Shown here: positions 1-64,000 of the stretch, piece after piece
Position numbering within the stretch: position 1 is the first letter of the stretch
How the letters are laid out: each line of letters begins with the position of its first letter
DNA from: Lactobacillus sp. ESL0791
GTDB taxonomy: Bacteria; Bacillota; Bacilli; Lactobacillales; Lactobacillaceae
NCBI RefSeq assembly: GCF_029433255.1
Contig: NZ_JAQTHU010000001.1
Coordinates: forward strand, 124,001-188,000
DNA: 64,000 nt
Reading direction: 5' to 3'
Translations under genes and position numbers: made by a program
The notes under the pieces: model-generated
What the model was told of the DNA's origin: nothing
Database searches by the model: none
The model's input: only the letters and a program-made list of their open reading frames with translations

Positions 1-738
1 GTAAATGGCAAAATTCTCACTTTAGGGGCGGGCAATTTGCTGCTGTTTAATCCGCGCCAAGAATATGAGGTGGTTAAGCAACCGGCGGCAACAATTTTAG
101 CCAAAATAAAGTTTAAGCCCAGTTTTAATTATCAGAGTTTTTTGGAAAATTTAGTTTATCAAAGTGCACGCGAAGATGAAATTATTGCCAAACTGCTGAC
201 CAAGTTAAATCAGGATGGCTTGTTGCTGTTTAAAAATACGCAGGTTTCACAGCCATCCCAATTAATGCAGAAACTGCTTAACGATTATTTGAATGACGAA
301 GTGTTTGTTCGCAGCTTGATTGTTGCCGAAGTTACGACTGTGGTGATTCTTTCGTTGCAGGAACAGAGCCTGCTTAGTTCAATTGCTCTCAGCCATAATA
401 AATTTGCCGGAACTGCCCTTGATCACTATCTTGATGTGCATTTTAGAGACGTGACGCTGACGCAGGCGGCTAATTATTTTGCGCTTAATCCTAACTATTT
501 TTCCAATCTGGTTAAGCAGAAAACGGGAAAAAGTTTTGTCGAACACGTTGATGAACGCCGGATGCAGGAAGCACGCAATCTATTGGCTCAGCCCAATATT
601 TCTTTGAAGGAAATTATCAGCCGGGTAGGATATTCAAGCAAATCGTTTTTTTATAAAAAATTCAATGAATACTACCACCAAACTCCGGCAGAGATGCGGC
701 GAGAACTGTTTCGTCAGGCTAATATTAATTTGAAGTAA
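1..738 (+). CDS. AraC-family transcriptional regulator, 5' end outside the window
   Basis: The reading frame is open from the first base, so only the last 245 codons are present. The C-terminal ~100 residues form an AraC/XylS double helix-turn-helix: a first helix-turn-helix around LTQAANYFALNPNYFSNLVK, then the family signature region with VGYSSKSFFYKKFNEYYHQTPAEMRR. The N-terminal visible part resembles the end of a cupin-like sensor domain. Such proteins usually control sugar-use genes, but the target is not in the window. It is followed by a type I toxin-antitoxin locus, not by a co-transcribed metabolic gene. Confidence 0.85.
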   Translation, partial: VNGKILTLGAGNLLLFNPRQEYEVVKQPAATILAKIKFKPSFNYQSFLENLVYQSAREDEIIAKLLTKLNQDGLLLFKNTQVSQPSQLMQKLLNDYLNDEVFVRSLIVAEVTTVVILSLQEQSLLSSIALSHNKFAGTALDHYLDVHFRDVTLTQAANYFALNPNYFSNLVKQKTGKSFVEHVDERRMQEARNLLAQPNISLKEIISRVGYSSKSFFYKKFNEYYHQTPAEMRRELFRQANINLK

Positions 739-748
739 AATTTTTGCA

Positions 749-1036
749 TTGCTAGTGTTACATTTACAAAAAATAATTTTTTACAGAGTAAAGTTCGAAA
801 GTTATCTGTATGAGATAGCAGGTCAGCTTAATGTTAATATACTTAATAGCAAAATTACTAAGAATTCACTTTATAAAAATATTTGTTTTTTAACTGTTGG
901 TGATGATAAGATCAATATTAGTTATTCTGATGTTAAGAAGGAAGTTTTGCTTGGTTTTCTTCACAATCATGTTATACTTGTAAATGAAAAGAGGTCCGGC
1001 AATATAAAAGCCGCAACCTCTTTAGCAGCCGCTTAA
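749..1036 (+). CDS. Doubtful 95-residue ORF
   Basis: An open frame starting with TTG ten bases after the AraC gene. It has no convincing Shine-Dalgarno sequence and no family I recognise. Its last third runs through the promoter and the 5' part of the proposed antitoxin RNA, so at least that part is probably not protein coding. The middle has plausible amino-acid composition (DDKINISYSDVKKEV), so it could be a remnant of an older gene. Confidence 0.2.
   Translation: MLVLHLQKIIFYRVKFESYLYEIAGQLNVNILNSKITKNSLYKNICFLTVGDDKINISYSDVKKEVLLGFLHNHVILVNEKRSGNIKAATSLAAA
951..978 (+). promoter_or_regulatory. Promoter for the type I antitoxin RNA
   Basis: TTGGTT and TATACT are separated by 16 bases and lie just upstream of the proposed RNA antitoxin that runs towards the toxin gene. 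The assignment rests on consensus match and on position. Confidence 0.5.
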
Positions 1037-1112
1037 AAGGCGGTGGCAATTATATTAGACTGAAAAGGCCGTCCTATAACTCGCCAAAGTTATAAAGTGG
1101 GACGGTCTTTTC
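985..1112 (+). ncRNA. Putative RNA antitoxin of a Fst/holin-like type I toxin-antitoxin locus
   Basis: The stretch downstream of a good promoter is rich in short hairpins (GAGGT...ACCTC and AGCCGC...GGCGGT) and converges with the toxin transcript on a shared strong terminator. This is the arrangement of par/Fst-type loci, where the RNA antitoxin (RNA II) and toxin mRNA (RNA I) converge and pair. The motif GGCGGTGGC occurs here and also near the 5' end of the opposite transcript. The RNA boundaries are inferred. Confidence 0.5.
1062..1112. terminator. Bidirectional terminator of the type I toxin-antitoxin locus
   Basis: A long stem pairs GAAAAGGCCGTCC with GGACGGTCTTTTC (one G-T pair) and continues into an inner stem TATAAC/GTTATA. 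A/T runs on both sides allow use in both directions. Confidence 0.75.
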
Positions 1113-1116
1113 ATGT

Positions 1117-1209
1117 CTACTTCTTGTTGTGCTTGTCGAACAAAACGACAAGGGCTATAAGCAACGTGCCAAAATCCAGCATTAAGCTGATGGCCTGGTA
1201 AACAGACAA
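1117..1209 (-). CDS. Holin-like small hydrophobic toxin (type I toxin-antitoxin)
   Basis: A 30-codon ORF on the minus strand starts at TTG. The peptide begins MSVYQAISLMLDFGTLLIAL and ends VVLFDKHNKK: a short N-terminus, one membrane-spanning helix and a charged C-terminus. This is the layout of the Firmicute putative holin-like toxin family (Hol_Tox, related in style to Fst/TxpA), including the typical AISLML-x-FG-T core. It lies in a convergent arrangement with a putative antitoxin RNA, sharing a terminator. The known role of the family is membrane damage when the RNA antitoxin decays. A longer overlapping frame on the same strand has no such features and is rejected. Confidence 0.8.
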   Translation of the reverse strand: MSVYQAISLMLDFGTLLIALVVLFDKHNKK

Positions 1210-1298
1210 GCAGGGGACTCTTTCTAAACAGATTTCGTGCCATAAGCATCTCTTCCTTTCTAGAAAACAGCCACCGCCCTCTAAACTTCTGCAAGTTA

Positions 1299-1328
1299 AT
1301 TATAGCGAAAAAGTCTCACTATTTGCAA
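1299..1328 (-). promoter_or_regulatory. Promoter of the holin-like toxin transcript
   Basis: On the minus strand TTGCAA and a perfect TATAAT are 18 bases apart. The transcript would have a leader of about 80 bases before the toxin start, containing AGAGGGCGGTGGCTG, which can partly pair with the opposing RNA. Confidence 0.55.
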
Positions 1329-1468
1329 TGACAGAAAGTAACTGTGTAAAGGAATTACTATCAATAACTTGATATATAGTTACTGTTTGCAAGCAGTTTT
1401 AACAAACTGTTTCTGTATTTTAGTCAAAAGAGTAAATACCGCTATCAAAGAAATCGCTTATTTTGTTG

Positions 1469-1497
1469 TTGACAGTTGATAAATAATTTGTTATACC
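1469..1497 (+). promoter_or_regulatory. Promoter of the thiamine operon
   Basis: A perfect TTGACA is followed after 17 bases by TATACC, about 20 bases upstream of the TPP riboswitch. From 1330 to 1468 I see no gene, only AT-rich sequence with a weak hairpin around the AACAGTTTGTTAAAACTG-like segment. Confidence 0.7.
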
Positions 1498-1518
1498 TAC
1501 TTTAGTTAAATATTTAAA

Positions 1519-1600
1519 GTTCGTCTGGGGTGTCATAATTGACTGAGATTATACCCATCGAACCTGATGTAGTTTGTACTACCGAAGGAAGAGCGACTGT
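1519..1600 (+). promoter_or_regulatory. TPP riboswitch (THI box)
   Basis: The conserved THI-box blocks appear in order: GGGGTG, CTGAGA, ACCC, GAACCTGAT, then GTAGT...ACTACC and GAAGGAAGAGCGA, with a short closing stem. It precedes thiS, thiF, thiG and thiE. Binding of thiamine pyrophosphate is expected to shut the operon off. It is followed by two successive hairpins, annotated separately. Confidence 0.93.
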
Positions 1601-1617
1601 TAATTGATTTTAATTTC

Positions 1618-1650
1618 GGGCTATCCTTTAACTAAGGATAGCCTATTTTA
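1618..1650 (+). terminator. First hairpin after the TPP riboswitch, likely riboswitch terminator
   Basis: GGGCTATCC pairs with GGATAGCCT and is followed by a weak T-rich run. It is the nearest rho-independent terminator-like element after the aptamer. Confidence 0.6.
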
Positions 1651-1667
1651 GTTAAAAGATAAAAACG

Positions 1668-1710
1668 TAATAGCCTCTTTCTTCAGTAAGCGAAGAAGGG
1701 GGTTATTTTT
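1668..1710 (+). promoter_or_regulatory. Second hairpin that buries the thiS ribosome binding site
   Basis: TAATAGCCTCTTTCTTC can pair with GAAGAAGGGGGTTATT, followed by TTTTTT. The 3' arm holds the only Shine-Dalgarno sequence of thiS (AGAAGGGGG), eight bases before the TTG start, and the T-run abuts the start codon. The element could act as a terminator, as a translation block, or both. Confidence 0.6.
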
Positions 1711-1907
1711 TGGTTACTGTTAATGGTAAGCAGGAAAAAAATTTGGCTGGCAAATCAGTTGCTGCTTTTTTATCTGACCGCAAAGCACCGATTGATAATT
1801 TGGTTGTTGAACTCAATGGCAAAATTGTTCACCGAGCTAGTTTTGACCAAGTTTTTTTGCGTGAAAATGATAAGGTTGAGGTAATTTCCTTTGTTGGTGG
1901 TGGTTAG
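1710..1907 (+). CDS. thiS: Sulfur carrier protein ThiS
   Basis: This 65-residue ubiquitin-fold protein carries sulfur, as a C-terminal thiocarboxylate, to the thiazole synthase ThiG. The sequence starts VTVNGKQ, contains the usual LVVELNGKIV and ends VISFVGGG, giving the required terminal Gly-Gly. The start is TTG with SD GAAGGGGG. The gene is the first of the TPP-controlled operon and thiF follows after 3 bases. Confidence 0.93.
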   Translation: MVTVNGKQEKNLAGKSVAAFLSDRKAPIDNLVVELNGKIVHRASFDQVFLRENDKVEVISFVGGG

Positions 1908-1910
1908 GCG

Positions 1911-2567
1911 ATGAAGAAAATAACAGAAATTACGCTGCAGGGAATCCCGCTTGAAGATGTGTATGCGGAGATGAAAGACAGAAACGTTGCAGGGTCAACG
2001 GCCAAGCTCGCGCAAGCTCATGTTGTGATTGCAGGTTGCGGCGGTTTGGGCACCAATATTGCACTTGCATTAACCCGTATTGGTGTCGGGCATTTGACAT
2101 TGATTGATTTTGATACGGTTGAATTAAGCAACCTCAATCGTCAACAGTTTAAGTTTAGCCAGGTGGGGATGCCCAAAGTAGCGGCAATGAAGCAAAATTT
2201 GCAGGAAGTCAATCCGTTTGTGGATGTCATGGCAGTGCAGGAAAAAATTATGCAGGATAATGTACAGCGGCTGTTTGAAAATGCCGATATTATCTGTGAG
2301 GCCTTTGACGATCCCGCAGCTAAGGCGATGCTTTTAGAAACTGCCCAGACAATTTTTCCGCATAAACCCCTAGTAATGGGCTCGGGTATGGCTGGAATCC
2401 ACAGCGCCAATGCGATTAAAACAAGCAAAATTGCTCCCAACGTTTATTTAGCTGGTGATCGGGTATCGTTAGGTAGTGAGGGGTTGATGGCTCCGCGCGT
2501 CATGATTTGTGCGGGACATGAAGCCAATGTGATTGTGCAGCTGCTTTTAGGTGTAGCTGAACTTTAA
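1911..2567 (+). CDS. thiF: ThiS adenylyltransferase ThiF (short form)
   Basis: This E1-like enzyme activates the C-terminal glycine of ThiS with ATP. The nucleotide-binding loop VVIAGCGGLGTN lies near residues 38-49, followed by LIDFDTVELSNLNRQ, the conserved Asp and Asn-Arg-Gln segment. At 218 residues it is shorter than E. coli ThiF and lacks the paired CxxC zinc site, like the short ThiF of clostridia. It lies between thiS and thiG in one operon. A start at ATG 1911 follows a weak SD. Confidence 0.92.
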   Translation: MKKITEITLQGIPLEDVYAEMKDRNVAGSTAKLAQAHVVIAGCGGLGTNIALALTRIGVGHLTLIDFDTVELSNLNRQQFKFSQVGMPKVAAMKQNLQEVNPFVDVMAVQEKIMQDNVQRLFENADIICEAFDDPAAKAMLLETAQTIFPHKPLVMGSGMAGIHSANAIKTSKIAPNVYLAGDRVSLGSEGLMAPRVMICAGHEANVIVQLLLGVAEL

Positions 2568-2597
2568 TAATTTTAAAAAGAATTTGGAGAAAAAATT

Positions 2598-3374
2598 ATG
2601 ACAGATGAGAAAAAAGAAGATTTATTGACAATTGCCGGACATACTTTTTCGTCCCGTTTTATTTTAGGTTCGGGAAAGTATTCTTATGATTTAATCGACG
2701 CCGCCGTTAAACATGCTAAGGCACAGATTATCACAATGGCCCTGCGGCGGACCAGCACAGCTAAAGAAAATATTTTAAATTATATTCCTAAAGGTGTGAC
2801 GATTCTGCCGAATACCTCGGGATCAACAAACGCCGAAGAAGCAATTCGGACTGCCAGGCTGGCCCGAGAATTAAGCGGCAGCGATTTTATCAAGCTGGAA
2901 GTCGTTCCCGATAAAAAATATTTGCTGCCGGACAACGCTGAAACGGTCAAGGCAACAAAAGTTTTGGCTGGAGAAGGCTTTATTGTTATGCCGTATATTT
3001 TACCAGACCTAAATACCGCTCACCAGTTAGTAGCTGCGGGAGCAGCAACTGTTATGCCGCTTGCTGCTCCGATTGGAACCAACAAAGGCTTGGCAACCAA
3101 AGAACTGATTCAAATTTTGATTGATGAAATTGACGTGCCGATTATCGTCGATGCCGGAATTGGTCGTCCGAGCCAGGCTGCTGAAGCAATGGAGATGGGG
3201 GCTGATGCAATCATGGCTAATACATCAATGGCCACCGCCAAAAATATTCCGCTGATGGCTGAGGCATTTCGTTTAGCAGTTGAAGGTGGCCGGAAAGCTT
3301 ATCTTGCCGGCCCGGGGCGGGTAATCGAACATGGCGCCGTTGCTTCATCACCGTTAACCGGCGTCAGCAAGTAA
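2598..3374 (+). CDS. thiG: Thiazole synthase ThiG
   Basis: ThiG forms the thiazole phosphate ring of thiamine from deoxyxylulose phosphate, dehydroglycine and ThiS thiocarboxylate. The 258-residue TIM barrel shows FILGSGKY near residue 21, MALRR, KLEVVPD (Lys99, the expected Schiff-base lysine), [13 protein letters not shown] and [31 protein letters not shown] precedes ATG. No thiH or thiO, which would supply dehydroglycine, is in the operon. The next gene starts 2 bases after the stop. Confidence 0.95.
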
Positions 3375-3376
3375 TA

Positions 3377-4594
3377 ATGATCCAAGAACAAAATACCGTT
3401 GCCGATTTGTTTCAACAGATTACCAATTTTCCTAGTACCAAGTCAGGGCAAAATCGTTTAGTGTATTCGGCTGCTTGGCTTAAAGGACAGGAATTATTGA
3501 TTAAGTTTGCCCTGCAGGCAAATTTGCAAGTTGCTGTTGATGACTATGGCAGTGTTTATTTAGACCTGGTTGGCACACAAGCTGACCAAGTTATTGCGAC
3601 TGGTTCGCATATGGATACGGTGAAAAATGGCGGCCGCTTAGATGGTTTATACGGCGTCTTGGGCGGCTTGCAAGCCATTCTTGATTTGCAGCAAAAATAT
3701 GGTCAGCCGGTTAAAACCCTGCGTCTGATTTCCTTTTGCGAAGAAGAAGGCAGCCGGTTCAATGCAACTTTTAGCGGCTCAAAACATTATACGGGTGTGA
3801 GTGAAACCACGGACTTGGTTGATGACTATGGCATAAGAATCGAAGAAGCGCGGGCGCAGGCAGTAACGAAACTGCAACAGCTTAGCGGCGTTATTAGAAA
3901 GCTGCCGCAGTTACCGGAAAGTTTTACTGAACTGCACATTGAACAGGGGATGCGTCTCGAAAAACAGGGCCTATCTTTAGGCCTAGTGTCTGGAATCACT
4001 GGTCAGCGGCGTTATCAACTGCTCGTAACGGGAATTACCAATCATGCGGGCACAACATTAATGAGTGAGCGTCATGATGCCTTGTTGAACGCAATACAGC
4101 TGATTAGCCGGCTACAGCAGCTGGCTCAGGCAGTTAATCCTAATCTTACCTTTACAATCGGCAGTTTTGCGGTTTGGCCCAATACCTCGAATGTTATTCC
4201 GGGAAAAGTTGAGTTTTCGCTTGATTGTCGTTATCCAGATGAGCAGGTTTTGAATATATTTGAAAAATTAATGCGTAATGCAGCCACTGAGATTGCTGAT
4301 CCGGAAATTAAAGTGCGAATTGAAAACTGGGTGCACGACCAGCCAGTTATTCTTGATCAAAAGCTGCTTGCAGCCAATCAGCGGTTAGCACAGAAAATGG
4401 GCTACCAAACAATGACCATGGTCTCGGGTGCCGGCCACGATAGTGCCATCATGAGTCAGCGTGTACCAACGACGATGATTTTTGTACCCAGCATTAAAGG
4501 CATCAGTCATGCGCCAGCAGAGGCAACGAAAAAAGAGGACCTGGCCCGCGGCGTGCGCTTCCTGGCTGCTGCATTACACCGGGAGGCTTACTAG
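3377..4594 (+). CDS. M20-family Zn amidohydrolase, possible thiamine-salvage deformylase
   Basis: The 405-residue protein belongs to the allantoate amidohydrolase / N-carbamoyl-amino-acid hydrolase branch of peptidase family M20. Metal ligands are visible in GSHMDTV, DGLYGVLGG, FCEEEGSRF, LHIEQG and, near the end, GAGHDSAIM and ISHAPAE. A dimerisation domain lies at about residues 210-330. The substrate cannot be read from the sequence. Its place inside a TPP-riboswitch operon suggests thiamine-related salvage, by analogy with YlmB of Bacillus, which removes the formyl group from a degraded thiamine pyrimidine. The alternative is a generic carbamoyl-amino-acid or ureido hydrolase. Confidence 0.8.
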   Translation: MIQEQNTVADLFQQITNFPSTKSGQNRLVYSAAWLKGQELLIKFALQANLQVAVDDYGSVYLDLVGTQADQVIATGSHMDTVKNGGRLDGLYGVLGGLQAILDLQQKYGQPVKTLRLISFCEEEGSRFNATFSGSKHYTGVSETTDLVDDYGIRIEEARAQAVTKLQQLSGVIRKLPQLPESFTELHIEQGMRLEKQGLSLGLVSGITGQRRYQLLVTGITNHAGTTLMSERHDALLNAIQLISRLQQLAQAVNPNLTFTIGSFAVWPNTSNVIPGKVEFSLDCRYPDEQVLNIFEKLMRNAATEIADPEIKVRIENWVHDQPVILDQKLLAANQRLAQKMGYQTMTMVSGAGHDSAIMSQRVPTTMIFVPSIKGISHAPAEATKKEDLARGVRFLAAALHREAY

Positions 4595-4597
4595 AAC

Positions 4598-5833
4598 ATG
4601 CATAAACTCAGCTTAACAGTGCAAATTACTATCGGCATGTTTATCGGTGCCATTGTTGGCATTTTTTTCAAGGATTGGGCACATGCTGGTAAAATTGTTG
4701 GCGATGTTTTTCTACGTTTACTGCAAATGGCGGTGGTTCTGCTGATTTTGGGTTCAGTCATCGAAGCCCTAGGCAGTCTGAAAATTCAGGAACTAGGTCG
4801 TTTAGGATTAAAAACAGGAATTTGGTTTAGTCTGACAACAATTATTGCGGCAATTGTCGGCCTAATTTGTGGTCTGATATTTAAGCCGGGTAAAATAATT
4901 CATCCAGCCAAGCTGCTCAATAACGTTCATGTGGGTACTGGTATCAATTGGCACCAAACGATTTTAAATTTTTTCCCTGATAATATTTTTGCAGCGCTGG
5001 CCAAAGGAGACGATATTCAGGTAATTGTCTTTGCGATTTTCTTTGGTATTGTGCTGAGTCAAGCAAATGAACAGGGGCAATTTAAGCAGATCCTACAGCT
5101 GATAAAGCAGCTCAATCAATTAGTGGTTAAGCTGGTTATGCTGGTAATCAAGGCGGCACCGCTGGGCATTGCCTGCTTGTTTGCGGGCACAATTGCCGCT
5201 AACGGCAAGCAAATTTTTCTACCTTTACTGTACTTTTTATTGTTGTACGCAGCAACCACAGTTGCCTTTTTGACTTTATTGTTTGTGTTTGTCAGCCTGT
5301 ATGCACGGGTATCATTTTTGAGTCTACTCAAGGGCTTAAGCAGAATTATTCTTGTTGCGTTTACGACCACCTCTTCGGCTGTGACGCTGCCAATTGAAAT
5401 GGTTGACGCGGAAGAAAAACTGGGGGTGGCTAAATCGGTTAGCCAGTTGGTTTTACCACTGGGAATGGCATTAAACAGCAATGGCTTGGCTCTCTACTTA
5501 GCCTTAGTTTGCGTTACCTTGATGCAGCTTTACGGGCTGACAGCGACACCAATTATGTTATTAAAAATAATTTTGCTGGCAGTTTTGTCTTGTTTGGGAA
5601 CCGTGGTTGTTCCAGGCGGCGGGTTGGTTGCTTTAAGCATTGTTGTTCCTGCTTTGGGTTTTCCGACCAGTGCGATAGCCCTGTTTGCAGGGATTGACTG
5701 GTTTGTTGGGATGTTTCGCGCGGTTGCCAATGTTGTCGGCGATACAGTCACTGCGGTCGGGGTAGCTGCGTCCACAAATGGCTTAAATCGGCAAGTTTAT
5801 CAAAATTACAAGGGGACTAAAAATGTTAGTTAA
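4598..5833 (+). CDS. DAACS-family cation symporter in the thiamine operon
   Basis: This 411-residue multi-spanning membrane protein matches the dicarboxylate/amino acid:cation symporter (GltP/SstT/TcyP) fold. Visible landmarks are the serine-rich re-entrant loop TTTSSAVTLPIEM and a second loop GMALNSNGLALYL, where glutamate transporters have NMDGT. The changed second loop argues for an unusual substrate. It starts 3 bases after the amidohydrolase and overlaps thiE by 11 bases, so it is translationally embedded in the TPP-controlled operon. I infer transport of a thiamine precursor or of the amidohydrolase substrate, without direct proof. Confidence 0.82.
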   Translation: MHKLSLTVQITIGMFIGAIVGIFFKDWAHAGKIVGDVFLRLLQMAVVLLILGSVIEALGSLKIQELGRLGLKTGIWFSLTTIIAAIVGLICGLIFKPGKIIHPAKLLNNVHVGTGINWHQTILNFFPDNIFAALAKGDDIQVIVFAIFFGIVLSQANEQGQFKQILQLIKQLNQLVVKLVMLVIKAAPLGIACLFAGTIAANGKQIFLPLLYFLLLYAATTVAFLTLLFVFVSLYARVSFLSLLKGLSRIILVAFTTTSSAVTLPIEMVDAEEKLGVAKSVSQLVLPLGMALNSNGLALYLALVCVTLMQLYGLTATPIMLLKIILLAVLSCLGTVVVPGGGLVALSIVVPALGFPTSAIALFAGIDWFVGMFRAVANVVGDTVTAVGVAASTNGLNRQVYQNYKGTKNVS

Positions 5834-6452
5834 AAATAGGCCGTTATATTTAGTTACAGACCGCAAGAATCTAACGGAAAAGCAGTTTTTTGCAGTGATT
5901 GAAAAAGCGTGTCAATCTGGTGTTGACATGGTCCAGCTTAGAGAAAAGGAGATTAGTAGTCGTGAATATTACCGGCTGGCACAGCGAGTTAAACAAATAA
6001 CGGATCGCTATCATTTGCCGTTGTTAATTGATGACCGAGTAGATATTGCTTTGGCAGTAGATGCTTCTGGTGTGCACCTGGGTCAAAGCGACTTACCTGT
6101 GAGTGCGGCGCGGCAGATTTTAGGCCCAGATAAGATTATTGGCGCGACAACTAAGACACTGGAGCAAGCGCGAATTGCTGAAACTGCGAGTGCCGATTAT
6201 CTGGGAGTTGGTGCCATTTTTCCAACTCAAACTCATGTTAAAACTGTTCACACCAGCGTTGCAACGCTAACACAAATTAGGCAGGAAGTTGCAATTCCTG
6301 TTTATGCTATCGGTGGCCTCAAAACTCATAATGTTGCGACGATTAAACCGGCCCATGTCGCTGGAGTCGCAGTGGTTTCAGAAATTATGCAGGCAGAAGA
6401 TCCGGTGAAAACGACGAAAGAATTACGCAAGGCAATTTTGGCTGTTTTGTAA
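5823..6452 (+). CDS. thiE: Thiamine phosphate synthase ThiE
   Basis: ThiE joins hydroxymethylpyrimidine diphosphate and thiazole phosphate to thiamine phosphate. The 209-residue protein shows LVTDRKNL, VQLREKE (diphosphate contact), LIDDRVDIALAVDASGVHLGQSD and YAIGGL. It overlaps the preceding symporter gene by 11 bases and is the last gene of the operon, before a bidirectional terminator. No thiD, thiC, thiM or thiK lies nearby, so the pyrimidine must come from salvage or genes elsewhere. Confidence 0.94.
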   Translation: MLVKNRPLYLVTDRKNLTEKQFFAVIEKACQSGVDMVQLREKEISSREYYRLAQRVKQITDRYHLPLLIDDRVDIALAVDASGVHLGQSDLPVSAARQILGPDKIIGATTKTLEQARIAETASADYLGVGAIFPTQTHVKTVHTSVATLTQIRQEVAIPVYAIGGLKTHNVATIKPAHVAGVAVVSEIMQAEDPVKTTKELRKAILAVL

Positions 6453-6464
6453 ATCCAATGTAAA

Positions 6465-6507
6465 TAAAAGAGAAACATCATCAGGTGACAATGTTCCTCT
6501 TTTTTTG
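6465..6507. terminator. Terminator between thiE and htpX
   Basis: AAAGAGAAACAT pairs with AATGTTCCTCTTT and is followed by a T-run. The two flanking genes converge, so it probably serves both. Confidence 0.75.
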
Positions 6508-6508
6508 T

Positions 6509-7405
6509 TTACATTTTTTCTAAACGAACAATCCGGTCTGCCGTTGCCGGGTGGGTGTCAAATAAGTGCGTCAGGCCGCGTTTCTTATGAAATGGATCCT
6601 CAATATACATGCCGGCACTACTGGGATCGGCTTTTTTCATTGGCTGACTGCCGTCAATTTTTTCCAAAGCAGAAATTAACCCCTGAGGATTTCTGGTTAG
6701 GTCGACCGAAGAGGCATCAGCAAGGTATTCTCGGTTTCGGGACAACGCCATTTGAGCTAAACTGGCACAGATGGGGCCCAGAATCAAAACGAAAATGATT
6801 GCGATTAATTTGATGACCATGACGACGGCATTATTGCTGTCATGGTCATCATCGTGATCATCATCAAACCACCAAATATAGCGGCTGGCGATCCCTGAAA
6901 GATAGGAAATAACGCCGACTAAAACAGCCGCAACAGTTGAAAGCAAAATATCATAATTTTTGATGTGCGAAATTTCGTGGCCTAAAACGCCTTCTAGTTC
7001 CTCACGATTCATCATGTCTAATAATCCTTGAGTAACAGCAACCGCGCTGTGTTTAGGATCGCGTCCCGTTGCAAATGCGTTGGGACTTTTATCAGGGATG
7101 ATGAAAACCCGCGGCATGGGAACGCGGGCGACCATGGCCATATCCTGCACGATGTGCCACAGTTCAGGATTGTCCTGCTCGTGAATTTCTTGCCCATGGT
7201 TGAGGCTCATGACCATGTTGGCAGGATTGCTGAGCACAATCAGCATGTAGATTAGACTGCCAATCAAGGCGATAATAATTCCGGACCATGGTTCATTATC
7301 AAAAATGTAGCCTAAGCCCGCTCCAACTAAAGTTAAAATGACGACAAAAAGCACCATCACAACGACAGTTTTCCGCTTATTGCGGGCAATTTGTTCAAAT
7401 AACAT
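6509..7405 (-). CDS. htpX: Membrane zinc metalloprotease HtpX
   Basis: HtpX is a membrane-bound M48 protease involved in quality control of membrane proteins. The 298-residue sequence has two N-terminal membrane helices (residues ~15-35 and 43-60), the zinc motif HEISH at 143-147, two further helices at ~155-175 and 190-220, and the third ligand in SRNREYLADA. An Asp/His-rich loop (DDDHDDDHDS) sits between helices. It lies 10 bases after lemA on the same strand, the usual lemA-htpX operon of lactic acid bacteria. Confidence 0.95.
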   Translation of the reverse strand: MLFEQIARNKRKTVVVMVLFVVILTLVGAGLGYIFDNEPWSGIIIALIGSLIYMLIVLSNPANMVMSLNHGQEIHEQDNPELWHIVQDMAMVARVPMPRVFIIPDKSPNAFATGRDPKHSAVAVTQGLLDMMNREELEGVLGHEISHIKNYDILLSTVAAVLVGVISYLSGIASRYIWWFDDDHDDDHDSNNAVVMVIKLIAIIFVLILGPICASLAQMALSRNREYLADASSVDLTRNPQGLISALEKIDGSQPMKKADPSSAGMYIEDPFHKKRGLTHLFDTHPATADRIVRLEKM

Positions 7406-7415
7406 AATTTAGACC

Positions 7416-7976
7416 TTAAAATTTAACTTTTGGAACTTCTTTTTCGGCTTCAGGTGTTTCTAAATAGTCGACCTTCTTGAAACCATGAATTTTAGCAACA
7501 AGATTGGAAGGGAAAGTGAGTAGTTTTTGGTCAAACAAGGCTGCCGATGAGTTATAGAGCTGCCGTGAATAGGCAATCTTGTTTTCCGTATTAGTCAATT
7601 CCTCCTGCAATTTCATGAAGGTCTGGTTGGCCTTTAAATCAGGATAATTTTCCGATAAGGCAAAGATTGACTTCAAGGCATCGGAAATTTGGTTGGAAAC
7701 CTTAATTGTTTCTTGATGATCGCCAGCCGGAATTGTGGTTAATTGGTTGCGCAATTTAACCACTTCTTCCAAAGTACTTTTTTCATGTTTGGCATAGCCC
7801 TTAGTGGTTTCTACCAAATTAGGAATCAGATCGTTGCGCCGCTTTAGCTGCACGTCAATTTGGCTCCAGGATTCGTCGGTGTAAACCTTGGCTTTTTGCA
7901 AGCCGTTATAGAGTGAAATGTAAATCACTACAAGTAAAATGACAATAATTAAAATTATCCATAGTAATGGTGACAT
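7416..7976 (-). CDS. lemA: LemA family membrane protein
   Basis: The 186-residue protein has one N-terminal membrane helix (residues 4-22), followed by a helical region with the family signature YNGLQKAKVYTDESWSQIDV, RRNDLIPNLVETTKGYA and AYSRQLYNSSAALFDQKLLTFPSN. The function is not known; the helical domain is expected to be extracellular. SD AGGAGG is next to the ATG. It is co-transcribed with htpX. Confidence 0.93.
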   Translation of the reverse strand: MSPLLWIILIIVILLVVIYISLYNGLQKAKVYTDESWSQIDVQLKRRNDLIPNLVETTKGYAKHEKSTLEEVVKLRNQLTTIPAGDHQETIKVSNQISDALKSIFALSENYPDLKANQTFMKLQEELTNTENKIAYSRQLYNSSAALFDQKLLTFPSNLVAKIHGFKKVDYLETPEAEKEVPKVKF

Positions 7977-8033
7977 TGGTTAACCTCCTAATGCGTTTGT
8001 TTAATTATAACTGATTCTGCTAGTCAACGGCAA

Positions 8034-8058
8034 TAAAAAAAAGATACTGTGCGTATCC
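8034..8058 (-). terminator. Terminator after the anion permease gene
   Basis: On the minus strand GATAC-GCACA-GTATC is followed by eight T residues, just past the stop of the permease gene. Confidence 0.65.
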
Positions 8059-8066
8059 CTAAAGAT

Positions 8067-9173
8067 TTATAATTTAAAAATTAAAAGTGCCCAACCCACA
8101 AGGGTGAGAATGATTAAGCCGATAAACTGCATAACTGTCCATTTCTTGAAAAACTTAGCCTTGCTGACGCTGGCATTCTCGGTAAAAGTCTTAAGCACCA
8201 GCATGTTGGCCATTGAACCAATCGGTGAGCCGAAACCACCAATATTGGAGCCAAGATAAAGTGCCTGGGCGTAGACCGTAAACTTACCAACCAAAATGGT
8301 TGACGGAACATTACTCATTACCTGGCTAGAAAGAATTGATGTAAAGTAGGTCGAAGTTTCGGAGTTGACCATCGTGTGGATGACAGCAACAACTGCTGGA
8401 ATTTGCTGAATGTCACTGATAAAAATGAAGAAGCAGGTGAAAGTCAGTAACAATGCATAGTCAATTTTTAATAAAATCCGCGGATTAATCAGAATTGCCA
8501 AGGCCAATGAAGCTAGCAGCGGCCAGATAATATTAACAACTCTAAAGACACCGAGAAAGAAGAAAATAAAAACAGCGGTTGTGATTACAGTCAGTCGAAC
8601 ATTTATTTGAATATTCTCAGTTTTTTGTACAGGAATTTCTTTGCGCGGAATAAAGTAGAACACGACCAGCAAAATTAGTAAGGAAATCAGCAAAAACGGA
8701 ATTGCCCAAGAGAAAAATTTGAAAAAGTCGACGTCGTACTTGCTTACTAAGAAAATGTTGTGCGGATTGCCCCAAGGCGTGAAAGCCGCGCCCACATTGG
8801 CTCCCATGCCAATTAAGGTCACTGGCAGGATTTGCGGTAGATCGTATTTTTTAGCAATATTTAGGTATAAGGGTATCAGGGTTAAAACCGTAATGTCGTT
8901 GCCCAAAAACATTCCCGAAATAATTGCCAATAATGTAAATACAATATTTAGTTTGCGGGTATTGCTAGCGACACTTGTCAGCTTGTATGCCAGCACATCC
9001 AGAATATGCAGGTAGGCATAAATTTGAATAATTGTGAGCATTGAAGCAACCGATCCCAAGGTGTGAAAGTTGATGTCTTCGAATCGCGGCCTCGCAAAAA
9101 AAAGGCTGATTATTGTCACAAAGATAGTAATCTGCAAAATTTTGTCTTTAAAAATCTTTTTTAAGACGGTCAT
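8067..9173 (-). CDS. ArsB/NhaD (SLC13/CitMHS-like) transporter
   Basis: This 368-residue protein has about ten hydrophobic segments and typical ion-transporter-superfamily loops: NDITVLTLIPLYL, MGANVGAAFTPWGNPHN and, in the second half, SNVPSTILVG and GSNIGGFGSPIGSMANM. The two pseudo-symmetric loops with Asn-Pro/Gly define the ArsB/NhaD/CitMHS clan. The substrate is unknown. I place the start at ATG 9173, since GGGGGGA precedes it by 7 bases; a longer frame to 9203 would put this SD inside the gene. Confidence 0.82.
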   Translation of the reverse strand: MTVLKKIFKDKILQITIFVTIISLFFARPRFEDINFHTLGSVASMLTIIQIYAYLHILDVLAYKLTSVASNTRKLNIVFTLLAIISGMFLGNDITVLTLIPLYLNIAKKYDLPQILPVTLIGMGANVGAAFTPWGNPHNIFLVSKYDVDFFKFFSWAIPFLLISLLILLVVFYFIPRKEIPVQKTENIQINVRLTVITTAVFIFFFLGVFRVVNIIWPLLASLALAILINPRILLKIDYALLLTFTCFFIFISDIQQIPAVVAVIHTMVNSETSTYFTSILSSQVMSNVPSTILVGKFTVYAQALYLGSNIGGFGSPIGSMANMLVLKTFTENASVSKAKFFKKWTVMQFIGLIILTLVGWALLIFKL

Positions 9174-9363
9174 AAAATGTTCCCCCCCACATATTACAAT
9201 CATCTAAAGTGTTTTATTCTATTCTGTGCTTTTTTTCCGTTATACGCAATGATAAATTTATCAGTTAGTTAAAAGTTAGGCTAGTAGGCGTAAATTTTGC
9301 ATTACTTTCAGGCAGTATACTATACTTTAGTAAGTTAGATGAGCAACAAAGAGGAGATTTCCA

Positions 9364-9768
9364 ATGGTTGATACAGAAAAAGTTGTAATGAATATTAAGC
9401 CAGAAGCAGCAGAAAAGATTAAGAGCCGTGTTCATGATGGTCAGGTCGTTCTATTAGCGTTAAATGATGGCTCAAATAAATATTCGAAAATGGGCGGAAC
9501 ATGTACAATCGGTGCAAATTTCCAGTTTGTTGTTTTGGGGCAAAAAGATCCCAAATATAATATCAAAATTGCCAATAATGCAGGACTTGCTCTTTACACG
9601 GCTGAACCGGAGATGGGCTTTTTGAGCAGCAATTTGGTTGTTAATTCGAGAAATGCAACCCTGAGTTTGTCTGATGACAGCGGCGTGATCGATGGTGGTG
9701 TCACAATCAGCGACTATGAACCATCAAGCGTAACTGCGAAGGATATGCAGGAAGGCAAAACCTGCTAA
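9364..9768 (+). CDS. HesB/IscA-like iron-sulfur biosynthesis family protein
   Basis: The 134-residue protein matches the Fe-S biosynthesis (HesB-like) family common in lactobacilli. It has an N-terminal NIKPEAAEKIKSR segment, GGTCTIGANF with a cysteine near residue 47, and a C-terminal GKTC. Two cysteines remain, fewer than the three of canonical A-type carriers, so a classical carrier role is uncertain. SD AAAGAGGAG lies before ATG, and TTGCAT-18-TATACT upstream is a plausible promoter. Confidence 0.75.
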   Translation: MVDTEKVVMNIKPEAAEKIKSRVHDGQVVLLALNDGSNKYSKMGGTCTIGANFQFVVLGQKDPKYNIKIANNAGLALYTAEPEMGFLSSNLVVNSRNATLSLSDDSGVIDGGVTISDYEPSSVTAKDMQEGKTC

Positions 9769-9792
9769 GTTTTAAAGCTTAATATGGTAATA

Positions 9793-9829
9793 AAAAAGGC
9801 TGATGAAAAAATTTTTCGTCAGCCTTTTT
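9793..9829. terminator. Bidirectional terminator
   Basis: AAAAAGGCTGATGAAAAA pairs with TTTTTCGTCAGCCTTTTT between convergent genes. Confidence 0.85.
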
Positions 9830-9836
9830 GTCATTG

Positions 9837-10109
9837 TTAAATATATTTACTCAGATCAAGGCCGTAATCGGTAACGGTAATTTCATAGGCAACTTTATGC
9901 TGATCATCATAATCTTCAGTCTTGCCAAGTGTGAAATATGCGCCAATAGTACCAAATAAATTAACGATAATATCATAAACACCTTTTTTAGAAAACGTAA
10001 CAATGTACAAACATCCAAATTTTGGCTGCTTTTCGCACTTGTATTCGTACATGTCTTTGATACCTTCCTTCATAAATTGTATTAGGTCATCTTGTTTTTT
10101 CTCATTCAT
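9837..10109 (-). CDS. Hypothetical 90-residue protein downstream of the truncated Rgg gene
   Basis: I do not recognise the family. The protein starts MNEKKQDDLIQFMKEGIKDM and has no membrane segment. I chose the start at 10109 because GAGGAAAC lies 6 bases upstream. The 5' part of the same gene is repeated at 13432-13490, behind the intact Rgg gene, as a truncated copy. So an Rgg-plus-small-gene unit was duplicated and this copy kept the complete small gene. Confidence 0.65.
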   Translation of the reverse strand: MNEKKQDDLIQFMKEGIKDMYEYKCEKQPKFGCLYIVTFSKKGVYDIIVNLFGTIGAYFTLGKTEDYDDQHKVAYEITVTDYGLDLSKYI

Positions 10110-10122
10110 AGTTATTGTTTCC

Positions 10123-10653
10123 TCATGCAAATAAATAATCAAACATTTTCAGTTCAAGTGCGAAATTTTTTGCCAATTCTGTAGCACCCATTTCTTCTAG
10201 GACTTTTAAATAATGCAGGGCTTTATTTTTGTCCTTGTTACAGATTGCAATTTTGAATTTGGTAATTTGCAGTTTATCATATTGAAGGATTTCATTGCAA
10301 AGAATTAAGGAATTGTTCAATGCGGTAAGGGTAAGTGCTTTAGGAAAGCTTTGCGTACGCATGAGCAGTTCAATAAGAAGCTGGTTTTTAGTGATTTTAA
10401 GAAAAGAATAGTTGGTTTCAATCGTATGGATTGCCTGGTTTGATATTTGGTTCATTGTTTCATTATCAAAGATAAAGAAAATCATATTGAGCGTGTATAG
10501 ATCCAAGATTGTCCAAGTATCAATTTTAGAATAATAATCGTGCCAAAGCAGCCTGATTTTTTTTACTTCAGGTAAGTTTACTTGTTCCTTTCCGATTTTG
10601 AATGCTGTTAAAATTTTTTCAATTCTTGTCATGTCAAGATTGTAATCAAGCTG
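10123..10653 (-). pseudogene. Truncated Rgg/MutR-family regulator (C-terminal part only)
   Basis: The product matches residues from about 110 to the end of the intact Rgg protein encoded at 13499-14335, with long identical stretches such as DTWTILDLYTLNMIFFIFDN. The DNA-binding N-terminus is gone. Homology stops at about 10653, where the sequence passes into a toxin-like gene on the other strand. The upstream open frame (to 10683) is chance sequence. The protein would lack the helix-turn-helix, so it is most likely inactive. Confidence 0.8.
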
Positions 10654-11009
10654 AACTACTTGATAAGTTAAACGACATGACAATTTCCTATGAGGATGAT
10701 AATTTAGATGATATCCTCAATAATACTAGTAAAATTGGTCTTATGACAAGGTTTGCCTCAGCAATTGTAGCAATAGGTTTCATTCCAGGAATTGGCGAAG
10801 TTATATTAACAATCGCTGGTGTTTTTTTAGTAGGTAACGTTGTTGTAGAAGTTGGTTCTTGGCTTTACAGCACTATAAAAGATAAATTTAATAATGCCAA
10901 GCCATATGCAAGCAATAAGAGTAAAAGCCATTGGGACAAACATACCGGGCATCGTTCCAGAGGCTATGAAAAGAAGAAGGGGAAATCAGGATGGAAAAGT
11001 CGACATTAA
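10654..11009 (+). pseudogene. 5'-truncated C-terminal part of a probable polymorphic (secreted) toxin
   Basis: The frame is open upstream into the Rgg remnant, but real homology can only begin after the junction near 10654. The product has a glycine-rich hydrophobic segment (VAIGFIPGIGEVILTIAGVFLVG) often found before toxin tips, then a basic C-terminus with SHWDKHTGHRSRGYEKKKG, which resembles tips of polymorphic toxins. No SD precedes the first internal ATG (10677). The next gene overlaps its end by 19 bases, as immunity genes do. The toxin activity is not identified. Confidence 0.55.
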
Positions 11010-11219
11010 CTACAGCAAATAAATATCTAAATACAGAAAATTTATTACAAGTTTATTCAAAATATCGTAATGATGATACTTTCTTATTAGGATACTTTAT
11101 GGAAACTATGGGTTCATATTTAATATTTCAAAGTATTGACGAATATGGTGCACTAGATGGATATACCCTCCTAGCTAAATCAGATATTGCAGATATTATT
11201 ACCGATACAAATTATACAA

Positions 11220-12771
11220 CTGAAACTTGAAAGCAATAAAACTAGTCAGATTCCTTGTGGGCTCTGACTTTTTTAATGCCCACTTGTGTTTTATTTGGTT
11301 CACGCCAAATATTTTTGAATGAAGCTAGGTAATAGCTTAATAAATTTGCTTATTATTTGGTCTACCTCTTCTGTAATTTGCTCCTTGACTTCTTTCAATG
11401 CCGATAACAGGTAGACCAATGCTTTTTCGAAAGCTAAATCTGGCAACGCGTCATTCATTAAGTAAAACAAATCTCCAATTGTTCGCTCATCAACTGCTTG
11501 TCTTTCCTGCCAAGCTAGCAGCTCATAAGTTAAGGCAGTGATGGCAAAATAGCCACTTTGTCCGTCATAGTTTTGGATCTGTGATTTATCTAAAGCCAGA
11601 TACTGCTTGGTTGCTTTAAAGAAAGTCTCTATCTGCCATCTACGGCCATAAAGCTGAATAATCTCTTTTGGCTGCAACTGGTATCTTGTAGTAGCCAAAA
11701 CCAAGTATTTTCTCTTGTTACCGCGCTTAGTAACGTATACTAATCTGAGCGGAAAGCTATGTCCTTGATATTCAGCTTCTACCACGCAGCTATAAAGGTA
11801 ATCGTCTTTCAACTTTATCTTTGATGCCGTCAATCTTTCGTACAGACTTTTTACATCATAGAGCCGGCCACGATATCGATAGTATACTTTTTTGCTTAAT
11901 TTAAGCATAGATACGCTGTTTAATCCTAGTTGTTTTAACCGCCAGAACATTTTGGGTGATGCAAACCAACTGTCAAACAGCACATAGTCCGCTGGAATGC
12001 CTTCGTTTAAAGCTTGTTTGATTAATTCAACTGTAACATCATTCATCTGTCTTTGAGCTTGATTTCTTCTTCTGCCTGCAATGGAACGTTTATCAGTAGT
12101 AATGGCTTTACTGCCAATCATGTTTTGTTTGTTCTTAGTTGACATTAAAGCAAAATTTACTGGCAAAAAGTATTGCCATCACTCCAGCCAACAGTTAGGC
12201 CACGGTAACCATTAACATATTCATGCTCATTATGATCATAAACTCTAGCAAGCAATTCCGTTTTCTTAGAATAGGAACGTGACATCAAAGTATCATCAAC
12301 GATCAAGGCTAATCTTCTACGCTTATCAATTGCGGGTTTGAGCGCAGTAATCAAATTGACAGCAGCTAAGCAAAGCAGTTTTTGCCAGTTGATGCGACCA
12401 TCATTGAGAACATTTCTGCCAGTTTTAGAAGTAAATTCTGCAGGTTGATCGAAACGATACAGAGACTTTCTGGCAAAGCGTGATTGGATCATCCAATTAA
12501 TCACCATGAGCAGGCTAACTAAGGAATGACGTTTAAAGTTAACTTTCTTGCTCAGATCAGCTAGACCAATTAGTTTAGCAAAAGCAGAAATTAAAGAACA
12601 AGTATCCTTTTCTTGATTGATTTGCGATATACTTTTCATAGCGTGAGATCTCCTTTAACTTTGATTTTGACACTTAAAGTATAACGCAGGGAGGTCTTGC
12701 GTTTTTATTTTTGTACTAAAAAAGCTAGAAATCACGCTCTTTTTGCGTAATTTCTAGCTTTCAAGTTTCAG
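11220..12771 (-). mobile_element. IS4-family insertion sequence, 1552 bp, with 8-bp target duplication
   Basis: The ends are perfect 15-bp inverted repeats (CTGAAACTTGAAAGC and GCTTTCAAGTTTCAG). The direct repeats TTATACAA at 11212-11219 and 12772-12779 flank them. The transposase reads on the minus strand. Target duplication length and the transposase motif fit family IS4. The intact target duplication suggests a rather recent insertion. Confidence 0.92.
11300..12639 (-). pseudogene. IS4-family transposase in two overlapping frames
   Basis: The N-terminal frame (12157-12639) ends in DGNTFCQ; the C-terminal frame (11300-12166) begins with PVNFALMSTK. Together they give one transposase of about 445 residues. 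Catalytic residues are Asp in LIVDDTL and VLFDSWF, and Glu in the YREK signature YGRRWQIETFFKATKQYL (spacing Y-2-R-3-E-6-K). The shift falls in ACTTTTTGCC; one extra T would restore ...NTFLPVNFALM. This could be a lesion, a sequencing error or a programmed frameshift. Confidence 0.85.
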
Positions 12772-13171
12772 TTATACAAATATTTACAAGAACTATGTTA
12801 AGCAACAAAAAGCAAGAAATAGTTATGATCTTTTTAATTTAAAAAAGCAATACGATTTTATACCTAAAAAAGATATTTCAAGTATGCTTAAATTTTGTTG
12901 TCAACATAAAAACGTAGTTATGCTTAGCTGTACTGCCTATGAATCTTCTAGAGGAGGTCAAGTAATAAGCGCTAATGATGACTATGTAATTTTAGATCAA
13001 ATTAAATACTATACAGATTGGGACATGGATGAGATATCAATTAAGCAAAATGATAAAATTGAAATAAAACAGATACTTGCATTAGATATTATTAGTAAAG
13101 ATAATTTTTTATACGAGCAATATTTAAAATTTTTAGATAATAAAAATCAAATTATGCCAATGTCAACTTAA

Positions 13172-13498
13172 CATAATCCAAAGTTTAACAAGAATTGCTG
13201 CTAGACAAGCATTTGGCCGCTAGTAAAATCAGTTGCTTGTGAAAGATTGACCGTATAGCATTAAAAAGCCCGATTTCTCGGGTTTTTGTTTTTGGGTGCG
13301 TTTGGCATGGGGAATAACTAGTGGAACAGCAAATCCGTTGTACTAAATCGTAATGGAACTACTAGCTAATGGTGAAGATATCATCGCGAGGTAGACTTTT
13401 CAGTTTGCTCAAGGCAAACTGCTTTCCTATCCTTGATGCCTTTCTTCATAAAATGAATTAGGTCATCTTGTTTTTTCTCATTCATAGTTATTGTTTCC
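13172..13498. other. Gene-less stretch with a terminator and a remnant of the small Rgg-linked gene
   Basis: After the immunity-gene stop comes a terminator (13263-13290), then about 110 bases without recognisable content, an 8-bp perfect hairpin CAGTTTGC-TCAAG-GCAAACTG near 13402-13422, and from about 13432 the 5' part of a second copy of the 90-residue gene (minus strand), cut off after roughly 20 codons. Confidence 0.6.
13263..13290 (+). terminator. Terminator of the toxin/immunity unit
   Basis: AAAAAGCCCGA pairs with TCGGGTTTTT, followed by GTTTTT. Confidence 0.8.
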
Positions 13499-14335
13499 TC
13501 ATGCAAATAAATAATCAAACATTTTCAGTTCAAGCGCAAAATTTTCTACTAATTCTGTAGCACCCATTTCTTCTAGGACTTTTAAATAATGCAGGGCTTC
13601 CTTTTTATCCTTGTTACAGATTGCAATTCTGAATTTGGTAATTGCCAGCTTGTCATATCGGAGAGTTTCATTGCACAGGGGCAGAGCTTTGTTCAGTGCT
13701 GCAAGCGCCTCAGTAAAGTCCTTTGCACGTATGAATATAATCGCTTTGTTCAATAAAAAGCTGGTTTCTAATGATTTTAGGAAGGGATAATCAGTTTCAA
13801 TCATTTTGATTGCTTTGTTTGATATTTGGTTCATTGTTTCATTATCAAAGATAAAGAAAATCATGTTAAGCGTGTATAGATCCAAGATTGTCCAAGTGTC
13901 AATTTTAGAATAATAGTCGTGCCAAAGTGGCATGATTATTTTTTTAGCTTTAGTTAGACCTATTTGTTCTTTTCCGGTTTTAAATGCTAGTAAAATTTTT
14001 TCAATTCTTGCAATGTCAGGATCGCGATCAAGCAATGAACATTTTTCAAGAAGTTTATTAATAATAGTGGTTTGTGTGCTATAAGCAACATTAATAAAGC
14101 AATAAATAATCTCTTGCTTAGGGGTAAAAGAATAATTATTTCTAATGTATTCAAATTCTGTAGGTGAGACACCAAGTCGAGTAATCAGTTGAATACAGTC
14201 TTCATAAGATGGTTTTTGACTATTATGTTCAATTTTAGAAATAGCGGTTCTGGTAAATAAGTGATCTGCTAAATCAGTCTGTTTAAGTTTACGAGAAAGT
14301 CTAATGTCTTTAATATTTTCTCCAATGTGTTTCAT
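13499..14335 (-). CDS. Rgg/MutR-family transcriptional regulator next to the lanthipeptide cluster
   Basis: The 278-residue protein has an N-terminal helix-turn-helix (residues ~5-60; KQTDLADHLFTRTAISKIEH) and a long helical Rgg C-terminal domain that in this family binds short peptide pheromones. MutR-type members control lantibiotic genes. It is divergent from the ABC exporter and synthetase. I choose ATG 14335, since AAAGG lies 8 bases upstream; the ATG at 14341 would be only 2 bases from it. A truncated second copy lies at 10123-10653. Peptide control of the cluster is inferred. Confidence 0.85.
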   Translation of the reverse strand: MKHIGENIKDIRLSRKLKQTDLADHLFTRTAISKIEHNSQKPSYEDCIQLITRLGVSPTEFEYIRNNYSFTPKQEIIYCFINVAYSTQTTIINKLLEKCSLLDRDPDIARIEKILLAFKTGKEQIGLTKAKKIIMPLWHDYYSKIDTWTILDLYTLNMIFFIFDNETMNQISNKAIKMIETDYPFLKSLETSFLLNKAIIFIRAKDFTEALAALNKALPLCNETLRYDKLAITKFRIAICNKDKKEALHYLKVLEEMGATELVENFALELKMFDYLFA

Positions 14336-14341
14336 ATACAT

Positions 14342-14550
14342 AACCTTTGATGTTCTAAGTTAGAAACTCTTTAAAAAATCAGTAATCATTCTTGTATAAT
14401 TCGTAAATAAGAAGCTAATATGAATATTTTAGCAAATATCAACTTACTTGGATATATACGTAAGAGGTGATAGGCCAATTCTTGTAGGTAGAAGAAGTTA
14501 ATTATACAAATTTTAATATATGGTAAGTAAACCAGAAAGGGGTAGAAGTA
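14342..14550 (+). promoter_or_regulatory. Divergent control region between Rgg regulator and lanthipeptide genes
   Basis: A TATAAT box at about 14395-14400 has TTTAAA 19 bases upstream. Downstream lies a 16-codon ORF (14420-14470, MNILANINLLGYIRKR) with only a weak SD. Rgg systems often keep a short pheromone gene in this place, but this peptide is less hydrophobic than known SHPs. AGAAAGGGG at 14535-14541 is the SD of the exporter gene. Confidence 0.45.
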
Positions 14551-16302
14551 ATTTTTAAAAATAATTCAAAAATACTAAAACTTGTTAAATTAAACAAGTT
14601 TTTCTGGCTAGGCTTACTTTGTGTGATGGCTGGTAGTGCTTTAGGTATAGTTGTTCCTCTGTATATAAAAGATTTAATTGATTTAAAAAATATATTTAAA
14701 TCGGCATTGTCTTTATCTTTTATAGCTAAGTTGGCTGTTGTGCTAGTTGTGCAAACTATTCTCAGTTCAGGAGGAGATTTTTTAATTAGTCGTGAAGGAG
14801 AACGGCAAATAGTTAATATTAGACAGTTATTAGAGTCACATCTTCTTGAACTGCCAGTTAGCTTTTTTGATGAGCAAGATAGCGGCAAGCTTGCAAGTCG
14901 GATTATTAATGATTCGATTTTGGTGAAGGACTTTATTACGGAAACCATTCCTAGTTTTATTACCAGTTTGATTACAGTTGTCGGGACTTTTGCAGTTTTA
15001 TTTACCTTAGATTGGAAGTTAACGCTGGTAATCTTTACGATTTTCCCATTGGATGCGGCGTTTACTATTCCATTGGGAAACTTTGAGGAGAAACTAACAA
15101 TTGATACGCAAAAGAGTCTGAGTGATTTATCGGGTATTACTACTGAAAGTTTACGTAATATTCGAGCAGTTAAGTTAAATGGCGCAGAAACAGGCATTTT
15201 GGCCAAGTTCGTTGCTAAGCTAAAAAGATTATATAAACTGTCAATTAAAAATGATGCAGTGTTTGCAGTTTTGTCACCAATTCAAGATATGGTTTCCTTT
15301 GTGTTAATCGTTTCGGTTCTGTTTTATGGTGGCTATCGTGTACAAACTAGCACTTTGACTGTTGGTGCTTTGACATCATTTTTGATTTACTTTTTTCAAA
15401 TCGTTAATCCAATTAACGTTCTTGCCTCGTTTTACACGGATTGTAAACAAATGAAGGGTGCAGTTTCAAAAATCAGTGACATTCTTGGTAAAAGTACTGA
15501 AAAATATCATTGTCGTAGCCTTAATGTAAAAGTAAATGAACCATATAATTTAACTATTAGCAATCTTTCCTTTGCTTATGGTCAAAAAAAGGTTTTAGAA
15601 AGGATCAACATGCAGTTTCCGACTGAAAAGAAAATTGCAATTGTTGGTCCTACAGGTGCAGGTAAATCGACATTAATTAATTTGATTACTAGGCTGTATA
15701 ATCCGACATCGGGAGCGATTAAGCTTAATGAAATTAATAGTAATGAATTTGCTTTGGAAGATTGGCGCAGTCTGTTTGGCGTAGTTTCACAGGAAAATTA
15801 TATTATTTCGGGAACTATTTACGATAATTTAGTTTTTGGGCTGCAACAGCAGCCATCGGCTAGTAGCCTTAATGAAGCTATTGCCATCGCGAATCTAGCA
15901 GAATTTATTGCTGGTTTAAAACACGGTATAGCCGAAGTTGTTGGTGAACAGGGCATTAAGCTCTCAGGTGGGCAGCGGCAAAAAATCCAAATTGCCCAAG
16001 CTTACTTGAGGAATCCACGTTTTTTAATCCTTGATGAGGCTACTTCCAATCTAGATGCAAATTCTGAAGCAGAAGTTTCGCAGGCTCTAAAGCACGTTAT
16101 GCAGGGCAGGACAATCATAACGATTGCCCATCGCTTAGCCACAATTACCGATTCCGATCGAATTTATTTTTTGGATAATAAGACGATCGTTGGTTCAGGA
16201 AATCACGAAGAATTACTGAAAAAGGTGCCTAAATATCGGCGTTTTGTTAAAGAACAAATTTTACCGTCGAATAGTCATCGGATAAATGGAGTTGATAGTT
16301 GA
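14551..16302 (+). CDS. ABC exporter (membrane domain fused to ATPase) of the lanthipeptide cluster
   Basis: The protein is a half-size exporter: six membrane helices (residues ~20-310), then an ATPase with Walker A VGPTGAGKST, signature LSGGQRQKIQIAQAY, Walker B FLILDEATSNLD and the H-loop IAHRLAT. There is no N-terminal peptidase domain. The first ATG/GTG (14623/14626) would remove most of the first membrane helix. The frame upstream is coding-like (FKNNSKILKLVKLNKFFWLG) back to a stop at 14542, and a strong SD AAAGGGG sits 8-9 bases before ATT 14551. I therefore propose an ATT start. It probably exports the modified peptide. Confidence 0.85.
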   Translation: MFKNNSKILKLVKLNKFFWLGLLCVMAGSALGIVVPLYIKDLIDLKNIFKSALSLSFIAKLAVVLVVQTILSSGGDFLISREGERQIVNIRQLLESHLLELPVSFFDEQDSGKLASRIINDSILVKDFITETIPSFITSLITVVGTFAVLFTLDWKLTLVIFTIFPLDAAFTIPLGNFEEKLTIDTQKSLSDLSGITTESLRNIRAVKLNGAETGILAKFVAKLKRLYKLSIKNDAVFAVLSPIQDMVSFVLIVSVLFYGGYRVQTSTLTVGALTSFLIYFFQIVNPINVLASFYTDCKQMKGAVSKISDILGKSTEKYHCRSLNVKVNEPYNLTISNLSFAYGQKKVLERINMQFPTEKKIAIVGPTGAGKSTLINLITRLYNPTSGAIKLNEINSNEFALEDWRSLFGVVSQENYIISGTIYDNLVFGLQQQPSASSLNEAIAIANLAEFIAGLKHGIAEVVGEQGIKLSGGQRQKIQIAQAYLRNPRFLILDEATSNLDANSEAEVSQALKHVMQGRTIITIAHRLATITDSDRIYFLDNKTIVGSGNHEELLKKVPKYRRFVKEQILPSNSHRINGVDS

Positions 16303-16319
16303 ACAGGAAAGGAGCATGA

Positions 16320-18956
16320 GTGTTGGAGAGCAAATATATAGAATTTAATAAAAATGATAGTGGTTTATTTGATCAAGATCCAAACCAAATAGATAAAAAA
16401 GCTGACAGATTTGTAATTCCCGATTTTTCGTTCAAACATTGGTTTTATTCGGTTAGTAATGATTGGATATATGTGATGAATAAAGATGAGAAAGATTCAC
16501 CAGATCAAGGATGGAAAATTCACTTAACCGCAGTTCCTGAAGAAGCACAGGAATTATTATACGTGGTAGCTGATTATTTGCTGACACGGGGAGTTTCATT
16601 TAAATTTGTGCCAACGGTTGTTAAACTAATTGAAAAAAATTCTAAAACTGCCGATAGAAGTTCTTCAGGCAAATTTATAACAATTTACCCACATGATGAA
16701 ACCACATTTGTACAATTACTGGATAAGTTAGATAAGTTAACGCATTTCTTTACTTCTGGGCCATATATATTGAATGATAAGCAATGGAAAGAAGGCAACG
16801 TTTTCTTTCGCTATGGTGGCTTTAAAGAAATGATATTAAAACAGAATGGTGAGAAAATTGATGCGATCAAGGATCCCAATGGTAAGCTAATTCCAGATAA
16901 AAGGGTGCCATATTATTATTTACCTGAGTTTGTCACAGAACCGGCAATTATTCAGGCTGAGGAACAGGATCAAGCATTGAATGATACGGAACTAAGTGAA
17001 TTTGACAAGTATCAAATAACTTATCCCATTACCTTTAGCAATGCTGGCGGTATTTATAAAGCAAGGATTGCCGATAAACAATGTGTTTTGAAAGAGGGGC
17101 GGCCCAAGGCCGGCCTAGATGGTAATAATAATGATGGCTTTTACCGGATCTTGTTGGAATATCGCACTTTAGTTAGATTAAAGGACAATACTTATGTGGT
17201 AAATGTTAGTAATTACTTTACAGCTTGGAAGCACAACTATCTGGTAGAAGATTTTGCTACAGGAGTAACTTTAGATGAATTTATTGCAACGAATTTTCCG
17301 TTTAATAATATAACTTGTAAGCCCGAAACAAGCAATAAGTATTTAGATAATGCAATTTTGATTATTGAAGAATTAATCAAGGCGATTAAATCAATTCATG
17401 CACAAGGGATTGCGATGGGTGATTTACAACCGGGAAATGTGATTTTTTCGGAAGCAGATCGAAAAATAACCCTAATTGACTTTGAAGAAGCTGCCAATCC
17501 CAAGTCTAAGTTTGCTTCAGGCTTGATAACTGATGGCTTTGCTAGTCGTGAAGCACAAACTTTTGGAGAGGCAGATTGGTTTGCTATTGGTAAGATTGCT
17601 TATCATTTATTTATTCCTATATCAGCAGCTAATAGCAGCCTTTCTCCCGATATAAAATCGATTTACGATGAAAGAATAAGTCTAGTATTTGGTGAAAAGG
17701 CAATTAAATTTCTAAAAAAAGTCATGTTGGAGATATCTAGGCATACGAACGTTGATGGTGCTCCTTTATTTATGGAGAAATTTTTAAAGCTTCCTGGTAA
17801 AAGACTAACCAAGAAAAATAAGCAGTACTTTATTACGGAATTGAGAAACGGAATTGCTAACCATTTGGATTTCACTAGTTCAGGTCTGATTAAGGGTAAC
17901 GTTAAACAGTATCAAGATACTACGTCAAGATATTCTGTTGAGTATGGTGCATTTGGTGGCATAATGACACTAATGCGGTCTGGTGGGATTAATGATGAAA
18001 TAGTCAGTAGCATAGAAAATTGGTTTTTACCGAATTATTCAATTATTTCATCAAATGATTTCGTTAAATCCTCGTCTTACGGACTGTTTGATGGCCTAGC
18101 GGGTATTAGTTCTGTCTTGTATGATCTGGGACAGGCGGATAAAGCGACTAAACTTTTGCAAAAAATTAATTTAGCAGATGTTGGAAATGTTTCTTTATTA
18201 AATGGTGTTTCGGGAATAGGGCTGGCATTTCTAGGAGGTTATCTCATAACAGGTAATACTGAACTTTTGCAGAGCTGTTATCAAGCTGCTGACATAGTAA
18301 AGGCTAATTTTGAAAAAAGAACAGATGTTAAGCCTGAATTAAAAGATACTGGTTTATTAAATGGGTTGGCAGGAGAAGCATTATTTCTGTATAAATTGGG
18401 AGAAAAGACACAAGCACAAAAGTTTAAAAAATTAGCTATTAATATCATTGATTACATAATTAAACATCAGCTCAAGTACGATCAGGATGGTAATTTGTTT
18501 GTGAATGATACTAGTAGAAAGGTTCATAGATTAATTCCTTATTTAAACGATGGTTCAGCAGGAATAGCGATTGTTATGCTGATTATTTATCAGGATCAGG
18601 AATCTTTTCTTACTAATAATAGAGAAAAAGTTTTACGTGATTTAATCAGTGCTACTTTTTCGGCTTCAACAGTAGAAGCTGGAATATTTGATGGTTATGC
18701 TGGATTTTTGATATTAGGCAATCTTATTAACTTAAGCTTTAAGGATGATCGGTTATTGAACTACACATTGGACGGTATGAATATGTATTTATTTTCTAAT
18801 GGCTTAGATGAAATTTATTTGTCTGGTGAACGGGGATTAAAATGTTCGATGGATGTAGCTACTGGTGCTAGCGGCTTAATTTTGGCTTTACTAGGAATAG
18901 ACACGGACAAGTGGTATTCATTTTTACCGATTCCGCTATCAGCAAAAATATTTTAA
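16320..18956 (+). CDS. Class III lanthipeptide synthetase LanKC
   Basis: This 878-residue enzyme dehydrates Ser/Thr by phosphorylation and elimination and closes (methyl)lanthionine or labionin rings. Three domains follow each other: an N-terminal lyase (~1-215), a Ser/Thr-kinase-like domain (~235-480; GGIYKARIADKQCVLK, catalytic loop AMGDLQPGNV at ~366, LIDFEEA at ~385), and a LanC-like cyclase (~530-878; FDGLAGISSVLY, LLNGVSGIG, LNDGSAGIA, FDGYAGF). The cyclase lacks the Cys-Cys-His zinc ligands of class I, II and IV enzymes, which places it in class III. Start is GTG with SD AAAGGAG. The precursor gene follows 14 bases after the stop. Confidence 0.93.
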   Translation: MLESKYIEFNKNDSGLFDQDPNQIDKKADRFVIPDFSFKHWFYSVSNDWIYVMNKDEKDSPDQGWKIHLTAVPEEAQELLYVVADYLLTRGVSFKFVPTVVKLIEKNSKTADRSSSGKFITIYPHDETTFVQLLDKLDKLTHFFTSGPYILNDKQWKEGNVFFRYGGFKEMILKQNGEKIDAIKDPNGKLIPDKRVPYYYLPEFVTEPAIIQAEEQDQALNDTELSEFDKYQITYPITFSNAGGIYKARIADKQCVLKEGRPKAGLDGNNNDGFYRILLEYRTLVRLKDNTYVVNVSNYFTAWKHNYLVEDFATGVTLDEFIATNFPFNNITCKPETSNKYLDNAILIIEELIKAIKSIHAQGIAMGDLQPGNVIFSEADRKITLIDFEEAANPKSKFASGLITDGFASREAQTFGEADWFAIGKIAYHLFIPISAANSSLSPDIKSIYDERISLVFGEKAIKFLKKVMLEISRHTNVDGAPLFMEKFLKLPGKRLTKKNKQYFITELRNGIANHLDFTSSGLIKGNVKQYQDTTSRYSVEYGAFGGIMTLMRSGGINDEIVSSIENWFLPNYSIISSNDFVKSSSYGLFDGLAGISSVLYDLGQADKATKLLQKINLADVGNVSLLNGVSGIGLAFLGGYLITGNTELLQSCYQAADIVKANFEKRTDVKPELKDTGLLNGLAGEALFLYKLGEKTQAQKFKKLAINIIDYIIKHQLKYDQDGNLFVNDTSRKVHRLIPYLNDGSAGIAIVMLIIYQDQESFLTNNREKVLRDLISATFSASTVEAGIFDGYAGFLILGNLINLSFKDDRLLNYTLDGMNMYLFSNGLDEIYLSGERGLKCSMDVATGASGLILALLGIDTDKWYSFLPIPLSAKIF

Positions 18957-18970
18957 AGGTGGTGAAAAAG

Positions 18971-19099
18971 ATGAGAAATCGAATTTTGGCTTTGCAAAAG
19001 CGTAAAGCAAGACATAATGGGTCGGCCAAGCGCCACAAAAGTAGCATAAGTCATCATTGCTATTATGTGAAAAGCAATAAGAGTATTGTTTGTAGATAA
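18971..19099 (+). CDS. Class III lanthipeptide precursor with two labionin motifs
   Basis: A 42-codon gene with SD AAGGTGGTG lies directly behind the synthetase gene. The leader carries ILALQ at residues 5-9, matching the ILxLQ recognition motif of class III leaders. The putative core holds two copies of Ser-x2-Ser-x2-Cys: SSISHHC at residues 24-30 and SNKSIVC at residues 35-41, separated by YYVK and ending with Arg. S-x2-S-x2-5-C is the motif converted to labionin or lanthionine rings. The leader is unusually basic (KRKARHNGSAKRHK). The cleavage site is not evident. An in-frame extension to 18911 overlaps the synthetase and has no SD, so I reject it. Confidence 0.9.
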   Translation: MRNRILALQKRKARHNGSAKRHKSSISHHCYYVKSNKSIVCR

Positions 19100-19224
19100 A
19101 ATACTTCAAAAGTTTTTAAAGAAGTTGATGAATGTGGAAAATTAAATTTTGAGTTTACAAATAAAAGCTTAGGAAAATTAATTAACAATTATTGTTAGAA
19201 AGTTTAAGAGGTGAGAGAATTTCT

Positions 19225-19251
19225 TTGAAAAATTTTATAATTGTGTTGTAG
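19225..19251 (+). CDS. Possible 8-codon micro-ORF behind the lanthipeptide precursor
   Basis: TTG-started MKNFIIVL has a strong SD-like AAGAGGTGAGAG about 8 bases upstream and stops exactly at the foot of a terminator. A longer in-frame reading from TTG 19192 is possible. It may be a short signal peptide, a decayed gene or chance. Nothing else is visible between 19100 and 19224. Confidence 0.25.
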   Translation: MKNFIIVL

Positions 19252-19285
19252 ATAAAGGTCTATTGTTACTTTTATCTACTTTTTC
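19248..19285 (+). terminator. Terminator of the lanthipeptide operon
   Basis: GTAGATAAA pairs with TTTATCTAC and is followed by TTTTT. It separates exporter-synthetase-precursor from the DUF4097 gene. Confidence 0.75.
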
Positions 19286-19383
19286 ATCTATGTAATATAT
19301 AGATGAATTAAGAGTATAATGTATATAAAATAATTATTATAATTCAATTGAGAATAATTATTTTTATTAGGAGTATATTTGAT

Positions 19384-20223
19384 ATGAAAAAATCTTTTAA
19401 ATTTTGGTTCACAATTATTATGACCAGCTTAACTTTGGTGCTAGTGGAGTATTTACCTAATCATAACAGTATAAATGAGGTTCATGCCCGGGCAGAAAAA
19501 GCTAGTCTGCAGAATCCGGTCAGAACTGTTCCCCTAGCTAAGTTTAATAAAATTGACATCAATGTGGCTGCGACTGATGTTCACATCCATACCGGTGATA
19601 GGTACCAAGTTAAGATAACAGATAATAAATATGCAACTATTTCAGCCGAAAATAATCAAGGAACATTAAAAATTCGCGATCACGGGCAAGGCCGTCCTTT
19701 TGGAAAAAGGGGCTGGGCAAATCGCCATTGTGCATTAGCAATTGATATTACAGTTCCTGATAAAGATTCTCTAATTGCAATTACTAGTAAGAATAATGCC
19801 GGTAATTTTAAAGTAGAAAATTTGCAGCTTCGAAAATTAGCTATTGATACTGATGCAGGGGATTGTAAATTGCTAAATATGCAAATAAAGCGGCAAGGCA
19901 GGGTAAGTACCAATGATGGAGATATTAAAATTTCCAGTTCACAACTAAATAATCTTAATTTCAAAAGTAAGGATGGCAATATTACTATTAATCATAGCAA
20001 GCTAGCGGGGAGCAATTTAGTTAAGATTAATCTTGGTAATTTCACCATGCATCAAGCGTCTAGAAAAATCAATTATCGGTTAGCAACTCGTGGAAAACTA
20101 AAATTATTTGATCACAAAAAAGATGGCGATTGTCTTAAGAAAGTACATCTTACTGAAGCGGCTCCGTGTAATAAGAATACACTTAAAGTTACAGCTTCTT
20201 ATGGTAATGTTGGTATCAATTAA
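19384..20223 (+). CDS. Membrane-anchored DUF4097-like protein, copy 1
   Basis: The 279-residue protein starts with a membrane helix or signal anchor (KKSFKFWFTIIMTSLTLVLV), followed by a repetitive beta-strand region (residues ~50-275: DINVAATDVHIHTG, YQVKITDN, AIDITVPDKDSL, NNAGNFKVENL, DAGDCKLLNMQI, KSKDGNITINHSKL). This fits the DUF4097/toast-rack beta-solenoid seen in LiaF-like and adhesin-like envelope proteins. ATG 19384 follows SD AGGAG by 10 bases. A broken paralogue lies at 21560-22379. The position next to a lanthipeptide cluster suggests envelope protection or sensing, which is inference. Confidence 0.75.
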   Translation: MKKSFKFWFTIIMTSLTLVLVEYLPNHNSINEVHARAEKASLQNPVRTVPLAKFNKIDINVAATDVHIHTGDRYQVKITDNKYATISAENNQGTLKIRDHGQGRPFGKRGWANRHCALAIDITVPDKDSLIAITSKNNAGNFKVENLQLRKLAIDTDAGDCKLLNMQIKRQGRVSTNDGDIKISSSQLNNLNFKSKDGNITINHSKLAGSNLVKINLGNFTMHQASRKINYRLATRGKLKLFDHKKDGDCLKKVHLTEAAPCNKNTLKVTASYGNVGIN

Positions 20224-20278
20224 ATATAGCAAATAGTTTAACTGAAAAATCAAAGTTAATATTACGGGGAGCATACTA

Positions 20279-21466
20279 ATGCAAAAGTATAAACGGATTT
20301 TTTATTTTATTAGCTCTCTATATGACATAAGTCTTGCCGTATGGAGCGGCACGATTTATCTCTTCATGCATCAAATTGGCTATACTTATGGCCAAATCAA
20401 TCTTTTTTTAAGCATATTTTGGTTGATTACTTTCTTCACTGAAATCCCTTCTGGCTATATTGCTGATCGGCTAGGTTATCTTAAAACGATTCAAATCAGT
20501 GGATTTATCCGAGCCGCTGGTTTATTGGTCTTGGCATTTAATGCGTGTCACCTATGGGTTTTAGTAATTAGTGGGATTTTGACGGCTTTAGGTGACTCGT
20601 TGCAGTCGGGCACATTACCGTCATGGATTGCCAACAAAGCAGTCGTTAATAAAGAAAAAAACAAATTGGGAGCAATTTACTCTTTTTATAATTTGCTATC
20701 AACACCCATTAATATGGTATTTGGCTTCATTGGCGCTCAGTTACTTGGAAATATTGATTTGAAGCTGCCATTAATAGTCGGTGCAGGTTTATTAGTTATT
20801 ACAGGGGTGATAGTGTGGCCTTTGTTGAAATATGATAGTCAGAATTTAATGCAAAAGCACCCTAAAGTACAATTTCATTTGGTAAGCGATGTAAAGACAG
20901 TTATTAAGCATGAATTGACGACTTTTAAGTTGATTTTACTATTACTACCGATTACTTTTATTTCGGCTGGACCGTTAGACCAATGGCAGTTATATTTCCA
21001 GCAGGGTAAGCAGATTAAGAGCGGTATTATTTTGCTCGCAATGGGTTTAGTTGGAATGCTGGGTTCACTGGTTTATCGTAAGCTTAGTCAAAAACCACAG
21101 CATGAATTGAGATTGATTAGTATTTGTGTTTTATTGATGACAGGTACAATTTGTCTGACTGTTGTTACCAGAAAGGCTTATTATTTGTCATTGGCGTTAT
21201 TCTTGCTTCATGACTTCTTTGGTAAGATTGAACAGATCGCGCAAGATACTTTTTTGCAAGTGACAATTGAAACGGAAACTAGGCGAGCTACGCTTATTTC
21301 TGTTAGTAACGCATTAGAAGCAGCAGTTTCAGTAGTAATTTTGGCAATTAACGGGTATTTGTCGGATCATTACGGAATTGGTACTGCTTGGATAAGTCTA
21401 GCTGTAGTTGGAATACTACTGTTTGGTTTGGCATATTTGTTTAAACGAAAAAGTAGCAGTGACTAA
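20279..21466 (+). CDS. MFS transporter between the two DUF4097 genes
   Basis: A 395-residue protein with about 12 membrane helices and the MFS loop 2-3 motif GYIADRLGYLKT. The N-terminal region (SSLYDISLAVWSGTIYLFM, FFTEIPSGYIADR) is typical of drug-efflux-like MFS proteins of Firmicutes. The substrate is unknown. SD GGGGAG stands before ATG. The setting suggests a second exporter or self-protection factor for the lanthipeptide region. Confidence 0.82.
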   Translation: MQKYKRIFYFISSLYDISLAVWSGTIYLFMHQIGYTYGQINLFLSIFWLITFFTEIPSGYIADRLGYLKTIQISGFIRAAGLLVLAFNACHLWVLVISGILTALGDSLQSGTLPSWIANKAVVNKEKNKLGAIYSFYNLLSTPINMVFGFIGAQLLGNIDLKLPLIVGAGLLVITGVIVWPLLKYDSQNLMQKHPKVQFHLVSDVKTVIKHELTTFKLILLLLPITFISAGPLDQWQLYFQQGKQIKSGIILLAMGLVGMLGSLVYRKLSQKPQHELRLISICVLLMTGTICLTVVTRKAYYLSLALFLLHDFFGKIEQIAQDTFLQVTIETETRRATLISVSNALEAAVSVVILAINGYLSDHYGIGTAWISLAVVGILLFGLAYLFKRKSSSD

Positions 21467-21559
21467 CAAGTAAAATATCTAGCGATTATAGAGCATTTGA
21501 AGATCCTAAGCTATGAAAAAAAGTAAATCGCTAGTCAACCAAGAAAACAGGAGTTCACA

Positions 21560-22379
21560 ATAAAAAAATCTTTTAAAATCGGCATCACGGCCGTAATCAT
21601 TGGCATAATTTTTCTTATTGTTGGTGGTATTAATCATGGATTGCCTGATCATTATGACAGCAAAGCTAGTAGCTATACAAAATCCACTTCAAAATCACGC
21701 ACTGTTGATACAGTTAGGTTTAATCAGGTTAGGTTAAACAATATTAAGGCAGCCGATGTCTGTATTCACACTGGCAGTAAATACCAAGTAAAAATCACGG
21801 ATAACAAAGATGCAACTATCACGGCAAAAGTTAAGCATGATGAGTTAGAAATTGGTGAACATGGAATTGGTCAGGCTTTTGGAAAAAATGGTTGGGCCAA
21901 TAGAGGTCATAAGTTTGCCATTGAAGTTACCATTCCAACCAAGGATTCATTATCTGAAATTACTGGTGAGAAAAATACAGGCAGATTTAAACTGGCTAAT
22001 CTGTCTTTACAAAAACTTGATGTTAAAACTAATGCGGGCAGCTGCAAATTAACCAATGTTCAAATAAAGCAGCAGGGTAAGATAAATGCCAATGTTAGCA
22101 AATTATCTATTTCCCGTTCAGAGTTGAATAATTTTACTTATAAAAGTCGCGTGGGCAGTGGCAGTTAACAATAGTCGATTATTTGGCAGCAACCGCTTTT
22201 CCTCTAACATAGGTAATTTTACAATGCGTCAAGCACCAACAATCAATTATGATCTTTCTACTGTTATGGGTAGTATTAAATATTTGGGCAGTCAAAAGGG
22301 AAGAAAATTTGCTAAGCATGTTGGCAGTAAAAATTCACTCAAAGTTACTACTAGAATGAGTAAAATTTCGATTAACTAG
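21560..22379 (+). pseudogene. DUF4097-like protein, copy 2, frameshifted and with an ATA start
   Basis: The reading frame begins KKSFKIGITAVIIGIIFLIVGG and parallels copy 1 throughout. The expected start codon is ATA (21560), placed after SD CAGGAG where an ATG should be. Near 22150-22160 the frame shifts: the first frame ends in KSRVGSGS, and the other frame continues AVNNSRLFGSN...GNFTMRQAPTINY, matching copy 1 (KSKDGNITINHSKL...GNFTMHQ). One missing base explains this. Both lesions suggest inactivation, but a sequencing error cannot be excluded. Confidence 0.8.
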
Positions 22380-22537
22380 TTTTCATTATTATTGAGATTA
22401 TCAAGAAAACTTTAGATTTAGTTCATGATCAACCTACATGGTGCTCACAGATAGTAAAATAATCTAAAATTTTATGATGCTATTTATACCTTGTGCTTAT
22501 ATATTCTTTTATACCTTACTTGATAAGTTGAATCAAA

Positions 22538-23425
22538 TTATCTTGTTTTTTCTTCATTTTTAATGAAATTGATAAAAGTTTTAATAACATTAGTCTGTGG
22601 AAAATTAGCAACTGAAGCCAAGTAAATATTACGATAAATTTTAGGAAATAGGGGAATTGCTACAACATTTTCTGGACGTATTTTTTTGAATACTTCTTCT
22701 GATAAAAATGAAATTGCCATATTGCTTTGTGCAATTTGAATAACTACATCTGCTTCAGAGCTTTCGCCTATTATTATTGGCTTAACATTATTTTTAACTA
22801 GTAGAGTATATAATGGCAAATATACGTTTGAATTATGAGAGATCATTAAAATTTTTTGTCCATCAAGATCTTTAGGGAAAATTTTTTCTGATGTTGCTAA
22901 TGGATGATTATTATTCATTACGCAAACAATCCTGCTTGTGTCAACAGAAAGTAAATTTAAGTTTCGTTGATATTTAGGAGGCTCGACTATGAATGCTAAA
23001 TCAATTTTATGGTTTTGAAGTTTTGTCATTAACGATACAGAGCCATCGATTAAAACTTTAATTTCTATATTAGGATAAGTTTTTTGGAATAATTTAATAT
23101 AATCTAAAACTTTCGTATAACCAAAAGGCCATAAAAGACCTACTTTTATTGATTTAGATTTTGGTAAACGAAACTTGTTTAATGATATTTTCAGCTCGTC
23201 TATATTATTTAAAATTTTTTTAGCATAATATACGAAAGATTTCCCTGCTTCAGTTATAGTTACTTCGCTCTTGGTACGAATAAATAATTTTACATTAAGT
23301 TCGTCTTCGAGCTTTTTTATTTGCTGAGAAAGGGTAGGCTGAGCAATAAAAAGCTCGTTTGCAGCTTTAGTAAAGTTTCTGGTTTCTGACAATTTGATTA
23401 CATAATATATTTGATTAATACTCAT
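22538..23425 (-). CDS. LysR-family regulator
   Basis: The 295-residue protein has an N-terminal winged helix-turn-helix (MSINQIYYVIKLSETRNFTKAANELFIAQPTLSQQIKKLE) and the two-lobed LysR effector domain (residues ~90-290). It is divergent from an FAD oxidoreductase-transporter pair, which it most likely controls. A T-N11-A box lies in the intergenic region. The effector is unknown, perhaps the organic acid carried by the transporter. Confidence 0.9.
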   Translation of the reverse strand: MSINQIYYVIKLSETRNFTKAANELFIAQPTLSQQIKKLEDELNVKLFIRTKSEVTITEAGKSFVYYAKKILNNIDELKISLNKFRLPKSKSIKVGLLWPFGYTKVLDYIKLFQKTYPNIEIKVLIDGSVSLMTKLQNHKIDLAFIVEPPKYQRNLNLLSVDTSRIVCVMNNNHPLATSEKIFPKDLDGQKILMISHNSNVYLPLYTLLVKNNVKPIIIGESSEADVVIQIAQSNMAISFLSEEVFKKIRPENVVAIPLFPKIYRNIYLASVANFPQTNVIKTFINFIKNEEKTR

Positions 23426-23447
23426 GGGGCAAATAATCCTATCTGAA

Positions 23448-23506
23448 ATAGCCTACGCCTATAAGCAGACAACTTAATATCTATTGTACATATGTAAGCG
23501 GTTTTT
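23448..23506. promoter_or_regulatory. LysR box, cre-like site and promoter before the FAD oxidoreductase gene
   Basis: ATAG-N7-CTAT (23448-23462) has the T-N11-A form of LysR operators. TGTAAGCGGTTTTT at 23493-23506 resembles a CcpA cre site in its first ten bases. Further down, TTGTAA-18-TATAAT (to ~23533) is a good promoter for the rightward genes. Confidence 0.5.
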
Positions 23507-23558
23507 GTAAAATCAAAAATGAAGACAATATAATCTTGTAAATTTTAGGAGAATATTA

Positions 23559-24812
23559 ATGAGGAAATACAGATACGATATTGTTGTAGTTGGTGGTGGA
23601 TCCGCGGGGGTCGCTGCTGCACTCGGTGCGGCGCAAGCAGGGGCTAAGACTGCAATAATTGAACGAAATGGCTTCTTTGGAGGCCAGGCAACTAATTCTT
23701 TTGTTACTTCATATTGTGGATTTTATACAAGAGGTTCAAAGCCTATTCAAGTAGTTAAAGGGATTGGTCAGAAGGTTTTAGATGGTCTGCAAGCTTATGG
23801 GCAAGATACAAAACCTACGATTTCGCCTTCTACAGGTAATGCGTCAATTAGATTTGATCCGGAAATATTGAAGCTAGTATTAGATGAATTAATGGCAAAT
23901 AGTGAAGTTGACCTATTTTTACATACATCCTTAATAGATGTTACATTAGAAGAAAAAAGGATAACTGAGCTTACTTGTTGTGATGATGAAGGACATTTCA
24001 ATATTGTGGCTAAGTCTGTTGTAGATGCATCTGGTAATGCGAATTTAATTAATTTAGCACATATTGAAACATTATGGGGTAATGAAAATGGTAAAGTACA
24101 GCAAAGTTCTCTATCATTTAGACTTGAGAATTTACCTAAAAGGTTAATATCCACGGATGACATTTCACAGGCAATTATCGCTGGAAAAAAGCAAGGAATT
24201 AAGAATTTAGAAACAGAAAAAGGAATGATTATAAAAAAGCCTAATGAAACATTTGGTTACTGTACTATTCCTAGCTTGATAATTAAGAATTTAACTGCTC
24301 AAGAAATGACTTTTGCGGAAATTAAACTTAGACAACAATGTCAAGCATATACGACAACTTTTCAACGGAATTTAGCCGGTTGTGAAAATATTAAAATTAT
24401 GGCCATTGCTCCTGCATTTGGAATTCGTGAAGCGAGAAGAATTAAAGGTGAAAAGACATTATATGGTACTAAAATTATTGAAGCGCCTAAGACCTCAGAC
24501 AGTATCGCTCGTGGAGGATGGAGTCCTGAAATTCATAAAAATTCTACTCAATTAGAATTTACTCATATTGCTGACTATGAATATTTTTCAATTCCTTTAG
24601 GTACATTAAAACTAAAAGATTATGACAATATTTGGGCTGCTGGAAGAATGATTTCGTGTGATTCTTTAGCATTAGGGTCTGTGCGAGTAATGGGCACTGG
24701 TTTTGCAACTGGACATGCAGCAGGTGTAGCTGCCGCTTTAACTTCAGGACAGAAACATTACGATATTAAAAAAATACAAAATGAATTAGTAAGGCAAGGA
24801 GCATTAATATGA
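23559..24812 (+). CDS. FAD-dependent oxidoreductase
   Basis: The 417-residue protein begins with a dinucleotide-binding fold (IVVVGGGSAGVAAALGAAQAG), followed by FGGQATNSFVTSYCGFYTRG and, near the end, a second FAD segment IWAAGRMIS...SVRVMGTGFATGHAAGVAAAL. This is the FAD_oxidored (PF12831) type. No covalent-flavin or haem motif is visible. SD TAGGAG is before ATG. Its stop overlaps the start of a dicarboxylate-type transporter (ATGA), so the pair probably imports and oxidises or reduces an organic acid; the substrate is unknown. Confidence 0.85.
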   Translation: MRKYRYDIVVVGGGSAGVAAALGAAQAGAKTAIIERNGFFGGQATNSFVTSYCGFYTRGSKPIQVVKGIGQKVLDGLQAYGQDTKPTISPSTGNASIRFDPEILKLVLDELMANSEVDLFLHTSLIDVTLEEKRITELTCCDDEGHFNIVAKSVVDASGNANLINLAHIETLWGNENGKVQQSSLSFRLENLPKRLISTDDISQAIIAGKKQGIKNLETEKGMIIKKPNETFGYCTIPSLIIKNLTAQEMTFAEIKLRQQCQAYTTTFQRNLAGCENIKIMAIAPAFGIREARRIKGEKTLYGTKIIEAPKTSDSIARGGWSPEIHKNSTQLEFTHIADYEYFSIPLGTLKLKDYDNIWAAGRMISCDSLALGSVRVMGTGFATGHAAGVAAALTSGQKHYDIKKIQNELVRQGALI

Positions 24813-26257
24813 CAAAAGATCAAAAAAAGTATATATATTTGTGCATAGCCGCTTTAATTATTTTGGTGTCTTGGTTTATTCCGACGCCTACGGGATTAAA
24901 TCGAGCTGGTATGCAAGTTATTGGTATTTTTATTGGTGTTCTACTTTTGTGGGTTACTACAGGAATAGACTGGCCAAGTTTATTGTGTGTTGCTGCCTTG
25001 GGATTTATACCTGAAATTGGCTTTGATAATGTTTTAAAAAATTCATTTGGGAATAGTACTTTTGCCTTTTTACTTTTTACATTTATGTGTACGTATGCTT
25101 TAAGTCAAACTAACTTTATTAAAAGAATTGCTATTACATTTGTAACTAGCAAGATTTCGCAAAAAGGGCCGTGGCATTTAATTATTGCGTTTTTGTTAGC
25201 AGATTTGATTATTGGTTTAATTATGTCGCCAACAGTTTTATTTTTCATTATGTTACCCATTTTGGAAGAAATATATATAGTATTAGGATTAAAGAAAGGC
25301 GAATCTTTTGCCAAAGTATTAATGATTGGTCTTGCTATATGTACTAGCTTGTCATCAGGTATGACACCTATTGCACATGTTTTTCCTGTTTTAGCTATGG
25401 GAGTCTTTCAATCTATAACTCACCAAGAAATTAGTTATGCACAATATATGGGATTCGCAATTCCAACGGGATTAATTATCTTTATTTTGACTATGCTGAT
25501 TTTTAAATTTATTTTAAATCCTGATCTTACTCAATTTAAAGCAATGAACAAACAAGATTTTTCTAATCTTGGAATTAAAAAAGCTGATAAAAGAGAAAAA
25601 ACAACTGTTATAATTTTCATTGCAGTTGTACTTTTATGGGTTCTTCCAGGACTGATTAGTAATTTGTTGCCTAATATAGCACTTGCAATTAGTAAGTATG
25701 GCACAGTAATGCCTCCTTTAATCGGTGTAATTATTATGGCTATAGTCAAAATTGATCATAAACCATTAATTAATATTAATGAAGCAATGGTTAAAGGAGT
25801 AAGTTGGCCGGCTCTAATTATGGCTTCAGCAACTTTATCTTTGGGTGCAGCTATGACTGATAAAAATGTAGGACTGACAAAATTCCTGACCTCAGCTATT
25901 GCACCGATTACTAAGGGATTATCACCAGTTTTATTAATCTTGCTGTTTATTTCATGGGCAGCGCTTGAATCTAGTTTATCTTCACATATGGTTACTGAAC
26001 AATTGGTAGCTTCAATTGCTGTTCCAGTAGCTTTAGCTTCTGGAAGTCTTAGTGCAGCTGCCATTACAGCTACAATTGGCTTAATTGCAGCAACAGGTTC
26101 AGCTGCGCCATCATCAATGCCTTATGTTGCAATAGCTGGTGCTTCAGGATGGACAGATGCTAAAGAAATGATGAAGTATGGTTTTATTTTTATGATTATG
26201 GCAATTGTTGTTATTTCTGTCATTGGCTACCCGTTAGCTGCATTTTTGATGAGATAA
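24809..26257 (+). CDS. DASS/SLC13-type anion transporter
   Basis: A 482-residue membrane protein of the divalent-anion:sodium symporter family (CitT/SdcS-like). It has about 12 hydrophobic segments and paired SNT-like loops: SSGMTPIAHVFPVLAMG in the first half and ATGSAAPSSMPYVAIAGASG in the second. It overlaps the FAD enzyme gene by 4 bases, suggesting tight coupling. Substrates in the family are di- and tricarboxylates. Confidence 0.87.
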   Translation: MTKDQKKYIYLCIAALIILVSWFIPTPTGLNRAGMQVIGIFIGVLLLWVTTGIDWPSLLCVAALGFIPEIGFDNVLKNSFGNSTFAFLLFTFMCTYALSQTNFIKRIAITFVTSKISQKGPWHLIIAFLLADLIIGLIMSPTVLFFIMLPILEEIYIVLGLKKGESFAKVLMIGLAICTSLSSGMTPIAHVFPVLAMGVFQSITHQEISYAQYMGFAIPTGLIIFILTMLIFKFILNPDLTQFKAMNKQDFSNLGIKKADKREKTTVIIFIAVVLLWVLPGLISNLLPNIALAISKYGTVMPPLIGVIIMAIVKIDHKPLININEAMVKGVSWPALIMASATLSLGAAMTDKNVGLTKFLTSAIAPITKGLSPVLLILLFISWAALESSLSSHMVTEQLVASIAVPVALASGSLSAAAITATIGLIAATGSAAPSSMPYVAIAGASGWTDAKEMMKYGFIFMIMAIVVISVIGYPLAAFLMR

Positions 26258-26326
26258 GATTAAGCCGTTATTAAAATGATCTAAATTTCATAATTTAGAA
26301 ATAGATTATTAAATTATTAACTTAGG

Positions 26327-26364
26327 ACTAGTTTCCGATATTCTGTCGGTACTAGTTTTTTTAT
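26327..26364 (+). terminator. Terminator after the DASS transporter gene
   Basis: ACTAGT-TTCCGA pairs with TCGG-TACTAGT, followed by TTTTTTTATTT. Confidence 0.8.
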
Positions 26365-26488
26365 TTAATTTTAGCAATCTTACGCAGATTAAATATGAAA
26401 AAAGGCCTAATAATGTTATGATCAATGTATGTATTTTTAAAAAATTAATATTGCTTTGAACTGGTGTAGTTAACGGGATGCTAAATCG

Positions 26489-26529
26489 TACCTGCTAAAG
26501 TTGCAGACAGTTTTTCAATAATGCAGGTA
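26489..26529 (+). promoter_or_regulatory. Leader hairpin before the VanZ gene
   Basis: TACCTGC pairs with GCAGGTA across a 27-base loop that contains TTGCAGACAG. The SD AAGGG follows at once. The conserved look of this leader suggests regulation, but it fits no riboswitch class I know. Confidence 0.35.
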
Positions 26530-26542
26530 AGGGTTAAATAAC

Positions 26543-27142
26543 ATGATTTTAATTTCTGGGAAATGGTATGTTGCTCCGACTGAGCTTAACGGAACAATTA
26601 TGCTTCCAGTGTTTCTAGTAGTCTTTCTTATCATAATGATCAAGCAATATCGAAAGCAGCAGCATTTTAGCCTGAAGCGCATCCTATTGCTTATTCTTTT
26701 TTTACTTTATCTGTGGCTGCTGTTAGATATCACACTATTTCCAATTCTATTATTTCCGCCCAATTCAGGACCATTTAAGTTGGGTTTAGGACGGCAGTTT
26801 TTTATCAATTTAATATTTTATGTTTTTCCAATGTACAGACCCCGGCAACTAATCGGTAATCTTATTCTACTGGCCCCACTATCGTTTTTTGCAGCTATTT
26901 TTAAGACAAGGTACAGAAAGTTTGGCAATAATCTTCGATTAATGTTTTTAAGTTCGCTCTTAATCGAAAGTCTGCAGCTGATTTTTAATATTTTTTATCT
27001 GGGAAACAGAATTTTTGATGTAAATGATATCTTGCTGAACACTTTAGGATCGATTCTAGGCTTTCTTTTCTTCAAGCTTTTGAATTTGCTTTCCGGCATC
27101 AAGAAAACGAGCACAAGTAGCAAGGGCAAGGATCGGCCTTGA
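26543..27142 (+). CDS. VanZ-like membrane protein
   Basis: The 199-residue protein has about five membrane helices and the VanZ-family core: an acidic segment at the end of helix 2 (LWLLLDITLFP), NLILLAPLSFF, ESLQLIF and FDVNDILLNTLGSILGF. VanZ homologues affect glycopeptide or lipoglycopeptide tolerance in some species, but the molecular role is unknown. SD AAGGG is 9 bases from ATG. Confidence 0.85.
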   Translation: MILISGKWYVAPTELNGTIMLPVFLVVFLIIMIKQYRKQQHFSLKRILLLILFLLYLWLLLDITLFPILLFPPNSGPFKLGLGRQFFINLIFYVFPMYRPRQLIGNLILLAPLSFFAAIFKTRYRKFGNNLRLMFLSSLLIESLQLIFNIFYLGNRIFDVNDILLNTLGSILGFLFFKLLNLLSGIKKTSTSSKGKDRP

Positions 27143-27189
27143 TTCATAAGGCTTTGCGTGGTAAACTAAATAAGATTTTCGAAAATCTT
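27139..27189 (+). promoter_or_regulatory. Promoter and 18-bp palindrome before the small basic protein gene
   Basis: TTGATT and TAAACT are 17 bases apart. Five bases after the -10, the perfect palindrome AAGATTTTC-GAAAATCTT (27172-27189) lies at the expected transcript start, where a repressor could bind. Confidence 0.5.
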
Positions 27190-27207
27190 GAAAGGAAGTA
27201 TAGTACT

Positions 27208-27348
27208 ATGCGTAAAGGTGAAAACTACAACACTGGTTGTGAGCCAAACCAAAGACCTAAGAACAAGAAAAATGGTAAGAGACGTGTTGCCCATGTAGCA
27301 GCAGTTGTTGCTTTCTTGAATAAGGCCAAGGCAGACGAAAACAAATAG
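27208..27348 (+). CDS. Small basic hypothetical protein (46 residues)
   Basis: The protein starts MRKGENYNTGCEPNQRPKNK and is strongly basic in the middle (KNKKNGKRRVAHVAAVV), with one cysteine. I do not recognise a family with known function. ATG 27208 has SD GGAAG 9 bases upstream; the longer frame from 27139 overlaps the promoter and lacks an SD. It has its own promoter and terminator, so it is probably expressed alone. Confidence 0.65.
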   Translation: MRKGENYNTGCEPNQRPKNKKNGKRRVAHVAAVVAFLNKAKADENK

Positions 27349-27369
27349 TCTGTTTCTAATAAAATTAAA

Positions 27370-27402
27370 GGGTAGATTGTCAAGGCGATCTGCCTTTTTT
27401 TC
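27370..27402 (+). terminator. Terminator of the small basic protein gene
   Basis: GGGTAGATTG pairs with CGATCTGCC (with G-T pairs) before a TTTTTTT run. Confidence 0.75.
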
Positions 27403-27457
27403 TTGCTCTGATTTGAGTAAAATTAAAGTAACAATTAGTGAATCAAAGGAGATAAAA

Positions 27458-28375
27458 GTGAAATTTCAGTGCAGCAGTTGCGGTTTACGCATGAATTCTC
27501 TACATTTTAAACAAGAGGGGTTAATGAATCCTAAGCTGACCAGCATTTGTGACCTGTGCCAGCAGCGCGGTGAACAAGCAGAAAATTTTGCCAATATTGC
27601 GGTCAATATCTTTGCGCAGAGCCTGCTCTATACTTTTGTTGGACAAAAAAATGGTGCTGATAACACTACTTTTTTAATTAAAAATAAAGATGCGCGCAAA
27701 CGCTATGAGGCTTTTATCCAAGATTATGATGGCAATGAATTGGCCCAAGCGCAACTGAACCGCCAAGATTTTAATGAAGCTGTAATTGCCAGTGAAACAG
27801 GCAAAATTGCTTTTGTTCCTAAACTAGAGCTAACTTTTGCTGAAAACCTGGAAAACATGGGCTTGAATGTCGATTTTCAATTAAATGAGGTTGACTACAT
27901 TGATCGTGAACGCATCCGTGCTAAATACCAATATCGCTGCCAGTATTGCGGCCGCCGTGGTCGCAGTGTTGATCATAAAGATCCGGTGTCACTTTCGCAC
28001 AATAATGATTTCGATAACTTGATTTTATCTTGTAAAGAATGTAACCGAATCAAGTCCAACATGCCCTTTGCTTTATTCATGAAGTTAAACAAGCAAATTC
28101 CAGAGGTTAATCACAAACTGGTTAAGTACGAAAATGCATTGGCAACTTTGAAAGGTGAGTTTGAACAGAAAAGACGGGAACTAGCGGCTAAAGCGCACTT
28201 AAAGGGCATCGTCAATGATCCGGAATTAAACCAAATGCGCAAACAGAATAAGAAGCTGCAGGATGCAATTGATAGCTTGCAGAGTGATTATGATGAATTG
28301 CGTTCCTTGCGTGAAAATTATTTTAATACTGGCTGGAAGCTGACGCAGGAAAAGCAAAAAGGAGATATCATTTAG
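27458..28375 (+). CDS. HNH endonuclease domain protein
   Basis: This 305-residue protein has an N-terminal pair of cysteine motifs (CSSC and CDLC, residues ~4-42), which may bind zinc. A classical HNH domain spans residues ~165-205: CQYCGRR, SVDHKDPVS, NLILSCKECNRIKSN. The C-terminal third is a long coiled coil (residues ~230-290). I choose GTG 27458 because AAAGGAG lies 6 bases upstream; the frame upstream runs through the preceding terminator. The target is unknown. The last 97 bases are repeated at 30471-30567. Confidence 0.85.
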   Translation: MKFQCSSCGLRMNSLHFKQEGLMNPKLTSICDLCQQRGEQAENFANIAVNIFAQSLLYTFVGQKNGADNTTFLIKNKDARKRYEAFIQDYDGNELAQAQLNRQDFNEAVIASETGKIAFVPKLELTFAENLENMGLNVDFQLNEVDYIDRERIRAKYQYRCQYCGRRGRSVDHKDPVSLSHNNDFDNLILSCKECNRIKSNMPFALFMKLNKQIPEVNHKLVKYENALATLKGEFEQKRRELAAKAHLKGIVNDPELNQMRKQNKKLQDAIDSLQSDYDELRSLRENYFNTGWKLTQEKQKGDII

Positions 28376-28430
28376 TTTTTAAAATCAGGATATTGCATAT
28401 AATGATAGTAAGTAAAAAGAGGCAATAACG

Positions 28431-30263
28431 ATGAAAAAAATAAATCAGAATTTCAAATTTCAATTAAAAGTAGGCCTTGTACTAGTCATTTTGGGGTCAG
28501 CAATGTTAGCGGTTAACAACCAAGCGGTCACGGCGGCTTCTGCTGATGCTCCGGCGGCAAGTGACAATACTTTTCCTGCCTTGTGGACAGGCAGTGACGG
28601 TGATTGCAGCTGGAGTTATGACATTTTGACCAGAACTTTAACAATCAGCAGTGGCCCGAAGGGCCAGCAATTAAGCTCAACGCCGCTGGCGCGGTTGATT
28701 CCTTTCAGAAATGTTGAGCACATAAATTTTGCAACACCGGTAACATTAGCCATTAATTCCGGTGGTAAATTTAGCGATTTTGAGAGCCTGAAAACAATTA
28801 CGGGTTTTGATAAAGTTAATTCTGCTAAGGTCGTCAATATGACTGGCCTATTTTCTGAAAATCCTGCTTTAACAAGTCTAGATCTAAGCAGCCTTGATAC
28901 CGGTAATGTTGTTAACATGTCCAGCATGTTTTCTGGTGATAAGAATTTGACCGATTTGAATTTGCATAATTTTAACACCAGTAAAGTAACCAACATGTCC
29001 CAGATGTTTGAATCAAGCGGCATGACGAGCCTCGATCTGAGTCATTTTGATACTAATAGGGTGACCAACATGTCTCGAATGTTTGAATCAAGCAACATGA
29101 CGAGCCTCGATTTGGGTCACTTTGATACCAGCAACGTAACCGATATGAACAATATGTTTTCTGGTGTTGCGGCTAAAACGCTAGATTTACACAATTTTGA
29201 TACCAGTCATGTTACCAATATGAATGGGATGTTCTGGAATGCTAAGAAACTAGAGGGCAAGTTAGATCTGAGTCATTTTGACACGAAAAATGTGACGGAT
29301 ATGAAATACATGTTTTACGGAGCTAGTGCTAGTGCGTTAGATTTAAGCAGCTTTAATACCAGTAAAGTAACTAACATGTCTGACATGTTTTCTACTAGTA
29401 AAGTGAAGTCACTTGATTTTACTAATTTGGATACTAGCCATGTCACTGATATGCATAGTATGTTTGAAGGGGCCGCATTAGAGCAGCTTGATTTGAGTAA
29501 GCTGAATACCAGTCACGTGACCACAATGGCGCGCATGTTCACTAATTTTGCTCATTTAAATAATCTTGATCTTTCAAAGCTAGATACTAGTCATGTTACC
29601 GACATGAGCGGCATGTTTTCGTGGAATGATCAACTAACCGGTTTGAATTTAAGTCATTTTAATACGGAAAACGTCACGAATATGGGTGATATGTTCGAAT
29701 TTGATTCCAAGCTGACTAGTTTAGATTTACATAATTTTGATACCAGTCATGTGACTTATATGCGACAGATGTTTGACGGTGATACTAAACTGAAAAAAAT
29801 AAATTTGCAGGGCTGGAACACCAAAAATGTCACTAGCACAGTTGAAATGTTTAGAAATTGCAATAATTTGACGAATCTGGACTTAAGCAAAATTTATTTG
29901 CCTAGAGTTACAGATACGATGAATATGTTTCAGTATGATTATCAATTAACTAGGATTGATTTGAGCCATTTTAATAAAAATAATAATAGTATATTAGCAC
30001 AAGCCGGCAGTCCTAAACGTTTTAGTGTGAAGCTCGGCAATTATCCGCTGAATAAATATTCATTTATCGGGTATGGCTACAAGCACATTCAGGCAGTCGG
30101 CAAGGGAACAATCAACCACCCTAAGGGTAAAAAATATACAGTTAAACAGCTGTTACACCTTTACCGTAAGAATAATAAGAAACGGCCAGTGGCAACTTAT
30201 GTGATGACTGACGGGCCAAAGCATTTGCCGCCGAAATCGCAATCAGTGGCCAGCGCGAGTTAG
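28431..30263 (+). CDS. BspA-like surface protein with DUF285 repeats, copy 1
   Basis: The 610-residue protein has a signal peptide (cleavage probably after AVTAA), an entry domain (WTGSDGDCSWSYDI), and about 17 repeats of ~23 residues of the BspA/DUF285 type, consensus LDLSxFDTSxVTNMSxMF. The last ~100 residues form a conserved tail (YKHIQAVGKGTI, KKYTVKQLLHLYR). No LPXTG motif is present, so attachment must be non-covalent or through the tail. Such proteins are adhesin-like. A paralogue lies 370 bases downstream. Confidence 0.9.
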   Translation: MKKINQNFKFQLKVGLVLVILGSAMLAVNNQAVTAASADAPAASDNTFPALWTGSDGDCSWSYDILTRTLTISSGPKGQQLSSTPLARLIPFRNVEHINFATPVTLAINSGGKFSDFESLKTITGFDKVNSAKVVNMTGLFSENPALTSLDLSSLDTGNVVNMSSMFSGDKNLTDLNLHNFNTSKVTNMSQMFESSGMTSLDLSHFDTNRVTNMSRMFESSNMTSLDLGHFDTSNVTDMNNMFSGVAAKTLDLHNFDTSHVTNMNGMFWNAKKLEGKLDLSHFDTKNVTDMKYMFYGASASALDLSSFNTSKVTNMSDMFSTSKVKSLDFTNLDTSHVTDMHSMFEGAALEQLDLSKLNTSHVTTMARMFTNFAHLNNLDLSKLDTSHVTDMSGMFSWNDQLTGLNLSHFNTENVTNMGDMFEFDSKLTSLDLHNFDTSHVTYMRQMFDGDTKLKKINLQGWNTKNVTSTVEMFRNCNNLTNLDLSKIYLPRVTDTMNMFQYDYQLTRIDLSHFNKNNNSILAQAGSPKRFSVKLGNYPLNKYSFIGYGYKHIQAVGKGTINHPKGKKYTVKQLLHLYRKNNKKRPVATYVMTDGPKHLPPKSQSVASAS

Positions 30264-30286
30264 TTAGAAAAATAGGCTGTATAATT

Positions 30287-30326
30287 TATCCTGTTGATGA
30301 GTATCTTATTAACAGGATATTTTTTG
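30287..30326 (+). terminator. Terminator of BspA-like copy 1
   Basis: TATCCTGTT pairs with AACAGGATA, followed by TTTTTTG. Confidence 0.8.
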
Positions 30327-30470
30327 CTTAAAGGGTAAAAAAGAGGACAGTTAAAACTGTCTTCCCTAATATTCGTTAATCCACCACAATCTCTGAAAGA
30401 AATTGCTCAGGCTAATTTAGTAACACCTTGCAAGCACATGACGAGCAAGAGATGATGAGATTGTTAGATT

Positions 30471-30567
30471 GCAGAGTGATTATGATAAATTGCGCGCCTT
30501 GCGTGAAAATTATTTTAATACTGGCTGGAAGTTAGATCAACAACAAAAGAAAGTTGATATTATTTAA
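30471..30567 (+). pseudogene. Duplicated 3' end of the HNH gene
   Basis: This segment repeats the last ~97 bases of the HNH gene (28279-28375), with the reading frame kept up to a stop (LRENYFNTGWKLDQ...). It lies before BspA copy 2 just as the intact HNH gene lies before copy 1. The remainder of the gap 30264-30634 holds a weak hairpin near 30340-30355 and nothing else I recognise. Confidence 0.85.
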
Positions 30568-30634
30568 TGAAGTTTAACCTGTTAGCTGAGAAAATATTTA
30601 TAATTATTATATATAGGTAAAAGAGGCGGTAATA

Positions 30635-32542
30635 ATGAAATTGAATAATTTAAAAACTAAAAAATTGGGTATAAGTTTAATAGCTTGTTTGGGCTTACTG
30701 TGTTTAAAGGGTAGTTCGCATGTATATGCAGCTAATACTGTTCCAGAACCAGCAAATTCATGGGCTTGGGATAATGCAATGTGGACAGGTGCGGACGGTG
30801 ATTGCACTTGGAGCTATGATGTTTTGTCTAAAACCTTAACAATTAGTGGTCAAACTGGTGCGCAGCTCTCAAGTACACCCGTCAACAAAGAATTGCCATG
30901 GGCCAGTGATATTAGGCATCTTGTATTTACTACTCCGGTTACGCTGGCTGCAAATTCAGCCCGAAAATTTAGTGGTTTTAGTAATTTGGTTGATATTAAA
31001 GGGTTAGATAAAGTTGATACGAGTAACGTCACTAATATGAGTTATCTTTTTGTTGATGCTGAAAAATTGGCACAGTTAGATACTAGTCATTTTGACACGG
31101 CCAAGGTTACTGATATGAGGGGATTATTTGCTTTAAAGTCACTGAAACAGGTAGATTTAAGTAATTTTAATACGAGTAACGTTACTAATATGGCCGGTAT
31201 GTTTGGTGGTGCAGAAAGCTTAACTAACTTGGATTTGAAAAATTTAGATACACACAACGTAACTGATATGTCAGCAATGTTTGATGGCCTAACGCACGTA
31301 TCTAGCTTAGACTTGAGCAACTTTGTTACAAGTCATGTAACGAATATGTCAGCAATGTTTGATAATACAAATCTTGCTAGTTTAGATTTGAGTCATTTTG
31401 ATACGGGCAATGTTATCAATATGCAAAACATGTTTACAGGTGCTGGTGTTAACGGTGCTAAATTAGATTTGACTAATTTTGATGCAAATAAGGTAACTAA
31501 TATGCGAGCAATGTTTGCTGGCACCAAATATGCAGAGGTAAAGTTGAATCATTTTGCCTCTAGTCACGTGACAGATATGTCAGACTTATTTGGTGATGCA
31601 CAAATTGCACAAATTGACTTATCCCAATTAGATACAAGTCATGTGACTAATATGTCAGACATGTTTAGTGGATTTAATAATTTAGATAAGTTAGATTTAA
31701 GTAAATTGGACACACAAAATGTAACAAATATGGAAGGAATATTTTCTAGAAATAAAAAATTAACCAAGTTTGATTTGTCAGGTTTTAAGACTCCAAAAGT
31801 TACCAATATGAGCTATATGTTTGAAATGGATCCTGAATTGGTAGAGCTTAATGTAAGCAAGTTAAATACTAAAGCAGTTAAGGACATGCATTATATGTTT
31901 GAAGCTGATCCCAAATTGGTAAAGCTTAACTTAAAAAACTGGAATACACAAAGTGTAACTAACATGTGGGCAATGTTTAAAGGTGATATTAATTTAACCA
32001 GCTTAGATTTAAGCGGTTTCGACATGAGCAATGTCACTTTGTTAAATAATATGTTTGATCATGATACTAATTTGAAGGAACTAAATCTTGCTGGTTGGAA
32101 TACTAAAAAAGTGGTGAATGCTAGTTGCATGTTTCGTAATTGTTCAAAACTTGTTAATTTGAATTTAAGTCAGTTAAGGTTGCCCAAAGTTAAAGATACA
32201 ACAATGATGTTTAAGCATACTCCTAACCTTAGCGGGGTGGATTTAAGTCATTTTAATATCCACAACAGTTCTATCTTTGATAATGCTGGTAATTTTAACG
32301 GATTTGCGGTTAAACTGGGACATTATATCTTACGCAAGAGCTGTGGAATCGGGCAAGGCTATAAACACATTCAGGCAATAGGTAAGGGCACGATTAGACA
32401 TCCTCAAGGCAAAAAGTATACAGCTAAGCAACTGCTTAAACTTTATAGGCATTCAGCTAAAAAGAGTCCTAAGGAAGTTTATGTAATGTATAATGGCAAG
32501 AAGCCACAATTTGCTAAAGAAGCTAAATTTACTTTTAAGTAG
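30635..32542 (+). CDS. BspA-like surface protein with DUF285 repeats, copy 2
   Basis: The 635-residue protein parallels copy 1: signal peptide ending near VYAA, WTGADGDCTWSYDV entry segment, about 18 DUF285 repeats (LDLSNFxTSHVTNMSAMFD) and the same tail (GYKHIQAIGKGTI, KKYTAKQLLKLYR). No sortase motif is present. Codon use is more AT-rich than in copy 1. SD AAGAGGCGG stands 6 bases before ATG. Confidence 0.9.
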   Translation: MKLNNLKTKKLGISLIACLGLLCLKGSSHVYAANTVPEPANSWAWDNAMWTGADGDCTWSYDVLSKTLTISGQTGAQLSSTPVNKELPWASDIRHLVFTTPVTLAANSARKFSGFSNLVDIKGLDKVDTSNVTNMSYLFVDAEKLAQLDTSHFDTAKVTDMRGLFALKSLKQVDLSNFNTSNVTNMAGMFGGAESLTNLDLKNLDTHNVTDMSAMFDGLTHVSSLDLSNFVTSHVTNMSAMFDNTNLASLDLSHFDTGNVINMQNMFTGAGVNGAKLDLTNFDANKVTNMRAMFAGTKYAEVKLNHFASSHVTDMSDLFGDAQIAQIDLSQLDTSHVTNMSDMFSGFNNLDKLDLSKLDTQNVTNMEGIFSRNKKLTKFDLSGFKTPKVTNMSYMFEMDPELVELNVSKLNTKAVKDMHYMFEADPKLVKLNLKNWNTQSVTNMWAMFKGDINLTSLDLSGFDMSNVTLLNNMFDHDTNLKELNLAGWNTKKVVNASCMFRNCSKLVNLNLSQLRLPKVKDTTMMFKHTPNLSGVDLSHFNIHNSSIFDNAGNFNGFAVKLGHYILRKSCGIGQGYKHIQAIGKGTIRHPQGKKYTAKQLLKLYRHSAKKSPKEVYVMYNGKKPQFAKEAKFTFK

Positions 32543-32543
32543 C

Positions 32544-32578
32544 AAAAGAGCAGCTCATGATTGAGTTGCTCTTTTGTT
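32544..32578. terminator. Bidirectional terminator
   Basis: AAAAGAGCAGCTCA pairs with TGAGTTGCTCTTTT between two convergent surface-protein genes. Confidence 0.85.
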
Positions 32579-32581
32579 GTT

Positions 32582-34087
32582 TTAGCTCCAAGGTTCAAAA
32601 TCAAGGGTACTGAGCTGCTTTTCAGTTAATTTTAGTAGCCAAACTGCTTCATTTACCTGATTTATGGTTGCAGTTTTATCTCTGATTATTGTTGCGGCAT
32701 TAATGATCGCATTATGATAATTTTGCTCAAGTGAAGCTAAACTTGATCCTGCACCAGCAATGTTTTGACTTTTAGCAAAAAGATCTTTTAGTTCTTTTTT
32801 GTCAGCTGCTGTCGCTACCTTTTGATCTGTTTGTGCATTTTGGATAGTATTAAGTGGGTCTAATTTAATACCGCGGTCGTATTTAACGTCACTAGCTTTA
32901 ATGAAACTGTTTGAAAAAATATCTTGGTCGATTTTATCACTTTTGTTAATACCGTTAGTGGTTGCTGGTTCAGTTTTATCAATAATTTGCTCCTCATCTG
33001 AATCATATAAATAGTGGTAAAATAGTTCAGCTTTGTTTTCATTGGGCAAGTAGATATAGAAGAGTCCATCAACTGTAATATTGTCGTTTTCTTTAGTACC
33101 CTTAATGCTATAATTACTTGCTTTGCCATTAACGTCATAGAGTTGAATATTAGTATTCGGTTGAGCTTTGACATGAGTGTAAGACAGCTTATCATAATCA
33201 CTTATAGGCAGCTGCTTTCTTGGGGTAATTAGATATTCCTCAATGTATTCGTCAGGATAATCATGAAGACGAAAAATATAATCATAAAAATCTTCTGACC
33301 AAGGTATAACGGCAAGGTCAATTTTGATTTTTTGTCCTTTCTTGAGTTTATGCTTGGTTATACCATTAGAAATATCTTGTGTGAACGCAGTTTTGTTAAC
33401 AATTGCATAAGTAACACCATTGTAGCGGGCAATTTCACCATTAATATTGCCAACGTTGTAAGCATTGATATAACGATTGTGCCCTAAGGAATAGAAATTT
33501 TTACCTTTAATCTTATGGGTTGGCAAATATGCCTGTTTATTTTTCTTTGTATAGTAAAAATATTTGGGCAAACGACTGGTGTATTTAACTTTGCCAGTGT
33601 ACTTGATAATGGTATTTTTAGTCAGAACGGTATTGGTTTTCTTACCATTTTTTTGGTAAACACGTGCTGCATGGTCGAGCACTAGTTTGCCTTTTTTGCT
33701 GTTTCTACCATTGACTTGACTGACATATGCGGCATTTATATAAGCGCCGTTTCCTAAATAATAATATTTTTGTCCGTTAATCGTAGCAATCTTTGTCCAA
33801 GAATAAGTCCAATCATCAAGGTCAGAGTTTTCAAGATAAAGATAGCCATTAGTGTCAACTTGAGCGATAGATTCAAGTTTTGAGGGAGTGTATACAGCTG
33901 AATGCTTTTTTTCTTTTATCTTATGACCGTGTTTGTTGTAGACATAGGCATCTTGCCACAAGCGAATTGTATTTTTTTTCTTTTTTGCTGCTTGAACTGT
34001 TTGTAGATAGTTAGTATTGGGTAAAACTAGACTGACGGAAAGTATGATTGCCGTCAGTCCAACTCCTAACTTGGTAAATAATTTCAT
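32582..34087 (-). CDS. Secreted SLAP-domain surface protein
   Basis: The 501-residue protein has a signal peptide (residues 1-34, ending QTVQAA). Three successive SLAP-like (S-layer-associated) modules of ~65 residues follow between about 40 and 250: VYNKHGHKIK, VYQKNGKKTN and a third with KIKGKNFYSLGHNRYINAYNV. Phrases like KYYYLGNGAYINAAYV are typical. The C-terminal 250 residues are of unknown type and helical at the end. SLAP modules bind the wall non-covalently. SD AGGTGTC is before ATG. Confidence 0.82.
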   Translation of the reverse strand: MKLFTKLGVGLTAIILSVSLVLPNTNYLQTVQAAKKKKNTIRLWQDAYVYNKHGHKIKEKKHSAVYTPSKLESIAQVDTNGYLYLENSDLDDWTYSWTKIATINGQKYYYLGNGAYINAAYVSQVNGRNSKKGKLVLDHAARVYQKNGKKTNTVLTKNTIIKYTGKVKYTSRLPKYFYYTKKNKQAYLPTHKIKGKNFYSLGHNRYINAYNVGNINGEIARYNGVTYAIVNKTAFTQDISNGITKHKLKKGQKIKIDLAVIPWSEDFYDYIFRLHDYPDEYIEEYLITPRKQLPISDYDKLSYTHVKAQPNTNIQLYDVNGKASNYSIKGTKENDNITVDGLFYIYLPNENKAELFYHYLYDSDEEQIIDKTEPATTNGINKSDKIDQDIFSNSFIKASDVKYDRGIKLDPLNTIQNAQTDQKVATAADKKELKDLFAKSQNIAGAGSSLASLEQNYHNAIINAATIIRDKTATINQVNEAVWLLKLTEKQLSTLDFEPWS

Positions 34088-34299
34088 TATGACACCTCAA
34101 AAAATGTTTATTCTCCAGTTAATTATAGCGCATATTTAATATGTAATTATTTATTTTAGATTATTAAAATGGTTGATACTAGGTTAATTAAGTATTTAAG
34201 CTATGTAACATGATAATTACGTTACTTTTGCAGCATTTTTAACTTTCTTTCTTTTTGCATACAAGTTAGATACATTAAATTTTTAGAAAAAAGCCAGTT

Positions 34300-35226
34300 C
34301 TATTTCACTATTTCTTCAAAGGCCTGAGCAATTTCTTTGGTTTGGGCAGGACCTGTAGTGCAGCAACTGCCGATTAAATGCGCGCCTAACTTGTACCATT
34401 TTTTAGTGGCCTGATAAAAATCAATTGGGTGTGCGATTTTCTGCCAGGTTTTACTGGCGGGATCATAGGAAGCACCTTGATTAGGATAAACGACAATTTC
34501 TTTGCTAGTTTCTTGTTGAATACAGGTAATTGCTGAACTAACAAGGTGCGGATTGACACAGTTGACACCAACAGCAAAAACCTGCGGGAAGTTATTGACA
34601 GCATTAACTGCGGTCTTGAGACTGGTGCCGTCACTGATTGTTTGGCTGTCTTGCAAGGTGAAACTTACATAAACTGGGATTTGTGGCTGCTGTTCTTTGA
34701 GCCAAGTCAATAAACAAATAACTTCTTCAAGTTTAGGCTGAGTCTCAATTGCCAGACAATCTGGCTTTTCAGCGATGATCGTTGTTAGACGCGGAAGATG
34801 AAAGTCAAGATACTCTTTTGAAGATAAATGGTAGTCGCCCCGATATTCATTACCGTCTGCGAGATAGGCACCGTAAGCGCCAATTGTCCCAGCGACGAAA
34901 TTATGCTTACCAGTTTGCTTTTCGTAATCTTCCCGAGCTTGCTTGGCAATTTTGACAGCAGAAGCGATAAAATTCTGTGCTTGTGCATTCGAATAACCTA
35001 ATTCTGTAAAAGCAGGGACATTTGCTTGGTAGGTATCGGTAATTACCAGTTGAGCCCCGGCTTGAAAATAATTCATATGTGCCTGGTAGACGGTTTTCGG
35101 ATCGGTAATTAAAGCGGATGCCGTCCACAGATGATTATTGGTTTTGATCCCCTGTCTTTCTAATTCGTCAGACATTGCACCGTCTAAAACCAAGCCCCTG
35201 TTTTTGATTGCTTCTATTAAATTCAT
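34300..35226 (-). CDS. mmuM: Homocysteine S-methyltransferase (S-methylmethionine-using)
   Basis: The enzyme transfers a methyl group from S-methylmethionine to homocysteine, giving methionine. The 308-residue TIM barrel has LVLDGAMSDELERQG at the start and the zinc cysteines in GVNCVNP and GSCCTTGP. ATG 35226 follows SD AGGAG. It is divergent, 93 bases away, from the matching permease gene. The 212 bases downstream of it hold no gene. Confidence 0.93.
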   Translation of the reverse strand: MNLIEAIKNRGLVLDGAMSDELERQGIKTNNHLWTASALITDPKTVYQAHMNYFQAGAQLVITDTYQANVPAFTELGYSNAQAQNFIASAVKIAKQAREDYEKQTGKHNFVAGTIGAYGAYLADGNEYRGDYHLSSKEYLDFHLPRLTTIIAEKPDCLAIETQPKLEEVICLLTWLKEQQPQIPVYVSFTLQDSQTISDGTSLKTAVNAVNNFPQVFAVGVNCVNPHLVSSAITCIQQETSKEIVVYPNQGASYDPASKTWQKIAHPIDFYQATKKWYKLGAHLIGSCCTTGPAQTKEIAQAFEEIVK

Positions 35227-35319
35227 ACTTTTCTCCTAAATTAACGTTGCTAATTTTTTCTTGTAGTAATATTATTTTAATTATAATATAATTTACAAGC
35301 TAAACAAGGGGCATAATTT

Positions 35320-36699
35320 ATGGAAAAAAAGATGCATTTAAACCGTAAAATGGAATCGCGCCATATCCGGATGATTTCATTAGGCGGTGTAATTGGGACA
35401 GGGCTATTTCTAAGCTCGGGCTATACCATCCACCAGGCAGGACCAATTGGGACAATAATCGCATATTTGATTGGTGCGGTTTTGGTTTATACAGTCATGC
35501 TGTGCCTTGGAGAATTAGCCGTGGCCATGCCTTATACCGGCTCTTTTCATGTTTATGCCAAAAACTATATTGGTCCCGCTACCGGTTTTGTTGTCGCGAT
35601 TTTATACTGGCTGACCTGGACCATTGCTTTGGGGTCTGAATTTACGGCTGCTGGTTTGATTATGCAGCAATGGTTTCCCACCATTCCGGTTTGGTGCTGG
35701 AGTCTTGTTTTCATGATTTTAATTTTTGCGGTTAACTATTTCTCCGTCAAAACTTTTGCCGAAAGCGAATTTTGGCTGGCGGCGATTAAGGTGTTTGCGA
35801 TTGTTGCCTTCATTATTCTTGGCGTTTTAGCGATTGTGGGGATTATCCCGTTGCGTGGGATGCATCATGCGCCGGGGCTGACTAATTTATATAAGAATGG
35901 CCTCTTTCCGAACGGCTGGCACGGTGTTTTCACAACAATGCTGACGGTAAACTTTGCTTTTTCCGGAACAGAATTAATCGGGGTTACTGCTGGAGAGGCC
36001 AAGGATCCAGAGAAAACAATTCCCCAGGCAATTCATACTACCTTGTGGCGGTTAATTATTTTCTTTGTTGGCAGTATCGTAGTTTTGTCAGCATTAATAC
36101 CATATAAGGTGGCGGGGGTGACCCAGAGTCCTTTTGTTTACGTGCTAAAGCAGATGAATATTCCGTTTGCCGGTGACATAATGAATTTTGTTGTGCTGAC
36201 GGCAATCGTTTCGGCGGCCAATTCTGGCTTATACGCATCGGCGCGGATGTTGTGGTCATTAGGAAATGAAGGCACTATTCCGAAGTTCTTTGCGAAAACA
36301 AATCACGAGGGTTCGCCGATTGTTGCGTTGACTTTCAGCATGCTTGGCGGGATTTTTGCCCTGATTTCCAGTGTCGTAGCTGCGGATACGGTCTACTTGG
36401 TGCTGGTTTCGATTTCGGGACTAGCCGTAGTATTTGTGTGGATGGCGATTGCACTGAGTGAGATTAACTTTCGCAAACGCTTTTTAAAGGAAGGTCATAG
36501 TCTCAGTGAATTAAAGTTTAAGACACCATGCTGGCCATTAGTACCGTACTTTGCTTTCTTGATGAGCGCGTTATCTTGTCTGTTAATTTGGTTTGACCCG
36601 AAGCAGCGGATTGCGTTGTACTGCACACTGCCGTTTGTTGCAGTTTGCTATTTGGTCCATTATTTTTGGGCCAAGATGGGTAAAACAGCGAAAAAATAA
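35320..36699 (+). CDS. mmuP: APC-family amino acid permease, probable S-methylmethionine permease
   Basis: This 459-residue transporter has 12 membrane helices and the APC signature at the start ([21 protein letters not shown]). The pairing with mmuM supports S-methylmethionine as substrate; other amino acids cannot be excluded. SD CAAGGGGC precedes ATG by 9 bases. Confidence 0.87.
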
Positions 36700-36735
36700 T
36701 AGGTTGGAAAAGAGGTGATTCTTTTCCAGCCTATT
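36698..36735. terminator. Bidirectional terminator
   Basis: AATAGGTTGGAAAAG pairs with CTTTTCCAGCCTATT between convergent genes. Confidence 0.9.
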
Positions 36736-36739
36736 TATT

Positions 36740-38366
36740 TTATGAATTGATTTTTTGAAGATCGACAACTTGGTCAGCCAAGTTTGCTATATCTTTTTGT
36801 AAATGATGGGTAACCATGATGACGGTTTTTCCGGGATCGGTTAAAATTTGTTTTTCTAATTGTGTGCTTGCTTCTTTATCTAATGATGAAGTCGCCTCAT
36901 CCAACAGATAAATCGGTGTCTTGCGCAGCAGTGCCCTGGCAAACGCGATGCACTGCTTTTGCCCACCGGATAGAGAATAACCTTTACTGTCGAGCATGGT
37001 GTTTAGACCTTGCGGCAGTTTAGCAACGGTTGCAGTTAAGTCGCATTTTTTGATCACCCGATCAAGTTCTGCAATAGAAAAATCTTCGCCTAATGTCAGG
37101 TTCCACCTTAAAGAAGCGTTGAAAATATACGGATTTTGCAGCACATAAGATATTTGCTGATGAAACTGCCGGTCGGATAAGTCGTGATAATCCTGCTTGC
37201 CAAGAAAAATTTTCCCGTGATAATTTTTAATTAGGCCGCTGATGATGTTTAGCAGCGTACTTTTACCTGCGGCAGAATCCCCGGTTAAGATATATTTGCC
37301 TTTATTCTTAAAGCTGAAAGCGAGATTGTTAAGCGTTGTCTTGTCTTTCTGCGGATAAGTGTAAGAAATATGATTTAAAGAAATGTCGCTATTAGCAGTA
37401 AATGGAATTTCTTTTTTAGATGGCATCGTTTTGACACTGGCTAATTTTGCCATAATCGGCTTGAGCGATCTGAATTCCTGCCAGTTAAAACTGATACCGC
37501 TGAGTTCAGCGAAAATTGTTCCGGCAAAAAATTGCGCGCCGCTGATTGTCCCAACCGGTGTCAGATGCTGCAGGATCAGCCAACCGGCTTGGGCGAGCAG
37601 GATGCTCTGGCAGGATGCTCTGGCAGGCAAAAGAAATCAGGTTGGTTGTCCACGCGCTGGCACCGGCTGCCTTTTTATAGGCAACCGCATGCTTTTTAAC
37701 GTCACCGCAAGCATCATTAATTTTGTTGACGATTACCTGGGCGGCATTTGCCAAGAATAATGTGTTGAAGCCGTCCAAAAGATCATTAATGGTATTAACC
37801 AGCCGTTCGTTGGCATGTGTGAAGGAAAGTGAACGCTTGGCCATTAACTTGGTGAACAGGTTGGGCACGATTGCCATAATGATTGTCAAAATGGCGGTAG
37901 TAATCAGCAGGCTGTAATGAAAGTAAGCCAGAGTGACGGCGCTCATGCTGATTTCGCTGATTTGCTGGATAATCATCATCAAATCGCCGATGCCAAATTC
38001 ATTAATCGTGTTGATATCGTTGGTCAGCCAGGAAGTATAGGTGGCCGTTGTTTGTTCATGAAAATAATGATAATCGGCCGCTGCCAGCCGTTTAGCGACA
38101 TCGGTTCTGATTAGTGTGTCGATATTCTGTGTGAGATAGGCCGTGCTAACCGTAATCCAATTGCCGAAAACTGCATAAAAGGTATATGCAAGGGTCATAA
38201 TTCCTACCCAGATAAAAAACTGTTTGCCGTTCATTTGGGCAACCGCACTTAATGCGTTGGCACTGGAAATACCGCCGAGTGTCTGCCAGCCAGCGTTAAT
38301 AACTGTTAAAACAATAACAAGAATGAATTGGAACTTTGTCCTTTTGAAATAATTGAATAAACTCAT
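36740..38366 (-). pseudogene. ABC exporter (membrane plus ATPase) broken by a 13-bp tandem duplication
   Basis: Two frames form one protein of about 538 residues. The upstream part (from ATG 38366, SD AAAGGGGA) has the membrane domain up to ...LISFACQSIL. The downstream part carries the last membrane helix and the ATPase with Walker A TGDSAAGKST, signature LSGGQKQCIAFARA and DEATSSLD. A 13-bp tandem repeat at 37598-37623 shifts the frame; removing one unit gives a seamless ISFACQSILLAQAGWLIL. The substrate is unknown; the type resembles peptide or drug exporters. Confidence 0.88.
37598..37623. repeat. 13-bp tandem duplication inside the ABC exporter gene
   Basis: CAGGATGCTCTGG occurs twice in a row, followed by CAG, the start of a third unit. 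Its length is not a multiple of three, so it inactivates the gene. It could revert by slippage or recombination. Confidence 0.95.
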
Positions 38367-38522
38367 AAAATTCCCCTTTAATGAATAGATAAATAATAGA
38401 TTGCATAATAAGTTCCTCCTTTGTTTAAATCGATTAAAATTAATTATTAATAAAATTTTAACATAATATTTCAAAGAGAGTTATAATGTCGAAAATTAAA
38501 CTTAAGTATGGAAGGGTAAAAA

Positions 38523-39608
38523 ATGTTTGCTGATAAAAGATTACGCCTATGGCATTTAGGACAAGTCGTAATTCAACTTATTGTTCTGCTTGTTTACAGC
38601 TTGTTGACATTACCTAACATCAACAAGCGGGGATTATGGAGTTTATTAATTTGCTTTGTTTTTTGCTTGCTTGAATTTACCTTGGTAAAATCAGAAAGTG
38701 AACAGGCGACAAGATGGCAAAAAATCAATCATTATCTTGAAGTGCTTGCCATTACTTATACTTTGCCCGAATCCTTACGCCTGATTTCCAAATTGATCCT
38801 GCGTTTTAATTTTTTAAATCCAACTTTTTGGATGATTATTGTTGGAATCTACACATTAGTTATGTATATTCCGATGGCTAAACTTGCGTTAGCAAAAGTG
38901 CAAAATAACTGGGGCCGGATCATTCTTCTTGCTTTGATTATTTTTAATAATACGGTTGGGGCGGCACAGATTGCTGCCGCCGATTTAGGCTATACAGCCG
39001 CACTTGAAGCTGCTTATGATTCAGGTTTTGCCGGCTGTTTTGCTCTGATTATTATTACTTTGCTTGCAATGCATGAATGGGGCTTTCACGCGCCGCATTT
39101 TAAATTTGGGTCTAAAGTTTCAGTCGGCATTATTTTTTTAATAATTTGTTTGCTGGTATTGAATATTTTTTATCAAATTTTTCCGAGAATCTTGGCTAAT
39201 CCTACATGGGATTATCTTTATTCAACGTGGCAAACTTATAGTTTTAACCTTGAGTTTAATTTGAACCTCAAAATGATTTTTACGGTGTTGGAGGCAGGAA
39301 TTGCTGAAGAATGGTTAATGCGGTATTGTGTTTTAAATCTACTGCTGAAGATTTTTCAAAATAATAAGTGGCAACTTGTTTTAGCCGTATTTTTTGATGG
39401 CTTAATTTTCGGCATGTGGCATTTATCTAATATATCATTTCAATCGCTGCCGGCAACCTTGTACCAAATGTTTGGGGTTGGTAGCTCAGCTCTGTTTTTA
39501 GCTGCAATTTATCTTTACACCGATTCCCTTCTTGTGGGAATGATTTACCACTGTTTATATGACTTTCCGGTTTTTCTTTTTCAAGGGGCCGCGGACGTTG
39601 GCAATTAA
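38523..39608 (+). CDS. CPBP-family intramembrane metalloprotease
   Basis: The 361-residue protein has about ten membrane helices. The CPBP (Abi) motifs lie in the C-terminal half: EEWLMR (motif 1), FGMWHLS (motif 2) and HCLYDFP (motif 3). In lactobacilli such proteins often accompany bacteriocin or peptide systems, as immunity or maturation factors; here it neighbours a broken ABC exporter. The role is not proven. Confidence 0.87.
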   Translation: MFADKRLRLWHLGQVVIQLIVLLVYSLLTLPNINKRGLWSLLICFVFCLLEFTLVKSESEQATRWQKINHYLEVLAITYTLPESLRLISKLILRFNFLNPTFWMIIVGIYTLVMYIPMAKLALAKVQNNWGRIILLALIIFNNTVGAAQIAAADLGYTAALEAAYDSGFAGCFALIIITLLAMHEWGFHAPHFKFGSKVSVGIIFLIICLLVLNIFYQIFPRILANPTWDYLYSTWQTYSFNLEFNLNLKMIFTVLEAGIAEEWLMRYCVLNLLLKIFQNNKWQLVLAVFFDGLIFGMWHLSNISFQSLPATLYQMFGVGSSALFLAAIYLYTDSLLVGMIYHCLYDFPVFLFQGAADVGN

Positions 39609-39624
39609 TTGAATAGCAAAAAAT

Positions 39625-39660
39625 AGAACTGACGCATCATTTTGCATCAGTTCTGTTTTT
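39625..39660. terminator. Bidirectional terminator
   Basis: AGAACTGA pairs with TCAGTTCT, with inner CATCA/TGCA partners, flanked by A- and T-runs. Confidence 0.8.
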
Positions 39661-39676
39661 AGATAAATTTTCTGTT

Positions 39677-40426
39677 TTAGTGCTGAAATTGGTCCCCAGC
39701 CAGTTGACGATAAAAGTTGGCCTTGGTTGTTTGGACATATGGAGTGAGCCATAGGTTGCCAATTCCCGCAGCTATGCCGGCAACAATTGAACAAGTTGCG
39801 ATGTAAGTTAAGTTAAAATGAACAGCAGAACCGATAACTACGCCAATAATTGCGCCTAAAAAAATTAGCAGCAAGTACCAACCGGCGAAACTCAAGTCTA
39901 ATACAAACAGCTCCCATTTGTGTCCCTGCATTAGTTCTTTGCTGGCGGTTACTCCTGTTGTATAAGTCACTTTTTGCCCACTTTCAACCATGTCTTTGAC
40001 AATATACGGCGTCAGCGCATAAGAATAGGATTTGATAATTCCGGGAATAATCAGTAGCAGGCTCCAGAAGAATTCAAATAGAAGCTGCATTATATAATTT
40101 AAAAGCTCGGGGGTAAATAAGTTATTGTAAAACATTGAAAAAGCTGCCTTACCAATACTGTCTTTCTTGCCTTCAGTTAAGTTTAAAAAACTAATAGCAA
40201 AGCTTAGCGCAAAAAAATTGGTAAATATTGAAAGAATCGTTTGTAAGATGGCTCGTATTTCAATTTGATAATTAACACCAGGTAAAGTGCCGTGAATTGC
40301 TTTCTGGAAATAACCAATTGAAATAACTAGGTTAACAATGCTGATAATCAGCGTAACACCTATTGCCCAAGTCCAGTTACCGCGCAGCTGATTTTTGGCA
40401 TTTTGCTTCAATTCTGTTCTAATCAT
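39677..40426 (-). CDS. DUF975 family membrane protein
   Basis: The 249-residue protein has five or six membrane helices and begins with the typical RTELKQNAKNQLRGNW. It also shows IPGIIKSYSYALTPYIVKD and ASKELMQGHKWELFVLDLSF, hallmarks of the DUF975 family of Firmicutes. The function is unknown. SD AGGAGG is next to ATG. Confidence 0.87.
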   Translation of the reverse strand: MIRTELKQNAKNQLRGNWTWAIGVTLIISIVNLVISIGYFQKAIHGTLPGVNYQIEIRAILQTILSIFTNFFALSFAISFLNLTEGKKDSIGKAAFSMFYNNLFTPELLNYIMQLLFEFFWSLLLIIPGIIKSYSYALTPYIVKDMVESGQKVTYTTGVTASKELMQGHKWELFVLDLSFAGWYLLLIFLGAIIGVVIGSAVHFNLTYIATCSIVAGIAAGIGNLWLTPYVQTTKANFYRQLAGDQFQH

Positions 40427-40602
40427 TTTTGCCTCCTTTTATTTCTGGTTACTATATCAATTATTCTACTCTGCTTATGGTTCTTTTACAATTTCCCTTT
40501 CATTTAAAAATCATTTGTTTTTGGCTGACTAGGCTAAGTTACTAAAATTAAACTATAATAAGGTTTAATGAGATTCAGAGTGATAAAAAAGAAGATGGGA
40601 CA

Positions 40603-41925
40603 ATGAAACAAGAATCACTGTTTGCTGATAATGAGAAGAACATGCCGCTTGCGAGCCGAGTTCGGCCCACTAGTTTAAAAGAATTTGTCGGTCAAGAACA
40701 GTTACTGGGCCCCGGTAAAATTTTGCGGGAGATGATTGATAACGATCAAGTCTCTTCGATGATCTTTTGGGGCCCGCCCGGTGTCGGTAAAACCACGCTG
40801 GCAAAGATTATTGCTAGGCAAACACAGGCTAGTTTTTATAATTTCAGCGCTGTTGACAGCAGCATCAGCAAAATCCGCAAAATTATGAAAGAGGCCGAAG
40901 AAGAACGTGAAATCGGGCAGAAGACCTTGGTATTTGTTGACGAAATTCACCGCTTCAATAAGGCTCAACAGGATGCATTTTTGCCGTACGTTGAAGCCGG
41001 CAGCATAACCTTAATTGGGGCAACAACGGAAAATCTATCCTTTGAAGTTAATTCGGCTTTATTGTCGCGCTGCAAAGTTTTTGTCTTAAAGGCCCTTGAG
41101 GTCAAGGATATTGTTAAATTGCTCCAGAATGCCTTGCGCAATCCCAACGGTTTTGGCAAGTTAAAAGTTGAGATTGGTGACCAGGAAATTAAGGCTATTG
41201 CCAAGTTTGCCAACGGCGATGCCCGGACAGCTTTGAACACACTGGAAATGGCGGTTTTGAATGGTGTTAAAAAAGACAACGTGGTCAAGGTCACGCTGGC
41301 AAATTTATCGCAGCTGATCACACGCAAGTCGGTTTTATATGATAAGAATGGTGAGGAGCACTATAACATCATCTCCGCCCTGCATAAATCAATGCGCAAC
41401 AGCGATGTTGATGCGGCAATTTACTGGCTTTCCCGGATGCTTGAGGGCGGGGAAGATCCGCTGTACATTGCGCGTCGGCTTGTGCGTTTTGCCAGTGAGG
41501 ATATCGGCCTTGCTGACACCAATGCTCTGAACGTTGCTGTCAATGTTTTTCAGGCCTGCCAGTTTCTGGGGATGCCCGAATGTGACGTTCATTTGACTGA
41601 AGCTGTGATCTATCTGTCGCTTGCGCCCAAGTCTAACGCAGTTTATAAGGCCCGGCTGGCTGCAGCGGAAGATGTTAAAAAAACTAGTGATGAACCCGTG
41701 CCGCTGCAGATTCGTAATGCTCCGACCAAACTGATGAAGAATTTAGGTTACGGCAAGGATTACCAGTTGGCCCATTCTGCTAAGGATAAGCTGACTAATA
41801 TGAAAACAATGCCATCCAATCTTGCGGGTCACGAATATTATCACCCAACAACTGAGGGCCATGAAGACCGCTTTAAAAAACGGCTGGAGCAGATCAAGCA
41901 GTGGCACCAGGAGAATGATGAATAA
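40603..41925 (+). CDS. rarA: Replication-associated recombination protein A (RarA/MgsA)
   Basis: RarA is an AAA+ ATPase that acts at stalled replication forks. The 440-residue sequence has RPTSLKEFVGQEQLLG, Walker A GPPGVGKTT (residues 57-65), Walker B LVFVDEIHRF, sensor ATTENLSFEVN and the C-terminal MgsA domain with FASEDIGLAD and HEYYHPTTEG. ATG 40603 follows weak SD GAAGATGG. It is alone, followed by a MITE-like element. Confidence 0.95.
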   Translation: MKQESLFADNEKNMPLASRVRPTSLKEFVGQEQLLGPGKILREMIDNDQVSSMIFWGPPGVGKTTLAKIIARQTQASFYNFSAVDSSISKIRKIMKEAEEEREIGQKTLVFVDEIHRFNKAQQDAFLPYVEAGSITLIGATTENLSFEVNSALLSRCKVFVLKALEVKDIVKLLQNALRNPNGFGKLKVEIGDQEIKAIAKFANGDARTALNTLEMAVLNGVKKDNVVKVTLANLSQLITRKSVLYDKNGEEHYNIISALHKSMRNSDVDAAIYWLSRMLEGGEDPLYIARRLVRFASEDIGLADTNALNVAVNVFQACQFLGMPECDVHLTEAVIYLSLAPKSNAVYKARLAAAEDVKKTSDEPVPLQIRNAPTKLMKNLGYGKDYQLAHSAKDKLTNMKTMPSNLAGHEYYHPTTEGHEDRFKKRLEQIKQWHQENDE

Positions 41926-41927
41926 GA

Positions 41928-42127
41928 AAAAATGTGTCTGGGAAAAACCATGCTTTTTAAAAATATTATTTAAGAGCAATTATTAAAGTCGAATATTATT
42001 GTAAATATCTTTAAATTTTGTAACTTTTTGTTGTGTAATCTAGACAAAAGATTGTATAAAAAAGGAATGTTAGTTTTTTTATTCTAACATTCCTTTTTGA
42101 TTTGAGTTTTTTCCCAGACACATTTTT
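41928..42127. mobile_element. MITE-like 200-bp element with 20-bp perfect terminal inverted repeats
   Basis: The ends AAAAATGTGTCTGGGAAAAA and TTTTTCCCAGACACATTTTT are perfect inverse complements, exactly 200 bp apart from end to end. The interior has no ORF but a strong hairpin with T-runs (AAAAAGGAATGTTAG/CTAACATTCCTTTTT, ~42058-42098). It begins three bases after the rarA stop. No clear target duplication is visible. The alternative is a long structured terminator for rarA. Confidence 0.6.
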
Positions 42128-42215
42128 ATTGGCTAATATTTAAGTAATATATATTTTGCTTTACTTCTTATATATCAACCATCTATAATAAATTAAAAAT
42201 GGAGATGATTTTATC

Positions 42216-42479
42216 ATGGAAAAAATTAGTCAAGTGAATTTTAAAATTGCTGAAAAAGATAAAAAGGAAGTTACAGCTATTTTCAAGTATTACGGTCTAG
42301 ATTTGAGTACCGGAATAAAAATGTACCTTAAGGAAGTACAACATACTAAAAGCATTCCTCTCAGATTACGTCCAGTAACTGAGCTTGATGAAGCAATTCA
42401 AGAAGCTCAGAATCATGATTTTGTTGGCAGCTATGATTCAATTGAAGATTTCACAAAAGCAATGAACGATGAAAATTGA
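42216..42479 (+). CDS. RelB/DinJ-family antitoxin
   Basis: The 87-residue protein has an N-terminal ribbon-helix-helix (QVNFKIAEKDKKEVTAIFKYYGLDLSTGIKMYL) and an acidic C-terminus (SYDSIEDFTKAM) that would wrap the toxin. It overlaps the toxin gene by 11 bases. Autoregulation by the pair is expected from the family. SD GGAGATGA lies 11 bases before ATG. Confidence 0.88.
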   Translation: MEKISQVNFKIAEKDKKEVTAIFKYYGLDLSTGIKMYLKEVQHTKSIPLRLRPVTELDEAIQEAQNHDFVGSYDSIEDFTKAMNDEN

Positions 42480-42759
42480 ACCGACCAGACGCTTTAAAAA
42501 ATCATATAAATATTATTCTAAAAAGCATTATCCGATGGATAAAATAAGTTATTGTCTGCAAGCTATTCAAACTAATGACCAAATTTTTTTGCATAAGCAC
42601 AAAGATCATAAATTATTTGCAAATTTCCGCGAAATGCATATTGATAGACAATATAATGACGATTGGCTATTGATCTACAATTTTGACGTGAACGCTAAAG
42701 AATTAATCTTAGTTTTAATTGATCTAGGAACGCATTCTAAGCTAAATAGACTTGTGTAA
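42469..42759 (+). CDS. YafQ/RelE-family mRNA interferase toxin
   Basis: The 96-residue basic protein fits the YafQ branch of RelE toxins: KIEPTRRFKKSYKYYSKK at the start, then HKHKDHKLFANFREMHIDRQYNDDWLLIY and LVLIDLGTHSKL at the end. The C-terminal His and the HxDH-like segment are candidate catalytic residues. YafQ toxins cleave mRNA on the ribosome. Confidence 0.87.
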   Translation: MKIEPTRRFKKSYKYYSKKHYPMDKISYCLQAIQTNDQIFLHKHKDHKLFANFREMHIDRQYNDDWLLIYNFDVNAKELILVLIDLGTHSKLNRLV

Positions 42760-43506
42760 CTATTTCTGGAAGTTGCGCAAGAACTTCTTCGTTTTTTCTT
42801 CTTTAGTATGGTTGAAAATCTCGTTAGGTGTGCCTTGTTCTGCGACCACACCGTCATCAATAAAGAAGACCTGATCGGAAACATCATTGGCAAAAGACAT
42901 TTCATGGGTAACGATAATCATTGTTAATCCAGTGGTTGCCAGCTGCTTCATAACGTCTAATACCTCACCAACCATTTCGGGGTCAAGTGCACTTGTTGGC
43001 TCATCAAAGAGGAGGATTTCAGGATCCATGCAGATTGCTCGGGCAATCGCCACCCGTTGCTGCTGACCACCAGATAACTGGTTGGGACGGGCATTGATGT
43101 ATTGTTCCATGCCGACCTTAGTCAAGTTTTCCATGGCAATCCTATGTGCTTCTTCTTTGGAGCGTTTAAGAATCAATTGCTGACCAACCATGCAGTTGCC
43201 CAAGACGTTTTTATTGGTAAAAAGATCAAACTGCTGGAACACCATGCCGACTTTTGCCCGGTAAATATTGCGGTTGAATTTTGGATCCAAAACATTTTTG
43301 CCATGAAATTCAACGCTGCCGCCCGACGGCTCTTCAAGCAAGTTGATGCAACGCAGAGTGGTTGATTTACCACCGCCGGAAGGACCAATAATTGTGGCAA
43401 TTTCCCCTTTGTTGATATCAAAGGAAATGTCACGCAGAACTTGGTGATCACCAAATGATTTTTTTATATGCTTTAACGATAAAATCGTGTTATTTGCTTC
43501 AGTCAT
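42760..43506 (-). CDS. Amino acid ABC transporter ATPase (probably lysine)
   Basis: The 248-residue GlnQ-type ATPase has Walker [12 protein letters not shown]-loop VFQQFDLF, signature [14 protein letters not shown] and Walker [15 protein letters not shown]. It abuts the fused binding-protein/permease gene (1-base overlap) and both are behind a lysine riboswitch. The name GlnQ would mislead about the substrate, so no symbol is given. Confidence 0.92.
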
Positions 43507-45128
43507 TAGTTATTTGCCTCCACATCTTTTTTTATTCCAACTTGAACTTGGTTTGCCATGAGATTGTAGTTCTTACTACCATTGAGGTGTCTTTCAATTA
43601 AGTTGAAAATCCGGGTGATGGTAAAAGTTAAAATCAGGTAAATAGCTGAAATTGTCAGGTAGGTTGGGAAGAACTTGAACGTCTGACTGGCAATTGTTGT
43701 TCCGACGAAGAACAGCTCGGATACGGAAATAATACTTAAAACCGAGGTATCCTTGATGTTCACGATAAATTCGTTGGTAATTGACGGCAGGCAATTTCTG
43801 ATCGCCTGCGGTAAAATGATGTGCCACATTCTTTGGTTATGAGTCATTCCTAAGGCACTAGCTGCCTCAAATTGTCCTTGCGGTGTTGAAATAATTCCGC
43901 CCCGGATAATTTCGGCTAGGTAAGCCCCGGTGTTAATGGACACGATGATTAAGGCGGCGAGTGTTCGATCCATGTTTAAGTGCCAGAACTGGGCAATACC
44001 ATAGTAGATAACGGCGGCTTGAACCATCATTGGTGTGCCTCGGAAAACTTCAATATAAACAGATAGCAACCATTTTACAAAATTAAGTACCCATCTCTTG
44101 CCGCGAGTCGTTGGGGTAGGAATTGTTCTGATAATTCCGACAAATAGGCCGATGAAAAATCCGGCAACGGTGCCGACGAAAGCAAGAAGCAGTGTCATGC
44201 CGATTCCGCTGACAATCATTCCGCCGTATTGCTTGAACATGGAAACGAACCAGTTTTCCTGCTTGCCTTTGCTGTCTTTGTTGTCAGTCTTGGGCTGCTG
44301 TTTAACTGCCTCAGTCATTAGCTTTGCACGTTCGGAATTAGGAATTGTTGCTAAAACTTGGTTGACTTCTTTTAACAGCTTCTTATTAGGCTTGGCAATC
44401 CCAATGGAAGTAACTGATTCTTCCTTAGAAGCTTTAAAACCGGGCATCTTGCTGATTGAAATAGCCTTAATGTCGGGATCAACTAACTTGAAGGAAGTGG
44501 CCTCCGTGTCTTCGGCAACATAACCATCGATTGTTCCGGAAATCAAACTTTGCCGCATTGCTGCGAAATCGCGCATTGCCGGTTCACGGTGAGCCCCAGT
44601 CAATTGGCTAATTAATTGGTAGTGGAACGTGCCTTGCTGTGCCGTTAATTTTGCCCCTTTAAAATCCTTTAAAGTCTTGGCATTGGCATACTTGCCATTG
44701 ATTTTGCTTATAACAACAAAAGTGCTGTGCCGGTATGGTTTAGAAAAGTTAATCGCCTTTTCTCTTTCGGGGGTTGGGCTCATCCCGGCAATGATCAGGT
44801 CGGCCTTGCCGCTGGTTAAGGCTGGCAGCAGGCCGTCCCATTCGGTCTTGACAACCACAACTTTGCGGTGCAATTTTTGTCCGATAATTTTAGCGATTTT
44901 AACATCGTAACCATTGGCAAAAGTGTTCGAGCCGTCGATTGGTACGGCCCCGTTTGAACTGTCTGTCTGGGTCCAGTTGTAGGGCTGATAATTGGCCTCC
45001 ATCGCAATTTTTAATACACCAGGATCCTTTTTAGCGGCTTCAGTTTTTTGGTTGGCGGTAAAACCAACGATTAAACTGAGCAACACTGCAATTACTGCAG
45101 TCACCATCCATTTACATCTTGACTTCAT
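43506..45128 (-). CDS. Fused substrate-binding protein and permease of a lysine ABC transporter
   Basis: The 540-residue protein has a signal/anchor helix ([23 protein letters not shown]), a periplasmic-type binding domain (~35-275; [41 protein letters not shown]) and a HisM-type permease (~300-520) with the ATPase-docking EAA loop [25 protein letters not shown] choose ATG 45128, since GGAGG lies 8 bases upstream; the ATG at 45143 overlaps this SD. The lysine riboswitch in the leader points to lysine as substrate. Confidence 0.9.
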
Positions 45129-45182
45129 TTTGAAAACCTCCATAAATATGTTTCAAACAAAGCCAATACAATAAAAGCGTAA

Positions 45183-45216
45183 ATAAAAAACCTCGCTGCG
45201 ATTACAACGAGGTTTA
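45183..45216 (-). terminator. Lysine-riboswitch terminator
   Basis: On the minus strand CCTCG pairs with CGAGG and is followed by TTTTTTATTT, between the riboswitch and the transporter gene. Confidence 0.75.
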
Positions 45217-45232
45217 ATTAATCGTATAGCGC

Positions 45233-45400
45233 TCCCTGGGGAAAACCAGGACAGTCTACAGGATATTTTCCTGCAGCCCAACCAAAATTTCACACGTATA
45301 AAATTCGATTTCGGCGGCAATCCTTACATTAGTCATCATAGCGATTACGTGTGCTCAGACTAAATTCGTGCTTGTCGCGACCTCTATTGCATTGGAATTT
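45233..45400 (-). promoter_or_regulatory. Lysine riboswitch (L box)
   Basis: On the minus strand the conserved L-box blocks appear: AGAGGTCGCGAC near the 5' side, AAGGATTGCCGCCGAAA in the middle, then TTGGGCTGCAGG...CCTGTAGACTGTCC as helix 5-like arms. A terminator and a lysine-type amino acid ABC transporter follow. Lysine binding should switch the transporter off. Exact borders are approximate. Confidence 0.8.
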
Positions 45401-45515
45401 ATTAACTTGTTTATAACGATAGGGCAAAAGCAATAGTTTGTCAATAGCTTTTAGCGTATACTTTTAAATAATCATTATTTTGTTTTTAATATTAGCGTAT
45501 AAAGGAAATAAGGAA

Positions 45516-45992
45516 ATGACATATAAGATTGCGCAGTTAACGCAAGAAAATGCCATGATCATTGCTGATGAATGGCATTATCCGGGTAAATATTCTTTCT
45601 ATGATATGACAGCCGATCCGGAGGATTACAAGGAAATAAGCACACCAAGTTTGCGTGGGACTAATTATTACCAGGTACTTGATAATGGAAAATTAGTTGG
45701 CTTTTTTATGGTAGAAAAAGTTGCCGAAGATAAGGGACTCTATGAAATTGGCTTAGGGATGAAGCCGGAACTGACAGGCCACGGTCGCGGGCAAAAATTT
45801 TTAGAAGCGATCATTGAATATACATTAAATAAATTTTCTGTTAAGGAAATTATTTTAGACGTTGCAGCTTTCAATGTGCGGGCTCAGAAAGTTTATCAAA
45901 AATTGGGCTTTAAAGTAATTAAGGAGCACCAACAAGAAACGAACAATTCTGTTTACCCGTTTTTAGAGATGCGAAAGAAGTTTGCTGATTAA
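45516..45992 (+). CDS. GNAT-family N-acetyltransferase
   Basis: The 158-residue protein has the acetyl-CoA motif LTGHGRGQKFLEAIIEY and the closing NVRAQKVYQKLGFKV. It resembles RimJ/RimL-like acetyltransferases. ATG 45516 has SD AAAGGAAATAAGG; the longer frame from 45480 lacks one. The acceptor is unknown. Confidence 0.85.
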   Translation: MTYKIAQLTQENAMIIADEWHYPGKYSFYDMTADPEDYKEISTPSLRGTNYYQVLDNGKLVGFFMVEKVAEDKGLYEIGLGMKPELTGHGRGQKFLEAIIEYTLNKFSVKEIILDVAAFNVRAQKVYQKLGFKVIKEHQQETNNSVYPFLEMRKKFAD

Positions 45993-45993
45993 T

Positions 45994-46151
45994 CTACAGC
46001 AGATGATTTTCTCTAAACCAGAAAATAAAGTCTTTGAAAAATGGCAAATAAATGTCACAATGCCTCTTTATGTGCGTGTCAATTAACTGCTTGTCTTTTA
46101 GTCGGTCACGGTAAACAGAAAGATAGTTTTTTGCCAAAGTCGGGCACTCCT
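45994..46151 (-). pseudogene. C-terminal remnant of an unidentified gene
   Basis: The minus strand reads about 50 coding-like codons ending in LPFFKDFIFWFRENHLL before a stop at 45994; a TAG stands immediately upstream at about 46152. The composition (YLSVYRDRLKDKQLID) is protein-like, but there is no start or SD. The rest of the gap up to 46295 is AT-rich, with a good SD (GAGGAGAG) for the next gene only. Confidence 0.4.
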
Positions 46152-46295
46152 ATATACTTATATTTTTTATTTTATACTTTTGCTAAAAAACATCTTAAAA
46201 TATAATATTGATTGCGTTATTTGGTAGATCATAATATAGTAAGGATAATATTTTTAATTCTTGTTATCGCAAATTAATTTGAGGAGAGACAAAAT

Positions 46296-46622
46296 ATGGA
46301 AGAAGTTAAAACAGAATTTAAAAAAAGAAATAATCTGCCTTGGATGACGCATACAGAGTATAACTTTGTTAAAACTGTATGCGGTATTGGTCTGCTGATC
46401 TTACTAATTCTACCTTGGTTTAAAAAGTTTGACTGGAGCGTCGGTGTTCTGTGCTTCTTCTTCCTAGATGCGGGCGATTATTTTGCTGCGTTGTTACAGA
46501 CTAAGCTGCACATTGGCAGAATTGCTGCCTTGCTGTGGGGTTATCTGCTTGATTTAGTTGTCTGCATGATATTGTTTGTATATTTATTCTGGGCAGCAGG
46601 TCGAATAGAATTTGTTAAATAA
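46296..46622 (+). CDS. Small hypothetical membrane protein
   Basis: The 108-residue protein has three predicted membrane helices (residues ~28-44, 47-62 and 80-102). I recognise no family. SD GAGGAGAG is 9 bases before ATG. The lipoprotein gene follows 30 bases later, perhaps in one operon. Confidence 0.65.
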   Translation: MEEVKTEFKKRNNLPWMTHTEYNFVKTVCGIGLLILLILPWFKKFDWSVGVLCFFFLDAGDYFAALLQTKLHIGRIAALLWGYLLDLVVCMILFVYLFWAAGRIEFVK

Positions 46623-46652
46623 AAAGCATTGAAATTTTTGGGGGAAGTAAAA

Positions 46653-47354
46653 ATGAAATTCAAAAGAACATTGGCCAGCTCATTAATTGGTATTGTTGCC
46701 TGTTTACTAGTTGGGTGCGCTAACGATCAAAAAAAGACTAATAGTACACCTACACATCATTTAAATAAGTCACGCGTAGTTTCTTCGTCATCTATGAGGA
46801 CACCATCTAAGCACGACAAGGCTAGAAAAAGTGCTGCCGCTTCTAATTCTAAGGATACTAAGAAGGATCGTGTTGCAGAAAATATGGATGAATTTACAAA
46901 TGTGCAAATTACCCAAGCGACTTATCCAAGCTTAATGCAAGGCAACTGGTATTATTACGATCAATATTCGAAAAAAATCCAAGTAATATTTTTTGATAAT
47001 AACATTGACGGCAGTTATGAACATGGTCGGAGAAAAGTAGGGGACTTTTTGCATAAGTATATCAAACATGATCCTGAAAAGGAGAGTAAGGCTTATCAAA
47101 AGAGAACCAGTAACTGGGATTTTATTTCGGCTAAGGTCCGGATTAAAGGTAGATACTACTTAAATATTATGGGATGGAATCAAGGTGCAGGTGATGGAAT
47201 ATCTTATAATGTTTCCAGGATAAATGGCAATCAGGTTTTGACTACCGCTGAAGGTGCGGGATTCTGGGTGGTTTATCATGCATATCGTACTCCTGAATTA
47301 GCGCAGCAATATAAACAAAAACGCTATTCTGGCTTTGTTTATCAAAGGAATTAG
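46653..47354 (+). CDS. Putative lipoprotein
   Basis: The 233-residue protein has a lipoprotein signal with lipobox LLVGC (Cys near residue 21), then a Ser/Lys-rich linker (residues ~25-80) and a globular C-terminal domain (~85-233; LMQGNWYYYDQYSKKIQVIFF). This resembles DUF4767-like or related lactobacillus lipoproteins, but I cannot name it. I choose ATG 46653, as GGGGGAAG lies just upstream; the frame from 46629 would put residues before the signal. Confidence 0.75.
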   Translation: MKFKRTLASSLIGIVACLLVGCANDQKKTNSTPTHHLNKSRVVSSSSMRTPSKHDKARKSAAASNSKDTKKDRVAENMDEFTNVQITQATYPSLMQGNWYYYDQYSKKIQVIFFDNNIDGSYEHGRRKVGDFLHKYIKHDPEKESKAYQKRTSNWDFISAKVRIKGRYYLNIMGWNQGAGDGISYNVSRINGNQVLTTAEGAGFWVVYHAYRTPELAQQYKQKRYSGFVYQRN

Positions 47355-47421
47355 TTTGCTCAATTCCTGCTCTGATAACAACTAAATTTTGTAAAGTAGC
47401 CTAAAAAATAGTTATTCAAGC

Positions 47422-47479
47422 AAAAAGTGTTCCGCACTTACTAGATAGATGTGATCTGGTGCTGAGAAACACTTTTTTG
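47422..47479 (+). terminator. Terminator after the lipoprotein gene
   Basis: AAAAAGTGTT pairs with AACACTTTTTT around a ~36-base loop that contains further short pairs. Confidence 0.6.
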
Positions 47480-47524
47480 CTATAGATAAAATTTTTAATT
47501 TATTTGTTAATTTAAAAAACGGCA

Positions 47525-47566
47525 TAATAAAAACCCCAGTACTGACTACCTAACAATACTGGGGCT
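47525..47566 (-). terminator. Terminator of guaC
   Basis: On the minus strand CCCCAGTA pairs with TACTGGGG and is followed by TTTTTATTA. Confidence 0.75.
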
Positions 47567-47628
47567 ACTTTATTTTAGCGAAAAAACGCCCTTGTTTCCA
47601 TATAGATTTAAACATTTATAAGAAAAAG

Positions 47629-48621
47629 TTATTTATCGCCGCTTAAAATGGAACTTTTAACAATAACGTAATCAACTAATTTGATTGAATTAACGGTTTT
47701 TCCGCCCGCATAAGAAATTGCTGACTGCAAGTCTTCCTGCATTTCTTTCAGTGTATCTTTAATTGAACCGCGGTAAGGCACCAGCATCTGCTTGCCCTCA
47801 ACGTTATGATAGGCCCCCTTTTGCACCTCGGAGGCTGAGCCCCAATACTGCTTGTAGGTTTTGCCGTTGATTTTGATAATATTCCCGGGGGACTCCTCAT
47901 GCCCCGCCAGCATTGAGCCGATCATCACAATTGTGGCGCCAAAACGGATCGACTTAGCAATGTCGCCGTTGTGCCGGATGCCGCCGTCAGCAATAATCGG
48001 TTTGCTTGCCGCCTTGCTGCACATTCTTAACGCTGCCAGCTGCCAACCACCGGTGCCAAAACCGGTTTTCAGTTTGGTAATGCAGGCTTTACCAGGACCG
48101 ACACCGACCTTGGTTGCATCGGCCCCAGCATTTTCCAATTCCCGGACTGCTTCCGGTGTTGCGATGTTGCCGGCTGTCAAAAAAGTGTTTGGTAATTTTT
48201 TCTTAATGTACTGGATCATTTTAATGACGAAAATCGAATGACCATGAGCCACATCGATTGTGATGTATTCCGGAATGATTTTTTCTTCCGCCAGCTGGTC
48301 AATAAAAGCATATTCGTTGTCTTTAATACCAACCGAAATGGAAGCAAAAAGACCTTTTTCATGCATCATTTTAATAAAGGCAATCCGATTTTCTGGATGA
48401 AACCGATGCATTACATAGTAGTAGTCATTTTGGGCGAGCCAAACTGCCAAATTATCATCAATCACGCTTTCCATGTTTGCTGGGACAACGGGAATTTTAA
48501 ATGTTCGGGTTCCGAACTTGACGTTGGTATCTGCATCATGCCGACTTTTAATAATCCCTTTATTGGGGACAAGCTGGATGTCATCATAATCAAAGGCTTC
48601 CATACTAAAATAATTACTCAT
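47629..48621 (-). CDS. guaC: GMP reductase
   Basis: GuaC turns GMP into IMP and ammonia with NADPH. The 330-residue TIM barrel has [20 protein letters not shown], the catalytic-cysteine loop [21 protein letters not shown] and [24 protein letters not shown] 48621 follows SD AGGAG. It is divergent from purA-purB, so IMP from GMP can feed AMP synthesis. Confidence 0.95.
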
Positions 48622-48693
48622 GTAGCTTAACTCCTAATTTGTTTTAATTTATCAAACAGAATTTACTATAAAAGAGAAAATACTTTTTGTCAA

Positions 48694-48732
48694 TATAAAA
48701 GTCGAACTATAAATAGTTATAAAACTTTTATA
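48694..48732. promoter_or_regulatory. Nested inverted repeats between guaC and purA
   Basis: TATAAAAGT and ACTTTTATA flank the inner palindrome AACTAT-AA-ATAGTT (48705-48718). They lie in the control region of two divergent purine genes and could be an operator serving both, or fold into a leader structure of guaC. Confidence 0.45.
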
Positions 48733-48810
48733 ATTCGTTTTTTAATTGACCACTAGGAAAGAAACTGCTAGACTAATGATTGTGAGATTTGTAAATTTTT
48801 GATGAGGTGA

Positions 48811-50106
<1,296 letters not shown>

Positions 50107-51402
50107 ATGTTAGAACGTTATACACGCCCCGAAATGGACAAAATTTGGACAGATGAAAATAAGTATGCTGCTTGGCTTAAGGTCGAGATTGCGGCAACCA
50201 ATGCCTGGGCAGAATTAGGTGCGATCCCGACAGATGATGCGGCTAAAATTGCTCGTAATGCCAGTTTTTCGGCTGACCGAGTTGCTGAGCTTGAAGAGGT
50301 AACGCACCATGATGTGGTGGCCTTCACTAGGGCGGTGTCGGAAAGTCTTGGCTCCGAAAAGAAGTGGGTGCACTTTGGCTTAACATCAACAGATGTGGTA
50401 GACACGGCCCAGGGCTACATCTTGAAGCAGGCCGATAAAATTATTCGCCAAGATTTGAAAAATTTAAAACAAACGATCAGACAAAAGGCCTTAAAATATA
50501 AAAATACGGTTGAAATGGGTCGGACACACGGGGTACAGGCGGAGCCAACGACTTTCGGCTTAAAACTGGCCCGCTGGTATGCCGAGCTTAACCGTGATAT
50601 TGACCGCTTTGAGCACGCTGCTAAGGGTGTAGAATCCGGTAAGATTTCCGGTGCTGTGGGTACTTTTGCCAATGTGCCGCCAGCTGTTGAGACTAGTGTC
50701 CTGAAACAGCTGGGCTTGACGCAACAGCCGATTACCAGTCAAGTATTGCCGCGAGACTTGCATGCGGAATACATTGCGGTTTTGGCGCTGATTGCCACCA
50801 GCATTGAAAATTGGGCAACGGAGATCCGTAGCTTGCAGCGTTCCGAAATTCACGAGGTTGAAGAGCATTTCCGTGCAGGCCAAAAAGGCTCGTCGGCAAT
50901 GCCGCACAAGCGTAACCCAATTGGTTCGGAAAATCTTTGCGGGATGGCCCGGGTGCTGCGCGGTCATATCATTACGGCCTATGAAGATGTGACTTTGTGG
51001 CATGAACGGGATATTTCGCATTCTAGTGCCGAGCGGATTATTTTGCCGGATACGACGATTGGCATTGACTACATGTTGGATCGCTTCAACCGCATTTTAA
51101 CTAATTTAGATGTTTTTCCGGAAACAATGCTGAAGAACATGGACAAGACCTATGGCTTGATCTATTCGCAAAGGTTACTATTAAAATTGATTGACGAGGC
51201 GGGATTAGCCCGGGAAACGGCCTATGACTTAGTGCAAAAATTAACTGCCAAGGCCTGGACCGAGCAGGTATCTTTTAGAAAATTAGTGGAAGACAGTGAG
51301 ATTATGAACTATTTGTCTGACGAAGATGTGGCTGATGCCTTTGACTATCATTATCATTTACGGCATGTTGACGAAATTTTCAAAAAAGTTGGACTTGAAT
51401 AA
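50107..51402 (+). CDS. purB: Adenylosuccinate lyase
   Basis: PurB releases fumarate from adenylosuccinate (and SAICAR). The 431-residue protein has HHDVVAFTRAV, MGRTHGVQAEPTTFGLK and the superfamily signature GSSAMPHKRNP, with the catalytic serine loop. It follows purA with no gap. The full purine pathway is not in the window. Confidence 0.97.
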   Translation: MLERYTRPEMDKIWTDENKYAAWLKVEIAATNAWAELGAIPTDDAAKIARNASFSADRVAELEEVTHHDVVAFTRAVSESLGSEKKWVHFGLTSTDVVDTAQGYILKQADKIIRQDLKNLKQTIRQKALKYKNTVEMGRTHGVQAEPTTFGLKLARWYAELNRDIDRFEHAAKGVESGKISGAVGTFANVPPAVETSVLKQLGLTQQPITSQVLPRDLHAEYIAVLALIATSIENWATEIRSLQRSEIHEVEEHFRAGQKGSSAMPHKRNPIGSENLCGMARVLRGHIITAYEDVTLWHERDISHSSAERIILPDTTIGIDYMLDRFNRILTNLDVFPETMLKNMDKTYGLIYSQRLLLKLIDEAGLARETAYDLVQKLTAKAWTEQVSFRKLVEDSEIMNYLSDEDVADAFDYHYHLRHVDEIFKKVGLE

Positions 51403-51404
51403 AA

Positions 51405-51436
51405 TGGACGTTTCCAACGGAACGTTTATTTTTTTG
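51405..51436 (+). terminator. Terminator after purB
   Basis: GACGTTTCC pairs with GGAACGTTT before ATTTTTTT. Confidence 0.8.
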
Positions 51437-51495
51437 CAATCGTTTACTAGACCGAGATGGTATTGTATGATTATGAAAAAGGAGATGATTAAATA

Positions 51496-51978
51496 ATGTT
51501 TGGATTTGGCAAGAAGAAAAAAACAGAAGATATTTATACACCTGTGACGGGAAAGATAATTCCGATTACAGAGGTCAAAGATGCGGTCTTTTCTGAAAAA
51601 ATGATGGGCGACGGATTTGCTGTTGAACCTGAAGAAATAGCAATTTATGCGCCTGTTGCCGGTGAAATTTCAACCGTTTTTCCTACTAAACATGCTTTGG
51701 GAATAACCACCGCGGCTGGCTTAGAGGTATTAGTCCATATGGGCCTAGATACGGTCGAATTAAAGGGCGCTTCGTTTGAAAATTTGGTTGAAGTAGGACA
51801 GAGAGTTGACCAAAACACTAAAATTTCGACAATGGATGTAGTAGCGATTAGGGAAGCAGGATATGATCCAACAGTTGTGATTGTTTATACTAATATGGAT
51901 AAGATTAAGGTTTTGCCTGAACCTGAATTGGGTGAAAGTGAGCATTCACAAAAGATTGGCACACTGGAATATAAATAA
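51496..51978 (+). CDS. PTS glucose-type EIIA protein
   Basis: The 160-residue soluble EIIA(Glc)-like protein carries the phosphoryl group from HPr to an EIIB. It shows YTPVTGKIIPITEV, GDGFAVEP, IYAPVAGEISTVFPTKHALGI (first histidine) and LEVLVHMGLDTVELKG (phosphorylated histidine). The EIIBC at 54369 lacks its own EIIA, so this protein is its likely partner. SD AAAGGAGATG lies before ATG. Confidence 0.92.
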   Translation: MFGFGKKKKTEDIYTPVTGKIIPITEVKDAVFSEKMMGDGFAVEPEEIAIYAPVAGEISTVFPTKHALGITTAAGLEVLVHMGLDTVELKGASFENLVEVGQRVDQNTKISTMDVVAIREAGYDPTVVIVYTNMDKIKVLPEPELGESEHSQKIGTLEYK

Positions 51979-51996
51979 TTAGTTTTAATAGAAAAT

Positions 51997-52039
51997 AAAA
52001 GCGGCACCTCATGCAAGAGCATCGGAGGCGCCGTTTTTG
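51997..52039. terminator. Bidirectional terminator
   Basis: AAAAGCGGC-A-CCTC pairs with GAGG-C-GCCGTTTTT between convergent genes. Confidence 0.85.
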
Positions 52040-52040
52040 T

Positions 52041-52799
52041 CTAACTGGCGTAGGGGCTGTCAATAAATTTTCTGAACAAAAGATCAATTGTTAGGTAGAG
52101 GGGTGAAAAATGGTTGAATTCTAAAGTATTATCCCGGTTGAGGTTTAAGTTGCGAATGTAGTAGTAGATATTGTAATCAGTTGCGGACGACAACCAATTT
52201 TGCGAAATTGGCGTGATCGAAACAGAAAAAGCCTTAGATAGTTGCAGCAGCTGGATTATTCCTTTAAGTTCAGCGTTTTTGCCACTGTAAGAAATTAGAA
52301 ACACTAGATCCTGTTTAGTAATTGTCTGTACTTTCCACTTTAATTCGGTAATCGAAGGAATAAAAATCATATTTTGTCTTTGGGCAAAAAAGTTACGGAC
52401 CAGTAACTGTGCCGCAATTTTTTCACCCCAGTCAGTGCCGTAAACGTAGATATTTTGTGCATCATGAATTTTGCTTAGGATTGGCTGCCAATTTTTTTGT
52501 TCAAGTGACTTGATTGTGGCGTTAATATCTTGTGTCAGCATCTGGTAAGTATTCGTCGACAGCACCTTTTCTTGAGGCTTTTCATTTTCAAAACAAAATT
52601 TCATTTCGGAAAAACCGGAAAAATGTAATCTTTTTGCTAACCTCGTCAAGCTCGAAGGTGAAGTATAGGTTTTTTTCGCCAGTTCCGTGATCGTTAAGGA
52701 ACGAACCAATTTTTTGTTGTTAAGCATAAAATCTAAAATTTGTGTATCTGTTGTTGTTAGATCGTCGGCATATTGATTAATTAATTCTTCGATTTTCAT
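52041..52799 (-). CDS. RpiR/MurR-family regulator of the alpha-glucoside operon
   Basis: The 252-residue protein has an N-terminal RpiR helix-turn-helix (LTITELAKKTYTSPSSLTRLAKRLHFSGFSEMK) and a C-terminal SIS sugar-phosphate-binding domain (~100-230; YVYGTDWGEKIAAQLL, LVFLISYSGKNAELKGII). It is divergent from the GH4/PTS operon and most likely senses a phosphorylated disaccharide. Confidence 0.9.
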   Translation of the reverse strand: MKIEELINQYADDLTTTDTQILDFMLNNKKLVRSLTITELAKKTYTSPSSLTRLAKRLHFSGFSEMKFCFENEKPQEKVLSTNTYQMLTQDINATIKSLEQKNWQPILSKIHDAQNIYVYGTDWGEKIAAQLLVRNFFAQRQNMIFIPSITELKWKVQTITKQDLVFLISYSGKNAELKGIIQLLQLSKAFSVSITPISQNWLSSATDYNIYYYIRNLNLNRDNTLEFNHFSPLYLTIDLLFRKFIDSPYAS

Positions 52800-52877
52800 T
52801 ATTTAAGGCCACCATGAAAAGTAAAAATATTTTTAATGAATGAAAATATTTTCTATTTACTATTATTTTATCATTAA

Positions 52878-52891
52878 TGTAAGCGCTTATA
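52878..52891. promoter_or_regulatory. cre site for CcpA
   Basis: TGTAAGCGCTTATA matches the cre consensus TGWAANCGNTNWCA at all but the second-last base. It lies between the divergent RpiR gene and the GH4 operon, suggesting carbon catabolite control. Confidence 0.7.
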
Positions 52892-52954
52892 TACAAATAA
52901 TAAAAAATATTTTATCTTATCTATAGTTAGTAAATATTTTGGGAGGCGGTATCA

Positions 52955-54283
52955 ATGAACGAAAACGCAGTTAAGGTAACAATTGCCGGCGGTGGTGCGT
53001 CGCACACCCCGGGGATTATTCAGGCACTGCTGGAGAGTCAAGCAAAATTTCCGGTAGCCGAAATTCGGCTTTACGATATTGACGAACAGAAAAACGATGA
53101 TATGTACGTCATTATTAAGGGAATGCTCAAGGCGTTTAAATTGGAAAACATTAAGCTAATACAGACAACCGATCCTGAGGAAGGTTTCAAGCAGGTTGAT
53201 TTTGTGTTCTCACAGATTCGTGTCGGTGACTTAGCTATGCGGGAGAAAGATGAAAAGATTCCGCTCAAGTATGGCTTGGTCGGACAGGAAACCTGTGGTG
53301 CGGGTGGTTTTGCTTATGGTTTACGTTCGATCAAGGGCTTGTTAGAAATCGTTGAATATGTGCAAGAGTACGCACCGGATGCATGGATTCTGAATTATAC
53401 CAATCCGGAAAGCTTGATTGCTGAGGCGGTTAGACGCAAGTTCCCGCATGCCAAAATGCTTAATGCTTGTGACATGACCATTTCAATTGAGGAAACGATC
53501 TGCCGCAATTTTGGCTATGACCGGAAAAATTGGATTGCCCAGTATTATGGTTTGAATCATTTTGGCTGGTACACCTCAATTTATGACAAGTCGCTGAAAC
53601 GGGAAGTAATGCCAGAAATCATTGAGAAATTGCAAAAGCAACCAATGAAGGTCGCCTCGTTTAATGCCAATGATCAATCGTGGCAGAATGCCTGGAATAT
53701 GCTGAGTGAAAATTTACGCTTGTTTCCCGATTATCTGCCTAATAATTACCTCGAATACTACCTGTTTCCAGACGTCGTGGTTAAGTCTAGCGATTCCAAT
53801 TATACGCGGGCCAATTATGTGCTGGACACGCGGGTTAAAGAAAATCACCAATTAGCTGAAGAGCTGCGTGCAGGGCAAAGAGCTGATTTTGACTTTGATT
53901 TCGGTGAACACGGTAATTATATTGTCGACATGGCTGCGTCAATTTTGAATGACAGCCATGAACGGTTCATGTTGATTTTGCCAAACACGGGTTCAATTTC
54001 CAACTTGCGCCATGATGCGGTAGTTGAGGTTCCGGCTTATGTTGGCCGCATTGGTGCCGAACCCGTTGCCCTGAAAGAGCCAATTAATAACTTTCATAAA
54101 GGCTTGATGGAGGCACAAGACGCCGCTGAAAAACTGCTGGTTGATGCTTATTTTGAGCATTCCTACCAAAAGGCGCTGCAAGCTTTCACCTTGAATTTGG
54201 CTGTACCATCGGCTGATAAAGCCAAGCAGGTGCTTGATGCTTTGATTGTCGCCAACAAGAATTATTGGCCGAAACTGCATTAA
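52955..54283 (+). CDS. 6-phospho-alpha-glucosidase, glycoside hydrolase family 4
   Basis: Family GH4 enzymes split 6-phospho-glucosides with NAD and a divalent metal. The 442-residue sequence has the NAD fold VTIAGGGASHTPGII, RLYDIDEQ, VGQETCGAGG, NYTNPESLIAEAV and the metal ligands Cys in NACDMT and His in YYGLNHFGWY. It has the GlvA/MalH size. It is followed by a matching PTS EIIBC. SD GGGAGGCGG lies 7 bases before ATG. Confidence 0.92.
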   Translation: MNENAVKVTIAGGGASHTPGIIQALLESQAKFPVAEIRLYDIDEQKNDDMYVIIKGMLKAFKLENIKLIQTTDPEEGFKQVDFVFSQIRVGDLAMREKDEKIPLKYGLVGQETCGAGGFAYGLRSIKGLLEIVEYVQEYAPDAWILNYTNPESLIAEAVRRKFPHAKMLNACDMTISIEETICRNFGYDRKNWIAQYYGLNHFGWYTSIYDKSLKREVMPEIIEKLQKQPMKVASFNANDQSWQNAWNMLSENLRLFPDYLPNNYLEYYLFPDVVVKSSDSNYTRANYVLDTRVKENHQLAEELRAGQRADFDFDFGEHGNYIVDMAASILNDSHERFMLILPNTGSISNLRHDAVVEVPAYVGRIGAEPVALKEPINNFHKGLMEAQDAAEKLLVDAYFEHSYQKALQAFTLNLAVPSADKAKQVLDALIVANKNYWPKLH

Positions 54284-54368
54284 TTGCTAATTTCGTTAGC
54301 AGGTAAGTTGTTTAAAATTTGTTATCTGAACTCTAAAAACTTTTTATGAAATGAGGGAGTGAAGAATT

Positions 54369-56015
54369 ATGAAAGAAAAAATGCAAACATTTGGGAAAGC
54401 CATGTTGGTTCCCATTTCGCTGGTTGCCTTAGGAGGCTTACTCCTCGGTGTTGGTGGTGCCTTCACTAATGAGGCAACAGTAGCGGCTCTGGGAATTAAT
54501 TGGGCGAGTTACTCAACTACATTTATATTTAAACTTTTTGAAGTTATTAAGGCCCTAGGGGATGCAATTTTTGGCAATTTGTCTGTTCTATATGCTGTCG
54601 GAGTGGCTTTCTCCTTAGCTAAACGAGAAAAGGGTTGGGCTGCCTTTTCTTCGCTGGTTGGCTTTTTGGCCTTGCTGGCCACAATGTCATCTTTATTAAC
54701 ATCACGCGGACTAACAGCCGCTAACACGACTGTTCAGGCGCTGATTAAAAGTGGACTGAGTCCGTTGGCTGCTTCTAAAGAAGCGGCTTTGTATACGACA
54801 GAGCTGGGCTTTTTCACCTACCGCACAGGTATTTTTGGTGGTATTTTGATGGGCGTAATTGCTGCTTGGCTGCACAATCGTTTTTATAAGACTAAGCTGC
54901 CAACAGCGCTGGCCTTCTTCTCAGGAACAAGAACGGTGCCGATCTTAACCCTGCTTTCTGGGGGTGTTGTCGGAGTTATCTTTTCCTTTGTTTGGCCGAC
55001 AATCGGAATGCTGTTCAGCGGGTTCTCTGAATTTGTCAAACAGTCAGGGCTCTTTGGTACATTCGTTTACCGGACAGTTTATGAAATATTAGTACCGTTT
55101 GGAATGCACCCGATGCTGGGTCTGCCGATTGAATGGTCGGATCTAGGCGGCCGTATGGTAGTTGACGGCAAGTTAGTTGTTGGTAATGCGGCAATTCAGC
55201 TGGCTCAGCTTGCTTCACCAGGCTCTGGCAAGCTGCTGGTTCGTGCTTTTATGGCCGGGATGGGCGTCATCGATTTCGCTATTTTCCCAGCAATTGCGTT
55301 AGCTATGTACAAAACTTCGCTGCCACAAAATAAGAAGAAAGTTGCCGGGTTACTGATTCCAACGATAGTTTCAACAATGCTCTTTGGCATTACTGAACCA
55401 ATTTTATTTACTTTCTTATTTATTGCACCGTGGATGTATTTCTTAGTTTATGCACCAATTGCCGGTTTAGCAGAAGTGGTCACAGAATTTTGTAAGGTTT
55501 CGATTTATCAGGGTAACCTGAAGGACTGGATTCCGTTCTTCTTGCGGCCGGAAAAATTAAATATGTGGCCATATCTCTACATAATGCCGATTTTCTTTGT
55601 TGTGGTCTTTTTCTTATTTAAATTTTTGATTTTGAAGTTTGACGTGAAAACTCCAGGTCGTGAAGAAGATGAAGCAACTGTTAAGCTGTATTCTAAAGAA
55701 GAATACAATGAAAAAGTTAACCAAGAAAAAGCTGCTAAAAATGGGCAAACGGTAAGTGCTGATGCTGACAATAGTTTGGCTGCACGGATTATTGCCGGAC
55801 TAGGTGGTGCCGATAATATTGAAGATTTGGATAACTGCATCTCGCGTTTGAGAGTAGTTGTGAAGGATCCGACTAAAGTGGTCGATGATGCCGTTTGGAA
55901 GCGCGATTTAGAAGCATTAGGAGTAATCCACCTTGATAAGGGTATTCAGATTGTTTATGGTGCCAAGGTTGCCGGAATTGCGGTCGATGTTCGTGATAAA
56001 TTAGGTGGCTATTAA
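54369..56015 (+). CDS. PTS EIIBC, alpha-glucoside type
   Basis: The 548-residue protein has an EIIC domain with ten membrane helices (residues ~10-430; FGMHPMLGLPIEW, GITEPILFTFLFIAPWMYF) and an EIIB domain at the end (~470-545) with the phosphorylated cysteine in DLDNCISRLRV. This matches the MalX/GlvC type that imports maltose-like sugars. EIIA is missing and may be supplied by the gene at 51496. The next gene overlaps by one base. Confidence 0.92.
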   Translation: MKEKMQTFGKAMLVPISLVALGGLLLGVGGAFTNEATVAALGINWASYSTTFIFKLFEVIKALGDAIFGNLSVLYAVGVAFSLAKREKGWAAFSSLVGFLALLATMSSLLTSRGLTAANTTVQALIKSGLSPLAASKEAALYTTELGFFTYRTGIFGGILMGVIAAWLHNRFYKTKLPTALAFFSGTRTVPILTLLSGGVVGVIFSFVWPTIGMLFSGFSEFVKQSGLFGTFVYRTVYEILVPFGMHPMLGLPIEWSDLGGRMVVDGKLVVGNAAIQLAQLASPGSGKLLVRAFMAGMGVIDFAIFPAIALAMYKTSLPQNKKKVAGLLIPTIVSTMLFGITEPILFTFLFIAPWMYFLVYAPIAGLAEVVTEFCKVSIYQGNLKDWIPFFLRPEKLNMWPYLYIMPIFFVVVFFLFKFLILKFDVKTPGREEDEATVKLYSKEEYNEKVNQEKAAKNGQTVSADADNSLAARIIAGLGGADNIEDLDNCISRLRVVVKDPTKVVDDAVWKRDLEALGVIHLDKGIQIVYGAKVAGIAVDVRDKLGGY

Positions 56016-57382
56016 TGCTTTTCTTTCACACTTTTATTGACCAAAAGGAAGTTGAAGTACTCAAGTACCAGTTTGTTATTTCTGGGCAAAAAGTTCTGCA
56101 GCTGAATATTATTGATGGCTGTTTCGAGCACGCGCCGATTATTATCCGTGATCCCCATGGTCAAATTCGGGGATTGTACAGTTTAAAAACACGCATTAAA
56201 AGCCACTTTATTGGACCTACTTGGAAAGAAACGACAAATGGCGGACTGCCGGGACCGTTTCCTAAGGGAATATGGTCGTTAGAGATTTTAAAGCCATCTT
56301 TAAGAGTAACGGGCAAAATTCAATTAGAAATTCGCTTTGACCGGCAAATAAATGACCAAGAGGAAACTTTTGCCGTTTTATCTCAGAATTTTACACAAGA
56401 AACTCCAGGGAAGACTGGTTGGTTGACTGCCGAATTACACTGCCACAGTTATTATTCTGATGGCCGGGTGAACCTGGCTGATATTTCTAATTGGGCCACA
56501 CAAAGACAGCTTGACTTAGTTGCTTTAACGGATCATTCGGTTGTCACAACTAAATTTCCTAAAATTAACCAATTATTTTTGCCAGGAACGGAATTGACTT
56601 TAGACAATGAAGTTCATTACAACGTTTATGGTCTGAACAAGTTTATTGATTATCCGAAATACTTTGACAATCATCAAACCAAAAATGAAAATATTAACGC
56701 GATGTTTGCGGATTTAAAAAAAGCAAAGTATCTTTTGTCAATTAATCATCCATTTGCTGACGGCATGACTTTACAGCATGATTTTGACATAAGAAACTTC
56801 AATCTGCTGGAAGTGATTAATTCTGCGCCGTATGCTACCGAAGATATCATTGATAACAAAAAGGCAATTCGCTTTTTCGACTTTTTATGGCAAGAAGGGC
56901 ATTATCTGTTTGGTATTGGCGGCAGCGATGCTCATAAAAATAGTTACCAGCAGGAATATCCGATGGCAATTCCGCAAAACAAAATTTATGTTGAACAGCG
57001 CTCAATCGCTGCTGTTTTAGAAAGTATGCGGCACGGACATGTCATTGTTGCAAGCAATTATCAGGCAAAAATCTCGCTCATGGACGAACGGGGTCAGACT
57101 GTTCTGCCTGGAAGCGAATATAATGGCTTAGTTCATTTTCAAGCACTTGGCGAACGGCCAGTTACGTGGCACGTAATTAAAAACGGTCAATGTATTTATG
57201 AAACGTTAGCTGATAAGTGTGAGTACACAGCGAAAGTTGCGGCAGGTGATTATATTCGCTTTGATGCTTTTGCTGGTCAAATACCAGTTGTTTTTGTCAA
57301 TCCTCTTTATAGTCAGTTGAAGGTCAATCCGCAGCTTAATTTCTTTCAGGAGCTGCTGGCCCAATTTGCTCGTATTTGTTAA
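56015..57382 (+). CDS. CehA/McbA-like PHP metallohydrolase
   Basis: The 455-residue protein has an N-terminal beta domain (~1-125) and a PHP hydrolase domain (~130-350): TAELHCHSYYSDG, LDLVALTDHSV, GTELTL, NHPFADG and GIGGSDAHK. These are metal ligands of the PHP family. It overlaps the PTS gene by one base (TAATG), so it belongs to the sugar operon. Its substrate is unknown, perhaps a phosphoester made from the imported sugar. Confidence 0.85.
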   Translation: MLFFHTFIDQKEVEVLKYQFVISGQKVLQLNIIDGCFEHAPIIIRDPHGQIRGLYSLKTRIKSHFIGPTWKETTNGGLPGPFPKGIWSLEILKPSLRVTGKIQLEIRFDRQINDQEETFAVLSQNFTQETPGKTGWLTAELHCHSYYSDGRVNLADISNWATQRQLDLVALTDHSVVTTKFPKINQLFLPGTELTLDNEVHYNVYGLNKFIDYPKYFDNHQTKNENINAMFADLKKAKYLLSINHPFADGMTLQHDFDIRNFNLLEVINSAPYATEDIIDNKKAIRFFDFLWQEGHYLFGIGGSDAHKNSYQQEYPMAIPQNKIYVEQRSIAAVLESMRHGHVIVASNYQAKISLMDERGQTVLPGSEYNGLVHFQALGERPVTWHVIKNGQCIYETLADKCEYTAKVAAGDYIRFDAFAGQIPVVFVNPLYSQLKVNPQLNFFQELLAQFARIC

Positions 57383-57396
57383 TCCCGGAGGGTAGA

Positions 57397-57717
57397 ATGA
57401 TGCGTTACAAAGGTTTGACTTGGGTCTATTTGGGCATTCAATGTGTATTGGATCTGGTTGCTGTATTTTTTGTTAGTGCTAATTTTTATACAAACGGGAT
57501 GCAGTTTCAGTTACTGCTAGCAGCGCTGCTTCTTGTCACTGACTGCATTTTAGGAACATATTTTGCCATTCGCAATTTACGTACACCTACTGATCAAGCA
57601 ATGAAGGTAATGTCTTACGCTCCACTTCTGATTTTTGCACTTGGCGGTTTAGTTCTTGTGCTAGGCGTGGCTTTAATGTTGCTTGCATCTTATTTACGCT
57701 ATAAATATCGGCCGTAA
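57397..57717 (+). CDS. Small membrane protein at the end of the PTS operon
   Basis: The 106-residue protein has three or four membrane helices (~7-27, 34-55, 72-98). No family is recognised. I choose ATG 57397, since GGAGG lies 6 bases upstream. It lies 14 bases behind the PHP gene. Confidence 0.65.
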   Translation: MMRYKGLTWVYLGIQCVLDLVAVFFVSANFYTNGMQFQLLLAALLLVTDCILGTYFAIRNLRTPTDQAMKVMSYAPLLIFALGGLVLVLGVALMLLASYLRYKYRP

Positions 57718-57742
57718 AATTTTAATTTCAGCTTTTGGTTGA

Positions 57743-57774
57743 TTAAAGGCGCTCCAGATGGGGCGTCTTTTTTG
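57743..57774 (+). terminator. Terminator of the alpha-glucoside operon
   Basis: AAAGGCGCTCC pairs with GGGCGTCTTT (G-T pairs) before TTTTTT. Confidence 0.75.
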
Positions 57775-57802
57775 ACCACTTGGTTCCAGTTATCGACCAC
57801 TT
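57774..57802 (+). promoter_or_regulatory. Direct repeats, likely LytTR operator
   Basis: GACCACTT occurs at 57774 and 57795, exactly 21 bases (two helix turns) apart, each followed by a G/A-GT. A -10-like TAGATT stands 12 bases further. LytTR regulators typically bind such spaced direct repeats and often regulate their own gene. Confidence 0.6.
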
Positions 57803-57876
57803 AGTCAAATAGACTAGATTTGAAAAGTAAATTAGAGTTTAATACAATTAACAAATGTGAGAGGCAGGTGAGAGTC

Positions 57877-58332
57877 GTGAAAGTAAAACTTGAGATTGAC
57901 CCAGATTTAGCGGAAACGGTAATAACAATCCATGCTAAGGAAATGTCATCGGAGATTGAGCAGATCTACCGGCAGATTCAAAAAAGCAGCAAGCATCCGG
58001 ATCAAATTGAAGGTGAAAAAGACGAGGCCTCCTATTATTTGAATTTAAATGATATTTTATTTTTTGAAACGGAAGAAAAGCAAGTGGTCGCACATACGGC
58101 CAAGGATGCGTTCACCGTGGAATATAAGTTGTATGAACTAGAGAACTTGTTAAGCGGACAGTTCATGCGGGTATCGAAGTCGACTTTACTGAATGTTGGA
58201 CAGATCTATTCGCTATCGCGGTCAATTTCCAACTGCAAGGTTCAATTTCACGATTCTTATAAAACGGTTTACGTTTCGCGGCATTATTATCACGATTTGT
58301 GTGACAGGTTAGATGAAAGAAGGTTGTCATAA
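57877..58332 (+). CDS. LytTR-type DNA-binding regulator
   Basis: The 151-residue protein has a short N-terminal part (~1-50) and a LytTR domain (~55-148; YLNLNDILFFETEEKQVVAHT, MRVSKSTLLNVGQIYSLS). It has no receiver domain. I choose GTG 57877 with SD GCAGGTGAG; the frame from 57820 has none. It overlaps the LiaF-like gene by one base (TAATG), the usual LytTR plus membrane-inhibitor pairing. Confidence 0.88.
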   Translation: MKVKLEIDPDLAETVITIHAKEMSSEIEQIYRQIQKSSKHPDQIEGEKDEASYYLNLNDILFFETEEKQVVAHTAKDAFTVEYKLYELENLLSGQFMRVSKSTLLNVGQIYSLSRSISNCKVQFHDSYKTVYVSRHYYHDLCDRLDERRLS

Positions 58333-59093
58333 TGAGAAGGCATAAAATTAAGCAAATATTTTGGGGAATCGGGTTACTCGCTGCAGCAATCTTTTTAGTG
58401 CTGAATCAGTTGAACATGCTCTCTTTTCATTTAGGATTTTGGACAGTATTCTGGAGCATTATTTTTATAGCTATTTTGGCTGACGGAATTTTCGATTTCA
58501 GTTTGGATGAAATAATTTTTGCAGTTGCGTTCCTACTAATTATTTACGCGGGACCGTTAAAAATTACCAAACTGGTGCCATGGACGATTTTGATTGCGGC
58601 AGTTTTGGTTGATGCAGGCTTGCACCTAATTTTTAAGAAAAGATGGCGGCCTAAGGTATATATTAATAATAAAAAGGTCGATGCTGATTGGTCCGATTTA
58701 GGTACGGAAAAGAAATTTCATGCCGATACCATTTTTTCCAGTAATAGTAAAAATGAGGACGCAGAAGATATTGTGATTAGTCAGAAAATGTCGGAAGCAT
58801 CAAGGTATATTCACTCGCAAAATCTACGCAGTGTGACCATTAATTCGCTGATGGGTGAGGTCAACGTTTACCTTGATGAGGCAAAGCCAGCCGGTGATAC
58901 TGTGACCGTGACGCTCAATTCTTCGATGAGCGGCGTAACCATTTATGTGCCGCTGTCTTGGACAGTTGATGATCAAAACTTGCAGGCCATGTTTGGTGAG
59001 GTGGAGATTAGCGGCACTTCTAATGGTGGTGGCCCGACTTTGCTCCTGCAGGGCAGCAGCAAGCTGGGTGATATCGAGGTTAAGTACGTTTAA
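58332..59093 (+). CDS. LiaF-like membrane protein paired with LytTR regulator
   Basis: The 253-residue protein has four N-terminal membrane helices (~10-110) and a C-terminal LiaF-like beta domain (~155-253; LRSVTINSLMGEVNVYLDEA, VTVTLNSSMSGVTIYVPLSW, GDIEVKYV). LiaF-type proteins restrain cell-envelope stress responses. Together with the LytTR gene it forms a two-gene regulatory system. Confidence 0.85.
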   Translation: MRRHKIKQIFWGIGLLAAAIFLVLNQLNMLSFHLGFWTVFWSIIFIAILADGIFDFSLDEIIFAVAFLLIIYAGPLKITKLVPWTILIAAVLVDAGLHLIFKKRWRPKVYINNKKVDADWSDLGTEKKFHADTIFSSNSKNEDAEDIVISQKMSEASRYIHSQNLRSVTINSLMGEVNVYLDEAKPAGDTVTVTLNSSMSGVTIYVPLSWTVDDQNLQAMFGEVEISGTSNGGGPTLLLQGSSKLGDIEVKYV

Positions 59094-59272
59094 GCAGTGT
59101 GCGTTTCGTGTAAAAAAAGGTAATGCTGGATAAAGTGTCCAGTAATATTTAATAATGTCAGGTTTAATGCAAAAGTCTAGTTGATAGATGAAGTGCTCCT
59201 AACTGTTAGTTCTATGTCTAACAATTATGGAATATTTCAAAGTGATAACTAGGCTTTTTGTTATGCAGGACA

Positions 59273-59307
59273 AAAAAACCACAATTTAATCAAAAATCGT
59301 GGGTTTA
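59273..59307 (-). terminator. Terminator after the two-repeat secreted protein gene
   Basis: On the minus strand CCACGATTT pairs with AAATTGTGG, followed by TTTTTTT. Confidence 0.7.
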
Positions 59308-59329
59308 GAAATAATTTTTGCAGTTTCAA

Positions 59330-60451
59330 TTAATTTATAGGAACATCGTCAACACTAAAAGTATACTTGCTGATTTTTGGTAGTTTCTTCTTTGGTGATA
59401 CTAAATACATATATAAATAGAATCGGTTACTATCAGGATCTAATGTGACGGAAGCACCAATTTTATAGTTGTTAAAGTCAGTAAACGATTTATGTTTTTT
59501 GGCTAGTTCCTTCGTTAAAGCCTGCTGTATACTATTAAATAATTCACTTTTAGTACTGTCAGTTTTAATATCACCTTTGTAAAAATCGGAAGCAAATATC
59601 TCTACTAAATTTTTATCGTTAGGCTTCTTTATTCCTAAAAGATCGTTAATAATATCAAGATGGCCCTCATCGTCTTCATCATTGTTATTTCCAGTAGTAT
59701 AACTTGAATTACCAAATTCCAAATTTGTAGCTAATTGTACTTGCTTATTTTTGATAGTTTTTGGAAAGAGCCTAGTTACGTCATTGTTTAATTCAGTGTT
59801 AACAGCAGAACTGCTTATGCAATAAAACAGCTTGGTTTGTACGGGGTCAAAATAAACGAATTGCTGGTCAGGCAAGGTTGCTTTAGGAGGCAGCAGATAG
59901 ATAACCGCTTTTCCATAGTTTTTCTTATTTGTTTTAGGCACCACATAGCTACCTATCTGGTAATTACTAAAATCAGTAAATTTTTTACCTTGTTTAGCTA
60001 GTTCTTTGGTAATCTGTTTTTTTTCAAAATTCAATAATTGCTTTGCTTTCCCAGAGTATTTTTGATCATTAACAAGTTTAATAATATTTTGATCGTTGCT
60101 AGCGCCAAGAAGATCAGGTTCCGTGTAGGTATAAGTTTTATTGCCATTATCAGTTATTCCATCATAGTATGGTTTTTCACTGTATAGGTCAGCAGCTAAT
60201 TGAACCTGCTTATTTTTGTTTGTGTTGGGAAATAGCTTGCTTACACTGCTGTTTATTTTGGTATTAATATCAGCAGCAGATTTGTTAATATCTGGATGTT
60301 GTGGATCAAAAAAGCGTTTAGATCTATTGGCTTTCTTCTTTGGCGTAACCGCAGAATGACCGGCTGCAAAGACTTGCTTAGTGTTAAATGGTGCGGCAGT
60401 GTTTAATATAGCAGCGGCAAAGATTGCGCCTATTATGTAAAATTTTTTCAT
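59330..60451 (-). CDS. Secreted protein with two internal repeats, unknown function
   Basis: The 373-residue protein has a signal peptide (residues ~1-30, cleavage near VFAA). Two diverged repeats of ~150 residues follow: each has SxLFPxTxKNKQVQLA, an acidic middle, LTKELAKxxKxFTDFxNYxIG and a beta-rich end with KKLP or KATLP. I do not recognise the family. It carries no LPXTG or SLAP module. SD AAAGGAAC lies before ATG. Confidence 0.75.
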   Translation of the reverse strand: MKKFYIIGAIFAAAILNTAAPFNTKQVFAAGHSAVTPKKKANRSKRFFDPQHPDINKSAADINTKINSSVSKLFPNTNKNKQVQLAADLYSEKPYYDGITDNGNKTYTYTEPDLLGASNDQNIIKLVNDQKYSGKAKQLLNFEKKQITKELAKQGKKFTDFSNYQIGSYVVPKTNKKNYGKAVIYLLPPKATLPDQQFVYFDPVQTKLFYCISSSAVNTELNNDVTRLFPKTIKNKQVQLATNLEFGNSSYTTGNNNDEDDEGHLDIINDLLGIKKPNDKNLVEIFASDFYKGDIKTDSTKSELFNSIQQALTKELAKKHKSFTDFNNYKIGASVTLDPDSNRFYLYMYLVSPKKKLPKISKYTFSVDDVPIN

Positions 60452-60522
60452 AATTAGTTCCTTTCTTCATGTTAATAAATATTTTCTCAGTAATGCTAGC
60501 ATTCATTAGATTATTTCTTATT

Positions 60523-60743
60523 TTAATCAAAAAAGTCAGCGTATTTGACCACAGTTATGTTGTAGTTGTTAGCCATCTTGATAAATTCAATTGTGGCATC
60601 TTTAACAAAAAAGTAAAGGTATGTTTGTTTGATTTTGGAAATTAATTTTGCACGCTCAATTAAAGTAGGGATTACCTCATGCTTTAGATTGCTTGCTTAT
60701 TTAAATTTTGCAATTCTGTTTGGCAGGAAACAAATTTAGTCAT
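60523..60743 (-). pseudogene. Frameshifted small gene
   Basis: From ATG 60743 (SD GGAGAAAAAT) the frame reads MTKFVSCQTELQNLNK and then hits a stop after 19 codons. In another frame it goes on ASNLKHEVIPTLIERAK...FVKDATIEFIKMANNYNITVVKYADFFD. One indel near 60690 explains this. The restored product has about 73 residues and no known family. The remaining gap 60452-60871 shows only AT-rich sequence and, at about 60820-60850, an inverted GAAGCTAACTTCA/TGAAGCCGACTTCA-type repeat before the XRE gene. Confidence 0.55.
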
Positions 60744-60871
60744 ATTTTTCTCCAAAATAATCATAATTATTATTAATAGCAAACAAAATGGGGCTTGCAC
60801 AAACTTGTTTTTTTAGATATTATGAAGCTAACTTCATGTGAAGCCGACTTCATATTTTTATAGGAGCAAAA

Positions 60872-61084
60872 ATGCCGAATTTAGTAAAAAAATTGCGCAA
60901 GCAAAAGGGGTATACTCAGGAAAAATTGGCAGAACTGGTTGGGGTAACGCAGCGGACGATTATTTCAATTGAAAAAGAGAAATATAAACCGTCATTACTG
61001 CTGGCTTATAAACTCGCCTGCGTTTTTGACACTGATATTGAAACATTATTTTGCTTAAAAGATTATACGGGAGAAAAGGAATGA
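60872..61084 (+). CDS. XRE-family helix-turn-helix regulator
   Basis: The 70-residue protein is a single Cro/CI-type domain (LRKQKGYTQEKLAELVGVTQRTIISIEKEKYKPSL) with the typical C-terminal DTDIETLF. It overlaps the next gene by 4 bases (ATGA). The repeated GAAG-x-AACTTCA/GAAG-x-GACTTCA just upstream may be its operator. Confidence 0.9.
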   Translation: MPNLVKKLRKQKGYTQEKLAELVGVTQRTIISIEKEKYKPSLLLAYKLACVFDTDIETLFCLKDYTGEKE

Positions 61085-61506
61085 ACAAGAAATACTTGAA
61101 AAAGAGTGTTGCAGAAATCTGCTTTTTGCTGATGGGAGTGTCTTTCATTGCTTCTGCAGCTTGGAATTGGCCTGATCTGATGCGCAGTATCGGTGATTTT
61201 ATTTCCTGCCTCGTCAGTTTTTTCCTTGCCTTTGGTCTTGATAGTGACCGGCGAGATCTTAAAAAGGGCAAAAAAGTTATTGAAGACGATGAGCGCGATA
61301 ACTTAGTTGAACATTTAGCAGACGCTCGGACGTTAAAATGGCTGCGTAACTTTATCTTTTTGATAGGGATTGTTTGTCTTATCGTGTACGCTTTTTACGG
61401 CAAAAACATGGTGTGGGGCATCATTGCGGTTGTTTCACTGGGCTACTGGAATCTTTGCTTCATTTTGGAAATAGTTTTTGTTTTAGTGGAAAATCATAAG
61501 AATTAA
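61081..61506 (+). CDS. Membrane protein partner of the XRE regulator
   Basis: The 141-residue protein has four predicted membrane helices in two hairpins (~12-30, 37-57, 88-106, 111-133) with the polar segment DDERDNLVEHLADART between them. XRE regulators of this size are often followed by such membrane proteins in Firmicutes. I choose ATG 61081 with SD AAAAGGA; the frame from 61051 overlaps further and has no SD. Confidence 0.75.
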   Translation: MNKKYLKKSVAEICFLLMGVSFIASAAWNWPDLMRSIGDFISCLVSFFLAFGLDSDRRDLKKGKKVIEDDERDNLVEHLADARTLKWLRNFIFLIGIVCLIVYAFYGKNMVWGIIAVVSLGYWNLCFILEIVFVLVENHKN

Positions 61507-61522
61507 ATTTTAGAGGAAAAAT

Positions 61523-62359
61523 ATGTTTGATCTAACAAAATTACCAGCTGAGCGGCAGCTGCCGACACAGTGGCAATATCATAATGAACAGCAGCGTTAC
61601 TATTACTTAGCTGGCAAAAAAGTGGCTGCCAGTACCTGCGGGCTGAATCCTTATCATCCGTATGCGCTAGAATTTGCTGCTGGGATTACACCTGAGCTTA
61701 ATGAAGCCAAGCAGGAAGAAATCTTTGCGCAGATTTTGACAGAGCTGGAACAAGCGGCTACAAAACAGGGAGTCAGTGCCTTGTTAACTAAAGATTATGC
61801 ACCACAGCTGGTTTTTAACAACTTAGCGCAAAAACACGGTTTCAAATTGATTCGCAAGACAATTGAGCCGGAAATGCCTTTTGCTTTAATTCCGCAGCAG
61901 CAAGTAGTTGTTCCTGATGGTTGCAGAATTGCGACTTTTGACGAAATTGCAGACGATTCTGCCATGCTAAAAAAGTTTTCACGGCTAAATTATGAAGTTT
62001 ACCGGCAAAATCACTTGGCCAATCCTGTAATGCCATATTCTGCTGCTAAGTGGGATGCAATCACTTTCACTGATTTTTTGAAAGATGCGCCGCTGCTCAT
62101 ACTTAGAAATGCTAAAATCTTAGCTTATAATTTTTTGTTTGCAGATAAAAAAGAGACACTTTCTGTTGTCTGGATGGGTGGCAAACCGGAATATCTTGAT
62201 CTTTTGCAGAAAGTGCAGCTGAATTGGGGCCGTACCAGGTTTAGCAAATTCGCCGGTGAGTTTGATTCAACCGACAAGTTGGCTGCCCGCTTTTACCGTC
62301 TGCTACCATTTGATTTGTGCCCAGTTTACGAAACCTTTAAAAAGGAATTGACTGATTAG
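61523..62359 (+). CDS. GNAT-like acetyltransferase-fold protein, unknown substrate
   Basis: The 278-residue protein resembles double-GNAT-fold hypothetical proteins of lactobacilli: N-terminal half with TKDYAPQLVFNNLAQKHGFKLIRKT and C-terminal half with RNAKILAYNFLFADKKETLSVVWMGG. The classical acetyl-CoA motif is not clear. SD AGAGGAAAA lies before ATG. It may be co-transcribed with the two genes before it. Confidence 0.55.
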   Translation: MFDLTKLPAERQLPTQWQYHNEQQRYYYLAGKKVAASTCGLNPYHPYALEFAAGITPELNEAKQEEIFAQILTELEQAATKQGVSALLTKDYAPQLVFNNLAQKHGFKLIRKTIEPEMPFALIPQQQVVVPDGCRIATFDEIADDSAMLKKFSRLNYEVYRQNHLANPVMPYSAAKWDAITFTDFLKDAPLLILRNAKILAYNFLFADKKETLSVVWMGGKPEYLDLLQKVQLNWGRTRFSKFAGEFDSTDKLAARFYRLLPFDLCPVYETFKKELTD

Positions 62360-62629
62360 TGCAATAAAAAAACAATTCAGCTAAAAAATTGATTTTTATA
62401 AATTATTTGCATCATTTTTTGCAGCTATGAATCAGAAACACGGTGATTGCTGTTATATCTTGCTTAATGCTGCTACAAATCATATTTAAATCACTATAAT
62501 CAGTTATGAGTAAATATTACAAACACTTGATAACTTAAGTTGCATAAAGGCTAGACTTCTGTCTTAACTTATGAGTTTAATGTAAGAGCTAATAAATTAA
62601 ATTTTTAAATAAATAAACATACTAATCAT

Positions 62630-62673
62630 GCAGTGGCTGATACTCGATAGAATATTGATTCACTGCTTTTTAT
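62630..62673 (+). terminator. Possible terminator in the gene-less stretch
   Basis: GCAGTG pairs with CACTGC around a long loop, followed by TTTTTATTT. Confidence 0.45.
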
Positions 62674-62923
62674 TTGTAAATTTTTTAGGCTATATAAGTA
62701 TAAAAATTTGTTAAACAAAAAAATTTTTAAAATGTTGTGCTACTAATAATATATAATATTGTTTAAAGCAATATTTGTATAGATATTCAAAGGAAGAAAT
62801 GCTATTAATTATATTTTTGTCTAGAGCTGAACATGGCTGCTTGTTTCATATTTTTAATATGCTAAATAATAAAAATTGTAAAAGATCAAGCAATATTAGA
62901 AAAATTGCTTTTAAAAAATATGT

Positions 62924-62958
62924 AAAAGACCGTTAGGCAAAACCTTGCGGCCTTTTCG
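62924..62958. terminator. Possible bidirectional terminator
   Basis: AAAAGACCGTTAGG can pair imperfectly with CCTTGCGGCCTTTT, flanked by A/T-rich sequence. Confidence 0.5.
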
Positions 62959-63072
62959 TATTTTTAAGTATATAAAATGTATATCTGATCAATTATCCTG
63001 TACAAATTTTGCTTTAATAGCAAATACTTCTTAAGAAAATTTGGAATAATATAAAGCTACAAGGTGGAAGAA

Positions 63073-64000
63073 ATGAATACTAGAATCCAAGAAATAATTT
63101 TCATTTTGTTAGAAAATCCTGATATTAAAGTAAGGGAGATGATGAAGAGACTCACACTAACAAGGCGGCAAGTCAATTACGCTATAAGCCTAATTAACAA
63201 CAAGTTAATTGATAAAGGAATTGAAAAAATAAAGCGAAATTCTGATGGTAGTTTTACATTTTCATCAAGGATAAAAGAGTTGTTGTCAAATTATGAGTCA
63301 GAAAATGGTGAATATAATGTAAAAGATAGGTCTGTAATCATAGTAATGTATTTGCTTTTTTATCCAAATTATACATCACTGGATCATTTAGCTTTACTTC
63401 TCGATTATAGCAAAACGACAATTGTAAATAATTTAAAAGAAGTATCTCGAATGCTTAGAGAATATAATTTAAAACTAAATTATGATCGAAAGCATGGATA
63501 TATTATAAAAGGAGATGAGGAGCAAGTCTTTAGGTTGGCAACTAATTTGGTTCAAAACAATTCAAGTAATCTATTTCAGCGAGCTGCAGATGCCGATAAA
63601 TTGCAACAAAAAGTTTCTAAGCAAGCAATATTATTAATTATGAATGTTGAAGAAAAATTTCAAGCATCTTTTTCTGATAAATATTTTAATAATTTAAAAA
63701 TGATGATTCAGATTATCATTTCTCGAGGTATGAGGGGTAGTAATACAGATGATTATGTTGATTCATTTATTGGTCAGACAAAAGAATATCAGTATTTGCG
63801 CAAAATGCCAATTTTAAAAGAACTAGATAATGCTCACGTTAAATGGATAGCATTAGAAATATTATCAGCTAATGTTTTTGATAAAACTGGTTCTGAAATT
63901 AGTTCTGATGAAATTGCTTTATTTGGTTTTGTTCACCAGATTGTGGAAGGCTTTAAAAGCAAAACTTTAGTTAATATAGACGATCAATCACATTTTGAAA
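63073..64000 (+). CDS. PRD-containing BglG/MtlR-type regulator, 3' end outside the window
   Basis: The frame is open from ATG 63073 (SD AAGGTGG) to the window end, giving 309 residues. The start has two successive winged-helix domains (MMKRLTLTRRQVNYAISLINN; LDHLALLLDYSKTTIVNNLKEVSRML, then GYIIKGDEEQVFRLA). A PRD-like helical domain follows, with FFVHQIVEG-like FGFVHQIVEGF near the end. Such regulators control PTS operons through phosphorylation; the target must lie downstream. Confidence 0.85.
   Translation, partial: MNTRIQEIIFILLENPDIKVREMMKRLTLTRRQVNYAISLINNKLIDKGIEKIKRNSDGSFTFSSRIKELLSNYESENGEYNVKDRSVIIVMYLLFYPNYTSLDHLALLLDYSKTTIVNNLKEVSRMLREYNLKLNYDRKHGYIIKGDEEQVFRLATNLVQNNSSNLFQRAADADKLQQKVSKQAILLIMNVEEKFQASFSDKYFNNLKMMIQIIISRGMRGSNTDDYVDSFIGQTKEYQYLRKMPILKELDNAHVKWIALEILSANVFDKTGSEISSDEIALFGFVHQIVEGFKSKTLVNIDDQSHFE

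Follow-up and report, generated by a model that had tools for sequence, protein, structure and literature searches.

A probable class III lanthipeptide system in Lactobacillus with a tandem S-x2-S-x2-C precursor

Within the literature that we searched, class III lanthipeptides have been described from lactobacilli solely at the level of gene clusters. Class III clusters of bee-gut lactobacilli have been published (PMC10673953), as has a Lactobacillus class III precursor group (PMC8960859). The clusters of the Firm-5 lactobacilli (L. bombicola and others; PMC10673953) share with the locus described here the genus, a LanKC synthetase free of zinc ligands and an adjoining ABC exporter, but the LanKC enzymes of the Firm-5 loci L033–L038 are just 37–39% identical to ours, and the Firm-5 precursors mostly carry a single [ST]-x2-C motif (such as KSLIC or TYIC) instead of two S-x2-S-x2-C motifs. 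The andalusicin system of Bacillus thuringiensis NRRL B-23139, with the synthetase ThurKC (PDB 8sao, 8sap and 8sam; PMC10604976), resembles our locus in its three-domain enzyme, lyase and kinase residues, cyclase Phe-Asp, LxLQ leader and lack of a protease in the cluster. It differs in having seven precursors and a methyltransferase, where ours has one precursor with two short motifs; in Arg610 and Asp667, where ours has Leu627 and Asn681; and in its dependence on M16B proteases, whereas no PF05193 match was found in the genome studied here.

In Peptoniphilus vaginalis (L092) and Aedoeadaptatus coli (L083), too, the class III precursors follow an LxLQ leader with two short S-x2-S-x2-C motifs and contain a related RKS(S/G)xS stretch, but these bacteria belong to another family and their LanKC enzymes are only 31% and 35% identical to ours, respectively. 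The labyrinthopeptins and SapB likewise place two Ser-x2-Ser-xn-Cys units in a single class III core, and we take them to differ from our peptide in their actinobacterial origin, longer last spacer and hydrophobic rather than basic cores. The two nearest LanKC relatives that we found with DNA, in genome G033 and on plasmid NZ_CP084385 of the honeybee isolate L. helsingborgensis IBH003, are 60–61% identical to ours; six further cluster representatives, some of them perhaps near copies of these two, show 58–63% identity. The L. helsingborgensis cluster (LanKC 60% identical) is annotated, and we found no paper on it in the literature searched. It has two precursors with both motifs, an AUU-started exporter and DUF4097 genes nearby, but is plasmid-borne, with a dlt operon nearby and an exporter split by an ISL3 element, so that the cluster there may be inactive.

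The window, the whole 64,000-nucleotide stretch of Lactobacillus DNA that we analysed, very probably carries a class III lanthipeptide system, with exporter, synthetase and precursor in one predicted operon (Table 1); this confidence belongs to the class assignment and does not extend to leader removal, export or product action. A first-pass annotation had placed the cluster in a Lactobacillus, which is supported, and had recognized a class III synthetase with a tandem-motif precursor, which the domains, the family score and the conserved precursors confirm. It had also considered that the system might be undescribed. As a kind it is already known, because the class III clusters of bee lactobacilli and the Lactobacillus precursor group cited above are in print; for this precursor family, the literature searched held neither a product nor a description.

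Table 1. Features of the locus, numbered from the first nucleotide of the window
Feature	Position	Strand	Basis
XRE-type helix-turn-helix regulator, Rgg-like C-terminal part, divergent from operon (probable regulator)	13499..14341	-	HTH_3 over cut-off
Shine-Dalgarno AAAGGGG (14536-14542) and probable ATT start codon (14551-14553) of exporter	14536..14553	+	conserved in relatives
ABC exporter (LanT-like), 583 aa if ATT-started	14551..16302	+	ABC_membrane and ABC_tran over cut-off
Class III lanthionine synthetase LanKC, 878 aa	16320..18956	+	NF038151 score, ThurKC match, mapped catalytic residues
Lanthipeptide precursor, 42 aa	18971..19099	+	motif positions invariant in 5 precursors, sixth from protein database
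Terminator-like hairpin after precursor, possible operon end	19248..19289	+	12-pair stem, T-rich tail
DUF4097 (LiaG-like) envelope protein, possible immunity or stress accessory	19348..20223	+	open frame, true start may be internal
MFS transporter, neighbour of cluster	20279..21466	+	MFS_1 79.9 bits
Second DUF4097 copy, broken (begins ATA, later part in another frame)	21560..22379	+	reading frames

The synthetase combines RamC_N lyase, Pkinase and LANC_like domains (Pfam) in one chain, and matches the solved ThurKC (PDB 8sao) at E 2.9e-116; alignments to solved relatives cover most of its length. All 16 lyase and kinase residues mapped from ThurKC are kept, identical at 8/8 lyase positions (K65, H67, K94, K108, K117, D152, R163 and R191) and 8/8 kinase positions (K257, R275, E279, D364, D382, F383, E384 and T399); the Asn366 of the ThurKC paper reads Gln in the printed chain, and the neighbouring Asn369 is kept (N373). 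The eight lyase residues are invariant across 85 LanKC rows (99 offered), an invariance that for K65 and H67 was partly pre-selected by a motif filter. At the positions of NisC Cys284, Cys330 and His331 the cyclase has N743, F790 and D791, so that the zinc ligands are absent, and F790 and D791 match the Phe and Asp that ThurKC requires for ring closure. ThurKC variants with Ala at Arg610 or Asp667 lack labionin (PMC10604976). The equivalents of this pair co-occur in only 14 of the 85 rows, so that the pair is characteristic of a lineage rather than a general labionin marker, and prediction of labionin from cyclase residues was abandoned as uninformative. PADLOC matches of LanKC, all inside the kinase domain, were set aside.

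The precursor (MRNRILALQKRKARHNGSAKRHKSSISHHCYYVKSNKSIVCR) begins 14 bases past the LanKC stop codon, and is also contained in a longer listed frame opening at GTG 18911. Its predicted leader is about MRNRILALQKRKARHNGSAKRH, with the motif ILALQ, and both S-x2-S-x2-C motifs fall in the predicted core region, about KSSISHHCYYVKSNKSIVCR; the boundary between leader and core is approximate. The 20-residue core has a charge of +3.9 at pH 7, in agreement with the basic product expected earlier, and contains five Ser, so that up to five dehydrations are possible, beyond the four first proposed. The first-pass annotation had described the ILALQ leader and tandem motif, and had held that a lack of precursor conservation beside synthetase homologues would refute its reading. 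Conservation is found in the two nearest relatives with DNA, each of which has two precursors at the same place beside LanKC, and both motifs are invariant in five aligned precursors from three genomes or records. A profile of these five retrieved a sixth member from the protein database (E 7.7e-17), the remaining three hits (E 1.5e-22 to 1.6e-20) being the query’s own sequences; none of the six distinct precursors found lacks either motif. The window precursor scores 18.8 bits against NCBIfam NF038159 (class III lanthipeptide; cut-off 30), a model of one subfamily that does not define class III precursors.

A protein query with the window precursor alone retrieved nothing. The precursor profile search of 397 family genomes returned the own copy of the window’s genome and two hits (E above 0.004, with an internal stop codon) that we took as chance; G033, with two precursor copies, went unreported and was either not drawn or missed. 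Reported only in the window’s genome among 397, the subfamily precursor is therefore rare, or the search was insensitive. A DNA search of window positions 1–25000 against plasmids gave no match, nor did a scan of genome contigs with the window LanKC as sole query.

The ABC exporter of the first-pass annotation is borne out by its homologues, which adjoin LanKC in 13 of 15 related loci of the genus; it shares 66.6% and 67.7% identity with the exporters of the two nearest relatives. Its start had been placed at 14623, the first ATG, GTG or TTG, and the Pfam search, which used the frame from there, returned no peptidase domain among its hits. The start is probably ATT 14551 instead: between the in-frame stop TAA 14524 and this ATT there is no ATG, GTG or TTG, and the same Shine-Dalgarno sequence followed by ATT TTT AAA/AAG is found in G033 and on the L. 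helsingborgensis plasmid, whose public annotation likewise starts the exporter at the corresponding ATT. An AUU exporter start is thus conserved across the window and both nearest relatives.

Divergent from the operon lies a putative regulator that the first-pass interval left just outside the cluster. The Rgg control that had been proposed is plausible: the helix-turn-helix domain exceeds its cut-off (HTH_3, 40.8 bits) and the placement is divergent, but the curated Rgg cut-offs are missed (Rgg_C 20.6 bits, cut-off 27; TIGR01716 22.3 bits, cut-off 36.9), and control is not established. Divergent genes 47–51% identical to it occupy the same place in 4 of the 15 related loci (L033, L035, L036 and L037), and the upstream gene of G033 exceeds the Rgg_C cut-off, with 58.4 bits. 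The spacers of L033 and L036 contain a 14-codon hydrophobic ORF, MLKIFLVGFSLLIG. Nothing resembling it occurs in the window spacer, which has only MNILANINLLGYIRKR (14420–14470) at a similar place, and a pheromone ORF there was rejected. Further upstream, positions 9837–12639 hold a duplicated, truncated rgg-like segment and transposase-like frames.

We propose a model in which, by analogy with ThurKC, docking of the leader helix ILALQ on LanKC would turn the kinase on. The kinase would phosphorylate core Ser and the lyase would remove the phosphate, as the intact catalytic residues suggest, to give up to five dehydroalanines; the metal-free cyclase would then join the two Cys to dehydroalanines of both motifs, creating two ring systems, lanthionine or labionin. 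The leader would be removed by a housekeeping protease of the cell, because the cluster lacks a class III leader protease gene and the genome search turned up none of the usual families. Secretion would be the task of the ABC exporter, whose synthesis the AUU start codon probably holds low.

The protease families sought in the genome were those that cut other class III leaders: the M16B pair, S8, prolyl oligopeptidase and the M1-type AplP. Neither PF05193 (M16) nor PF00082 (S8) had a match, and PF00326 gave only six frames of 274–339 aa, with no full-length prolyl oligopeptidase. The genome encodes one M1 aminopeptidase (847 aa), of the family to which AplP belongs, which is a possible candidate. 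As M16B, S8 and full-length prolyl oligopeptidase were not found in the genome, nor a peptidase domain in the exporter, maturation by an undescribed route might be imagined, in which general lactobacillar peptidases trim the leader, or cleavage takes place only outside the cell, and export is restrained by the conserved AUU, the two jointly timing the active cationic peptide; we consider this doubtful.

Several other readings of the locus were weighed. A class IV (LanL) synthetase with a zinc-dependent cyclase would share the lyase–kinase–cyclase order, and the class IV model does match, but at 298.4 bits (cut-off 650), compared with 680.8 bits for the class III model NF038151 (cut-off 575); with no Cys or His at the zinc-ligand positions, this reading is highly improbable, and the class III synthetase without zinc ligands named at first is upheld. 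That the 42-codon frame is a chance ORF, as its lack of a homologue in the protein database when searched alone might suggest, is less credible still. Two separate S-x2-S-x2-C motifs arose in just 15 of 200,000 shuffles of the precursor, and together with L-x-L-Q near the N-terminus in 0/200,000; it is the sole frame with two such motifs among 531 open frames of 25–90 aa in the 64-kb window, and against chance stand also its counterparts beside LanKC in two other genomes or records and the sixth member found by the profile. Decay of the cluster in this strain, with nothing made, would fit the full exporter without an ATG, GTG or TTG start, the broken second DUF4097 copy, and the duplicated, truncated rgg-like segment and nearby insertion sequence suggested by the transposase-like frames at 9837–12639. 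It would be unlikely, however, to leave the ATT and Shine-Dalgarno sequence intact, as these are conserved in three genomes or records despite exporter identities of 66–68%; with the LanKC and precursor frames open and the catalytic residues kept, we judge decay to be improbable.

If the class III system is functional, its product, with a net charge of about +4, would most likely be a narrow-range bacteriocin acting on the envelope of close relatives, a role that we favour tentatively over signalling or a morphogen role. It is quite possible that the machinery is real and the product not antimicrobial, but a signal, a morphogen-like surfactant or an envelope-modifying peptide under Rgg-type control. 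The divergent Rgg-like regulator would suit such a role, as would the MLKIFLVGFSLLIG ORF, whose two copies differ in six codons and the stop codon with zero residue changes; yet the regulator is below the Rgg_C cut-off, the window, L035 and L037 spacers have no similar ORF, and envelope stress is suggested by the dlt and DUF4097 neighbours of the clusters in relatives. Against a bacteriocin, class III and IV products are often without antibacterial activity, and supernatants of Firm-5 lactobacilli with lanthipeptide clusters gave no inhibition of Melissococcus plutonius (PMC10673953).

The subfamily is compact (exporter, synthetase and one or two short precursors), and should therefore lend itself to reconstruction in E. 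coli. Two motifs with the shortest S-x2-S-x2-5-C spacing in one core of about 20 residues offer a clean test of lanthionine versus labionin formation by an enzyme without the Arg-Asp pair of ThurKC. The locus also raises the questions of how the leader is cut, given that the genome search turned up none of the usual proteases, and why an AUU exporter start is retained in three genomes. If active, the peptide may bear on competition among lactobacilli, including those of the bee gut, from which one relative comes.

Downstream of the precursor, a scan for terminators gave 2 such sites in the region versus 2.5 expected by shuffling, so that support for the hairpin is weak. The first DUF4097 protein scores 78 bits for DUF4097, over the cut-off, and 47.7 bits for the LiaG model, far below its cut-off of 285. 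The second copy, at first read as intact, has no ATG and is 52% identical to the first over 154 aa. DUF4097 genes also adjoin the cluster in L067 (two genes) and lie about 6 kb from it in L032, but BLAST with the window copies gave no match in the remaining 14 of 15 related loci, and adjacency proves little because the family occurs in 62/75 genomes of the genus, with eight matches in the window’s genome. DUF4097 proteins as accessories are thus suggestive only, standing near the window cluster and its two closest relatives, and were rejected as conserved cluster partners. The MFS exporter, also proposed as an accessory, was rejected as a cluster member: it had no BLAST match in the examined stretches around LanKC in the 15 related Lactobacillus loci, of which L046 is short and L036 has no closed frames in its right half.

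The dlt operon protects against cationic peptides. In keeping with the proposed system, such an operon is located close to the cluster on the L. helsingborgensis plasmid and, as a second copy, in G033; no dlt operon adjoins the window cluster, the genome’s one dltA over the cut-off being far away. Among 75 genomes, G033 alone pairs LanKC with an adjacent second dltA over the cut-off, and dlt was rejected as a general immunity partner. G041 and G056 also have second dltA copies, but no LanKC over the cut-off, and G020 has just one dltA over the cut-off, the copy near LanKC. The dltA of the window’s genome is at most 82% identical to that of any other of the 67 matching genomes of the genus (own counted; 75 searched).

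The window holds a genuine class III lanthipeptide cluster, which, to judge from its sequence, is probably working. Plus-strand genes for an ABC exporter and a class III lanthionine synthetase (LanKC) are followed, 14 bases past the LanKC stop codon, by a 42-codon precursor gene. The first-pass annotation had described the enzyme as a class III synthetase without zinc ligands, and both parts of that description are borne out. A Pfam search recovered the LanKC domains RamC_N, Pkinase and LANC_like; the protein scored 680.8 bits with NF038151 (cut-off 575) vs 298.4 bits with the class IV model (cut-off 650), and its match to ThurKC, the solved class III enzyme of Bacillus thuringiensis NRRL B-23139, spans 814 residues (58-871, E 2.9e-116). 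Asn, Phe and Asp occupy the three zinc-ligand positions, the Phe and Asp being the pair that ThurKC requires for cyclisation (PMC10604976, excerpt).

The residues discussed in PMC10604976 were placed on the window LanKC through the printed ThurKC alignment. All eight lyase residues (K65, H67, K94, K108, K117, D152, R163 and R191) are identical to those of ThurKC, as are all eight mapped kinase residues (K257, R275, E279, D364, D382, F383, E384 and T399); Asn369 is kept, and the Asn366 of that paper is Gln in the printed ThurKC chain. Ala variants of ThurKC Arg610 and Asp667 made no labionin (PMC10604976, excerpt), and these positions are Leu627 and Asn681 in the window enzyme. However, Arg and Asp occur together in only 14 of 85 LanKC rows. 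These rows, the window among them, were kept from 99 by a motif filter overlapping K65 and H67, and at least five genomes appear in them twice. The Arg-Asp combination thus marks a single lineage, and Leu627 and Asn681 were taken as no guide to ring type.

Features of the window cluster and of related loci
Feature	Location	Strand	Remark
HTH protein, sub-threshold Rgg C-terminal match	window 13499-14341		divergent from operon
Exporter Shine-Dalgarno and ATT start	window 14536-14553	+	no canonical start between in-frame stop and ATT
Precursor core region, 20 residues, KSSISHHCYYVKSNKSIVCR	within window 18971-19099	+	charge about +4
Exporter ATT start, genome G033 (locus L032)	around 12060	-	Shine-Dalgarno directly before, no canonical start upstream
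Exporter ATT start, L. helsingborgensis plasmid (locus L067)	5786		Shine-Dalgarno directly before, no canonical start upstream
ORF MLKIFLVGFSLLIG	L033 5435-5479; L036 5517-5561		between rgg-like gene and first precursor
dlt genes near LanKC cluster	L032 2450-6764; L067 14263-19540		

The precursor had been proposed to carry an ILALQ leader and a tandem S-x2-S-x2-C core, and its relatives uphold that proposal. A LanKC survey of the genus gave a match over the cut-off in 13 of 75 genomes, that of the window among the 75. In one, G033, a LanKC 61% identical to that of the window is immediately followed by two precursors; a plasmid search likewise found, in Lactobacillus helsingborgensis IBH003 from Apis mellifera, a LanKC of 60% identity and, immediately downstream, genes for two small 'hypothetical proteins'. 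These four precursors share 39-43% identity with the window precursor, and all five aligned sequences have leader residues L6 and L8-Q9-K10 and both S-x2-S-x2-C motifs without exception. By comparison, two such motifs arose in 15 of 200,000 shuffles of the window peptide. Four or five dehydrations of the 20-residue core would give monoisotopic masses of 2266.13 and 2248.12, respectively.

The first-pass annotation had also advised a search of RiPP databases and lactobacilli genomes. Used alone, the window precursor found no homologue in the protein database, but a profile of the precursors retrieved four proteins: both L. helsingborgensis precursors, a sequence identical to that of the first G033 precursor, and a new member (E 7.7e-17). 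The new protein also has both motifs, so the double motif is kept in all six distinct precursors found. Against 397 family genomes the profile reported the window copy, two chance-like hits and nothing else; G033 either lay outside the sample or escaped detection in that search, so the result says little about rarity. Six further LanKC cluster representatives, 58-63% identical to the window enzyme, suggest a wider subfamily, although these may include close duplicates of the two named relatives.

Other Lactobacillus class III loci (L033-L046) yielded 19 LxLQ-type precursor candidates, a count that omits two overlapping frames in L044 and a longer start in L036. None has a two-unit core: 14 have a single [ST]-x2-C only (KSLIC, TYIC, VSLLC), and five, one each in L035, L036, L037, L042 and L043, have one [ST]-x2-[ST]-x2-C unit. 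Nothing in L039 or L040 passed the LxLQ-type filter; L040 encodes a peptide with SHISIMC but without LxLQ, and another such peptide occurs in L043. Lys, Arg and His are abundant in many of the candidates. The single units of most (L033-L038, L041, L042 and L044-L046) differ from the textbook class III motif, and some loci (L036, L042) hold three or four different precursors. In L064 and L049 (genomes G069 and G021), LanKC is divided between two frames, a lyase-kinase of 505 aa and a cyclase-like one of 376 aa; a small ORF, MRNMKNIETVVDLQDLQSIPMKDHKATANDNHFASSLSCGCSAFH, lies downstream.

Tandem motifs are ordinary in class III, as in labyrinthopeptin and SapB, and precursors of Peptoniphilus vaginalis and Aedoeadaptatus coli likewise have two short motifs within one core. 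The double-motif precursors form a small, recognisable subfamily, in a cluster type that is itself already known. A 2023 study described class III clusters in Firm-5 members of Lactobacillus (L. bombicola, L. bohemicus; PMC10673953, excerpt), a Lactobacillus precursor group is included in PMC8960859 (excerpt), and 'lanthipeptide-class-iii' occurs in two dairy-isolate papers, one on L. delbrueckii subsp. bulgaricus (PMC11865268, PMC11804002). The suggestion that the cluster may be undescribed is therefore too strong as to its kind; neither the precursor family nor a class III product isolated from a lactobacillus was found in titles and abstract openings of the open-licence literature, among the matches listed.

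The surprising parts are the conserved AUU start of the exporter and the failure to find a leader protease of the usual families. An ABC exporter had been named as an accessory, and a homologue indeed adjoins LanKC in 13 of 15 Lactobacillus loci, the exceptions being L045 and L046 (6-kb contig). The reading frame of the window exporter follows a stop at 14524, and its first canonical start, at 14623, would cost the protein the beginning of its membrane domain. Of the start-like codons in between, ATT at 14551 has the best position relative to a Shine-Dalgarno sequence, 8 bases past AAAGGGG. The same site in G033 and the L. helsingborgensis plasmid reads Shine-Dalgarno, then ATT TTT AAA/AAG; the protein alignments begin exactly at the ATT codon (66.6% over 574 aa, 67.7% over 418 aa), and the public annotation of the plasmid opens the exporter there. 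Exporters of seven more distant loci compared have in-frame ATG starts. We infer that translation of the window exporter starts at AUU. In Staphylococcus aureus reporters in poor medium, expression from AUU or AUA was about 10% of that from AUG; in rich medium, one gene reached up to 30% (PMC13009471, excerpt); in Escherichia coli, AUU starts are those of infC and pcnB only (PMC9410913, excerpt). Exporter synthesis is therefore likely to be low.

Leaders of Firmicute class III peptides are cut by M16B protease pairs (PMC8960859, PMC10604976, excerpts) and also by S8 proteases (a title cited in PMC10673953, excerpt), and prolyl oligopeptidases have been proposed for a Streptococcus pneumoniae family (PMC7268733, excerpt). 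In the window's genome (stated completeness 99.93), neither PF05193 nor PF00082 gave a match, vs nine and seven of 14 control genomes, respectively. PF00326 matched only six frames of 274-339 aa, presumably too short for a prolyl oligopeptidase, and a peptidase domain is absent from the exporter's Pfam hits. The genome encodes one M1 aminopeptidase (847 aa); our guess is that a PepN-like activity or general endopeptidases trim the leader.

Rgg control had also been proposed. The divergent gene encodes an HTH protein with a sub-threshold Rgg C-terminal match, and it recurs (47-51% identity) at the same position in four of 15 related loci. Two of these, L033 and L036, have in the spacer a 14-codon hydrophobic ORF, MLKIFLVGFSLLIG, preceded by a Shine-Dalgarno-like sequence; the copies differ by six synonymous codons and a stop-codon change, residues unchanged, which makes it a pheromone candidate, and it resembles the short hydrophobic pheromones that pair with Rgg regulators. 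No such ORF was found in the spacers of the window, L035 or L037, so for the window cluster we can still only infer Rgg control. The window has two copies of the rgg-like gene, each together with the start of the following gene (9837-10683, 5'-truncated, and 13381-14341); transposase-like frames identified by eye (11300-12639) lie between, seemingly interrupting another gene.

Two further accessories had been put forward. Membership of the MFS exporter in the cluster is not supported: its gene was seen only in the window, and BLAST found no match to it in the stretches around LanKC searched in 15 related loci. DUF4097 genes do lie near the cluster in the window, where the second copy is broken, and in its two closest relatives, but the family is common (62 of 75 genomes of the genus). 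Teichoic acid D-alanylation shields cells from cationic peptides, and a product charge of about +4 would fit the dlt genes of the relatives: a second dltA followed by further dlt-like genes in G033, and an annotated dltABCD operon on the plasmid. A dlt operon is absent beside the window cluster. The frame at window 10602-11009 probably opens near 10676; the small protein that it encodes, which matches nothing in Pfam or PADLOC, combines a hydrophobic segment rich in glycine with a strongly basic tail. The L. helsingborgensis plasmid also carries, within a few kb of its lanthipeptide genes, two helveticin J family genes and a SLAP-domain gene (1292-4512).
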